This document shows positions 1-64,000 of a stretch of 64,000 nucleotides of DNA, piece after piece. Where the stretch lies: assembly GCF_041381155.1 (NCBI RefSeq), contig NC_091137.1, positions 15,433,765 to 15,497,764 of the forward strand, written 5' to 3'. A program made the translations under genes and the position numbers. Below the pieces are notes generated by a model. It saw only the letters and a list, made by a program, of their open reading frames with translations. It was not told the DNA's origin and ran no database searches. Origin of the DNA: Argopecten irradians (taxonomy: Eukaryota > Mollusca > Bivalvia > Pectinida > Pectinidae). Positions within the stretch are counted from its first letter, which is position 1. Each line of letters begins with the position of its first letter.

Positions 1-1690
1 CTAGGACAAGTAGTGATTTTATAGGATTTACCTCTATTTCCCCTATTGGGCCTCGCCCCTCCTGTCCCCGGGGGTTCAGAGCCAAAAATTTATACAAGTT
101 CTATTCCCCTTCCCCAAGGATGTTTCTGGCCAAATTTGGTTACAATCCATGCAGAACTGCTAGTGACACAGTAGCGATTTATAGGATTTATCTAAATTTC
201 CATGCTATTGGGCCCCCCCCTCCTGTCCCCGTGGGGTCAGAGCCAATAAAATTTATACAAGTTCTGTTCCCCTTCCCCCAAGGATGTTTCTGGCCAAATT
301 TGGTAACAATCCATGCAGAACACTAGGACAAGTAGCGATTTATAGGATTTACCTCGAATTTCCACTATTGGGCCCCGCCCTCCTGTCCCTGTGGGGTCAC
401 GAGCCCAAAATTTATTCACAAGTTCTAATCCACTTCCCCCAAGGATGTGTCTGGCCAAATTTGGTTTCAATCCATGCAGAACTCTAGGACAAGTAGCGAT
501 TTATAGGATTTTTTTCTTTTTTTTTTTTTTATTCAATTTCCCCTATTGCGGGGCCCCCGCCCCTCCATGTCCCCGGGGGGTCAGAGCAAAAATTTATACA
601 AGTTCTGTTCCCCTCCCCCCAAGGATGTTTCTGGCCAAATTTGGTTAAAATCCATGCAGAACTCTATGACTAGTAGCGATTTAAAGGAAATGTTGACGGA
701 CAGACGGACGGACGGACGGACGCCGCGCCATGACATAAGCTCACCGGCCCTTCGGGCCAGGTGAGCTAAAAATGATCCTTTGTCAAGGCGAGGCGTCAGT
801 TGTCCATCTGTCCATCAACATTTCCTTTAAATCACTACTAGTCATAGAGTTCTCCCACGGATTCTGACCAAATTTGCCCAGAAAGCATCCTTGGGAAAGG
901 GGAACAGAGCTTGTATAAATTTTGGCTCTGACCCCCCCGGGGGCAGGAGGGGCGGGGCCCAATAGGGAAATAGAGGTAAATCCTTAAATTGCTACTAGTC
1001 CTAGAGTTTTGCATGGATTGTAACCAAATTTGGCCAGAAACATCATTGGGTGAAGGGGAACAGAGCTTGTATAATTTTGGGCTCTGACCCCCCATGGGCA
1101 GGAGGGCGGGGCCCAATAGGGAAATAGAGGTAAATCCTTTTAATCTCTACTTGTCCTAGAGTTCAGCATGAATTGTAACCAAATTTGGCCAGAAACATCA
1201 TTGGGGGAAGGCAAACAGAACTTGTATAAATTTCGGCTCTGACATCCCTGGGGCAGGAGGGGCGGGGCCCCAATAGTGGAAACAGAGGTAAATCCTTTAT
1301 ATCGATACTTGTCCTAGAGTTCTGCATGGATTGTAACCAAATTTGGCCAGAAACATCCTGGGTGAAGGGGGAATAGAGCTTGTATAAATTTTGGCTCTGA
1401 CCCCCCAGGGGCAGGAGGGGTGGGGCTCAATAGAGGAAATAGAGGTTGATCCTTTAAATCTCTACTAGTCATAGTGTTCTGCATGGTTTGTTACCAAATT
1501 TTGGGAAGGGGAATAGAGTTTGTATAAATTTTTGCTCTGATCCCCTTGGGGGAAGAATGTGTTGGCCTTGATAGGGAAAATAGAGGTAAATATTTAAATT
1601 CCTTTAGAAAAGAAACAATGAATCTGTATTTAGAACATAACTTGGCATTACAAACCAGGTGAGTGATACAGGCCTTCTGGGCCTCTTGTT
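1..1690. repeat. GC-rich dispersed repeat, two copies head to head
   Basis: Tandem units of about 160-180 bp (markers: CAAGTAGCGATTTATAGGAT, GGTCAGAGCCAAAAATTTAT, CTGGCCAAATTTGGTTACAA). The left arm (1-757) runs forward and the right arm (about 790-1690) is inverted. The arms meet at a GACGGACGGACG run and a GGCCCTTCGGGCCAGGTGAG terminus. The right copy ends in GGCCTTCTGGGCCTCTTGTT. Full-length elements of this family run from a 'gaggcccagagggcc' end to a 'cgggccaggtgagct' end. The mechanism of spread is unknown. Short frames in it are translations of the repeat. Confidence 0.85.
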
Positions 1691-1889
1691 TACTTTTCAA
1701 AATGATGGAGGAAAAGCTAATACACTCTTTTCCCAATTCTGTCAAAAAGACACATTAGTATCGCAAGTCAGTCTCTGGGGCAGACTCAATATTTGGTATG
1801 TAGAATGCTATAGAAAGGACAATTTTCAGTCATCATATTTCGTCCGCTGTTGGCTGTCTGCCATGCATAAACTTTTCATAGTTTAGTTC

Positions 1890-2424
1890 TATCGACGATT
1901 TGTTTGGCTGCTGAAAACATGCCTGAAATGATCCTGACATGGTCCCGACCAATGGTAATTATTTTTCTTATCCAAGATGGCCGCCATCATGAAAACACAT
2001 TTTGAAGTTTCTTCTCAAGTTCTACCAATGCGATTTGGCTGAAACTTGCATGAAATGATCCTGACATGGTCCGGACAAGTGTTTTCATTTTTCGGGTTGA
2101 TCTGGAATCCGAAGATGGCGACAACAGACACCATCTTGAAAACACATTTTGAACTTTTTCTCATGTTTTTCCTGTGCGATTTAGCTGAAACTTGCATGAA
2201 ATGATCCAGACATGGTCCCTACAAAGTGTTGTTATCTTTCGGGTCGATCAGAAATCTAAGCTGACCGCCACAGCTGGCATCTTGAAAACTCATTTTGAAC
2301 TTCTTTTTAGTTTTACCTGTGGGATTTGGCTGAAATTGCCTGAAATGATCCTGATATGATCTTGAACAAAGTGTTGCTACATCTCTGGTTGATCCCAAAT
2401 CGAATTAAATGACAACCGTGACAC
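1890..2424. repeat. Dispersed repeat with ~125-bp tandem units
   Basis: Three to four units sharing GAAATGATCCTGACATGGTC, AAGATGG, and CATCTTGAAAACACATTTTG. It ends after the SINE insertion with a GGCTCTTGGGTCTCTTGTT terminus at about 2700-2720. A shortened inverted member lies at 12255-12445. Nothing coding is seen. Confidence 0.75.
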
Positions 2425-2435
2425 CATTTCTAATT

Positions 2436-2652
2436 AGTGGGGACGCGGTTTAAGATGTACCCCACATATTACCACATGCCCTCCACCTCTGGGTCGCGAG
2501 TTCGAATCCCATGTGGGGCAGTTGCCAGGTACTGACCGCTGGTCGGTGGTTTTTCTCCGGGTACTCTGGCTTTCCTCCACCAACAAACCTGGCACCTCCT
2601 TAATTGACCCTGGCTGTTAATAGGACGTTAAACTAATCAAACAAACAAACAA
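2436..2652 (+). mobile_element. tRNA-derived SINE with 11-bp target duplication
   Basis: The 5' part is tRNA-like, with a B-box GAGTTCGAATCCC at about 2498-2510. The body contains GGTTTTTCTCCGGGTACTCT, a core I recognise from mollusc SINEs, and the 3' end is a (CAAA)n tail. Direct repeats ATTTCTAATTA flank it at 2425-2435 and 2653-2663. It inserted into an older dispersed repeat. The core may be the Meta-type domain, but this was not checked. Confidence 0.88.
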
Positions 2653-2720
2653 ATTTCTAATTAATTTTGAACTATTGCCAAGGTAGTCAGATGACCGTTA
2701 AGGCTCTTGGGTCTCTTGTT

Positions 2721-3881
2721 AAGTTTCTTAAAATACTCAATCCAGGTCAAAGAGGTCAAATTGGAACTCGTCTCAAAACTGCAAAAGCCTAGTTATGGAC
2801 CTTTGGTTTATTTCAAATGACTTGATTAGAGGTCGCTTAAATTTCACATTGACTTTTTTCAATTTTTTACAAGTTCATTCATGGATGTTTACCTGGCCTT
2901 TGGAAATAAACAACTAGTGGATACAGAAGTAGGTCACCATGGATGCCAAGACACTTCAAGATCTTGTTCACTTATCGGTTCCAAATGCAAGATGCGCAAC
3001 TAGGGTCCTAGGGAAATCTACCACTGAAATTTGAGACAGAACCCTTTAGTACTTGCTGAAAAAAAGCGGTAATCATGCACGTAAGGCGATTCGAATAGCC
3101 TACCATCTACCGGTAATCAAAAAAATTGACCATTTTAATAACATGTATTTGCATTAACAACAGTTGATCGTCTTGAGATCCTCGTTAAGTCAGGCATCAC
3201 CTGGGTTACAGAGGATGTTGTTTTAAATATATACTAAAAATGCGCTATGCTTTAATTGTTTGTTGTATCAAATGTATTTTGAATACAGTATATGTACAAA
3301 TTTCTTGACAATATATAAGGTTACATAATTAAAAAATATCAAATGTTAAAAATATGGACAATACTACATGTGCATTCAATCTAAAGGATAACGAAATATG
3401 ATCAAAGCCTACTTTTATAAATGTTTACGACATTTTTTAATCCTGAAGCCCCTTTCATATTCACATTATAAAAGATTTCTTTCTCTAATGCAAAACATCA
3501 ATTTTCTTCTAACATACCTAACAAAATTTTGCCCTTCTGAAAATTCTCAACTTCATGTATTAATGCTTTTTTTTCTAAATCTTTCTAGAACTAATTCCTC
3601 AAACATGTAAATGTTGTATACATTTATTTTGATTTTCTTGTTTTAAAATAGCAAGACGTTTGCTCCCTGATCCCCCAAAACAACCTGGCTATATGAGTAT
3701 ATGGCATGGTTTTTCATATGATTTAAAAAGATTGTAGTAGCAGCTGCCACACACTTGTCAGCTTCCTTTCCGTGCATGTCTTTCAACTTCATCACACAGA
3801 GTTTGATTTACTCCAATACAACCAGTACAGCAGTAAGGAATTCAGACATCGTTTTTCCGATATCAATCCTGTTTTTGGGTT
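2721..3881. other. 3' flank of the caspase-like gene
   Basis: AT-rich DNA. It holds the tail of a short dispersed repeat at about 3055-3115 (AAGGCGATTCGAATAGCCTA) and the likely 3' UTR of the caspase-like gene just below 3882. No other gene is supported. Confidence 0.4.
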
Positions 3882-4147
3882 TTAGAGGTTTTTTGAAGAA
3901 AAGAAGAGTCCTGCCTCAGAGGTAAGTCTGTGTTCTAACACTGTCGTATACTTCCTCTGTACCGGGACGTCATCAATTTCATTCCAATCTTGTGATTCAA
4001 AATTATGACAGCAGTAGCCATTAGCCTCTGTCAGCAGTTCCAAGAGATTGACTTGTTCTTGATTTTTTCTCCTCCAGACCTCCCTTATACTACACACCAG
4101 CCAGCTAAGGGCTTCATTAAATGGTTCTGGTATATAGTCGGGCACAC
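3882..4147 (-). CDS. Caspase-like gene exon 7: p10 and stop
   Basis: Residues 342-429 and the stop codon. The acceptor GGACAAG|GTGTGC completes the glycine codon begun in exon 6. It reads VPDYIPEPFNEALSWLVCSI, matching the p10 segment that carries the substrate-binding loop and SWF helix in caspases. Then follow LLELLTEANGYC (like ELLTxVN) and a C-terminal strand near GLFFSSKNL. The p10 arginine of the S1 pocket is not found. A possible poly(A) signal (AATAAA on this strand) lies at about 3623-3628. Confidence 0.8.
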
Positions 4148-7100
4148 CTTGTCCTTAATAAATAAACAATTGATACAATCTGAACATTTTTGACCAAAGG
4201 TTGTTTTTTTTTCATCTCCGTATGATAATTAAAAATTGTAAGAGGGAGAGTTTACACTCGAGCTATATTTAACGCAAAATACTGCATACTGGATATCATC
4301 CCAATCCATTATTTTCATATTGTATCATGTCTATGTCATTTATCATCAAATACTCAGAAATAGTTATATTTATCTTTGTTTAACAATTATTGAAGGTAAT
4401 AATTACTATCAAACCGTAATTATATAGAGTTTTGGTAGTCTTTACATCCCTTACCTTGTAATTATATAGAGTGTTGATAGTCTATACATACCTTACCTTG
4501 TAATTATATAGAGTTTTGATAGTCTATACATGCATCCCTTACCTTGTAATTATATAGAGTGTTGATAGTCTATACATCCCTTACCTTGTAATTATATAGA
4601 GTGTTGATAGTCTATACATCCCTTACTTTGTAATTATATAGAGTGTTGATAGTCTATACATCCCTTACCTTGTAATTATATAGAGTGTTGATAGTCTATA
4701 CATCCCTTACCTTGTAATTATATAGAGTGTTGATAGTCTATACATCCCTTACCTTGTAATTATATAGAGTGTTGATAATAGTCTATACATCCCTTACCTT
4801 GTAATTATATAGAGTGTTGATAGTCTATACATCCCTTACCTTGTAATTATATAGAGTTTTGATAGTCTATACATCCCTTACTTGTAATTATATAGAGTGT
4901 TGATAGTCTATACATCCCTTACCTTGTAATTATATAGAGTGTTGATAGTCTATACATCTTGTAATTATATATAGAGTGTTGATAGTCTATACATCCCTTA
5001 CCTTGTAATTATATAGAGTGTTTGATAGTCTATACATCCCTTACCTTGTAATTATATAGAGTGTTGATAGTCTATACATCCCTTACCTTGTAATTATATA
5101 GAGTGTTGATAGTCTATACATCCCTTACCTTGTAATTATATAGAGTGTTGATAGTCTATACATCCCTTACCTTGTAATTATATAGAGTGTTGATAGTCTA
5201 TACATCCCTTACCTTGTAATTATATAGAGTGTGTTGATAGTCTATACATCCCTTACCTTGTAATTATATAGAGTGTTGATAGTCTATACATCCCTTACCT
5301 TGTAATTATATAGAGTGTTGATAGTCTATACATCCCTTACCTTGTAATTATATAGAGTGTTGATAGTCTATACATCCCTTACCTTGTAATTATATAGAGT
5401 GTTGATAGTCTATACATCCCTTACCTTGTAATTATATAGAGTGTTGATAGTCTATATACATCCCTTACCTTGTAATTATATAGAGTGTTGATAGTCTATA
5501 CATCCCTTACCTTGTAATTATATAGAGTGTTGATAGTCTATACATCCCTTACCTTGTAATTATATAGAGTGTTGATAGTCTATACATCCCTTACCTTGTA
5601 ATTATATAGAGTGTTTGATAGTCTATACATCCCTTACCTTGTAATTATATAGAGTGTTGATAGTCTATACATACATCCCTTACCTTGTAATTATATAGAG
5701 TGTTGATAGTCTATACATCCCTTACCTTGTAATTATATAGAGTGTTGATAGTCTATACATCCCTTACCTTGTAATTATATAGAGTGTTGATAGTCTATAC
5801 ATCCCTTACCTTGTAATTATATAGAGTGTTGATAGTCTATACATCCCTTACCTTGTAATTATATAGAGTGTTGATAGTCTATACATCCCTTACCTTGTAA
5901 TTATATAGAGTGTTGATAGTCTATACATCCCCTTACTTTGTAATTATATAGAGTGTTGATAGTCTATACATCCCTTACCTTGTAATTATATAGAGTGTTG
6001 ATAGTCTATACACATCCCTTACCTTGTAATTATATAGAGTGTTGATAGTCTATACATCCCTTACCTTGTAATTATATAGAGTGTTGATAGTCTATACATC
6101 CCTTATTTGTAATTATATAGAGTGTTGATAGTCTATACATCCCTTACCTTGTAATTATATAGAGTGTTGATAGTCTATACATCCCTTACCTTGTAATTAT
6201 ATAGAGTGTTGATAGTCTATACATCCCTTACCTTGTAATTATATAGAGTGTTGATAGTCTATACATACCTTACCTTGTAATTATATAGAGTTTTGATAGT
6301 CTATACATGCATCCCTTACTTTGTAATTATATAGAGTGTTGATAGTCTATACATCCCTTACCTTGTAACTATACAGAGTTTTGATAGTCTTAATCATCCC
6401 TTACCTTGTAATTATATAGAGTGTTGATAGTCTATACATCCCTTACCTTGTAATTATATAGAGTGTTGATAGTCTATACATCCCTTACCTTGTAATTATA
6501 TAGAGTGTTGATAGTCTATACATCCCTTACCTTGTAATTATATAGAGTGTTGATAGTCTATACATCCCTTACCTTGTAATTATATAGAGTGTTGATAGTC
6601 TATACATCCCTTACCTTGTAATTATATAGAGTGTTGATAGTCTATACATCCCTTACCTTGTAATTATATAGAGTTGTTGATAGTCTATACATCCCTTACC
6701 TTGTAATTATATAGAGTGTTGATAGTCTATACATCCCTTACCTTGTAATTATATAGAGTGTTGATAGTCTATACATCCCTTACCTTGTAATTATATAGAG
6801 TGTTTAGATATCTGTATATATACATCCCTTACCTTGTAATTATATAGAGTGTGTTGATAGTCTATACATCCCTTACCTTGTAATTATATAGAGTGTTGAT
6901 AGTCTATACATCCCTTACCTTGTAATTATATAGAGTGTTGATAGTCTATACATCCCTTACCTTGTAATTATATAGAGTGTTGATAGTCTATACATCCCTT
7001 ACCTTGTAATTATATAGAGTTTTGATGGTCTATACATCCCTTACCTTGTAATTATAAAGAGTGTTGATAGTCTATACATCCCTTACCTTGTAATTATATA

Positions 7101-10100
7101 GAGTGTTGATAGTCTATACATCCCTTACTTTGTAATTATATAGAGTGTTGATAGTCTATACATCCCTTACTTTGTAATTATATAGAGTGTTGATAGTCTA
7201 TACATCCCTTACCTTGTAATTATATAGAGTGTTGATAGTCTATACATCCCTTACCTTGTAATTATATAGAGTGTTGATAGTCTATACATCCCTTACCTTG
7301 TAATTATATAGAGTGTTGATAGTCTATACATCCCTTACCTTGTAATTATATAGAGTGTTGATAGTCTATATACATCCCTTACCTTGTAATTATATAGAGT
7401 GTTGATAGTCTATACATCCCTTACCTTGTAATTATATAGAGTGTTGATAGTCTATACATCCCTTACCTTGTAATTATATAGAGTGTTGATAGTCTATACA
7501 TCCCTTACCTTGTAATTATATAGAGTGTTGATAGTCTATACATCCCTTACCTTGTAATTATATAGAGTGTTGATAGTCTATACATCCCTTACCTTGTAAT
7601 TATATAGAGTTTTGATAGTCTATACATCCCTTACCTTGTAATTATATAGAGTGTTGATAGTCTATACATCCCTTACCTTGTAATTATATAGAGTGTTGAT
7701 AGTCTATACATCCCTTACCTTGTAATTATATAGAGTGTTGATAGTCTATACATCCCTTACCTTGTAATTATATAGAGTTTTGATAGTCTATACATCCCTT
7801 ACCTTGTAATTATAGAGTTTTGATAGTCTATACATCCCTTACCTTGTAATTATATAGAGTGTTGATAGTCTATACATCCCTTACCTTGTAATTATATAGA
7901 GTGTTGATAGTCTATACATCCCTTACCTTGTAATTATATAGAGTGTTGATAGTCTATACATCCCTTACCTTGTAATTATATAGAGTGTTGATAGTCTATA
8001 CATCCCTTACCTTGTAATTATATAGAGTGTTGATAGTCTATACATCCCTTACCTTGTAATTATATAGAGTGTTGATAGTCTATACATCCCTTACCTTGTA
8101 ATTATATAGAGTGTTGATAGTCTATACATCCCTTACCTTGTAATTATATAGAGTGTTGATAGTCTATACATCCCTTACCTTGTAATTATATAGAGTGTTG
8201 ATAGTCTATACATCCCTTACCTTGTAATTATATAGAGTGTTGATAGTCTATACATCCCTTACCTTGTAATTATATAGAGTGTTGATAGTCTATACATCCC
8301 TTACCTTGTAATTATATAGAGTGTTGATAGTCTATACATCCCTTACCTTGTAATTATATAGAGTGTTGATAGTCTATACATCCCTTACCTTGTAATTATA
8401 TAGAGTGTTGATAGTCTATACATCCCTTACCTTGTAATTATATAGAGTGTTGATAGTCTATACATCCCTTACCTTGTAATTATATAGAGTGTTGATAGTC
8501 TATACATCCCTTACCTTGTAATTATATAGAGTGTTGATAGTCTATACATCCCTTACCTTGTAAATTATTATAGTATATATCCTTTTTGTATTATAGAGTG
8601 TTGATAGTCTATACATCCCTTACCTTGTAATTATATAGAGTTTTGATAGTCTATACATCCCTTACTTGTAATTATATAGAGTGTTGATAGTCTATACATC
8701 CCTTACCTTGTAATTATAAAGAGTGTTGATAGTCTATACATCCCTTACTTTGTAATTATATAGAGTGTTGATAGTCTATACATCCCTTACTTTGTAATTA
8801 TATAGAGTGTTGATAGTCTATACATCCCTTACCTTGTAATTATATAGAGTGTTGATAGTCTATACATCCCTTGCCTTGTAATTATATAGAGTGTTGATAG
8901 TCTATACATCCCTTACTTTGTAATTATATAGAGTTTTGATAGTCTATACATCCTTTACTTTGTAATTATAGAGTTTTGATAGTCTATACATCCCTTACCA
9001 TGTAACCATATAGAGTTTCTATACATCCCATACCTTTTGGACATCCGTAAACAATAAGGTGGTTAGGCGGGCAGTACACAGAGAAATGTTCTAACAGCTG
9101 ATTGTCTGTGATCAAGTCTGAGCAAGGACCACCTGACCTTAACCTATGTCGTTGTGCATGGTCTCCTTGACCGTTTTCTTTGCCTTCCTGTTTAGTTTCT
9201 TTGTGTCCCCCCTGTTCACTTTCTTTGCCTTCCTGTTCACTTTCTTTGACTCCACCTTCACTTGCTTTGCCCCCCTTTTTATCTACATGTACTTCTTTGT
9301 ATCCTGCTCCAATTTCCTCTTTGTCTGAAAATTCATAAAGTTGTGTCTTAAATTACTTTGGTAAATTTTTTTGTTTTATGACAATAAGCTAAAAGTGCAT
9401 GGGTAGCTAGCTAGCTCCCCATGGAAAATGTGAGTGGGATCCCAGCGGGATCCCGCTGGGATGAGTGGGTTTCCACTGGGACTGCAAATCCCACTTGGAT
9501 TACAGTGGGATATCCAGTAATATCCCACCAGGATTTTCGGAAACCGGGGATCCCGGTTGGATAAACCAGGATTCCTACAAGGATTCCAGCTGGGATTTCA
9601 CATGACCGGGATCCCGACTGGTCAGAGAAGAGTTACTCCCCTTTCTTGGAACTCTTTTCTCTTTTGGCAGTTCAAAATTAAGATGGAGGCTACCAGGTTG
9701 GGCAGTCAAAGTTTTGTGCATTTATTAGTGAATTTTAGGATATCAGCATTTTAGGTTAGTTTCATAATGTTACCAAAGTCATTATGTAAGCCTAAATGAA
9801 AAGAAATTCATAGATTGCATTCACAGTAATTTTGTTTAATAGAAATGACCAGTAACCTTGAAACATGATCTTTCTGAGTGATGAAAGTGCAAAGACATAA
9901 ATAATATTTTATTTGTATATAGCATTATAAGTTTACATAATTATGAAGAGAACAAAGCTTTAGTGCAATTCAAAAATTCAATAACATTTGAAGGTCAAGA
10001 AAAGGCTTGAGTTGATAAGTATCTTTTTGTTAATTTTTTCTATCTATAGCTGTTGTAACACAGCTCAAGTTTTATTTGAGAAAAATTCTTTGTTTGAAAT

Positions 10101-13100
10101 AGAACTGCATTCAAATATCAAATTTTTTTTTTGCTCATTGAAGAAAGCTAAATTATTTATGATCAATATTGCAAAAGATAGGATTCACTTGTATATTTCC
10201 CTAGGATCACACCGGAATTTTGTACTAGTATCCCGCCGGGATTGACTGGGAACCAATGGTGTGATTTGACTGGTATCCCGCCAGGATAAATTTGGAATCC
10301 CGCCCAATTAATCCAGTGGGAAAACCACTGGGATCCCACTGGGATCCCACTGGGATTCCCAGTAAAAATTTTCCATGGGGAGATCATGCTCAGCCATACA
10401 GATTGTACATGATGTACTAGTCAACCGAATGACTGACAACAACAAGAAATTTTATAAATTTCCGGATATTTGTGGTGAAAAGTTAACACGCCTGGATGAA
10501 TAGGACCTTGTAATGAATCTTCATGGAAGCTTTTGACTTACAATTTTAGTTGCAGGTTATGTGACAATTGACCGATCGCCAGGTGCGCCTCATGCTCAAA
10601 AACACATGTTTCTATTCAATGTCGGAGCAAACACCATAGAACACAAACATCTTAGCCCACACAATACGAAATTCAAAGTCACATGCGGTTTGATTGACAG
10701 CGATCTGTCATGTAGCAATGTGGCTGGCTATATTCATCTGTATGACAATTACAGGGGTAAAAAACCCAAAAACAATAGCATAGCAGACAACACAAGAAGA
10801 CGAGGACGCATCAGATCACCAACATTACAGAAATTGCATACAATGTTGTCAATGCCAACAAAATTGGTACATACATGTGAATAATCTACCAAAATGAGGG
10901 GGTACCACAAGGGAAAATATTAATCAAACCTATTTTGTTGCTATCTGTCATGTAACATAATAAGAGATACCAGAGAGGTCTTGGTTCTCACCTCAGAATG
11001 AGAATTAAGGATTTTTTCTTTGTTTTTCACCTCTTTTCCTTCTTTTCTTTTCAAATATTGAATACACATAGGAAACTTCAAATAAAGTCTGCTTGTAGCA
11101 AAACACTTCAAATTATAAAATTCAGTATGACAACTGTCTGCCACGTTGTGCTTGGATTTGTTCCAAAATCAATATGCAGAACTCAGGACCAATAATACCC
11201 TACAAGTTTACTTTGATGATGCTAGACCTCTTCAGTCCTTTCTGTGAAAGTGTCCAAGTCTTATCAGCCATGTTGTTTCCTAAGCATTCAAAAAATGCGA
11301 TTGTCAGAACTATAGGTTTCAAGAAGAACCTACATTAGAACTTTTTAGGCCACTAAAAATTTTTGAAATTTTAGTCAATTTTACCCCTTTTTGCCCCTCC
11401 CAAAGCCCCATGGGGGGTGGGGGTCATATAATTCACAATTTTGATTGGCCTTATGCCTTAGAAGGTTTGTCCAAAATGTAATTGAAATTGCTTCAGTGGT
11501 TTTTGAGAAGAAGTTGAAAATGTAAATTGTTTACGAACACATGATGCACGATGAGGGACAAAAGGCGATTAGAATAGGTCACTTGAGACTTTGTCTCAGG
11601 TGACCTAAAAAGCAGAGAAAAGATCCCTCTTTCCATTGTCAGACATAGATCATTCTTTAGTGGGTGTCAAGATCCCTCTGGGATCTCTTGTTTGAGAAAG
11701 AGCAATAACAAACTCCAAATTTCAAAATCCAATATACATGTAAAATGAAAAATGTCCTGTATGTACTTTATGTTATAAGAATTGTTAACAAGACAATATA
11801 CAATGTGTATATATAACAAGGACGAAAGGTGATTTCAATAGCCCACCATCTGATGATGATGGGCTAACATTAGGTGTATACAAATATATGAGACATAATT
11901 CAAAATGTAATACTAAACACATACCTTTCTCCTCATATATGGGAACGCCTGCATCAACTTCATCAAATATGGCTATTCGGCAAGCCTGGAAGATAAAAGA
12001 AGTGGCCCACTTGGCCTGTATTGCTGGCATACTAACTTACAGCTTTTACAGACTTTAATTATGAGAAAGAGGTTCAAAGGTTATAATCACTTTGATTCCT
12101 TTGACCTATATTGGCGGTCAAGGTTAACATTTCATAAATATACAGTTCAAGAGCTTCTCCATCTCTCGTTATAGGCCACATGCAGTCTCTGGACATCTTA
12201 CATTGATATTGAGAAATTGAAATTAAACTGAGAGGAATTGGTTAAATTAAAAGAAACAAACAAGGGGCCCAAGGACCTTAAGGGTCATCTGACTACCTTG
12301 ATAGTAATCATATAGGAAATTAATTAGATATAGTGTCATGGTAGCCATCTTCAATTTGTGATCACCCAGTGATATAACAACACTTTGTCAGGACCATGTC
12401 AGGATCATTTCATGCAAGTTTCAGCCTTCAGGTCGGATGACCTAAAAACAATGTTGCTGATCTTAAATTTTAACAATTATCAATAATACAACAAAAACAC
12501 CCATTATAAACAGGATTATCTTCCTTTGATAAAGCAACATGTGAATAAATTTTCAAATTTCAATTTCTTCAGATATCAACTACATATGATTAAAAACCGA
12601 GAGGCTCAATGGGCCTTAACGGTCATCTGACTATCAATACAACATATAGTATAACTGAAGTACACAGTAAGTTGTTAAAGAGTGTAGCCGTTCTTATCCC
12701 TGTGAACTTAAATGAAAGTCAAAGTCATTCATTTGAACAAACTTGGTAGCCCTTTATCACAGCATGTTACAATCCCATTATCAGGTCTCTAGGCCTCCAA
12801 GTTATTGACTATAAGTAATTTAAAGATTTTATCCTTTTTGACCCCTGTGACTTTGAATAAAGGTTAAACAGGGATTTCCCTCCTATCTTAACTTTGGGAA
12901 TCCCAGGGACTCCTAGGTTAAAGTTTGCGAGTCTTTTTGCTAAATTTTACTGTAGATTTTACTGAAGGCAATTAATGCTTCTACTTCATCTAATTGACCA
13001 GTAATTTTTATATTAGATTCCTTCCACATTGAGTCCCAAGAACTCCCATTTTTGTTTTAGGAGTCCCTATGCATTATTTTGTGTCAGAGGTGCACAAAAC

Positions 13101-16100
13101 CTGCGTCTGGAAAAAGCCTGGGTCAAGGTCATTTATTTGAACATACTTGTGAGCCCTTCATGCCAGCAAGCTTTCAGTTATTGAGAAGAAGTCGTTTGAA
13201 TGAAAAGGTTACGAACGCTGGACAGCAGACAGCGCACGACGACGGCCAAAGCATGATGGCCTAAAGGTCTTTAATGCAAATGTCATGCTTTTCTTGGCTA
13301 CATCAAAGTACATGTATTTTTAAAGTTGCTCCACCGCTGACAAAAGGAAAGTTTTCTCTATCAAAAACAGGAGCAGACAAATTGGTATTTTTCTTCAGTT
13401 ACAAAAGCTACTTACTTCATACCATTATCATCAATGAAAAGTTAGAGCATTTTATTTTGATTCAAGATAAAAATATTTAAGTGCATCCCGAAAACATTCC
13501 CTGGCACTATATCCTATATGGAATGAAGTAATGCTTGTGCATGCACCAAAAGCAAAATAAATTAGTTTATATTATTCTTTGTGTTATTTAGCCATATATA
13601 TGCATGATTTAACACCAATTATTGTTCGAATGATGAATAATCTTTATGCTCTGTCAGTGGTGGAGCATCTTTAAAGCAAAGACGAAACGTAAAGCAAAAT
13701 ATCAATAAAAAGTTTGTGCTGGATGATCGAGGTTCATTTTCTCTGCTTTAAAAGATTACGAGGAGTTGACTCTACTGAATGCATACTTACTCTCAGGGTT
13801 TTTGCCAGCTATTTTGGGAAAAGGACCCTTAACATTTATATTCTGGATGTAAACTCTACTGTATACAGTATGTATATACTCCCATTTACTATATATACAT
13901 GTTTTCTAGGAGTTGGGCTCTATACGATTTTATATATACTCACATTTATTATGTATATTCTGGGTGTTGACGCTAACATTTGGGTTTTCCTGTCAGGACC
14001 TGTGAGAGCCAACATATCCTGCAGTGTTATCGATGCATTATCAACACCTTTTAACATTTGGTGGCCATCAGTCAGATTGGTATATCCATGAGTAGATACA
14101 GAACAAAGGAATGTTTCTGTATCCTTAGTACAAAGGCTTACAGCATCTGCAAAATTTAATATAAAGGTATTTTCATTAAATGTATTTTCATGTAATGTAC
14201 AGCTTAATGGCCCATCAGGCCCTTGAAGCCAGTCAGTGATTTTGTAAATTTGACTTTTTTAATCTATTATAAAGAGTATTAAGTTCTGTAAATTCAAAAG
14301 AAGATATTTTGAATTTATAGTCATTTTGACCATGTTTGGCCTTGCCCCTCCAGTTTCATGGGGTCAGTAAGGACCGATATGGATATGTTAAAATGCTATA
14401 TCTCAGGCTAATAATCCTAACCAAGTTTGACTCATTTCCTTTGAAAATTGAGCCCATAAATGTGTTTTTCCTTTATAACTATAGTAAATTTGACCCCCTT
14501 CCCTGGCAAAAGAATGAGATCCCAGGGCCACGAAATTCACCATTTTTTCAGACATACAATACGACGCATGACGAAGGACAAAAGGCAATTAGAATACATG
14601 TAGGTCTCGGGTAGCCTAAAAATTAAAAAATATATAGCCAAATCATGACATTTTAAAACTGCTAACACTTAATTTTCTTATTTTTATTCAAAATCGAGAA
14701 AATCTTAGTCCTTAAAAATAACTGGCTATATCATATTTGGTTTAGTGAAATGTCTTTTAGCTCAGTATTCACTCTGAGCTGAAGTGACATTGTTGGTAAA
14801 CTTAGATTAGCTTACATTGTATGTAGATGGATTATAGTTTCTTCATACAGTTCAATATTGTACTTTTAGACTTTCGGTTGCATAAAAGATTTTGTGCAGT
14901 TATTTTATTTATTGTTGAAATTACTGAGTTAGTAAATTTTTTTCTGGTTTTGTTGTATTTTTGAAATAAACAAATATACTGAAACATTATCTAACTCACC
15001 ATTGATGATTGTTTTCATTTGGTTGGTAGTAAAATCCAAGCACTTCAATACTGTGAAGTTAAATGGTGTTGAGGAAAACATCATTGACATGACATCAACG
15101 TCCTTAGTGGCACCAGCCAATGAATAATCATATGGAAACTTAGAATTACCAATGAGGACAGCTATTTTTCTGGGAGGTGCCTGCCTCAACACATTGGTTA
15201 TCTCACTATAAATACAATAATCAAATTGATTCCATTACTTTTATTGTAATGAATGAGTCAAGATTTCTGACTCAAAACAAGAAAAGCACGGAGGAAACAA
15301 AACTGTTTGATTTACTGTTTGATCAATAATGTTTATGTTTGCTTTTAATTTTTAGGATGTTTTAAAAGATTCATCTTTTTAAATCAATGATATTCTCACA
15401 TATCCAAAAGACTACATGTATAACATTCAGATAAATAGCAGCTAGCACATATATTATGAAACATTAAAATACACAGGTACCATAATATGTGTATACATAT
15501 TAACTAAAGCCAGTTTTTACTACATGCATTTAACCATTTTATACTGTGGTACCTTTTATATTGAAGGAACTTCTCGTCATTTCCATCTGAAAGCAGAGAA
15601 CCAAAGTAACAAAAAATTTATAATGTTTTTGTGTATTCAATCCAATTGCCATGGTATCAGACAATATCTTAGATGAGATAGGAAAATATATGTAATAAAA
15701 TATATATTATATTATATATATGGCAGAATTGTATTACTGGTCTTATATATATAATGGAACAAAGAAACAACTGTCCTTTTTTATTCTCCACTTCTTTGGG
15801 TTATAGCTGTATAATTTACATCTTCGTTTCTATTTTCAGATATGTATTGGATATCGATTAATGTCTCATACCATTAATATTTACCATTTTAACATTTTCA
15901 GATATTATCAAGAAATATAAGCAGTAAGTAGTGAGTGATACAGTTGTAGAGATGTAAGGCAAATAATTGATAAATTTACATTAATGATGTTTCTATATTT
16001 TAAAACATGCTGAGGCTCTTTTGTTGAGAAATGGGTGATTAGATGTTTGTGTCAGTCACCATTGTAGTTCTGTTTACAGACAGACAATCATACAGCAGCT

Positions 16101-16417
16101 TCACAGTTCCCTCACTATAATGCATGTGATTACAAGGAGGGCAGAAATGACAACAGCAAAGGGTTCTTACTTAAAACAAAAAGGTTGGTGTATACCAGAA
16201 ACCTTTCAACTTCTTGTGGTAATAGAAATCCATCCTCTGTTGGAGTAATTGCTATCCAAAGCCCATCCAGGCTGTACTTCAGACCAAAAGCTTCTGGGAA
16301 CTTGTCCTTCAGTGCTGACCTTGGTAATATGTCATTAGAGATAGAAAACTGTGCCTCTGTAGGCTCCACATCATCTCCAAGGGTGTATTTTACCACAGTG
16401 ATCACGCGCGAAGACAT
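3882..16417 (-). CDS. Caspase-fold protein with TDP-43-N-like N-terminus (7 exons)
   Basis: Spliced minus-strand gene. Coding exons are 16417-16171, 15586-15553, 15205-15000, 14146-14000, 12023-11925, 9324-9034 and 4147-3882. They sum to 1290 nt (429 residues plus stop), every intron is GT-AG, and all phases agree. Residues about 5-78 resemble the N-terminal domain of TDP-43 (FPEAFGLKY here, FPGACGLRY in human TDP-43). Residues about 107-429 are a caspase (peptidase C14) fold: first strand KIAVLIGN, catalytic His182 in STHG, catalytic Cys226 in QACR, a charged linker at about 261-310, and p10 with LSWLVCSI and LLELLTEAN. Both arginines that give caspases their Asp specificity appear to be absent, so specificity is unknown. 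Inferred role: a cytosolic cysteine protease or signalling scaffold activated by oligomerisation. The exon 5 acceptor is the least certain junction. A non-coding 5' exon probably exists, since a good acceptor lies at about 16451. Confidence 0.8.
4402..9030. repeat. 42-bp minisatellite array, about 109 copies
   Basis: Head-to-tail array of a 42-bp unit (TTGTAATTATATAGAGTGTT + GATAGTCTATACATCCCTTACC). Most units are identical; a few have 1-4 nt indels, and one rearranged unit lies near 8565-8600. It fills nearly all of the last intron of the caspase-like gene. On the gene's strand each unit contains ACAAGGTAAGGG, a near-consensus 5' splice site. The unit at 9001-9033 merges with the real donor of exon 6, so the array seems to have grown from the exon-intron border. 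Confidence 0.97.
9034..9324 (-). CDS. Caspase-like gene exon 6: charged linker and p10 start
   Basis: Residues 245-341. The acceptor is GAATTTTCAG and the donor CAAAAG|GTATGG. The first part is a low-complexity linker with about four imperfect 7-8 residue repeats of the type KESEQEG. Then come LITDNQLLEHF and NHLIVYGCPKG, matching the start of the caspase p10 subunit (DFLxAYSTxxG). The linker sits where caspases are cut during activation. The antisense plus-strand frame here (9146-9328) is a shadow. The 42-bp tandem array begins directly at this donor. Confidence 0.8.
9415..10382. mobile_element. TIR element rich in GGGATCCC motifs
   Basis: It begins CTCCCCATGGAAAATGTGAG and ends with the inverse ATTTTCCATGGGGAG. 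Both ends continue for about 200 bp as GC-rich repeats of GGGATCCC and CCACTGGGAT type, while the interior is AT-rich. No clear target duplication and no transposase are seen. It is a non-autonomous DNA transposon in intron 5 of the caspase-like gene. Confidence 0.7.
10561..10884 (+). CDS. Unrecognised ORF, possibly an exon or captured fragment
   Basis: Open frame of 107 residues, antisense inside intron 5 of the caspase-like gene. It is preceded by an acceptor-like TTTTAGTTGCAG and starts at GTG unless spliced upstream. Composition is protein-like rather than low-complexity (HMFLFNVGANTIEHKHLSPH, then GLIDSDLSCSNVAGYIHLY and a basic tail NTRRRGRIRSP). I do not recognise a family and see no partner exon. 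It may be a transposon-carried fragment, since it begins about 180 bp after the TIR element at 9415-10382. Confidence 0.3.
   Translation: MTIDRSPGAPHAQKHMFLFNVGANTIEHKHLSPHNTKFKVTCGLIDSDLSCSNVAGYIHLYDNYRGKKPKNNSIADNTRRRGRIRSPTLQKLHTMLSMPTKLVHTCE
11335..11610. repeat. Dispersed repeat ending in GTCTCAGGTGACCTAAAA
   Basis: Features CCCCATGGGG, GATGAGGGACAAAAGGCGAT and AGGTCACTTGAGACTTTGTC. A related copy is at 14335-14625, and short relics occur near 3060 and 11820. It resembles a widespread mollusc repeat type; no coding is seen. Confidence 0.6.
11925..12023 (-). CDS. Caspase-like gene exon 5: catalytic cysteine
   Basis: Residues 212-244. It includes FIFQACRIA, which matches the caspase FIQACRG box with Cys226 as nucleophile and Ile where Gly is usual. 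The donor GAAAG|GTATGT is strong. The acceptor was chosen at TGCCAG|CA to hold the phase from exon 4. A second AG lies 8 nt downstream but breaks the frame, so the exact start is the weak point. Confidence 0.7.
12255..12445. repeat. Shortened inverted copy of the 1890-2720 repeat family
   Basis: It begins AAGGGGCCCAAGGACCTTAA and contains GGACCATGTCAGGATCATTT and CATGCAAGTTTCAG, the inverse of the units at 1890-2424. It lies in intron 4 of the caspase-like gene. Confidence 0.6.
12590..13270. repeat. Degenerate copy of the 'AAGGTCA' tandem-unit repeat
   Basis: It starts GAGGCTCAATGGGCCTTAAC and includes GGTCAAGGTCATTTATTTGA, GAGAAGAAGTCGTTTGAATG and a terminal GACGACGGCCAAAGCATGAT. The better preserved array of the same family is at 28005-28930. 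Frames within it are not genes. Confidence 0.55.
13319..13676 (+). mobile_element. MITE, copy 1 of 3 (TTTAAAGATGCTCCACC termini)
   Basis: About 358 bp between inverted termini TAAAGTTGCTCCACCGCTGA and CAGTGGTGGAGCATCTTTAA. The interior has CTATCAAAAACAGGAGCAGA, shared with copies at 24108-24473 (inverse) and 40425-40791. It lies in intron 4 of the caspase-like gene. Confidence 0.85.
14000..14146 (-). CDS. Caspase-like gene exon 4: catalytic histidine
   Basis: Residues 163-211. The acceptor is AAATTTTGCAG and the donor CTCACAG|GTCCTG. It carries the strand FLCSVSTHGYT, which matches the caspase active-site strand ending in SHG. His182 is the expected catalytic histidine. It is followed by TDGHQMLKG, matching the G-T-D-G segment of caspases, and a helix ITLQDML. 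The donor is weaker than the others, but it is the only one giving a consistent phase. Confidence 0.75.
14335..14625. repeat. Second copy of the 11335-11610 repeat family
   Basis: Shares TTTCATGGGGTCAG, GACGAAGGACAAAAGGCAAT and GGTCTCGGGTAGCCTAAAAA. It lies in intron 3 of the caspase-like gene. The two overlapping frames here are repeat translations. Confidence 0.55.
15000..15205 (-). CDS. Caspase-like gene exon 3: start of p20
   Basis: Residues 94-162. The acceptor is TTGTATTTATAG and the donor CAATG|GTGAGT. It contains the first beta strand (KIAVLIGN), then LAGATKDVDVM in the place where caspases carry R-S-G-T-D-x-D, and a second strand and helix (FNFTVLKCLDFT, QMKTIING). The S1 arginine of true caspases is replaced here. 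The layout is closer to metacaspase- or paracaspase-like members that lack Asp specificity. Confidence 0.8.
15553..15586 (-). CDS. Caspase-like gene exon 2 (34-bp microexon)
   Basis: Short exon coding NGNDEKFLQYK (residues 83-93). The acceptor is CTCTGCTTTCAG and the donor AAAAG|GTACCA. It takes 1 nt from exon 1 and passes 2 nt to exon 3. Both junctions keep the frame, which is the main support for so small an exon. It links the N-terminal domain to the protease fold. Confidence 0.7.
16171..16417 (-). CDS. Caspase-like gene exon 1: TDP-43-N-like domain
   Basis: Encodes residues 1-82. The start ATG (16417) is the first in frame after a pyrimidine-rich acceptor at about 16451. A TTG lies further upstream in frame but is not needed. 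The exon ends at a donor reading TTTTAA|GTAAGA. Its order of features follows the TDP-43 N-terminal domain: acidic EP motif (18-19), hydrophobic IL then S-A-L (30-36), FP-x-A-x-GLKY (40-48), EDGFLLP (61-66), and a final LVYTNL strand (74-79). This is a by-eye match, not a profile search. Confidence 0.75.
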
Positions 16418-16689
16418 CGATCTCCTCAACAACTGAATTATTCTGATCAAGCTAACAAAAGAAAGAAATGGAATTCACATCATCTGAAGTATTTACATTA
16501 ACTTTTGTCTGAAACACAATCAGTGCTTAATAATAAAACCGTGTGTTGAGGACTGAGGTAGTGAAGTTTTGAATCGTGAGGCACAATTACTCAAGTAAAT
16601 CATTATTAGTAACAGAAATATAATATGAAGATTCAGTAGTGTCTTTAAAGTTTTGAAACTACATTATCATATTTTAAGGAGTGAAGACA

Positions 16690-17000
16690 TGCAGCTGCCA
16701 GATCAGGGTTCAACCCCAGGACTTCTGAACACTAGCTGTGGTCTACCACTTGGTCACTAACTTTCAACCCAGTTCAGTCCTGTTACACTCCTCCCTCCTT
16801 TCTCAAAGTCTTCAAAGACACATGTACATGTACAAGAGACCCTTAAATATTACCAATGTGACCAGCATGGATATTTTGGATTTTGTTGGGTGCCAAATGC
16901 AAGTTTGTAACAGGGGAGGAAAAATGTAGCAGCCAGAGTGTGGTTTGAACTCAGCTACATGTAGGACTTCAGAAGTATCCCCACTAGATATTACACTAAT
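16690..17000 (-). mobile_element. tRNA-like SINE relics
   Basis: On the minus strand, 16760-16690 reads AAGTGGTAGACCACAGCTAG (A-box-like) and then GGGGTTGAACCCTGA (B-box-like), in tRNA spacing. A weaker second copy of the B-box region is near 16920-16965 (GTGGTTTGAACTCAG on the plus strand). No target duplication was found. Confidence 0.4.
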
Positions 17001-17214
17001 TTCCCCAAGATACTTTTTATGGCCATCAAATAAATCTCATATAAGACTCATACTTTTTTCTCAGAATAACGAAATATGCTACCCCTATACCCCTTAATTC
17101 TGAGCTACAAAATGCACCATTTTCAGCAATTTTTACCAGATTTAACCTTTTATTGAAAAAGTTCTGGTATTGAACTTTTGAAAATATTTTGCATATCAAT
17201 AGGGAAAAAGTTGC

Positions 17215-17580
17215 TCTTTCTAAATCAGGCAGAAAAACGGGGGGTCCGTGTGCTTATGTAAAGGGGAGGATGAAACCAAAGAACATTTCTTGCAACGTTG
17301 TCCGCAACTTAGTGTGTCGAGGAATATAATTATGACGGACATCACTCCACTCACCGGACGTCTCACGCACTCCTCTCCATCACTCCATGAAATTCTTAGC
17401 GCCAATATAACCCTTACTCAGTTACTGATTGACAGCTCCACGTGTGTCGGAAAATTGAAAAGGTCAGATCCACGTGCTACGCTTATCCACAGAATTAATT
17501 TCCACTCAAGAAGACTGTGCTATAAACTAAACATGGATTGATAGAGACTCCTTAATCTTAAACCAAAACGGCGGAAAAGA
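17215..17580 (+). mobile_element. LINE fragment: 3' end of a non-LTR reverse transcriptase ORF
   Basis: The 17248-17541 frame encodes CLCKGEDETKEHFLQRCP, the Cys-Cys-His-Cys knuckle typical of the C-terminus of non-LTR retrotransposon ORF2, followed by a short basic tail and a stop. The reverse transcriptase domain itself is absent, so this is a 5'-truncated insertion. Clade is not determined. Confidence 0.7.
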
Positions 17581-18079
17581 TGAAAGGCTTTTCACCAATA
17601 CTGATGTCAAAAGAACTCTTGTGTGTACATGTATATATATCTAGTGTTATTTTGCATGCTACCTGCTTGATGCTAACAGACTTATCCTATATATCCTGCT
17701 TTGATGTTGTGCTGTGCTACAAGAAATTTACAATCTTTTATCCTGGTATTAAGGTGTGGCCAGCACCAGGTTACTTTAATCTATACCTGAAAGTTAAATA
17801 TAAGAAATTGAACTTTTAAAGTACATCAAACCAAAGTGTACATAAACATTGTATAATGCATGGATACATTCTATTGGTGGAGGACATTTACAACCAACTA
17901 TCATTCTACTCAAAAGGAGGTGCTCCTATGCAGGAGGAAATTACTAACAAAGAAGAAGAAAAATACTACTTACAATAGAAATGTAACTTTTTGACAAAAT
18001 TTTTGTTACTGGCAAAACTACAAATACATGCTCATTGGTACAATAAACAGCTAAAATTCAAGTTTTGTTAGATGGAAAC

Positions 18080-18214
18080 ACAGGCGTCTGCATCTGGTTT
18101 TGAAAAAAATGAAATATCCTATCCCTACGATATGAACAAGGTGAGACACTCCATGAGTTCATATAGTAGGGGTAGGTTATTATAATTTTATCAAACCAGA
18201 AGCAGACGTCTGTG
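18080..18214. mobile_element. Small MITE, short form (CAGGCGTCTGCATCTGG termini)
   Basis: 135 bp with inverted ends CACAGGCGTCTGCATCTGGT and ACCAGAAGCAGACGTCTGTG. The centre has a second inverted pair (CCTATCCCTAC and GTAGGGGTAGG). Confidence 0.75.
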
Positions 18215-18585
18215 GATGGAAGGTGTACTGCTGTTGCTATTTTTAGCGATGCTTTTAATTGGTTGGCATGCCAATACTAAAATGTAAACCAAAATCTGAT
18301 CTGTTAGGCCTAATTGTCAAACAAATATACGGCGGGTAAATAACTGCGGACACGTGCCGTGTAATGTGAACACGCTAGGCTACTAGAATCATTGTTTCAT
18401 ATAAGAAAAGAAAACTGATAAAACAGGTTATAATGTTCCTCAACGCCCATGAATTGATATATCTTGTCATTTAGTAATACAATGGTCAGGTTGTATCATG
18501 GACATTAATACATTAAAAACCACGTTGATAAAATTACAGGTACATCTCATTATGGATATTTTTGCAACAAGATTTCGTGACGGTG

Positions 18586-18950
18586 CACAGGCGTCTGCAT
18601 CTGGTTTTGGAAAAATAAAATATCCTACCCCTACCGTATAACTCATGGAGTGTCACATCTTGTTCATATAGTAGGGGTAGGATATTTTATTTATTGTAAA
18701 CTGTGGTTTACAACAATACATATTTATCTGCATACAAAGCATCTACAATAATAATCAACAATACATGTTATATTTTGAAAAGTTAATCACCGAAAACAAT
18801 GGAAAACACGTGTGTATAGTCCAAGAGTCGTATATAGGCCTAGAGAGAGCGCTTCGCAAGCGCCACGTGACCGCGTCTGCACACATTGGTGACATAATCA
18901 AATCTGCGGTTCACAACATTTTTTTTTCAAACCAGAAGCAGACGCCAGTG
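18586..18950. mobile_element. Related MITE, long form
   Basis: 365 bp with the same ends as the element at 18080-18214 (CACAGGCGTCTGCATCTGGT and ACCAGAAGCAGACGCCAGTG). It shares the CCTACCCCTAC and GTAGGGGTAGG pair, then carries about 230 bp of extra sequence missing from the short copy. The two copies thus show either an internal insertion or an internal deletion. Confidence 0.7.
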
Positions 18951-19056
18951 GTATATGTATAACATGATAAACATATGATGATATTGTTAAATTAATTCTG
19001 TTATTGAAATTGCTTCCAGAGAAAAATTGGTCAAGCTGCAACTTATTCATTCTTAC

Positions 19057-19574
19057 CACAGGGACCTAGCACGATTTTTTTTAAACTAACAGTATACATA
19101 TATATATATTATAGTATAGGTATGAACTAAGTGAAGGACTATCATGAACTTCGGCTCAGGGGCTGGTCGAGCTATGAGAAAAACGGACCTATTTTTTAAA
19201 ACCGTGATTATTTTAATAAATGGGTTCTATACAACATTGAGGGATATCTTACCTTAAAGAGAAATAATTTATCTTTCCATTGAGTGCTTGATGAACAAAA
19301 TTGGCCAAGTATTGACGAAGTTATGATTTGATGAATCGGGAAATTTACGAAAAATATGCTAGGTAGACATTTCCCTGTCCGGTCGAAACTCCATTTAAAC
19401 ATTGTGTAGCTCACTTACTTTAACCGTCACCGCCATGTTCATTTTTCTTTCGGAACGCTTCTCGACTTTACATATCGTGACTACATTATGCAAATTATGT
19501 TATGTTGTGCTTGTGTGTAAACTCAAACTTATGTGTATACTATTGGTTAAAAAATTTCGTGCCAGGTCCCTGTG
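19057..19574. mobile_element. hAT-type MITE with 8-bp target duplication
   Basis: 518 bp with termini CACAGGGACCTAGCACGA and the inverse TCGTGCCAGGTCCCTGTG. ATTCTTAC is duplicated at 19049-19056 and 19575-19582. An 8-bp duplication and CAGGG ends fit the hAT superfamily. No transposase is present; the 68-residue minus frame is not convincing. Confidence 0.88.
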
Positions 19575-19582
19575 ATTCTTAC

Positions 19583-20264
19583 CAGGTAATGTCATTGTAC
19601 CCAAATTGATACTGTACCCAAATTGAAAACATACCTACAACATTTATTTTGTTAAAGTTTATCTCAGTTCGCAGTAGTGATACCAAAGATGCATCATTCA
19701 TTGATAATTACGCTTCGTTTTATGCAACTATTTTTATTATTTACTCTGAAACATAACTTTGAAATTGATAACTCTGTCTGAAACGTGTTAAACCCTAGAA
19801 CTGTGGCTGTGCGACAATTACTATTTGTACTATAAGTGTTTTTTTCAAAGCATAAGCTTAAGGTCTCCTCAAAGAAAATTTCATTAGATAATGAAATTTA
19901 AGATATAAACACTTAATAGAAATAAAAATATAGTTTCCTTACATCATTTTTTTATTCAATTACATGCAAATTGTTCTTTGTATAGCGTTATTTCTCCATC
20001 TTGATTTTATTCTAGATTAAAAATAATTGATAGTGGTCTTATGACATATACACCACATTGGAACAATTAGGTAAATGCCACAGAAAACTGAATTTAAATC
20101 ATTGAAATATTACACAAGTCATTATGTGGTCTTACGGGGGTACTGAATTAGCGCAGGTACTGTTGTGAAAACACTTGTACAATTTTTACAGTAAATTGTT
20201 TAACTGTATTCAGTATAACTCAGTTAATAAAGTTTGTTTGCTCTTTTTTAAAACAAAACATAAA
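19583..20264. other. AT-rich intergenic DNA
   Basis: No ORF, RNA gene or repeat with clear ends was recognised. Confidence 0.4.
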
Positions 20265-21289
20265 CAAGAGGCCCAGAGGGCCTGTATCGCTCACCTGGTT
20301 TGTAATGCCAAGTAATGTTCTGGATAGAGGTTCATTGTTTCTTTTCTGAAGGAATTCGAATATTTACCTCTAATTCCATATTGGGCCCCACCCCTCCTGC
20401 TCCCAGGGGGTCAGAGCCAAAAATTCATACAAGTTCTGTTCCCCTTCCCCCAAGGATGTTTCTGGCCAAATTTGGTGGCAATCAATGCGGAACTCTAGGA
20501 CAAGTCGCGATTTATAGGATTTACCTCTATTTACCCTATTGGGCCCCGCCCCTCCTGCCCACGGGGGGTCAAAGCAAAAATTTATACAAGTTCTGTTCCC
20601 CTTCCCCCAAGGATGTTTGTGGCTAAATTTGGTCACAATCCATACAGAATTCTAGAATAAGTAGCGATTTATAGTATTTACCTTTATTTCCCCTATTGGG
20701 CCCTGCCCCTCCTACCCCCTGAGGGTCAGAGCCAAAATTTTATACAAGTTCTGTTCCCCTTCCCCCAAGGTTGTTTGTGGCCGAATTTAGTGACAATCCA
20801 TGCAGAAATCTAAATCCATGCAGAACTCTAGGGCAAGTAGCAATTTATAGGATTTACCTCAAATTCCCCTAATGGGCCCATCCCTCCTGCCCCTGGGGGG
20901 GTCAGAGCCAAAAATTTATACAAGTTTCTGCTCCCCTTCCCACAAGGATGTTTGTGGCCAAATTTGGTTACAATCCATTCAGAACTCTATGACTACAGTT
21001 GGTAGTAGACTAAAGGTTACACATTGTGCACACGGTGTGAACTACGAGTGGACACGGAGTGCACGAGGTTTAGACTACAGGTAGACACGGAGTGACACGA
21101 GGTTTAGACTACAGGTAGACACGGAGTGCACGAGGTTTAGACTACAGGTAGACACGGAGTGCACAAGATTTAGACTACAGGTAGACACGGAGTGCACTAC
21201 GTGTGAACACGGTGTCCACTACAGGTGGACATCGTGTCCAGGTAAAATGTCCACTACATCAAGACCACAGACAGACTAGATGATGTGCC

Positions 21290-24107
21290 ACAGAGATATG
21301 AGAAAATATGTATTTTATTCTGCAGTCTATATGGACTTTGACAGATAGAAATATTTATTGCGATCAGAAACATAATATTTATTGCAACATAAAATTGCCG
21401 TTAATTACTGGAAAATCATTCGTACTGTAATGTTTATTTGAATAGATACATATAAAGTAAAATGTATCAATATATATTATCATACAATTTCATTTATAAA
21501 TAAGGACGTTTATTAGAAGTTATAAAAGCAAATTAACTGCGTACGGTAAACCACGGTAAACCACGTACTGGTTATGTCTCATCAATGGATAGTTCAAGTC
21601 CGCATTTTCCCAGTAAAAACTATTTTTCTTAGCTAGTGATATGTAGTTTAAAGATGAAATTCTTTTTCGAACGCATAAATTGATGAACCTTGCAGGGAGT
21701 AAGATTTTCAGTGTTAGCAAATCGTCGCCCAAGAGATATTTTGATCGGCAAAATATTTTGATTAAAAAGGATATATTGATGGGCATAATTAAAGCAAGGA
21801 CATCGTGATAAACATAAACAAATTAAATTCTTCATAAGATGTTTAACTATGTATGCATTGAATATAGTTTTCTAAACGGCAAGGTGCGCGAAATAGTTTT
21901 AATCCTGTCAAATGTATAATACGTATACATTTGCTACATAGAACCTGGCGCGTTGCAAAGCATTGAAAATATGTGAAATCGTCCATAGACGTTAAAAATC
22001 GGCATTCGTCCATAGACGTTAAAAATCGGCATTAGAAATTACATTTTATTGTGTCAACCGATTGAGGAACCTGTAAGCACTGGCTTATAGAAAGCAAAAA
22101 TTTAGTATCAACACTGTTCAAAGTACCGATCGGAAAAATGTAGGTCACATGCCTGATAATAAATTAAACAGACAATCAAAATAAATCCAACTTCTACCCA
22201 TTTAAACTGTAGATTCATAGTTGTTGATTAGATTCTGAATTTGTCACAATTATTTTAATTCTAGAAACTCTGATAATTTGACAATATCCTATTCTGACCT
22301 TCTTTACAATGTGTGATCCATACATGTATACATAGTATATTGTACAAATATGCCTGCTCGAAAGGTAGACCCCTAGGCTAGGACTGCAGTTGCCATGGTC
22401 ACTTGGACTTCATACTGTTCCATCAACCACACGGATATGATAATCTAAATTACCTAACATTGGTCAGAGTGGGGCCAGGGGCCTCTGGCCTTCTTTGGGC
22501 ACCCTTCTATATGTTCAGTCAAGTGTATCTCAGACTAACAACACCTGTATATATACATGTAGTACCTTATCCCAACCCCAGGAGGTCCATTTATAGCATG
22601 CTGTACTTAGGCGGCAGCCTCTCTACATATACATTGTACTCATCACACAAATACGAATAGTTATACAACAATGGTAGTCAATAGGGATATGTATTTTAAC
22701 TGGTAGTGCATTTTAATTTATTTGATAATGAAGCTTTATATATTAAAATAAAAAAATAATCAAAATACCAAGTGTATAATTAACTAAAACATTTATTTCA
22801 AAATTATTGGAAAATCATATTTCATCCAATATCTTTTCATTAATTTAATTTTTTTTTACACTGGCTTTTTACATATATCAGAAACCTGATTATCATGACT
22901 ATGTATATAAAATACCATATTACAATGTTGAATAAGTACATAATCTAAATTAATTTTGATTATAATATATACATGTATTATTGGTAAATTCAAGGTTGTG
23001 ACAGACATGCTTGATTTACGCATTGTACAGCTCCCGTCAGCTCCACTTCAAGGCTGTCTGTCATGACAATAATTGAGGTGTATTCAGCATCACTTACTAT
23101 ATGTTTTGCCAGCTAGTTTTTACCTCATCCCAATCTACCCTCCCCCCCCCCCCCCCCCCCCCGGGAAATGGTGTACATGTTTACCCAGGCTCTACAACAA
23201 ACATGTACATGTATCTAATAAGAATGGTACTTTTGTGTTTCAAACTCACAAACCTATATGATTTTTAAAAGGTAAAGTGTATTTGTTTGTCTTAACAAAC
23301 TTCCATTGAAACAATTCTAAAATCACATATTATATAAAGATACTGCCTCTATTCTCATAAAGCCGTGCAAACACAGAAGACAACGATTCTGCCCTCTGGC
23401 CATCTATCGATGGTCACCTTGAGGTACCTGTATAGCTGGATACTGTGGCTTACCTGTATGTTTGACAAGTTATAATTATTGGACCATGACGCAATATACG
23501 GTCAAGATAACTTGCGGGGTTGGGATCATAAACATATTGTGTTTACCGGTAATTAAGATATCAAAACAAACTGAATTGGGTACTTGTAGGTAGACTATAC
23601 ATGTAGCTACGTCATAAAGTTTGAAGTGGATTTATTCTGCATGATCTTTTAAAGACGTTCAGTTTTTAATAAAGAATATGTACTTAAGCTATTTTTTACG
23701 TACAATACTTTTAGAACTTGATATAGCAAAGAAAAATATTATAAAAGTGTATATTTTATGAAAGACGATCTACAAGGGTGTCGCTAGAAAACCGATTGAT
23801 AGGGACCAAATCTTTTTATTTAAAAGCTATGTATTACCCGGTATATGATTGTATTACTAATAGCTTAAATTATAAAAGAACAAGTGTCTAAAAAGCACAA
23901 TAGGACTGGTTTTTGCCGTAGCTGCAAGATTGTAGCTCAAAAGACTTTTAGACAGAAAATGGTGTCGTCTTAGTAGGCCGGGTACGAATATTCGTTCTAG
24001 TTTTTGCCGCAATTCAAAGTTGTTTTTGACTTATATTTACTATTTCATGTAAAATTTAATGCAATTTACCCATAAAACATTGACTTTTGAAAACGTAATA
24101 TAGAAAA
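21290..24107. other. Interior of the foldback-like element
   Basis: AT-rich. It holds a 27-bp direct repeat (two copies, about 21979-22034) and a poly-C run at about 23142-23162. Scattered frames of under 90 residues show no known motif. No transposase was recognised. Confidence 0.5.
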
Positions 24108-24473
24108 TTTAAAGATGCTCCACCGCCGACAGAGAATAAATGATATTCATCATTTGAACAATAATTGGTGTTTAATCGTGTATATATATGTCTAATTAAC
24201 ACAAAAAATAATATAAAATGATTTATTTCGCCTTTGGTGCACGCGCAATCAGTACTTCATTCCATATAGGATATAGTGCCATGGAATTTTTTCGGGATGC
24301 AATTAATTATTTTTCATATTTTTAACTTGAAGTAAAATTAGAAGCTCAAACTTTTCAATGGTGGTAATGGTTTAAAGTAAGTAACTTTTTTAACTGAAGA
24401 AAAATACTTAATCGTCTGCTCCTGTTTTTGATAGTGAAAAAATACCATTTGTCAGCGGTGGAGCATCTTTAAG
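24108..24473 (-). mobile_element. MITE, copy 2 of 3 (TTTAAAGATGCTCCACC termini)
   Basis: About 366 bp between TTTAAAGATGCTCCACCGCC and GCGGTGGAGCATCTTTAAG. Inverse orientation to copies at 13319 and 40425 (CTGCTCCTGTTTTTGATAGT near its right end). It is inserted inside the foldback-like element, so it is younger than that element or was carried with it. Confidence 0.85.
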
Positions 24474-25135
24474 ATATGAAATGGAAACTACTGATATAAC
24501 ATTAAATAGACATATACTTAATGAATACAAATTAATCTTTATTACTTTTGCAGTGAAAAGGTTTTATTCATGTATACTGAAAAAATATCGTATTATATAG
24601 TTATATATACTGTACATTAAATTGTAGATGTTGTAATTTAAAAAAAGAAACACTAAAAAATTATAACTAAGTATTATTTTAAATTGAAGAACGTATTCTT
24701 CCCCGATCCCTAACTATAACACATCACCTTGTCTGTCTAAGTCTGAATGTACCTGGACACCATGTCCACCTGTAGTGGACACCGTGTTCACACGTAGTGC
24801 ACTCCGTGTCTACCTGTAGTCTAAATCTTGTGCACTCCGTGTCTACCTGTAGTCTAAATCTTGTGCACTCCGTGTCTACCTGTAGTCTAAACGTAGTGCA
24901 CTCCGTGTCTACCTGTAGTCTAAACCTCGTGCACGCCGTGTCTACCTGTAGTCTAAACCTCGTGCACTCCGTGTGCACAAGGGTGTAACCTTTAGTTACA
25001 ATCCATTCAGAACTCTATGACTAGTAGCGATTTAAAGGAAATGTTGACGGACAGACAGACAGACGGACGGACGACGCGCCATGACATATATGCCTATATG
25101 TAAGCCCACCAGCCCTTCGGGCCAGGTGAGCTAAA

Positions 25136-25652
25136 AATGGAAGCACGCCAAGCAACAAATGTCATATATGAGAAATCTCCGTGCATTGGTATCAATATTT
25201 GGGTACAATGACGTTAGTCTTAGGCAGTGTACATCTGTAAGAACGATCTTAAACTGTAGCGGACGGGGAATTTGCGTTTTCAGAGTTTAATAAAGAAATT
25301 GAAAATTTTGAAAAAAACTCAACTTACCTTGTTATTAGGCCTAGCACTCATGGGTTAATGCCATGAACCCATTCATTTCTTAGAAGAAACGTTTAAATAC
25401 ACTGCATCTACTTTCGTTTTCACTCTCCTAGCAGGATACTGTAGTCGATAAACTAGTCTACGATAAAGTCAAGTGTAAGAAATATTTGTGTACAGGTATA
25501 TGTCCCAAATTTAGAATTATATCGTAGTTTGCAAGGCCCTAGTTTTGTGTGATTTTGGTGAGAGTAAAATCATTCAAACAGTCCTCACAAGACACTAGAA
25601 TAAGCTTAACTGTTAGTCGACTTTTACGACACTCAGTATCATTTACGGGAAA
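25136..25652. promoter_or_regulatory. ACBD6: Upstream region of ACBD6
   Basis: About 500 bp of non-repeat DNA between the dispersed repeat and the ACBD6 start. It must contain the promoter and 5' UTR unless a distal exon exists. No TATA box was recognised. Confidence 0.35.
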
Positions 25653-25775
25653 ATGGCAGACGATGTTGACGACGATCTGACAGAGTTGTTTGAAGGTGCT
25701 TGTAATTACATCAGACAATCTTCAGGGATGTTCGACAGCGAGAAATTGTTATATTTCTACTCGAGATACAAGCAG
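25653..25775 (+). CDS. ACBD6: ACBD6 exon 1
   Basis: Encodes residues 1-41, from [15 protein letters not shown] to YSRYKQ, and ends CAAGCAG|GTTAAG in phase 0. The start is the first ATG after stops in all frames and sits in a good context (AAAATGG). The acidic leader followed by LTELFEGA matches the beginning of the acyl-CoA-binding domain in ACBD6. Confidence 0.9.
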
Positions 25776-28700
25776 GTTAAGTACTTCGTGCCCTCTGTTT
25801 TTTGCTATTGTCGAGAATCCCTAGTGATGGGCGCCATACATATTTACTTCATCATCCATGCATTGCCATAACTTACATGCCATCATAAGTAATCATAGGA
25901 GATAAACCACAGTATCATATAGTTTCCCTGTCATACAAAGATGGTATGAGACAAATCAGCTAACCAATGGGCCTTTGGTCCCCCTTTTGGGGCGGAAGGT
26001 GTGTGCGTGTTTTTGTGTTGATTCACTGATCATGAGTTGGTGGTTGAGTACAGTAATAAAGCAAATGCATTTTGAATTATCTCCCCTTGAATTACCACGC
26101 ACTGCGTGTTAGCTTGGGCAGTTACCAAGGGTAAATCGCATGTTGAAGGGGAGAATAAGATTTTACGAGGGAGAAATTGCTAATTTACTTTTTTTTTTTT
26201 GGTAGAATTCACAGGGCTCAGCATTAACCATTGCTCGACTGCCCAGGGCAGGTCAGAACTCCTGTAGGTCTGTTACGTCTCAGGGTCTGTGACTTGGCCA
26301 GATGGATATTCTAATGCCATTGATACTTGTTTAGGCCGATGTATTGTTGAGCCATGAAGCTGTCTACACAGATTTATCGGTATAATTAGTTATGGTCAAA
26401 CAGATGTTTGTACACCCATGTTATAAGTAAACTGGGCCCTGCTTTGATGACACAGTCATAATAAAATTTGACAGTAAGCATGGCAAAGAGATTGATAACA
26501 AATGGTAGGCCTAGCTCAAAAGCAATGGTATGAATCAAAAGTTTATCATTATGTGCAAGATTAATTATGCATTACCAAATTTTGACTGAAAATCAAGAAA
26601 TTTATATGTTCTGTTCGCCATGCCGGCTATACACAACCTAGTCTGCTCATTAATTGATCTTTCACTACCGATAATTCACAGGTTTATGCTTGTAGAATAT
26701 TGTTAGCTAAGACACCTGTTCATCTCGTAAATAATCTCGTAAACGATACTGTGTGGACTAAGAAGAAGATACATCAAAGCAGATTTGAAGTGTCAGTGGA
26801 GTTATTAGGTCTGGAAGGTTCCTGGTAATTATCACTTTCGGAACTGGTCAGTAGCTAGTAACAATTTATTAGGACAGGACATATTCTGTTGTATTTACTA
26901 CAGTGTATCATTAATTCTTTAATATGCTCATAGAAAACACAAAAATTAAGAAAATCAAAAGGAATGATCATAAATAAATCAAAAAATATAGAGAAATTTT
27001 ATCATTTTTCATTAAATTTCATTGCGCAAGTAAAATTTCCAGTCGGGCAGGTAGGTTTTTGTGGTCACCTGCCCAACAGGGCAAGTCCTTAAAAAAGTTA
27101 ATGTTGAGCCCTGATTCAGTTTTTAATACAGCACATGTAGCATTTGTATTATTGTTATCCGGTTTTACTGTTGATTTGACGGACTTGCCCTATAATGACA
27201 TCTATAGTGGTGACCTCTTGAACCATTTCATTTATAAACTTCCATTCATAAATTCCCTAGTCATTGAATAATAATCCTTTGAACCAATCAGTAGTCATGG
27301 GAAGACTGCCTTCTGATTGGTAGAATACACAGAGTGTGTATAGAGAATACACAGAGTGTTATATAATACACAGCACCATCTTGGTCAACTGTACCTTATA
27401 CTAGTACTCCCTGACTGTTGTGCCTGCTGGTGACTCCTCTGTCCAACTTACATAATCTCTGTTAATGATAATTCAAATTGGAATTACTATCTAAGGCTTA
27501 TAGACCAGAGAGTTATAAAGTAAACCAATCAGATGTTCTTTCAGTGTACCTTAAAAAATAATGTTTTTAAATGATTTTTAAAATACAGATCTTAGGTAAA
27601 AGCAATATTACTTATAAGGCTGCCCTCATGTATGCATGGTTTTGCCAAAATAAGTGTATTTGCAACACAAGAAAAGAGTATAGGATAAAAAAATCATTTT
27701 TAATGAAGACTAATGTTTTCTTTTGTAATTTTAAAATCCATTATTTCATGTAGGAACTTTGATTAAGAAAAATGTCAAACAAAGTATATGTATTTTCCAT
27801 GATCAGTTGAATGTTCTTGAAATAATTGATATCAAAGTCTTTTTATATGGTTTATAAATTTTGATTTTGGATATTCATTTGATTTCATTCTACAATGTAT
27901 TTTTCTGTTTCTGATGCGTTGTATTTGCAGTACTTTGAGTACTTTGATTAAGCCTTGCAAGCAGGTACTATAGGTAATGCATTTGCTGAAAGTATGCTGG
28001 AACAAGTTTTAAGGTCATCTGACCTGAAGACTCATCATGCACCGTCCGACGTCGTCCGTCGTCCGCTGTCCGCCGTGTGTAAACTTATCATTCAAACGAC
28101 TTCCTCTCAATAACCGTTAGGCCTAAAGTACTCATATTTGGCCTGTAGCATGCTGGGATGAAGGGCTACCAAAGTTGTGAAAGTTAATGACCTTGACATA
28201 CTTTCAAGGTCACAGGGGTCAAATAGGCTAAAATCTTTAAACAACATCTTCTCAATAACAATAAGGCCCAGAGTACTTATAATTGGCCTGTAGTATGCGG
28301 GAATGAAGGGCTACCAAACTTGTGAAAATGAATTACCTTGACATGATGTCAAGGTCACAGGGGTCAAAAAGGATAAAATCTTTGAACAACTTCTTCTCAA
28401 TAACTGTAAGGCCAAGAGTACTCATATTTAGCCTGTAGCATGCGTGGTTAAAGGGCCACCAAAGTTATGAAAAAGAATGACCTTGACCTACTTTCAAGGT
28501 CACAGGAGTCAAATAAGCTAAAATCTTTGAGAGACTTCTTCTAACTAACTGAAAGGTCCAGTGTACTCATATTTGGTCTGTAGCATGCTTGGATGAAGGG
28601 CTTCCAAAGTTGTTAAAAATGAATGACCTTGACCTGCTTTCAAGGTCACAAGGGTCCAATAGGCTGATATTTTTGAATGACTTCTTCTCAATATGCATAA

Positions 28701-31700
28701 GGCCCAGAGTAGTCAGTACTCATATTTGGCCTGTAGCATGCTAGGAAGAAGGGCTACCAAAGTTGTGAAAGTGAATGACCTTGACCTACTATCATGGTCA
28801 CAGGGGTCCAATAAGCTCTTTGAACAACTTTTTCTCAATAACAGTAATGCTGGGATGAAGGGCTACTAAAGGGTGAAAATGGATGACCTTTACTTATTTT
28901 CAAGGTCGCAGGGGTCAATTTTTAGCTCTCCTGGCCTGAAGGGCCGTCCGTCCGCCCTTACATTTACATTAAAATGCTACTTATCATAGAGTTTCGCATG
29001 GATTCTAACCAAATTTGGCCAGAAACATCCATTGGGGAAGGGGAACAGAATTTGCGTAAATTTAGGCTCTGATCCACCAGGGACAGGAGGGGCAGGGCCC
29101 AATAGGTGAAACAGAGGTAAATCCTTTAAAATGCTACTAGTCATAGAGTTCTACATGGAATGTAACAAAATTTTGGCCACAAATATCCTATGGGAAAGGG
29201 TAACAGATTTTGTATAAATTTTGGCTCTGACTCCCGGTGGACAGGAGGGGCGGGACTCAATAGGTTAAACAGAGGTAAATTTTTAGCTCACCTGGCCCGA
29301 AGGGCTGGTGAGCTTATGTCATGGTGCGGCGTCCGTCGTCCGTCGTCCGTCCGTCCGTCAACATTTCCTTTAAATCGCTACTAGTCATAGAGTTCTGCAT
29401 GGATTGTAACCAAATTTGGCCACAAGCATCCTTGGGGGAGGGGGAACAGAAATTTTATAAATTTTGGCTCTTACTCCCAGGGGGCAGGAGGGGCGGGGCC
29501 CAATAGGGGAAATAGAGGTAAATCCTATAAATCGCTACTTGTCCTAGAGTTCTGCATGGATTTTAACCAAATTTGGATACAAACATCCTTGGGGGAGGGG
29601 GAACAAAACTTGTATAAATTTTGGCTATGACCCCCCTGGGGGCAGGAGGGATGGGGCCCAATAGGGGATTTAGAGGTTAATATTAAAATTCCTTCAGAAA
29701 AGAAACAATGAACCTGTATTCAGAACATTACTTGGAATTACAAACCAGGTGAGCGATACAGGCCCTCTGGGCCTCTTGTTCAAAACACTACTAGTCATAG
29801 AGTTCTACATGGAATGTAACCAAATTTGGCCGCAAATTTCCTCTGGGAAAGGGGAACAGAGTTTGTATAAATTTTGACTCTGGCCCCCATGGGACAGGAG
29901 GGCCGGGGCCCAATAGGGAAAATAGGGGTAAAACCAAATAGCTAATAGTCATAGAGTTCTGCATAGATTGTAACCAAATTTGGCCAGAAACATCCTTTGG
30001 GGGAAGGAGAACTGAGTTTGTATAAATTTTGGCTCTGATCCCCTTGCGACAGAAGGGGCAGAGCGCAATGGATGAAATAGAGGTAAATTCTTTAAATTGC
30101 TACTAGTCATCGAGTTCTGCATGGATTGTGTACCAAAATTTGCCACAAACATCCTCTGCGGAAAGGGAACAGATTTCATATAATTTTCATCTCTGATCCC
30201 CAGTGGCAGGAGGGAAGAGAGTTTGTATATATTTTGGCTCTGACCCTCCAGGGTTTGGAGGGTAGGGCCCAATGTGGCAAATAGAGAAAAAGTCTTTAAA
30301 TCGCTACTAGTCATTGAGTTATACATGGATACATGGATTGTATCCAAATTTGGCCAGAAACATCCATTAGGGAAGGGGAACAGAGTTTGTATAAATTTTG
30401 GCTCTAACCCCCCCCAGGGACAGGAGGGGCGGGCCCAATAGGGGATACAGAGGTAAATCCTTTAAAACACTACTTGTCATAGAGTTCTACATGGAATGTA
30501 ACCAAATTTGGCCACAAATATCCTTTGGGGAAGGATAACAGAGTTGGTATCAATTTTGGCTCGGACCCCTGCGGGACAGGAGGGGCGGCAGGGATCAATC
30601 TAGCTCTGATTTATTACCGTTTATGGGTAAATTTCCCCTCAAGGAATGAATTCCCCTCTGGCCTAAAATTCCCCTGAAGATTTAAAAATTCCCCATTTGA
30701 AGCTAAAAATGACCGTTTTTGTAACTCAATTTCCCCTGTAACTTATTTTTCATTTATGATTTTAGACTTTTTTTAGCAAATTCCTTCATATTTATCATAC
30801 AGCTACTGCATATTTTATGAAAAACTCAAATTTTTCATTATTGAGCTTAAGATCTTGCTTTACTAAATCTAAAAATAAAATAAGTTGTTTTACAGTACTT
30901 TTTCGTCAAAATGAATATAAATTTTGGAGCAAAATAAGAGATTCAAATTCCCCTATATTTCGCCAGACTTTTCACCTATTTTGAAAAAGGGTAGTTTCCC
31001 CTAAAACCTAGATTGATCCCTGGGCGGGGCCCAATAGAGGATATAGAGTTAAATCCTTTAAAATGCTAATAGTCATTGAATTCTTCATGGAATGCAACCA
31101 AATTTGGCCACAAATATCCTTGGGGGAAGGAGAACAGAGTTTGTATAAATTTTGGCTCTGACCTCCAGAGGACAGGAGGGGCGGGGCCCAATAGGGGAAA
31201 TAGAGGTAAATCCTTTAAAACACTACTAGTCATAGAGTTCTGCATGGAATGTAACCAAATTTGGCCACAAATTTCCTCAGGGGAAGGGGAACAGAGTTTG
31301 TATATATTTTGGCACTGACTCCCCGGGGGACAGGAGGGGCGGGGCCCAATAGGGGAAACAGGTAAATTCTTTAAAACGTCACTAGTCATAGGGTTCTTTA
31401 ACTAACATTGGACACAAATATCCTTGGGGGAAGGGGAACAGAATTTGAATAAATTTTGACTCTGACTCCCTTGGGGCAGGAGGGGCGGAGCCCAATAGGA
31501 AAAACAAAGGTAAATCATTTTAATTGCTACTTGTCATAGAGTTTTGCATGGATTATAACCAGATTTGGCCCGAAGCATCCTCTGGGGAAGGGGGAACAGA
31601 TTTTGTATATATTTTGGCTCTGACTTCCCGGGGGTAGGGGGGTAGGGAAATAGAGGTAAAGTCTTTAAATCGCTACTATTCATAGAGTTATACATGGATT

Positions 31701-34700
31701 GTATCCAAATTCGCCAAAAACATCCTCTGGGAATAGGGAACAGACTTTTGTGTGGCCCGAAACCCCTGGGGGCAGGAAGGAAGGGGCCTAATAGGGGAAT
31801 GAAAGGTAAATTATTTAAATTGCTACTTTGTAGTCATAAAGTTTGGGATTGTAACCAAATTTGACCAGAAACATCCTCTTTGGAAGGGGAACAGAATTAA
31901 TATAAATTTTGGGTCTGACCCCTTTGAACATGACCCCTTTGAACAGAATGAGTGGGGCCCAGTCGGGAAATTAGAGGTAAATATTTAAATTCTTTCAGGA
32001 AAAAAAACCCTATGAACCTGTATTCAGAACATTACTTAGTATTACAAACCAGGTGAGTGATACAGGTCCTATGGGCCTCTTGTTTTCTCAGACGCTTTTG
32101 TTCAGCCATTTTGTTTACTTTTAGTGTGTAACAATGCGCATGTGCGAAACTTCGACAACACAATCCATCGCAGCTACATTTGCATACTATCCCATCAGCC
32201 TGACATTGTTATAAAATAATGGATTTCCTTCAATTATGTATTCAAGAAACATTTGTTCAATCTCATATGCATTAAGAAATTGAATTTAGGTATTTTTAAT
32301 ATGTTTTTTCACCTTTCCTTCCATTTATCGGATTTTACAAAAAATAAATTTATTTGGTTGGGCGAAACCTACCATTAAATTGCTACTAGTCCTTAAGTTC
32401 TACATGGATTTTAACCAAATTGGGCCAGAAACATCCTTGATGGAAGGGGAACAGAGTTTGTATAAATTTTGGCTCTGATTCCCACGGGGCAGGAGGGACG
32501 GGGTCTAATAGGGGAAATAGAGGTAAATCCTGTCATAAAGTTCTGCATGGAATGTAACTAAATTTGGGGCAGAGCCCATTAAAGGAAATAGAGGTAAATC
32601 CTTTAAATCGCTACTTTATAGGACTTCATAAAAGTTTTGTATGCTTTAGATTGTAACCAAATTTGGCCGGGAATATCCTCTGTGGAAGGGTAACAGAATT
32701 TGCATAAATTTTGGCTTTGACCCCCTGGAGTAGAAAGAGTAGGTCCCAATAGAGAAATTAGAGGTAAATCTTTAAATTTCTTCAGAAAAGAAACAATGAT
32801 CCTGTATTCAGAACTTTACTTGGCATTACGATAACCAGGTGAGTGATACAGGTCCTCTGGGCCTCTTGTTCCTTATTAAATTTGAGATATGTTTAGAAAT
32901 ACATAATATTGTAGAATTAAGTAACTATAAAACATGTGCGCCACTTAACATTGGACTTACCCATGAGCATATTTCAGTTGTTATTTCCACAAAAAGCCTG
33001 ATAGTTTTCCCAGTAAGTCCAAAAACATTTGTTGAGTTGACACAGATCAATGAGATCTGAGATCACACAGAGAATATTGTCATATTTCAAAGTGGAAATG
33101 AAAATCAGCAGAATTTCAGCTGCTATCTTGTAAAGCTTATAATTACTAACTTGTCTGCATTTGTTACAGGCTACAGAGGGGAGATGCAATACAAACAAGC
33201 CAGGAATTTTTGATTTTCAAGGAAAACATAAATGGTAACTATATACGTATTATATCCCTGTCCATTGATCTATTATAGGCATGATATTGAAACAAACATA
33301 TACCATTTAAAAATCTGTAATCGTTAATGTTGTTTTCTTGTTTTCTTTGGCACATTTGAGATAACTTTGTAATTGCTGAATCAAATTGGTTTTCCACTAC
33401 TGTTTTGACATTTACATAAGGGTTCCTTATATTCAAGTACCAAATAAGCATAATTACAAACTCTAGTACTACGGAAAATTATTACTTTAAATCTCATATA
33501 CAACATGTAACTTAATCAAATAAGTCAAATTTTTTATTTTCTTTTTAATACAACGCAACTAGCGTTTCTATTAATGCTATCCGGTTTACTATTGATGTGT
33601 AGGACTGAGTAGGACTTGCCCTACAATGACATCTAGTGGTGACCTCTTGAACTATTTCATTCATAAACTTCCATTCATAAATTCCCTATTCATTGAATAA
33701 TATTTCTTTGGACCAATCAGTGGTCATGGGAAGACTGCCTTCTGATTGGTAGAATACACAGAGTGTTATATAATACACAGTCCATCTAGGTCAACTGTTG
33801 CCTGCTGGTGACTCCTCTGTCCAACTTACATAATCTCTGTTAATGATAATTTAAATTGGACTTACTATCTAAGGCTTATAGACATAAGAGTTTTTGTGTA
33901 CTTTAAAATAATGTTTTTAAATGAATGTTAAACACAGATCTGAGGTAAAGGCAAAATAACTTATAGGCTGCCCTCATATGTGCATGGTTTTACCAAAATA
34001 AGTGTATGAGCAACATAAAACTCATTTTAATGATGACTTGTTTTCTTTGTAATTTTCATGTAGGAACTTTACTTAAGAAAAATGTCAAACAAAACATATG
34101 TATTTTCTGTGATCAGTTGAGCGTTCTTGAAATATTTGATATTAAAGTCTTTATAATATGGTTTATATATTTTGATTTAGGAAATTCATTTGATTTCATT
34201 CTATTTTTCTGTTTCTGCTGCGTTGTATTTGCAGTACTTTGAGTACTTTGATTTAATTTTGTCAATATGCTCAGCCATAGAAAATGTAGTTTTGAACTAC
34301 ATACATTCTTGACTATAATTATGTACTCATTTATTAGGCCTCATTTATTAGAAATCATAATTCCTGCTATACATTTTGTATTTGTATGTAATAAATGTTT
34401 GATATACACTGTACTTACATATATGTAACAATCAAAGATCAATATTAATTTAGTAAGTTTTTAAGAACAGTTAAGTAATATCAGTCAGTATGGCTTTTCC
34501 TCAGTTATCTTGACTTCATTTATTTTATCCATTTTGTATGTTTTCTAGGGAAGCATGGAAAAAGCTAGGTGATATGTCAAAGAAAGCAGCCATGTTCCAG
34601 TACATCACTTTCTTAGGCAATGTGGACCCTGAGTGGCAGAAAAAGGTATTTCTCCCATACTTCACAGGGATATCCCGTGGATGCTAGGGAAAAGATATCT

Positions 34701-37700
34701 CCATCTTACACAGGGGGGTGTAAGACAGCTCACACGCGCTAGACAAGAACGTGACATCATCAATACATGCTGAAAGGTTTTGGCCGTCAACCCTCGGCAA
34801 GCCTCAGGTTGACCGGCCAAAATCTTTCACTCGTGTTGAGATATCCCTGTCCACTTCACAGACCCATGTAAGATTCTATTAAACTTCTTCATATGCATCT
34901 CCTTTATATAAATAATTTGAAATAGTTGTAGAGTGAACAGTTAGATAAATTTTACTACTCATGAAAATAGGTTTCAATAAAATTGTATCCAAAATTTGGA
35001 AACTTAATATTAGCCACTTCAATTTTTTCTCTTTTGAAGAGCTAGTAAGAGTTGAAATTAAAACCATAGTGTTGCCAGCAGAATTATACCCTAGTTCAAC
35101 ACGGCTAAGTAGTATACGAGGGATGTTCCTAAATTAATGTTACTTGCACAATATCTCGTGGAAATCCTGCTAAATGGGCTTAAAACTACCTCGTGGCGAT
35201 AGCGTGATATCTGAAGTGTGATATAGGTAAATATCTCGCTCACAATTACACTGACCTTGATGCTGTGTACATTGTTTTGTAGCGCACTCGTTACACTCTA
35301 TACAAATATGGTTGGCAAGAGAGTTGAAAACGTAATTGAAATTACGGCCTATATCAAAGTTAGGTCTCTACTTGGCTTAAAGCCGGTGGATATTCATCGT
35401 GAGGTGTGTGATATATATGGGAAGGGTCAAATGTCATATATGACTATTTGTAGGTGGGTTGTTCGATTTAAGTCGGGACACCAGCAGCTTAAAGATGCTG
35501 CCCACACAGGTCGCCCTGCAACAACAACAACAAAGCATAACATTGAACTAATTCGGCAATTCCTTGAAAAAGATGCAAGGTACACTGTCCGGCAGTTAGC
35601 TAAAATAACAGGCTTATCTTTAGCACGTATTCATTGCATTTTAAAGAAACATCTTAAGCTGGGCAAGATCAATGCCAGGTGGATACCCCATTTACTAACT
35701 GACAACCAAAAGAGGTCCCGGGTTGACAAGGCCAAATTCTTATTGAAGAAATACCCAAAATACAGCAAAAAGGCTTTTGATAATTTGGTCACAGGTGATG
35801 AAACATGGGTGTATTTTTTCGAACCCAAAAGGAAATGCTCTTATCGAATCTGAGCAGGCAAAAACGCCAGGCGCCCTAGCATTGCTAAAAGAATATGCAC
35901 CGTAAGGAAGGTTTTGTATGTCATATTCTTTGATAACAAGGGTCCAATCATTCAAATCCCTGTTCCAAAAGGCAAAACTGTCATAGCGAAGTATTATAGA
36001 GATGTTGTACTTCGAAAACTTAAGAAAGTCTACAAACGCCACCGCCCACAGACAGGTTTTAAGTACCTCAGGCTTTTACATGATAATGCGCCAGCACACC
36101 AGGCGCGCATTGTAACGGAGTTTTTGAAGGCAGAAAAGGTCACTGTCCTCCCCCACTCTGCATATTCACCAGACTTGGTCCCCTGTGACTTTTTCTTGTT
36201 CCCCAAACTAAAATTTCACCTGTCTGGAACAAAATATAAATCAAGAAATTTTTAGCTTATATACAATAATGGTATATGTCAATCAAATCTTTTTTCACAT
36301 GCGATTCACTTTTGGAAATATCACGATCAAAATGAATTTGTGAATGTTTATCTCCGCAAATTGATATCTAAATTAACAAACGTTTATCTTCGCGAATTAT
36401 CATGAAGTGGGTTTACGGTATGTCACATGATCTATCATAAATAGAAGCAATAATAAAATGTAAAATGCATGTTAATGTTTAATAGTCCCTTTCAACATAG
36501 CCAAAAACTTGATAACATGATAATATTTGGAAAAGGACCTTCTCAATGTCTTTGGAGCTACTTTGGAATGATTCCAGCTATGAGACCATACCACTGCTTG
36601 ATAAGAGAATTGGTTTTGTGTATTGTAGATAGATAAGCCCGACTGTAGAGATGGGAGTGGTGACAATGTGGGGAGAGGCTGGGTATCTGTTAGTACTATG
36701 TCTAATACAGACACAGAGATTGCTGATGAAAATAAGACCCTGTTTGACTGGTGTAAGGATGGCAACACCACACAAGTCCAGAATATCCTAGCTGACTGTG
36801 ATGGTAATGAAGTCAACATAGCAGATGAATCGGTAAAATTTTACAGATATAAACTAATTATACAATCAAAAATGGCTCAAATTTTCTTTATGAAAGCATT
36901 TCTGAGAAAATTCTAATTTGTATGCCAAAAATGGTTAATTTTTTGTCCCATCTTTCTTTGGATATATATCATGAAATATTACTAATTGTAAACAGACCCT
37001 TTCAGTACAAGTCTCAGTCAACACTCACAGTCAACATAACACAAGTTTTTCAAAACCTATCATCTTAATTATCTTCTTTAATATACCTTCAACAATTGTT
37101 TAAGACAAGACTGAGATGTTGCTATTCTGGTGGCTCTTTCTGTTCTCAGAAATCATATATTTTAAATATGTCAATAACATACTGAATTATAAATTAATCA
37201 AACTTTGGAAAGCAAAAAGACATTTCATTACAAATTTGTAATACCTCCTTTAGCAGGGGACATTGCAAATTTTATCAAAATCTTTCAAGTAGTTTAGGAG
37301 GAGTTCGCCCGACAAAGTCTTGTCTACAGACACAGACGGACGGATGGACAGACAACCTGATTCAAGTATATCCCCCCTTTACTTCATTAGGGGTTATAAA
37401 AAATGGGAACGAATATTTTAATTAATTTATACAATATGTCTTAGACAACAATACAATGTTGATTTCAGGGAATGACATTACTCCACTGGGCATGTGACCG
37501 GGGTTTATCAGAGATGGTAGAGGTTTTAATCAAACTAAAGGCAGATATTAATGCACAGGTAAATCAAAATTAATTCTGTACAGTAATCTATCCAATAAGT
37601 GCTCCAATCCTTGTAAGAAACTCTTTGCCTTTTTTGAAGCCTCAATTTCAATTACCGGTACTTTCAGTTAAATGTGGATGAAGAATATATAAATTCTACA

Positions 37701-38772
37701 GTTTCTTTTTTTGATTTCATTTTCAAATGGATTTATAGCTTATTTTATGCAAAAAAAATGTGAAAGGGTAATACAAGTTTTGTTCTCATAAGCACTCCCA
37801 CAGTGCTTGAGATGAGTGTAATTAGTCTTTTGAACACTAAATGTCTCATTTGTTTATTTTTGTTTAATTTGTTCCGAAATCTTTGATTGAAAGCCTTGCA
37901 TTGCCATACATGGAAGTGAATTTGATTTGTTTTTTTTTTTTGTAATTTCAGGACCTTGAGCAGCAAACACCTCTTCATTTTGGTAAATATATATTTAACC
38001 ATATTTAAATGTTCAAGACAACAATTACCTGTGGGGAGGAGAAGGGTTGTAGTTATATTATACAAAAAAGTGATTCAGCTGCAGAATTTTCTAATAGTAT
38101 CTATAGCGGCCAAAATCTTTCATGAGGAAATCTCTTCATCTTTCATCTTTCTAGGATGTTGATCGTTGGCACACCTTGGTCATTCAGACATGTAAAGTAG
38201 TCGTCTGTTGTGATGCATTCCTTAGTTTCTTTGAACCATTTTCGACTAACCAAAAGACTGGACTGTAGATTATTTATCAGTGCCCAGAAAAATGACATTG
38301 ACTTCAAGTGGTTGAAATATGTAAAAGGTAGAAAAAGGCAAAAGCTCAGAATACTGACAGTAGTTGCTTTTAGTTGTTATATGAAATTTCTAAAAATAAA
38401 ATACCTTTTAACTCTTTTCAAAGTTATGAATGGCAATATTATATAAAATGTTTATCACTTTGTATTATTGATACTAAGGCAAGTGCATGCATCATTTTTG
38501 CTAACTTTGAAGGTCACATTGGTGTAATCAATTTTAGCCCCTATTATATCATGGTACAAAATTAGCTTTATTATTTTGATAGTATATATATCATCATATA
38601 AGATTTGCTTCTTTGTTTGATAGCTGTGTGCTGTGAGCAGGAAGATGTTGTGCGGCAGTTGCTACAAAATGGTGCAAACTTATCTCTTAAGGACTGTGAC
38701 GGTCTTAATCCTGCTGAGCTGGATACATCAATAGAAATCAAAAACCTTTTTGAAAAGCACAATAAATCGTGA
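25653..38772 (+). CDS. ACBD6: Acyl-CoA-binding domain-containing protein 6 (7 exons)
   Basis: Complete spliced gene with exons 25653-25775, 33170-33234, 34549-34645, 36629-36832, 37469-37558, 37952-37982 and 38624-38772. Together they make 759 nt, 252 residues plus stop, with all phases consistent. Residues about 8-95 are an acyl-CoA-binding domain ([12 protein letters not shown], then [19 protein letters not shown]). The C-terminus holds two ankyrin repeats ([10 protein letters not shown] and TPLHFAVCCEQ, followed by [11 protein letters not shown]). Domain order, motifs and length match animal ACBD6, a cytosolic and nuclear protein that binds long-chain acyl-CoAs and stimulates N-myristoyltransferase. 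The role is known from the family; nothing here departs from it. Intron 1 (7.4 kb) and intron 3 are loaded with mobile DNA. Confidence 0.93.
26212..27113. mobile_element. CAGGGCTCA-type element with 5-bp target duplication
   Basis: 902 bp with inverted ends CAGGGCTCAGCATTAAC and GTTAATGTTGAGCCCTG. Further inside are matching CAGGGCAGGTC and GGTCACCTGCCCAACAGGGC segments. ATTCA is duplicated at 26207-26211 and 27114-27118. The ends look hAT-like but the duplication is 5 bp, as for the element at 30589. No transposase. It lies in intron 1 of ACBD6. Confidence 0.8.
27119..27948 (+). repeat. Intragenic duplication, copy 1 (ACBD6 intron 1)
   Basis: Matches 33543-34252 over most of its length. Shared landmarks are GACATCTATAGTGGTGACCT, GGAAGACTGCCTTCTGATTG, AACTTACATAATCTCTGTTA and GTATTTGCAGTACTTTGAGT. 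It is longer than copy 2 because of internal insertions. Copies 1 and 2 flank exon 2. No coding signal is seen. Confidence 0.85.
28005..28930 (+). repeat. Tandem array of ~125-bp 'AAGGTCACAGGGGTCAA' units
   Basis: About seven imperfect units with GGCCTGTAGCATGCTGGGAT, AAGGGCTACCAAAGTTGTGA and TTCAAGGTCACAGGGGTCAA. It begins TAAGGTCATCTGACCTGAAG and then CGTCCGACGTCGTCCGTCGT. Degenerate relatives lie at 12590-13270. It is in intron 1 of ACBD6. Confidence 0.85.
28925..32093 (-). repeat. Large inverted cluster of the GC-rich ~165-bp repeat family
   Basis: About 18 units, inverse to those at 1-700, with internal element ends at about 29281 (TTTTAGCTCACCTGGCCCGA), 29764 and 32093 (GGCCTCTTGTT). 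It is interrupted at 30589-31022 by another element. Located in intron 1 of ACBD6; its short frames are repeat translations. Confidence 0.85.
30589..31022. mobile_element. CAGGGATCAATCTAG element with 5-bp target duplication
   Basis: 434 bp with exact inverted ends CAGGGATCAATCTAG and CTAGATTGATCCCTG. It is inserted in a unit of the GC-rich repeat, and GGCGG is duplicated at 30584-30588 and 31023-31027. Removing one copy restores the expected AGGGGCGGGGCCC. The interior has repeated TTCCCCT motifs and no ORF. Confidence 0.88.
32345..32872 (-). repeat. Further copy of the GC-rich dispersed repeat
   Basis: Two to three degenerate ~165-bp units ending in GGTCCTCTGGGCCTCTTGTT. It is separated from the main cluster by about 250 bp of plain intron. 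Confidence 0.75.
33170..33234 (+). CDS. ACBD6: ACBD6 exon 2
   Basis: 65 nt, acceptor TTTGTTACAG and donor AAATG|GTAACT. It encodes [12 protein letters not shown] and FDFQGKHK, the central helices of the acyl-CoA-binding domain. The tryptophan codon of KWEAW is split between this exon and the next, as shown by the phase. Confidence 0.9.
33543..34252 (+). repeat. Intragenic duplication, copy 2 (ACBD6 intron 2)
   Basis: Counterpart of 27119-27948 in the same orientation. Sequence divergence is visible but modest, so the duplication is fairly recent. The 78-residue frame at 34006-34242 is not convincing as a gene. Confidence 0.85.
34549..34645 (+). CDS. ACBD6: ACBD6 exon 3
   Basis: 97 nt, acceptor TTTTCTAG and donor AAAAAG|GTATTT. 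It encodes [19 protein letters not shown] and then DPEWQKK, the last helix of the acyl-CoA-binding domain and its C-terminal flank. Confidence 0.9.
34665..34849. mobile_element. Candidate small CAGGGATATC MITE
   Basis: 185 bp beginning CAGGGATATC and ending GATATCCCTG, with an internal hairpin (TTGGCCGTCAACC and GGTTGACCGGCCAA). No clear target duplication. It is in intron 3 of ACBD6, just after the exon 3 donor. Confidence 0.5.
35117..36255 (+). mobile_element. Broken mariner transposon
   Basis: The left end CGAGGGATGTTCCTAAATTA follows a TA. The transposase reads from 35308 ([15 protein letters not shown]). Its paired helix-turn-helix region is about 35320-35720, and the catalytic motifs are TGDETW (about 35791), HDNAPAH (about 36079) and YSPDLVP (about 36163), fitting the mariner DDD type. 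One in-frame TGA at 35851-35853 stands where the family has a tryptophan (RIW). The copy ends abruptly after KYKSRNF, losing the C-terminus and right inverted repeat. It is inactive and sits in ACBD6 intron 3, in the gene's orientation. Confidence 0.9.
36629..36832 (+). CDS. ACBD6: ACBD6 exon 4
   Basis: 204 nt, phase 0 on both sides, acceptor TATTGTAG and donor AATCG|GTAAAA. The first half is a polar linker of low conservation. The second half ([18 protein letters not shown]) matches the segment before the ankyrin repeats of ACBD6. Confidence 0.9.
37210..37400. repeat. Relic of a dispersed repeat with GACGGACGGATGGACAGAC tail
   Basis: Contains CCTTTAGCAGGGGACATTGC, GTTTAGGAGGAGTTCGCCCG and ACAGACGGACGGATGGACAG. 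A similar tail (GACAGACAGACGGGAACAAA) is at about 57475. No coding is seen. Confidence 0.45.
37469..37558 (+). CDS. ACBD6: ACBD6 exon 5: ankyrin repeat 1
   Basis: 90 nt, phase 0, acceptor GATTTCAG and donor CACAG|GTAAAT. It encodes [20 protein letters not shown] and ends KADINAQ, a textbook ankyrin repeat nearly identical in key positions to human ACBD6 ([14 protein letters not shown]). Confidence 0.93.
37952..37982 (+). CDS. ACBD6: ACBD6 exon 6 (31-bp microexon)
   Basis: Encodes [10 protein letters not shown] plus one base of the next alanine codon. The acceptor is TGTAATTTCAG and the donor TTTTG|GTAAAT. It begins ankyrin repeat 2. Confidence 0.88.
38624..38772 (+). CDS. ACBD6: ACBD6 exon 7: ankyrin repeat 2 and stop
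   Basis: 149 nt, acceptor TTTGATAG. It encodes [20 protein letters not shown] and [11 protein letters not shown], completing ankyrin repeat 2, and ends in NLFEKHNKS before TGA at 38770-38772. Confidence 0.92.
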
Positions 38773-40424
38773 ATGTTAGCTGTTTAAGTTATCTTACCAA
38801 CCAGAAGTAAGGGAACTAAAAATGGTTGTTGTTGCTCTGCCAGATCACAATCTAATGGTGTGATCCTGGAATGATTCTGACTAACTATAATGGAATCTCT
38901 TTTGTTTTCAGTAACATGTTGGTAATTTTGTACTACTGTAGATTGTTACGACATTCCATATGGTTCACATAGTTTTTGCATTTATAAATGTCTTAACCTT
39001 GCAGTATTTCTCCATACTTTTATACAAGGGGTACGTGAATTACATGTAATGTGTTGTGTGTGGATGTCTAAAGTTCGATGATTAAAAACTATGTAGTCAC
39101 TACAATACATGACAAAGATATTCAAACATATTTCCAAGACCTATTGTGTTTTTCATTTTCTTTGTAATGTGTACGGTGTATTTTAGATCACTTGGGCCTC
39201 TTTGTTTATTTATGCCACGACCTTTTGTTCTTTGCGGCGCATTGTTCATTGTCCATTATAGGTCATTTATCTTGATACTAACCCGAGTTAGTAAAATCAA
39301 TTTGATAAAAATACAGATCATTATTTTTACTTTGTTTCATAGAAAATCCAATGATAAATGCATTATGGTTAATGTTCTGGTGTCCTTTCCGTCGATCATC
39401 AAATCAAAAAAGTTTGGGAAGCTTGCCGAATTGTTTTCATATTCACGTTGAGTACATCATAGCCACTTACATGTACATATAGATGACTGAATGAAATATC
39501 ATTTTCATCCATGTAGTCATATTGAAAATACATATTTGGACTAAAATACAGGGAGTATTCATTACATCTTTACATTTTATCTTGATGCAAAATCAGATTA
39601 ATTATAAACTGTCGCTGATCAATTTAACATTTCGAGAGTTATAAGAGCACAATTAGTTGAGGAATTGAATGGATTTCAAGGAATATTTGTAAGCAGCCTT
39701 AATTGTGCACAAAAATAAAAGAAATAGTTTAAAATGATTAAATACCCAGTATAAGAAATATTAGAATTGAGGATAATTCTTTTCAGATTTATTGCTCTTT
39801 GTATATCTCACAGTCAGAAATGTGATATAACTTGTCATGACGATACGTCTTATGTTTTTGTAGTAATCTTAAGACTGCTTCATTTAATTGCAATTAAGTT
39901 ATTGTCCTAAATTCACCCAGGTGCTATTGGGGGTAAATTGAATTTGTCACTTTGTTTTAAAAGATCCATATACTGTAGGAATAAAAACCTGATCTTTAAG
40001 AGTTACTTCCCTTCTTGAAAGATCAGACTGAGACTCTTGGGCCTACTTTAGTCCTTAACAAGGCCTCATCATGTGTAAAGGTTAGTACGTAATACCAGAG
40101 ATGCCTGGGCCCCTTGTCAGGGACATTCCTCAACTTAAAGTATTCCCCTAACATAAAATTCCCCATTGAAAAAATTTGGAGTTAGGAGTCTTACTTAAAA
40201 TCTAAATGCTTTCGTATGGAAAAGTTGACGTTAAGAAATTCCTGAAAGTTAAGGGATGTTGGTGAATTAAGGCCCAGTTAGGATTCCTGAGGAGTGATAG
40301 ATGTGGTGAGAGAATATGGGTTTCCTTTTGGGGTTTTTGTTTTTTTTTGTTTTTGTTTTTTTTGTTTGTTTTTTTTTCTTCTTACTCGACTCTACAAAAT
40401 TATCAATCTTATTTCGGAAAACTC
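38773..40424. other. 3' flank of ACBD6
   Basis: Likely 3' UTR near 38773, then AT-rich DNA with a T/G-rich simple run at 40335-40380. Candidate poly(A) signals (AATAAA) occur near 39714 and 41105, but none could be assigned. Frames here show no motif. Confidence 0.35.
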
Positions 40425-40791
40425 TTTAAAGATGCTCCATCGCTGACAAATGGTATATTTTCACTATCAAAAACAGGAGCAGGCGATTTAGTATTTTTCT
40501 TCAGTAACAAAAGTTACTTACTTTACACCATTATAATCTTTGAAAAGTTTGAGCTTCTAATTTTACTTCAAGTTAAAATTACAAAAAAATAATTAATTGC
40601 ATCCCGAAAAAATTCCGCGGCACTATATCCTATATGGAATGAAGTACTGATTGCGCATGCACCAAAAGCAAAATACATTATTTTATATTACTTTTTCTGT
40701 TAATTAGACATATATATACACTATTAAATACCCATTATTGTTCAAGTGATGAATATCATTTATGCTCTGTCGGCGGTGGAGCATCTTTAAA
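40425..40791 (+). mobile_element. MITE, copy 3 of 3 (TTTAAAGATGCTCCACC termini)
   Basis: About 367 bp, from TTTAAAGATGCTCCATCGCT to GGCGGTGGAGCATCTTTAAA. Same orientation and interior (ATCAAAAACAGGAGCAGGCG) as copy 1. Confidence 0.85.
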
Positions 40792-41217
40792 AGTTCAAAA
40801 TTCAATAAAATGCCAAGCCTGAATCAAGGACGTATATAAGAAGGATAAGTCACGCTGGGTTTTGGGCTAGTGCGACTTGCCTGAATTAATTTTGAATTTG
40901 TTAGGGATGATTTTCTTATCTAGATATTGCCCATGTACACAGCATGCTCATTTTCAGGGGTTATTATCACTGTCAGTTATTATATTTGTAGTGACATTGT
41001 GTAGACAAATTTCTTTATTTCTCTGAGGCAATTATAGCCTGTTGGTTGTGAATTCCAACTATGAAGGTAGTGCGAGTGTTGAATGGTGTAAAATTTGATG
41101 TGTGCTCTTACAAGAAATAAAATCTGATGAAATGACCTGAATTTCTGTATTGTTTCTTCTCTTCAATCAAATGTAGCAAAATTTTTAGAAACTGGAAACT
41201 AATCTCAATGCACTCAC

Positions 41218-41285
41218 CACGTTGACCGATAGAGAAACGAACTTACTAGATGACACAGGACTTCTATAAATCTCTGCCAGTACAT
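41218..41285 (-). CDS. Exon-like stretch, low support
   Basis: On the minus strand a good acceptor (TATTATTTTAG) and a good donor (AACGTG|GTGAGT) bracket 68 nt. One frame is open: VLAEIYRSPVSSSKFVSLSV. No neighbouring exon could be joined and no family is recognised, so it may be chance or a relic. Confidence 0.25.
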
Positions 41286-42229
41286 CTAAAATAATAGATT
41301 TTGTCAAAAACGTTTCATTCGAGTTAAGATATTAATATGATGTAAAACATGTCAAGATACAACATAAAATTATCTTCAGGGTGCTTTAGAAGACTTTCAT
41401 ATCACCAGCAAACTCTAATATTGACAGGTATTATGTGTACATTGTTCAATGACAAAGACGACATACATATTTTAGTTTCTGAAAATATCCAAACCAACGC
41501 TAATTTCTGGGAACAAAACGCCATATTTGCTTCATGACATCAAAGTAAATGCTAAGGATTGTTAAAGCCGTTTTTACATTTACTTTGTTGAAATGTCAAT
41601 CGAACATGAAGTATTCATGTAGCCTAACGATCGCAATGACACGATATACATTGTATTCATTATATACACATGAAACAAACTCATAAATAGTTAGTTTTGT
41701 TCAAATATTTATTATAAGTCCTTGGTATTGTTACACCAAGTATCTCAATTAAACTAGGTGATATATCTAGTATGGCAATCGAACCAAAAGAATATTCTAT
41801 TTCTTTTTCAATTTATTGGACACAATGTTATTAACATAGATACGGTATATTGTAAACGTAACTGTTTTCGCGCGAAGGCTTAATTCGCGTAAGTTTTTTT
41901 GAGATGGTACACCTTCAGACTTTTTACAGCACAGTTCATACATGTATGCATAAAATATGCACGATTTTTGCGATCCAGCCACTTTCGCATTGTAGGTAAT
42001 GCTTTTCTATAGAGAAATTTAAGCTTTAAGGAATTATATAATTTATATTCTGACAAATCAAGAAGAGCTTTCCATATGTTATTCACCACCAAATGTTGTC
42101 AACATAACCTACAATGCATTGATTTAGATTTTACAGACAAATAAGAGTTCAAATGAACTCTGCCAGTACAAATACAAAACATATCGATTAGTGGTATATA
42201 TATATATATATATTTAATGAAATTTGTGA

Positions 42230-42305
42230 CTGTCCTTTGTCCACACTGTTGGAATTGCTTCTTTGCTCCATATTTACTACTTCAATTAATTCGTATCCCA
42301 CAAAC
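42230..42305 (-). repeat. Single diverged relative of the 83-bp satellite
   Basis: On the minus strand this reads GGGATACGAATTAATTGAAG, then TAGTAAATATGGAGCAAAG, aligning with the satellite unit (GATACGTATTACCTGAAGTA...). It continues into CAACAGTGTGGACAAAG, which also occurs just after the last satellite unit (about 52098-52115). It translates as VGYELIEVVNMEQ, against VGYVLPEVVNMGQ in the satellite. It may be the ancestral single-copy sequence or another exon-like relic. Confidence 0.6.
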
Positions 42306-43172
42306 ATTACGTTGTTGATAGTTGATAATATGATTATATATATTAAAGGTACTCCTCTACATTTTTCATACGATAACAAATAAAAGGGAGATTACATATT
42401 TAAGCTATGTTCATTTTGTACAGAGCTTGAATTGATAGTATGATTGATATTGTAATCATGTCCTTTTTTTGTTATCATCACTTATAATATTTTATGAATT
42501 TTCGACTACATTTTTGGTATTGATTTTGGAGTAAATTGTTATCATTTCTTGCCTATCCTCTTGTGATGGTCTCTTATATGAGAATAAAGTTTGTTGTTCA
42601 GTACAATTGATTTCTGTAAATTGACAAACTCAGTAATCTGTAAAACGTTTACAATGAATATCAAGCCCCTTTCCACAGACAAAACGTGGCATTCTATAGC
42701 CCAATAAAGTGTACAATTGTAACCTCAATGGTTTTGCCAAGTAGTTTACAGGCGATTAATTAATTTAGATTAATTAAATTAATAAAATCAGCGACTCCTC
42801 AGACTTTCGTTTAGTTTCTTTACACGATTTTACACGAAGAGTGAACTACAATATTGTAGCTAGGTGCACATATACCTGCATTAGTCGTATCGTAAACATG
42901 TTTCCACTCTGTGTCTTTTTTTAGAAATGTTTTTTCAAGGTGCTTCAATCTGAAGAAGCATTCTGTAGTTATATTTTACCATAATACTGTGTACGTCCGT
43001 TATGAATCCACGGTGTATACAATGTTGTATTATTTGTATTTGTAATAAGAACATATTTGGTGGAATACCTGTCCTCCTAGTACATTTTCTTCTCCGGATG
43101 ATAGTAAAAAATAAAAACAAAACTTTGCTTGGTCGATTTCGTGATTAATCACGTTGGATGAACGCATCTTCG

Positions 43173-43573
43173 ATACTCCAGGGGTTACTATCACTGTCGT
43201 AATATCCATCCTTAGATTATGGCATTTCAGGAGAAAAAGCATTACTAATCACAGGTCCACGAAATATTCCTTTAAAGATCACGTAGAGGGGATATTCGTT
43301 TATATTTTTGAAGGCCTACCCCAAGCCTTCAGATGTATAACATGTCTGGGGTATTAAATGTATTTTCGTGTTAAAAAACCCCAGATCATGTAGAAAGCGA
43401 CACCCGACATCAAAGCCATACAATCAACCATAGTGTACCATTATTCGATTCTTTTGATGTAATCAGAGGCTCAAACTACCTGTCTCATCTGTTGTCGCAC
43501 ACAGAACCTTCAGTTTTGCTTTGACATAGTCCAGGGGTAGATATAACAAAAGTGAAAGTAACCCCTGGAGTAT
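43173..43573. mobile_element. MITE with ATACTCCAGGGGTTACT termini
   Basis: 401 bp. The left end is ATACTCCAGGGGTTACTATC and the right end is the inverse AGTAACCCCTGGAGTAT. No clear target duplication and no transposase. Confidence 0.65.
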
Positions 43574-46500
43574 TGAGGATGTATTTCAACATGAGTTTGG
43601 CATTATGTCAATAAATTAAGATGGTAATATAAATATTACCAATTTTAATCTTATTGCCATGACGTGACTTTAGAAGATAATGATAACAAAACATACAAAA
43701 CACCCCAGGTATATTCTTATTGACAAAATGTCAAACTGGTATGGTGATAATTTTAAAACAAAAACTAATAAGGCTGATAGATATTGAAAGCAATACTTTT
43801 ATTGAGTTACAAAGTCGTTATGGAGGATGCGGTTAATACATGCCTGAAACTACTTAACAAGTTCCCAAATTGAATAAATAGTTAAACATGAGCTTTAATG
43901 CCTCATTGTATATATATAATTCAATGTACATGTGGTCTAAAAGGTTCACATTACAATACTAATTAGCTTCATCGAGGTATGAAAAATGTGAGTCATATTG
44001 CTATCAAATAAAGATCTTGGCTGCACGGTCAAATTTTTTCTTTCACTGTTTTTAGCACGATGATGGAGCGTAGCTCCATCGTAGCTTATAGCATACCCCC
44101 TAGTTTTGAAAAATCACCTTGTGAACAGGATATCTCAAGTTATACACCATTAACAGCAATGAAATTTGGCACAGACATGTAGTTATAGATAAGGACGGAA
44201 CTGATAAAACTTGGCGACAAACAGACATAAACTGTATTTTTGAGGAATTAAAATATATTTCATTCCTTCTTTGTCTATAGTAATATTTAAATGAGGAAAA
44301 CAATGCATTATGGGAAATTATATGGCCGACGGTACCACTTCATACAAAAGAAATATAGTTTAAGAAAAGATTTAGGCAATTAAGAAATATTTATTATTTT
44401 TCTATTCTTTAATATGTTACTCAAAGTGTCATGACATCATAATTACCTGTGTTGGATAATCTATATTCCCTGGACAGTGTCACAAGTCAGGTGCCCTAGT
44501 TTCATCTAGATGCTGTTTATAGGCCTATATGTGTGTGTAAATGTGTAACATAACCATTTACTGTTAAAGGGAAAAACAATGGTTGAGAGTTAATTAATGT
44601 ATTTTGTTATCAAGGCCCTGGGAAAGGCTCGACTGTAGCTGCCAATGTCAATTTGTTGACCCGTAGTACACATTCCATTGTGCCGAGACCCAGCCAATAC
44701 AACTTGTGCATTGTTATCTTAATTGTGAAATTTATATTGTGTTGAAGAAAATGAGATAAAAGATAAGTAATAAATTTCAACGTATTGAAGCAAATTCAGT
44801 TTACCTCTTATAACCAGGACAGCCAAACATCTTTGATTTTTTTTGTCACCTATAATGAATTAAGCCCTCCTCCAGCAGGTATCTTTTATTATATATAGTT
44901 GTACATGTGTGATATCGATAAGCAATCATACAGGAAAAAGTTTCCCCAATTATTTTTTATCATATAACAATATTCTGATAAATTTGAATAAAAAGCTTTG
45001 TTAAATTTTGAATTTTATTAAATTTTCTAATATTAAAGTTAAGTTGATGCTATTTGAATTGGTCCCAACAATATTCTTACTAAGAAGATGCTGCTTCTGC
45101 ATACGCTCACACTAAAAATCCTGCTCAGAAAAAAAAACTTTTCTGCACAAATCAATATTTTTATAAAACTGTTGATCTATATATAACTTAACATTTGATG
45201 AATGACATCTGTTTTGAAAGAATTTTATGATTGTTTTAATACCAACATTGATAACAATTAAATACCAGTGGTCATTTGAATTGTCCTAATTAATTATTAG
45301 TTTAAACAGTGCATATGAGTGATAATCAAGAATATTAGTCAAAACCAATCATTGAACATTAATTAACTGAACCATCGTGCTACGAGGCCATTGGCCTCTT
45401 GTTTTTTTTAATACAGATTGATTACAAATAGGGTTTCAAAATAAAGTTGAAAATGAAGTAAAAGCAGATGTTAGACTGGTTGTGAGCTGTTGCCAATCTA
45501 AAAGAGCTATTTTGTACTATTTGTGATTTTATTGTAATTTCACTGTTTTGACCATGCACACGGTAAGCTAAAGAATGCAAATTGATTGTCTGATAAGCAT
45601 AACTGTTTACAAGGTTGTTTAAGCCACTATTTCCACAAAACAAAAATTGTCACAGTCAACCCATTCTATTTGCTCAGAATAGCAGCCCATGTAATTCCAA
45701 CTTCTAAATTTGAAAGATAAAAATACCTGATTTTTCATCATTTTTGACATATTCAATACAACGCTTCATACAAGAAGTTCAAAAGACAAACTTTTTTATA
45801 ATATTTTCCAATTAAATGAGAAATTGTTGCTATTCATAAAAATTGGGGATCAGTGGTCTTTATTTTTGTACCGTTGAATAATTATTTTTTCTTTAATTTA
45901 CTTAAACTACACAACAACAAAATAAACATTAGAAAAATAGATTATTTTTTCACATAAATGCTTGATATGTTCATCACAGCCGATTTACAGTAAAACTAAC
46001 TTTACATAGCTAAACATGACGTCTCACTGCAGATTGGGAAACTTTTGGGGTTAATAAAGTGATCTGCAAAGAGAAAAAATATATTTTCCAAATGAACGCT
46101 GATAATTCTTGTGTAAAACAATCTATACAATTTTTGCCATACTTTTTATATGACAATTTGAAATAGACAGGTAGTTATTTTTGAAAATAAACAAACACTT
46201 TTTTTATCAATGCTAAAACAAGGTCCTTAACGTGATAAACTGTGAACCATTGGACTATGTTTGATTTTGGGCATATTTTGCCTCCCAAATCAATCAAGTT
46301 TTAAAAATAAGTGTACGTTGTTGTATTCGAATTTTTTAGTATATCCCTGATTGGAGTAATGGAGGCTTCATGATTTTGCAGCTTTAGTTGTCATGGTAAC
46401 CATATGAAATATGCATAAAATATGGTAAGTGAATTTGAAATCTTTTTGTCGTTTTGCCTATTTTTTGATAGTTTTGCCTGAGAAACAAAAGAGCACAATC

Positions 46501-48220
46501 TTTAATAAATTTACAATTTATTGAGAATACAGTGTATGTAGGCACTTTAGATATACCTTTAAGACAAATATAAAGTTTATTCACGGATGCACTCTATGGT
46601 TTCTAGATGGAAAACTTAGCATAATTGGTCAACATTGATAAATATTCCATATTTTCATATATGTAATTTATGCATGTTTAGTATGGTTATAATAGCAATA
46701 ATAGCTTCAATTATACACAATAATCTTACCTACCGTATCGAGGATGCACTCGATATTTTTAATTCAACAAGTTAATCACTAATTAGCGAGTTTCAAATGT
46801 TGACGGATTTTGGAGCCAAAAAGCACAAGCCATACATAGGTCCTAGTCAGACCAATGCTATTGACAGACTATCGTATCCGTATCATGTTATAACACCCAT
46901 GAGTATAGTATCTTGAATATTTATTTCTTTTAATAAAATTCAGCTTACTTAAAAAATATGTATATGTATTATATGCACACTTTTATATGAATGTCAATAT
47001 ACTTTTTATTTGATTATATTTTTTTTAAATTACATTATTTCCATCTAAAATATCGCCAGTAATTACCAGGAAGATGTGTGACAAAGTACAAGGTAATATA
47101 AGACAATAGAAGGCAATAAATTGGAGAATCCCACAAACCGTTATCGGATGTTCATGTTAGAAATACAGGGACTTGACAAATTATTCAACCAACATGATTG
47201 GTAATTCATATCAAGTCCCTCTGGTCAGAAAGTAAAAAGAGTCATTTTTACACTACATGCTTGTTAACAAGATCCGAAAAATCCTTATAGACTTTGTATT
47301 CTGTAACCCTTTTTCATTTTATTGTGTAGAGTGTCATTCAATATCTTCAACAGGTCTCTTTTTCATTTTATGTTAGATGTGATTCTAATCGCAGCAGAAA
47401 TAGGATTTGATTGGGTGACGTAGGCAGATTCTTACTTGATATGCTGTAATTTGTCCATGAGTAGTTGACATCTCTAGTATTTGATTGTTTGGCTTTGATG
47501 CTTGTTATTTTTTCACATATACTACTATTCCTCTTATGAAAAACATACACATTGATAAATGTAATCGTAGCAATACACCTCCTGATGAAAATGTCGGGTA
47601 AAGATATGAAATCTTGCATCTTTAATTTGATAATGACTATTTAGAAATAATTGATAGCATGGGAATGGTCTTTGAATCATAGGCATAGTAAATAAGTAGG
47701 GACGGCATTAAGAGATATAAAGTTGCAGCTTTTGAGGAATTTAAATGTCAATGTTATTCGTTGTATCTTATTGATAGGCTATTCTCACTTATAACAGAAC
47801 AATAAAGGGGTGAACGTTTTGTTCCAGTTCGGTCTGATTTAAGGACTCACCATTCAGAAACACATATACTTTTATCACAGGGATCTAGACCAACAAGAGT
47901 GCCCTAAGACCATATTTTGACGTTTTAGGGGTCTAGATCAAAAATCTGTAAAAACCCTACTCTACAGTACGTAAAGGGTGGAATGTTTCCCGACTTAAAA
48001 CTTCTACCCCACCTAGCTTTAGCGCCTAAAATCACACTTCTAGCATGTCGTCTTTTAAACGGTTACTACCGTTGGAAAGAGCTGTCATTATCCTTTCAAT
48101 ATCATCCTATACAATGTGCGGGTTATTAAGAATGTTTTGGAACCTCCATTACACCGCCGACATATCCTCTGTCGATTAACACACTAAGTATATGAATCAA
48201 AGAAGTAATTTTAACTGTTG
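43574..48220. other. AT-rich, gene-poor DNA with a possible old element
   Basis: A possible element spans about 44055-45405: it has AGCACGATG and CATCGTGCT at its ends, an inner hairpin GATGGAGCGTAGCTCCATC, and a GAGGCCATTGGCCTC terminus. The rest holds only short frames without motifs. Confidence 0.3.
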
Positions 48221-51200
48221 TATTTTAGATAACACTGGATCCTTATACCTGTCTGTAGGATACTTATTACCTGAAGTAGTAAATATGGGGCAAAGACGTT
48301 ATATCAAGAGTTGTATTCCAGATAACACTAGATCGATGTAGGATACGTATTACCTGAAGTAGTAAATATGGGACAAAGTCGTTATATCAAGGGTTGTATT
48401 CCAGATAACACTAGATCTATGTAGGATACGTATTACCTGAAGTAGTAAATATGGGACAAAGTCTTTATATCAAGGGTTGTATTCCAGATAACGTCTTTAT
48501 ATCAAGGTTTGTATTCCAGATAACACTAGATCTTAATGAACGATTGTCTGTAGGATACGTATTACCTGAAGTAGTAAATATGGGACAAAGTCTTTATATC
48601 AAGGGTTGTATTCCAGATAACACTAGATCTCTGTAGGATACGTATTACCTGAAGTAGTAAATATGGGACAAAGTCGTTATATCAAGGGTTGTATTCCAGA
48701 TAACACTAGATCTATGTAGGATACGTATTATCTGAAGTAGTAAATATGGGACAAAGTCTTTATATCAAGGGTTGTATTCCAGATAACACTAGATCTATGT
48801 AGGATACGTATTACCTGAAGTAGTAAATATGGGACAAAGTCGTTATATCAAGGGTTGTATTCCAGATAACACTAGATCGCTGTAGGATACGTATTACCTG
48901 AAGTAGTAAAAAATATGGGACAAAGACATTAAATCAAGGGTTGTATTCCAGATAACACTAGATCTCTGTAGGATACGTATTACCTGAAGTAGTAAATATG
49001 GGACAAAGTCGTTATATCAAGGGTTGTATTCCAGATAACACTAGATCTCTGTAGGATACGTATTACCTGAAGTAGTAAATATGGGACAAAGACGTTATAT
49101 CAAGGGTTGTATTCCAGATAACACTAGATCTCTGTAGGATACGTATTACCTGAAGTAGTAAATATGGGACAAAGTCTTTATATCAAGGGTTGTATTCCAG
49201 ATAACACTAGATCTCTGTAGGATACGTATTACCTGAAGTAGTAAATATGGGACAAAGACGTTATATCAAGGGTTGTATTCCAGATAACACTAGATCTCTG
49301 TAGGATACGTATTACCTGAAGTAGTAAATATGGGACAAAGTCGTTATATCAAGGGTTGTATTCCAGATAACACTAGATCTCTGTAGGATACGTATTACCT
49401 GAAGTAGTAAAAAATATGGGACAAAGACATTAAATCAAGGGTTGTATTCCAGATAACACTAGATCTCTGTAGGATACGTATTACCTGAAGTAGTAAATAT
49501 GGGACAAAGACGTTATATCAAGGGTTGTATTCCAGATAACACTAGATCTCTGTAGGATACGTATTACCTGAAGTAGTAAATATGGGGCAAAGACTTTATA
49601 TCAAGGGTTGTATTCCAGATAACACTAGATCTATGTAGGATACGTATTACATAAAGTAGTAAATATGGGGCAAAGACGTTATATCAAGGGTTGTATTCCA
49701 GATAACACTAGATCGCTGTAGGATACGTATTACCTGAAGTAGTAAATATGGGACAAAGACGTTATATCAAGGGTTGTATTCCAGATAACACTAGATCTCT
49801 GTAGGATACGTATTACCTGAAGTAGTAAATATGGGACAAAGACGTTATATCAAGGGTTGTATTCCAGATAACACTAGATCTCTGTAGGATACGTATTACC
49901 TGAAGTAGTAAATATGGGACAAAGACGTTATATCAAGGGTTGTATTCCAGATAACACTAGATCTCTGTAGGATACGTATTACCTGAAGTAGTAAATATGG
50001 GACAAAGACGTTATATCAAGGGTTGTATTCCAGATAACACTAGATCGCTGTAGGATACGTATTACCTGAAGTAGTAAATATGGGGCAAAGACGTTATATC
50101 AAGGGTTGTATTCCAGATAACACTAGATCCTGTAGGATACGTATTACCTGAAGTAGTAAATATGGGACAAAGTCTTTATATCAAGGGTTGTATTCCAGAT
50201 AACACTAGATCTCTGTAGGATACGTATTACCTGAAGTAGTAAATATGGGACAAAGACTTTATATCAAGGGTTGTATTCCAGATAACACTAGATCTATGTA
50301 GGATACGTATTACCTGAAGTAGTAAATATGGGACAAAGACGTTATATCAAGGGTTGTATTCCAGATAACACTAGATCTTGTAGGATACGTATTACCAGTA
50401 GTAAATATCTTATATCAAGGTTGTATTCCAGATAACACTAGATCTGTAGGATACGTATTACCTGAAGTAGTAAATATGGGACAAAGACATTTATATCAAG
50501 GGTTGTATTCCAGATAACACTAGAGTCTGTAGGATACGTATTACCTGAAGTAGTAAATATGGGACAAAGACGTTATATCAAGGGTTGTATTCCAGATAAC
50601 ACTAGATCCTGTAGGATACGTATTACCTGAAGTAGTAAATATTGTTATATCAAGGGTTGTATCCAGATAACACTAGATCTCTGTAGGATACGTATTACCT
50701 GAAGTAGTAAAATGGACAAAGCTTATATCAAGGGTTGTATTCCAGATAACACTAGATCTGTAGGATACGTATACTGAAGTAGTAAATATGGGACAAAGCT
50801 TATATCAAGGTTGTATTCCAGATAACACTAGATCTCTGTAGGATACGTATTACCTGAAGTAGTAAATATGGACAAAGCGTTATATCAAGGTTGTATTCCA
50901 TAAACACTAGATCTCTGTAGGATACGTATTACCTGAAGTAGTAAATATGGGACAAAGTCTTTATATCAAGGGTTGTATTCCAGATAACACTAGATCTCTG
51001 TAGGATACGTATTACCTGAAGTAGTAAATATGGGACAAAGTCTTTATATCAAGGGTTGTATTCCAGATAACACTAGATCTATGTAGGATACGTATTACCT
51101 GAAGTAGTAAATATGGGACAAAGTCTTTATATCAAGGGTTGTATTCCAGATAACACTAGATCTCTGTAGGATACGTATTACCTGAAGTAGTAAATATGGG

Positions 51201-52076
51201 GCAAAGACGTTATATCAAGGGTTGTATTCCAGATAACACTAGATCTCTGTAGGATACGTATTACCTGAAGTAGTAAAAAATATGGGACAAAGTCTTTATA
51301 TCAAGGGTTGTATTCCAGATAACACTAGATCTATGTAGGATACGTATTACCTGAAGTAGTAAATATGGGACAAAGACGTTATATCAAGGGTTGTATTCCA
51401 GATAACACTAGATCTCTGTAGGATACGTATTACCTGAAGTAGTAAATATGGGACAAAGACGTTATATCAAGGGTTGTATTCCAGATAACACTAGATCTAG
51501 ATACGTATTATGATAAAATGCAAGCTAAAGTTTATCAATAACATGATTGTAGATACGTATTACCTGAAGTAGTAAATATGGGACAAAGCTTATATCAAGG
51601 TTGTATTCCAGATAACACCTGTAGGATACGTATTACTGAAGTAGTAAATATGGGACAAAGCGTTATATCAAGGGTTGTTATCCAGATAACACTAGTAAAA
51701 ACTGAAGTAGTAAATATGGGACAAAGACATTAAATCAAGGGTTGTTTTCCAAATAACACTAGATCTAAATGAACGATTGTCTGTAGGATACGTATTACCT
51801 GAAGTAGTAAATATGGGACAAAGACGTTATATCAAGAGTTGTATTCCAGATAACACTAGATCTCTGTAGGATACGTATTACCTGAAGTAGTAAATATGGG
51901 ACAAAGACGTTATATCAAGGGTTGTATTCCAGATAACACTAGATCTCTGTAGGATACGTATTACCTGAAGTAGTAAATATGGGGCAAAGACTTTATATCA
52001 AGGTTTGTATTCCAGATAACACTAGATCTTAATGAACGATTGTCTGTAGGATACGTATTACCTGAAGTAGTAAATA
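48221..52076. repeat. 83-bp satellite array, about 46 copies
   Basis: Unit of 83 bp containing GATACGTATTACCTGAAGTA and TTGTATTCCAGATAACACTA. Some units are longer (near 48530, 51765 and 52030) and include AATGAACGATTGTC. These longer forms read as an exon-like frame after an acceptor-like TTGTATTCCAG: ITLDLNERLSVGYVLPEVVN. Units at 50370-50910 and 51500-51720 carry many small deletions. A single diverged inverted relative sits at 42230-42305. Confidence 0.95.
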
Positions 52077-53480
52077 TGTGTCATAGAACTTATTTCCAAC
52101 AGTGTGGACAAAATATTGTCGAATGTTCGTGGCGATATGCCTTTTAAGAATGATATATAAGAATACATAATCTCAATAGCTGGTTGCCAATAAAAGGTTT
52201 TTTTACATAGTACCAACATTAAAAAAAATATTTAAAATTTTCTCATTTTAAAATATTGACCAGGCCAAACATTACGTTGTAAACATAAATAACTGAAGTT
52301 CATCGTTTGTAACACGTTATTTTCCTGTACCTGACAAAGAGGTCCGGTCGGAAATACTGTTTTGGTCAATATAAAGATTTGCAAAAGTTTTATATTTTTA
52401 AGACTTTCATAATAGAAAAGCAAAGAATTACGAAATACTTTATATTTTAAAGTTTCCTTTGACAAAGATATATAATCTATCAAATGATCCATAGCTATGT
52501 CTGTAAAGTTAACAGATTACTAGTACTTAAATGTTTACAAATATTAGATGTTCTATGTGAATAATGCTAAAATATGTAAGAAGCTCTTCGTCTTTACTAT
52601 TGTATTATATAAATGTATCTAGAAAAAAGGTTACAAAAAAGAAGCTAATGGCCCATGTCTAGAATAAGATGAGTAAGTATTGTTTCATAGAGCAAATATC
52701 CCACTCCTCTGGTTAAACATTTCTCATGAATGCCACATGTATATCCAAAGCGTTTCTGTAACACTGACAGATGGTCTGTTCACTCACTATAAGGTGTCAC
52801 CTTGTATAGATAATTGATGATATGCTAAAACCAATATTTATTTCTACGAACAAATACGCTTTATTAATTTTATAACAGAAAACAGACAGAAAAAAACATA
52901 TCTTATATTGTATTGATTTGAATTCAGAGATAATATATGAAACACAATGATGAAATGTATATACCGTAGTTTTAATCTTTACTTAGAATTGTCAATCGAA
53001 GTTGAGAGATATATTTTAAGCGTGACCTTTTGATATAAGTTCAATAAACAAGATAAGGTATAATTGTTAGATCCAGTGTCACTTCTATTGAGTAGTACAT
53101 GTAGCTAAATCATCACACACTGGCACACATCGCACTCAGTGCCCAGGACTCCATCGATTAGATATTAAAACAATTTTCACAATTGAATATCACAAACAGA
53201 TTCTATCAGATATCAAACGTAATTTGTTTCCGTACATAGTTGAAAATTCAATGGCTAATGACAATATGGGTAAATAAAACGGACATATATTACAGCAGTA
53301 GATTGATGACGCTTCATGCTTATCATTTATAGGAATCAGATAATTGATGAATTTATATCACCTACATAAATATCCATTTATGATACTATGGTTGTACCTA
53401 TTAAAATACTGATGAAAAGTATACATATTATGTCTTTAATTAAAAACAAAAAAAAGTTTCTTGGCACCTAATCATCGATA
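52077..53480. other. Intergenic DNA upstream of the discoidin gene
   Basis: AT-rich. It begins with the non-repeated continuation of the last satellite unit (AACAGTGTGGACAAAATATT) and ends at the TATA promoter. No gene is supported. Confidence 0.35.
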
Positions 53481-53487
53481 CCGAGTG

Positions 53488-53495
53488 TATAAATA
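53488..53495 (+). promoter_or_regulatory. TATA box of the discoidin gene
   Basis: TATAAATA lies 49 nt upstream of the signal-peptide ATG, with a CCACACT initiator-like sequence about 25-30 nt downstream. This implies a very short 5' UTR. TATA promoters often drive inducible or tissue-specific genes; that part is inference. Confidence 0.5.
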
Positions 53496-53536
53496 TAGCC
53501 CCATCCTATCAGTGTGTGCCACACTGCACGGTAATT

Positions 53537-53600
53537 ATGTTGATAGCGTGGTTACGTATTACGTCTCTGTTGGAGCTGGTATGTTTCCTGATAAAGCCAG
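53537..53600 (+). CDS. Discoidin gene exon 1: signal peptide
   Basis: Encodes MLIAWLRITSLLELVCFLIK plus proline and one base, a short hydrophobic leader typical of a secretory signal. It ends GCCAG|GTAAGT. The ATG is about 40 nt downstream of a TATA box at 53488. Confidence 0.75.
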
Positions 53601-56600
53601 GTAAGTCTTATTTTATTAAAGGACATTTTCAATTACTTATGATGAGCGACTTTCCTCGAGATTTAATACCTTAACTGATACCAAAATTGATGGTGATTTA
53701 ATTACATTAGATTCCGGTAGATCTTAAATAAAATTCACTATTTATTCACAAATAGTTTCACTATTCAAACATCTTTGCCATTCCTGTTATTAAAACGGAG
53801 ATGTGTGGAGCTAATACCTGACGTCTTTCTTTGGTATCATAGACGTTAAACACAGCTGACGAATAGAAGGTTTTTGAACAGTATGATGTTAATTGAATAA
53901 ATAACGTTACATGATTTCCAAGACCTTATGATTAAATAATCTATCCTTGCCTTGTTCTTTACTTCGTTCGCATAGTATGTAGTAAACGAAGCCATGAACA
54001 GATGCATTTTCAGGAAAACCAACATATATACCAGGTATATGCAAGGTTCCTTTCGAGCCTTGGATCGGGTTTGTTAATATTTTTTGACCCTTGAGTTAAC
54101 ATGCCTATCGTTCATATCCATATATGAAAGAGTCTAATGCTATTACACTAGTGACAAATGTAAAATATTACACGGACGTTGTCAATGGATGTCAGGCGTA
54201 TTATGTTATAAAAACAAAAATGTGTTATTGCGTGAACCTATCATACCTTTGTTGTTACATTACGTCAGTTCCAAATCTTGTTATCCTATTCAATGATTTT
54301 TTTTATCTAGCAACATACTCGTAGCTCCTTGCGCATATAATTGATAACACTATGACGAATAATAGTGATAAAGGATTACAAGTCCAATCAACAATGAAGG
54401 TATTTTTTCTCTGATCTTGCCGCCTTTACAACATTATATTTTGATCGTTAAAATCACATCAGGCCGAAACCATTTTATGTTACAAACTAGTACTGCCTTG
54501 GATATCTTTAACAAACAAAATTCATACAGAAATTAATCAAACTACATTTGTATCAAGAAATTTTTTTAGTTTGCAGTTGTAATACCACTGTATCCCTGGT
54601 AAATGGGCCATACGGAGTGGACAACTCGTCCATGACGTCATCACGGGAATGGTCGGTGCCTGGAGTCGATATATGCTCTGCCCATTTCGGGAGATTAAAT
54701 ATGCAGCCATACTTTGGTCCAAATGGAACTGAATACAGCGCCTGGTGTCCACCCAACAACACTTTAACAGACTATTTACAGGTATCATATCACAGGTGTT
54801 GTATTGCAGGTATTGTATTACAGGTATTGTATAACTGGCATTGTATTACAGGTGTTGTATTACTGGTATTGTATTGCAGGTATTATATTACTGGTATTGT
54901 ATTACTGGTATTGTATTACAGGTATTGTGATACAGGTATTGTGATACAGGTATTACTGGTATTGTATTACAGGTATTGTATTACTGGTATTACTGGTATT
55001 GTATTACAGGTATTGTATTACTGGTATTGTATTACAGGTATTGTATTACAGGTATTGTATTACAGGTATTGTGATACAGGTATTGTATTACTGGTATTAC
55101 TGGTATTGTATTACAGGTGTTGTATTACTGGCGTTGTATTACAGGTGTTGTATTACAGGTATTGTATTACAGTTATTGTATTATAGGCATTGTATTACAG
55201 GTATTGTATTACAGGTATTGAATTACAGTTATTGTATTATAGGCATTGTATTACAGGTATTGTATTACTGGTATTGTATTAATGATACTGTATTACAGGT
55301 ATTGTTCTCGGGAAACTTTTCAATGCTTCTATCATTCGGTTTATTTATTGATAATATATTTCAACTGAATGTCAACTTTTGATATGCTTGTAAGACACAA
55401 ACTACTGATATTACACAAAGATAACTTTACAATTCTGGACAGACTTTTAACGTAATGATTCAATACTGTTTGATTAAAAGGATATCGTCAAAATAGGAGA
55501 CATATTTGGCTAACATTCTTTTTGAATTCACCTTGATGCTACGTAAATTCTCTTTGTCCTACAACCAGCAAAAAATGGTTCTGCAAGTGTGCTGATTCTA
55601 GCGACTTACTATAAATTATTTGACAAAGGAACATATTTGCAACATTGCTGGCTTTATATAGTTAAAATATGCTGTTTAATGAATGTTGCAGTACTTAAAT
55701 GTCTTAAAATATAAGATGTATTTTAGCGAGGTTCAAGAAAAAGAAAGTGGCGAGCTTTTTCAAAAATTGCTGCACCCTAGTGATTATTATGTCCAAGCTA
55801 CAATTTCGTGGTGAAATTTCCCTGCATAAAATTTTGTTTTCGTAAACACATCCGCTTTGCGGTTTACAAATATATCTATATACAGTGCCGTGCCAAAAGT
55901 ATTCGGTCACAATGGCGGCGTGTTAACGTCGTGTCAATAACATCGCTGAAAATGGCCTTGGCATTCATTGTAAACGTCACTGATGATGACGTGCGTCATT
56001 TTTAGGTTTGCGTATGACGTCATGTTACGTCACACAATTTTTTTGTTGTCGTCTGCTTTCTGTTTTTTCCCGTGGACGTGTATTGCCAAGATGGGCCGAA
56101 AAGGAAAAGAACTATCAATGGGCGTTAAAAATATGATCGTAGGGATGTTTAGGAGTGGATATTCACGACGAAAGATAGGTATGATGTTAAAAATACCCAA
56201 GTCTACAGTTATTGACATTGTTAACAAATTTTGTACATGTGGTTCAGTGGAAAACAGGCAGAGAAGCGGACGACCAAAGTTAGTGAATTTGCGGGATTAT
56301 CGTTCTTTGGAGAGGATTATTAAAAACAATAGTAGGGATTCCCTTACTGATGTTACCATTAAATACAATGAGCAAAGTAATGTTTCGACTTCTAAAAGAA
56401 CACTTCAGCGACATCTGAGCCAACATGGGTACCAGGTGTGTTTCTAGGAAGAAACTTGTCGTGAAGCAGAGTAACCGAACTAAGAGACTTGCTTGGTGTA
56501 GAGAAAAGCGGAGATGGACAATATATAATTGGAAGCGAGTTATTTTCTTAGATGAAAGCAAAATAGTTATTGGACAGGACCACTGAGTTTATATATGGAG

Positions 56601-59600
56601 AAAGCGAGGTGAAGGATGGCGACCGGATCTTGTGCAGCCGCGTAATACCCAAAACAAACTCGAGGTTATGATTTGGGGGTGCATTTGTTGGAACGGTGTG
56701 GGGACATTAGCTCGAGTGGAAGGAAATATTGATGCTGCAAAATATCAGGAGGTTTTGGAGGAAAATCTTTGGCCAGTTCTTGCCAGACATTTTCCTACTG
56801 GTGGCTATTTTTTCCAAGACGGCAATGCTCCAGTTCACCGTGCGAGGTCCACCCAAGACTACATCGCCCAGAACGGAATTAATGGAATGAGTTGGCCCGC
56901 TCAATCACCAGATTTAAACATAATTGAAAATCTTTGGTTATTAATAAAAAGAAAACTTCAGTCTCGAGTAGCAGCTGTGAAATCAGCAAATGACTTGCTC
57001 TCCGAGATTCAGAGGATTTGGACGGAGATCACACCTTGCTACATTCAAAGCTTGTACAACACGATCCCTAAACGAATTTTAAACGTAATCAGATTGAAAG
57101 GACATCTTACAAAATACTAAAGGTAAGTGTGTAATACCGTTGCAATCAACTGTTTAGTATATAAGTAAAATTAATTTGGAATTCGTTTCGTTTTTACCGT
57201 CATGTAAAGACGCCGCCATTGTGACCGAATACTTTTGGCATGGTACTGTAGATGTTACATAACGAGTGTTTGTTGGATATGGATTTTATTTCAACAAGTG
57301 ATTTTTTAAAAGCGAGTGTCTTTAATTCTTAAGTTAACGTATGGAAACGAAATGTTTAAGCAATCTAATTTTAGTAACAGTGACCTTTGTAGTTGACCTT
57401 TTGACCCCAAATTCATTCCCAAGTTGTATTTTTATCATATGTTAACATTGTGAGAAGTTTGGTCAAAATATAACAGACAGACAGACGGGAACAAAAACTA
57501 TAATCCCCTCAGGTTTTTTCGGCAGGGACTAATAAGCCCGAGTTGTATGACCACAATCAAATCATTTACAACAATGCCAAAATAAAACAGTTATGTTATT
57601 TGTCGACATGTGCAAATAAGGTGTAGTAATATTATTATAAAATAAGCGCTCATTGATATAAATAAAAATAATTGCATAAAGAATGTATTAATAATAAATC
57701 AGTTTAATTATAAACAACTATTCCATTTATTTTTATTTACCGAACGTCTTTTTGAATATAGATTTCTATAAGTATTTGAACAACTAATAAAATGTTGTCA
57801 AACTAAATTTAGACATTTTTACGGCAAAGTGATATCTACTTCCCGCCAAATAATTACCAAACTATTGCAACTAAGTTCAAGTCTGGCCTAAGTGCGTTAT
57901 TTACCGAAATCACCCATCGTACGGCAAGGTATATCACTGAACAAAAGACAATTATGAATTGGAGTAGGTAGGTTATGATATGAATGGGAAAACATGAAAA
58001 AATCTGATGCCCTCACACATCAGGTTTCAACAGCGGGTTGTTCTGCAAAGAGCAATCGGAATACAGAAACATACTTATTTCAATAATTGATGATGATAAC
58101 AATTTGTGGCGTAACAATGAGCAAAAATGTAGTTCGGGTCAAAGTTTAAAATCTCACCCATTCAAAAGACAGGAAGGTGTTATTCTACTTGTGGAACATC
58201 AAATGTATTTATCCAACACCCAGCACATTTATACAATGGCATGAGAGAGTATTAGGACAAGACATATTGTGGTAGAAATATAGATAGATTATGTGCAGAA
58301 CAAAATAATAATATGTAGATGATTTTATTGTTTCACTTTCTTGAGTGTTTTACTGAAGGGTATATCTAAGAATGCCTCATGTAATTATGATATTTTCAGC
58401 CTGGACAATAAATCGATTTTTGGTCATGTTTTTGTTTTTCAGAATCGATCATCTATATTATATCCAACTCACAGTTCATCAATAACATTTTATTAGTATT
58501 TTTTAATATATCATTTTAAAATAAGTTAAACTTAGTAAAAAAAATCATCGTTTGGCGTTTTTATTTTGATTTCAACAATAAAATAATAATGGTTAATATG
58601 ATTGAATTCCGGAGGTTCAAAAGAGTATGTTTGTGACTGATTTAAAATTTTCATTGTTGATGAAACTAAGCATGTCAAACATACATTGTTCTTTAACAGG
58701 TAGAGTTCGCCTCCCTGAAGACAGTAGTTGCAGTTTCTACACAAGGGAGGGTATATAGTACTGCTTATCCCGGCTCTTTCTTCTATACAAAGTCATATCT
58801 TGTACGGTACAGCAATGATGGCATTGCATGGGGTGACTTTATGGAAAATGATACTTCAAAGGTAGGATCTGTTTAATATTTTACTGTGTGACGTTTCCTG
58901 GGCCCATGACATTCGTCATTCAGTAGCCAACAAGTGGACTCTTGAATGTGGGGTAGTTCGGTATATACCCAAAATATGTCTGATTCTCAAATGCTCATAG
59001 GACCAGGGCTACAAATCTACGTTACCAATCGGCTATATTTTCGATGGAAACTCTGCCATTTTGTATCACTTCGCCAGTAATATTAGTTAAACAGTTTGTT
59101 AGTGACCAAATACGGAAAGATATCGGGTCTAAAATAAAATTGTGTCTGGCTAAGCGAACCCTTCGAATTGCAAAATGCATTTTATATGGAAACGGAAATG
59201 ACTCCGAACTTTAGCAATTTTCACTTCATTGCATGACACGATTACGTTGTTAGGGTCAATTTCTCTGAACTAATTCTAAATAAGCCTTGCCGATTTCGTT
59301 TTGCTTCTCAAAGTGGTTATCAGCGTTTTCATTCACATGTCGTCTTCGTTACTTGACCGCCATCTTGTTGCTAATGACGTCAGGGGCAAAGAATATAACT
59401 CTATCGTCCAAACCTAATACGATATCTACTATAACCTAATACGACTATATATTGGATAAGACGTGACGTCATTTTAACAAATAGGAATACAAAATTATAT
59501 TCTTGTTTGAAACATACCGAACTTACCTATCCACTTATTTCGTTCACATAATACCCGATAAGTAACATTTCCTTGTACATATCGCAAAGGTGTACATGAC

Positions 59601-62600
59601 TCTAAGCGGGCATACGTATAGGAGAAACACAGAAAACTGTGGAATAGTCAAGACAATGAATTGTTCGAGGCCCGTAAGGGCCGAGAACTATTCATTATCT
59701 TGACTATTCCACAGTTTTTGGTGTTTCTCATACTTAAAGCATGGCATGTTTTAAGTAGAGATAAGGCCGAGATAAACAATTGTAGTTTACAATAATGGTC
59801 GCCATATAGAGCATTGAACTCATTTAACGATAGAAAGGCGGACACAATGACACACGTAGATTGGTATCCTCAGGGGATGAGTTGGTCAAGAAGGTATGAA
59901 TTATTTCAACGCTTATTCGGAGTGGAATGTATATAAGTGGGAGTTAAGACCTTCAACATAAATACACCATTTGTGGTAAGACAACATAAATACACCATTT
60001 GTGGTAAGGCAACATGAATACACCATTTGTGGTAAGACAACATAAATACACCATTTGTGGTAAGACAACATAAATACACCATTTGTGGTAAGACAACATA
60101 AATACACCATTTGTGGTAAGACAACATAAATACACCATTTGTGGTAAGACAACATAAATACACCATTTGTGGTAAGACAACATAAATACACCATTTGTGG
60201 TAAGACAACATAAATACACCATTTGTGGTAAGACAACATAAATACACCATTTGTGGTAAGACAACATAAATACACCATTTGTGGTAAGACAACATAAATA
60301 TCATTTGTGGTAAGACAACATAAATACACCATTTGTGGTAAGACAACATAAATATATCATTTGTGGTAAGACAACATAAATACACCATTTGTGGTAAGAC
60401 AACATAAATACACCATTTGTGGTAAGACAACATAATACACCATTTGTGGTAAGACAACATAAATACACCATTTGTGGTAAGACAACATAAATACACCATT
60501 TGTGGTAAGACAACATAAATACACCATTTGTGGTAAGCACATAATACACCATTTGTGGTAAGGCAACATAAATACACCATTTGTGGTAAGGCAACATAAA
60601 TACACCATTTGTGGTAAGCAGCACATAAATACACCATTTGTGGTAAGACAACATAAATACACCATTTGTGGTAAGACAACATAAATACACCATTTGTGGT
60701 AAGACAACATAAATACACCATTTGTGGTAAGACAACATAAATACACCATTTGTGGTAAGACAACATAAATACACCATTTGTGGTAAGACAACATAAATAC
60801 ACCATTTGTGGTAAAGACAACATAAATACACCATTTGTGGTAAGACAACATAAATACACCATTTGTGGTAAGACAACATAAATACACCATTTGTGGTAAG
60901 ACAACATAAATACACCATTTGTGGTAAGACAACATAAATACACCATTTGTGGTAAGACAACATAAATACACCATTTGTGGTAAGACAACATAAATACACC
61001 ATTTGTGGTAAGACAACATAAACCATCCAACATATCCGTAATGATAGAACTCTAGATAAACCGCTTTTTTTTCTAGGTTTATGAAAATAGTACACACTGA
61101 TGTTTGTGTTATAGCTCCATGAAATAAAGCATCTATTTAAATGAATGCTTATAATTTTATGTAAAACCGTGAAATTTCAAAATTTGAGATACACTTGTTT
61201 TTATATGAAAAAAATACGATGTTGTCTCGTCCAGACAGCCACGGCGTTACCAAGGGTGGCATCATTTTTGACTCTTATGAGAATATATCATTTTTAAGTC
61301 AATGAAAATGTTTGTACTAGTAATATTGACAGGGTTGATACATCGATGTACTAGTAATATTGACAGGGTTGATACATCGATGTACAGACTGTAAGTTACT
61401 AGTGTACATCCTATTCTAGTAAATGTCACTCGATTTATTTCAGATATTTCCTGGAAACGATGACAGTGAAACTGTGGTTACGAATATCTTACCTTTTCCC
61501 GTGGAAGCTAAGTACATCCGGGTGTTTCCACAGTCATGGTCTTTAGCTGCCTGCTTACGATTGGATATTCTCGGATGTGACGCAGCAGGTGAGAAGTGTG
61601 ACCAACTAAATCATTTTGACTTTTATTGTTATTATGCTATCATATTTTTATATATATATATTACAATTACAAAGCACACATATCTTCATTTGTTCCTCCC
61701 AATAGTACCGAGTTGTACAACCAACTATTTTCTCGTTAATGGGCCGTACGGAGTCGATAACTCGTCCATGACATCATCAGCTCACTGGGCTGTGCCAGGA
61801 ATAAGTATTTGTCCAGCGTACGTTGCCAGACTTCACATGCAGCCTTATTTCGACATTGATGGTACAGAGTACAGCTCGTGGGCACCACCTGGAGGATCCG
61901 ACAAAATGGAATACTTACAGGTATAACACAGCAATGAACGTTACTCAGGCATACAACTTGATTTTCAGATAAAATATCTTCTTATAGAACAGACAAAACT
62001 CGTTAAGTCTCTTGGGGTGTTATTATTACATCAAATACAAAAACTGATCACAATTTGACCGAGCCTAACTCAAAAATAAAATGGCGGGCCTTAGACACAT
62101 GGCATAGAGTTTTCCTCCAAGCTTTCAATGGACAGTTAGTAAATGTAGATGACCTATATTGAAGTGTCAGACTACACAACTACACACATTGTTACATGTA
62201 TATTACTGTTTACGCGAAGAAGAAATTGATGCTAAAACCTAGTATGACAAGCCAAATACGAAAATATTGTAGCATTTTTACTTTTGGAAAAAATCTAGTT
62301 TTTTGTCTCCCTATTTTCCCAATAAAAATATTCACTGTCGCCATATTAGAAAACTTTTTTTTTTTCAATACGACCATTATTCCTGTTCTGAGGCTCTTGT
62401 AGAGATTGGTTCATTTCGCGAAACGGAACGACATCAATAAACGATTTATTTTCATCACTTATGGCGACATTACTTGGACATTGAGCTCTGTACTAACGTG
62501 CATTTTTCACTTATAGTATAAGGTTCACATGCTTTCATAGGCGCAATTATGTGATGTAATCCAAAGTGTTCTTTGAAGTTGGCATAAGAGTTAGTATAAT

Positions 62601-63667
62601 CATAGACTTAAGCTTTTTAATCCTTATAAGCCACAAGCGTCATCATGAATCAAAGGCTTTTCTACTTAAACATAGCAAGTTCAATTCAAGTGTAATACAA
62701 AACCGCAGAGACGTACTTATAAAACGGAACATTTCCTAGTAAATTGTTACACATGTTATTTATTTTAACCTTTTGATATACAAGTGTACATTATGATGTT
62801 TCAACTTTTATTTGATGTCTGTTCGTTTTATTTTAGAATGAAAAATGAATTGTATGCTATGAAATCGGTAAGGCAGTAATAATAATAACAATAATTATAA
62901 ACATACATGTGTCCTAATTTATGAACAGGTAGAATTCACAAATCCGAAGACGGTTGTGGCTGTTCTTACACAAGGGAGAGCACAAAGTCCAATATATCAA
63001 CATCTTTTATACTATACCAAGTCTTACATCGTGCAATACAGCTATGATGGCGTCGTCTGGAATGACGTCATGGAGGACAATGTTACCAAGGTAACCATTT
63101 AGTGTAGTGATACAATTCTAAACTAAATCATAATAAATGCTTAGTATAATGATATACACTGTGTTCCACCGCTTGCGTTATACTTTATACTTCAATAATT
63201 CACTTATTTCAGAACGACGTCGTGACGTCATTATCATATGAAATATCGTCAAACAGTTGTTGTCAAAATTAACGTAATAAACGCTTTTTCCAATACTATT
63301 TGTCAAATCATGTCAGAGTCTCAAATGAGACATTGACATTCTATGTACAGTACAATTGTTTTCATTTTATCATTTCTCTACACACTTGCTTACATTATAA
63401 GGAATTACAAAAAGAAAATAAAGTGTTAGAAGCTCGGATTGATGAATCTGACGTTTATAAATGACTTTCACTTACAATCAAAACGTTATACTAATAAATA
63501 TCTTATAAATAATCAGATATTCCCAGCAAATTTCGACAGGGACACAGTCGTCACAAATTACCTACCTACTCCTGTGCGGACGAAATACATTCGTTTAATT
63601 CCTCAGACATGGCAGGATTCTCCCTGTTTACGTATTGACGTACTTGGATGTGACGCTTATGCTATCG
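53537..63667 (+). CDS. Secreted tandem discoidin (F5/8 type C) protein, 3' end outside window
   Basis: Seven exons can be joined in phase: 53537-53600, 54570-54781, 58700-58861, 61444-61588, 61706-61920, 62929-63090 and 63517-63667. Exon 1 encodes a signal peptide. Each discoidin domain (about 170 residues) uses three exons. The first has a Cys start, NGPYGVDNSSMTSS and a YLQ end. The second runs VEF-x-KTVVAVxTQGR to a YSxDG-x-W motif. The third runs IFP to KYIR and LGCD. The modules are 1-1 phase overall, which suits tandem domain duplication. Discoidin domains bind glycans or anionic phospholipids; in molluscs such proteins act as lectins or in matrix and immune recognition. The ligand here is unknown. 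The last exon ends on a donor (ATCG|GTAAGT), so the gene continues past the right edge. Confidence 0.85.
54570..54781 (+). CDS. Discoidin gene exon 2: domain 1, first third
   Basis: 212 nt, acceptor TTTTTTTAG and donor TTACAG|GTATCA. It encodes the domain-opening cysteines (VCSCNTT), NGPYGVDNSSMTSS, an ARLN-like GRLNMQPYF segment and EYSAWCPPNN before DYLQ. The open frame reads on into the adjoining minisatellite; that extension is intron. Confidence 0.85.
54782..55306. repeat. 12-bp-based minisatellite starting at the exon 2 donor
   Basis: Imperfect repeats of GTATTGTATTACAG and GTATTGTATTACTG (period about 12-14, with higher-order 24-28 nt units). The array begins at the first intron base after exon 2 of the discoidin gene, whose own border is TTACAG|GTATCA. 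Each unit thus recreates ACAG|GTATTG in the sense orientation. The long open frame across it is an artefact of the repeat. Confidence 0.92.
55307..55882. other. Plain intron DNA between the minisatellite and the Tc1 element
   Basis: No repeat or coding signal was recognised. Confidence 0.35.
55883..57249 (+). mobile_element. Broken Tc1-type transposon with intact terminal inverted repeats
   Basis: TA-flanked inverted repeats of about 38 bp start CAGTGCCGTGCCAAAAGTAT on the left; the right end is the inverse of CAGTACCATGCCAAAAGTAT. The transposase begins at 56091 (MGRKGKELSMGVKNMIVGMF) with a helix-turn-helix region, then the catalytic motifs FLDESK (about 56543), FQDGNAPVHRA (about 56812) and SPDLNIIENLW (about 56905), the DD34E type of Tc1. 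The frame shifts once between about 56430 and 56460, and a TGA interrupts it at 56584-56586. It is inactive but its ends are complete. It lies in intron 2 of the discoidin gene. Confidence 0.92.
57250..58699. other. Intron 2 of the discoidin gene, 3' part
   Basis: AT-rich, with a small dispersed-repeat relic at about 57375-57535 (GACAGACAGACGGGAACAAA). Short frames have no motif. Confidence 0.35.
58700..58861 (+). CDS. Discoidin gene exon 3: domain 1, middle
   Basis: 162 nt, phase 0 on both sides, acceptor TTTAACAG and donor CAAAG|GTAGGA. It encodes VEFASLKTVVAVSTQGR and YLVRYSNDGIAW, the core strands of the F5/8C barrel. It is separated from exon 2 by a 3.9 kb intron holding a minisatellite and a Tc1 element. 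Confidence 0.88.
59617..59733. repeat. Long hairpin (inverted repeat)
   Basis: Arms of about 47 bp: left AACTGTGGAATAGTCAAGAC, right with the inverse GTCTTGACTATTCCACAGTT pattern, one or two mismatches. The loop is GAGGCCCGTAAGGGCCGAG, itself a small palindrome. It lies in intron 3 of the discoidin gene and is probably a foldback MITE end or relic. Confidence 0.75.
59957..61022. repeat. 28-bp minisatellite array, about 38 copies
   Basis: Unit GTAAGACAACATAAATACAC + CATTTGTG, nearly perfect, with scattered single-base losses around 60300-60620. It lies in the intron between exons 3 and 4 of the discoidin gene. In the gene's sense each unit reads TTTGTG|GTAAGA, a fair 5' splice-site match. Long minus-strand frames here are simple translations of the repeat and are not genes. 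Confidence 0.96.
61314..61384 (+). repeat. 34-bp direct tandem duplication
   Basis: Two adjacent identical copies beginning GTACTAGTAATATTGACAGG and ending CATCGAT. It lies 60 bp upstream of discoidin exon 4, and its perfect identity shows it is recent. Confidence 0.85.
61444..61588 (+). CDS. Discoidin gene exon 4: domain 1, last third
   Basis: 145 nt, acceptor TTATTTCAG and donor GCAG|GTGAGA. It encodes IFPGNDDSETVVTN, EAKYIRVFPQSW and LRLDILGCD. The last is the closing cysteine motif of a discoidin domain (R-x-E/D-x-x-GC). Confidence 0.88.
61706..61920 (+). CDS. Discoidin gene exon 5: domain 2, first third
   Basis: 215 nt, acceptor CCCAATAG and donor TTACAG|GTATAA. It is a close paralogue of exon 2 (FLVNGPYGVDNSSMTSS, HMQPYF, then EYLQ), showing that a whole three-exon module was duplicated. 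Confidence 0.88.
61921..62928. other. Intron 5 of the discoidin gene
   Basis: AT-rich intron of 1 kb; nothing beyond splice sites was recognised. Confidence 0.35.
62929..63090 (+). CDS. Discoidin gene exon 6: domain 2, middle
   Basis: 162 nt, exactly the length of exon 3, with the same borders (GAACAG|GTAGAATT and ACCAAG|GTAACC). It encodes VEFTNPKTVVAVLTQGR and YIVQYSYDGVVWNDVM. Confidence 0.88.
63091..63516. other. Intron 6 of the discoidin gene
   Basis: AT-rich intron of 426 bp. The frame starting at 63439 reads through the acceptor into exon 7 and is not the true start. Confidence 0.4.
63517..63667 (+). CDS. Discoidin gene exon 7: domain 2, last third
   Basis: 151 nt, acceptor AATCAG and donor ATCG|GTAAGT. 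It encodes IFPANFDRDTVVTNYL, TKYIRLIPQTW and LRIDVLGCD. It leaves one base over, as exon 4 does, so a further phase-1 exon is expected beyond the window. Confidence 0.87.
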
Positions 63668-63864
63668 GTAAGTTGTATAAACAATAAGCTTACACAAATA
63701 ATGAAAAAATAAGGATATCAAAAACAGTAATGTCATAGAGCAGCATGATTGTCATATCATCAGACAATAAGATATTCTGAAAAAAATACGACATCCGTCA
63801 TCAAAAGAAGAAAAATACAAAAACAAACAGGCAACAACATACCTGAATTATGATTTGTGAACAG

Positions 63865-63995
63865 GTAGAATTCACCAATCTCCAGACGGTTGCCGCTGTT
63901 CTAACACAATGGAGAACAACTTGCGAATACAAAACAAATGCTTTGGCTTTATTTCCATCTTCCTTCTCAGAACCTGAGCCCTTCAACATTACGAA
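63865..63995 (+). pseudogene. Orphan, decayed copy of the discoidin middle exon
   Basis: The sequence after GTGAACAG copies the start of exons 3 and 6 (VEFTNLQTVAAVLTQ), but the QGR motif reads QWR and the similarity then fades without the YSxDGxW motif. No 'first third' exon lies between exon 7 and this copy, so it cannot follow exon 7 in a normal domain, and the phase does not fit. It is most likely a relic of a partial module duplication. A functional alternative exon cannot be excluded because the window ends at 64000. Confidence 0.55.
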
Positions 63996-64000
63996 GAGCA

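Follow-up and report, generated by a model that had tools for sequence, protein, structure and literature searches.

Whether a domain of the TDP-43-N type has been joined to a caspase-fold protease within a single gene, and how such a protein might work, is the question raised by a locus of the Argopecten irradians genome (845.8 Mb, 1,508 contigs). The window, that is, the whole stretch of 64,000 nucleotides that was analysed, spans positions 15433765-15497764 of NC_091137.1 (C4). TDP-43 has a known link to motor neuron disease, and known platforms for caspase activation are mostly built on death-fold helices, for example CARD, DED and DD; a joining of the two would be an unusual switch for a caspase-type protease. 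A protease wired to the self-association domain type of TDP-43 would show this fold in use outside RNA-binding proteins and would offer a natural comparison for which TDP-43-N residues make polymers.

Seven exons on the minus strand, all with GT..AG borders, join into an open frame of 1,314 nt whose only stop codon is the last. The preliminary description of this DNA had already reported seven exons joined in phase into one protein, and its coordinates and single frame were confirmed; its length of 429 residues was corrected, the conceptual product of the joined exons having 437. The features, in window coordinates, are:

16171..16417, minus strand: exon 1, with the start codon (ATG), the TDP-43-N-like domain at residues 1-82 and a phase-1 donor
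15553..15586, minus strand: exon 2, 34-nt linker exon, phase 1 to phase 2
15000..15205, minus strand: exon 3, a short linker leading into the caspase p20, of which it holds the first half (RKIAVLIGNS...)
13944..14146, minus strand: exon 4, p20 with catalytic His182 (THG)
11925..11985, minus strand: exon 5, catalytic Cys232 (NACR), then DEVD at residues 238-241
9034..9324, minus strand: exon 6, where p10 begins after a charged inter-subunit linker of low complexity
3882..4153, minus strand: exon 7, the p10 small subunit, ending in the stop codon
4416..9016, no strand: 42-bp satellite of about 98 + 10 copies, within the intron that separates exon 6 from exon 7 (intron 6)

The repeats of the intron 6 satellite match at 94-96% and separate exon 6 from exon 7 by about 4.6 kb. 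Elsewhere in the window, an 83-bp satellite (48254-52029) and a 28-bp satellite (59954-61022) were observed, together with two stretches of mariner/Tc1-type DNA transposon (35227-36252 and 55974-57117), in which Pfam identified a Mos1-type HTH with Transposase_1/DDE pieces and a Sleeping Beauty-type HTH with DDE_3. A match to F5/8 type C (discoidin) lies on the plus strand at 61423-61923 (E 2e-5, below cut-off), and a peptide resembling it, with no Pfam match, at 54512-54830. Rfam gave no matches over the whole window at gathering scores.

Within exon 1, the motifs ILPRSAL (residues 30-36), FPEAFGLKY (40-48), EDGFLL (61-66) and LVYTN (74-78) were located, in agreement with the earlier reading of FPEAFGLKY as TDP-43-like and of the IL-x-x-S-(A/T)-(L/V), EDGFLL and LVYTN segments around it; at the FPEAFGLKY position, three TARDBP-type exons of the same genome read FPGACG(L/M)K(Y/F). 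A profile built from five further TDP-43-N sequences of the same genome was searched against 1,654 ORFs, drawn from the window and from loci L026-L058, and ranked the exon 1 ORF first with 23.4 bits (E 3.3e-6), the next ORF reaching 9.0 bits. When exon 1 was shuffled 20,000 times, no shuffle attained the real score (best 9.1 bits), and a chance resemblance to TDP-43-N was ruled out by the five-member profile together with these shuffles. A profile of the three TARDBP-type domains only also placed exon 1 first, yet at 8.1 bits and E 0.4, with one of 20,000 shuffles scoring higher (8.6 bits). The Pfam check proposed for the N-domain was borne out in part, in that TDP-43_N (PF18694) matched the joined protein (15.4 bits, E 0.017) but under its cut-off of 27.1; residues 1-106 gave no matches by phmmer against PDB sequences, and NCBIfam gave none at E<=1. 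The predicted structure of exon 1 has the TDP-43 NTD fold, with TDP-43-N at the top three structural ranks (pLDDT of the five AF2 models of the domain from 78 down to 37), as had been anticipated for residues 1-82. These results support homology of exon 1 to the TDP-43 N-domain, with a similar predicted fold. That the resemblance extends to a ubiquitin-like fold only, with no TDP-43 homology, is hardly credible, as the five-member profile, the shuffles, the genome-wide match order, the common donor phase and the top-three structural ranks favour TDP-43-N.

Outside TARDBP, TDP-43-N-like domains form an expanded set in the same genome (L005-L018, L058, L068 and L069), with near-identical copies on C4, C5, C16, C598 and C1071. 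Longer downstream DNA was read for three of the 15 non-TARDBP places, as the domain/downstream pairs L005/L068, L008/L058 and L017/L069. Pfam HECT was matched over cut-off in L069 (E 2e-7) and below cut-off in L058 (0.0071), and L068, with no Pfam family at E<=1, was HECT-like by eye. On the domain side, L005 (35.2 bits) and L008 (31.6 bits) pass the TDP-43_N cut-off of 27.1, and L017, of the L013-L018 group, falls below it (E 0.0015). A genome search with the L017 domain returned 11 places, L017 included, and exon 1 was the best non-self match in the L005 search. Exon 1 has in common with the L005 and L008 domains its phase-1 donor and, at the arginine strand of TDP-43, W-x-A; the three paired genes carry HECT-like parts, whereas the window gene carries a protease. 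Three separate TARDBP-type N-terminal exons were also observed (L002, L003 and L004), L004 having a longer open N-terminus. Further afield, 39 pattern matches to three TDP-43-N-like domains in viral contigs and 50 to residues 1-250 in prokaryote genomes yielded no confirmed relatives. The likeliest history is that a first exon of the TDP-43-N type spread as a module, one copy of which would now head a caspase-fold protease; the HECT-like relatives suggest that the domain became reusable in this lineage.

PMC5491494 describes pairing of the TDP-43 tail residues Glu14, Glu17 and Glu21 with head residues Arg52 and Arg55, also Asn45, Ser48 and Asn76, and loss of TDP-43 oligomerisation in vitro upon E17A/E21A or R52A/R55A; PMC5522446 reports an alternative dimer surface at Leu71-Val74. 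In alignment A1, Arg52 and Arg55 face Ile55 and Thr58 of the window gene, both head arginines being present in all three TARDBP-type domains of the genome; L005 has Leu and Pro at these positions and L008 Met and Ala. Asn45 is opposite Leu and Ser48 opposite a gap, and Asn76 is absent from the TARDBP-type domains of this genome too. For the tail, A1 pairs Glu17/Glu21 with Glu18/Glu21, but the second strand is predicted at 20-26, which points to a different register in which these acids would be missing. In the Leu71-Val74 region the last strand is predicted at 72-77, and A1 is gapped just before it, making residue matching there unsafe. The term 'TDP-43-type polymer domain', used in the preliminary description, could not be retained with Ile and Thr at the Arg52/Arg55 positions. 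Without the head arginines of the TDP-43 polymer interface, homology gives no prediction of polymerisation, and the known salt-bridge interface is an unlikely surface for any assembly; since that interface is not conserved, the domain would use another surface, dock onto partners or not assemble.

Pfam-A assigned Peptidase_C14 to residues 106-392 (69.4 bits against a cut-off of 21.4, E 4.8e-19), a match above cut-off that agrees with the earlier assignment. Exons 2-5 alone gave Peptidase_C14 at E 1.1e-15, and exons 6-7 alone no Pfam family at E<=1. With a p10 profile composed of human caspase-3 and three caspase exons of the same genome, exon 7 was the top ORF of the window (E 3e-4 among the 1,654 ORFs). 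It scored 17.3 bits, whereas 20,000 shuffles reached 13.5 at most, and the 12 ORFs that outrank it were all from loci fetched as caspase matches, three being members of the profile. This match assigns exon 7 to the gene despite the 4.6 kb of satellite and rules out an unrelated ORF beyond it.

The window protein was aligned with caspase-3 and with the p20 of a MALT1-type gene of the same genome, and His182 (THG) and Cys232 (NACR) align with the catalytic residues of caspase-3. Arg64, Gln161 and Arg207 are S1 pocket residues of caspase-3; the S1 arginines are absent from the window protein, no Arg occurring within YDYSLAGATKDVD or GVPDYIPEPFNEALSW and Glu standing opposite Arg207, the Gln161 position holds Asn, and QACRG becomes NACRI. 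Because the S1 arginines are gone, substrate is probably not cleaved after Asp. Among PDB sequences, a reconstructed effector caspase matched best (E 3.6e-6), and MALT1 reached 0.028. A search of the same genome for a second copy of the fusion, in which the nine best candidates were scored, found none, its seven matches at E<=10 being six exons of the window gene and the MALT1-type gene. The latter, at E 0.08 with the whole protein as query, was the sole match outside the window, and its upstream Ig-like exons, CGHG and DICR read as those of MALT1. From the alignment and the pocket roles of these residues, the window gene appears to encode a divergent C14 protease and not a classical Asp-specific caspase, and ordinary executioner caspases might cleave at the DEVD that directly follows p20. 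The preliminary description held in fusing a caspase fold in phase to a TDP-43-N-like domain, and went too far in proposing an initiator caspase with a swapped prodomain, because the S1 arginines are missing and the nearest other match in the genome is MALT1-type (E 0.08).

We consider it fairly probable that the locus is one intact gene, in which the N-terminal domain assembles or docks and the protease is activated by proximity. Its protein would begin with a TDP-43-N-like domain of ubiquitin/DIX-like fold, joined by a short linker to a divergent C14 caspase-fold protease that has p20, p10 and an intact His/Cys dyad. Death-fold prodomains bring initiator caspases together for proximity activation; in a similar way the N-domain would most likely gather protease copies, in homotypic clusters or by docking onto proteins with the same domain type, and the gathered copies would pair and become active. 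Phase and splice sites suggest that exon 1 is spliced to the protease exons, exon 1 reaching exon 3 in frame because the 34-nt exon 2 converts phase 1 to phase 2. Two neighbouring units would be a quite unlikely arrangement, with exon 1, alone or together with exon 2, being a remnant or a separate exon of the TDP-43-N-like kind, for example of the HECT-associated set, and the caspase-like gene starting at a short exon without a prodomain. TDP-43-N-like exons do occur at many places in the genome, and between 15206 and 18500, where 99 ATG..GT candidates fit exon 2 or 3 in phase, the four with a GTRAG donor comprise exon 1 (247 nt) and three other short ATG exons (65, 14 and 10 nt), so that a start without the N-domain is possible. 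However, exon 1 retains an open frame, a start codon, a GTAAGA donor and the phase-1 donor of its relatives, the phase change in exon 2 gives an exact fit to exon 3, and no HECT-like exon was noticed when the long minus-strand ORFs that lie below exon 1 were read by eye within the window, where the Pfam scan covered the joined gene and 10 other ORFs.

Alternatively, the fusion may be real but its protease act as a scaffold or pseudo-enzyme, in which case the N-domain and the caspase fold would regulate or decoy other caspases; we regard this as unlikely. The replaced S1 residues (no Arg in the first segment, Asn, Glu), NACRI for QACRG and a DEVD that could allow cleavage by ordinary executioner caspases all accord with it, but both catalytic residues are retained, and paracaspases, likewise without an Asp pocket, are nevertheless active. 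Improbable in similar measure is an extension of the one-gene reading, in which the TDP-43-N-like domain would be a shared homotypic plug of HECT-type ubiquitin ligases and the caspase-fold protease, co-assembling into one signalling complex through a new interface, with activation independent of the death fold.

No paper on a TDP-43-N/caspase fusion was found in the literature searched, which took in few subscription papers or preprints, and the word TDP is absent from the main texts of PMC7836458 and PMC8195603, which hints faintly that the fusion may be new. Among the 46 bivalve caspases reviewed in PMC7836458, prodomains are CARD, DED, DED+DD or DSRM, and 24 of the 46 have none.

Compared with the N-terminal domain of TDP-43 (TARDBP), the window gene is alike in predicted fold, in the FPxAxGLKY core, in position at the protein start and in the phase-1 donor that follows; it is 27% identical to the TARDBP-type L002 of its own genome, is without the Arg52/Arg55 head and is joined to a protease. 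With the MALT1 paracaspase it shares an IAVLIGN-type first strand, the lack of Arg in the first S1 segment and CRI at the catalytic Cys, but the similarity is marginal (E 0.08 in its own genome, 0.028 in PDB), and Pfam at E<=10 found on the joined protein only C14 and TDP-43_N, with no Ig or death domains. Initiator caspases (CARD/DED) and oyster DSRM caspases have the same order of N-terminal domain, p20, linker and p10 with the His/Cys dyad, whereas in the window gene the prodomain is TDP-43-N-like and the P1-Asp pocket is missing.
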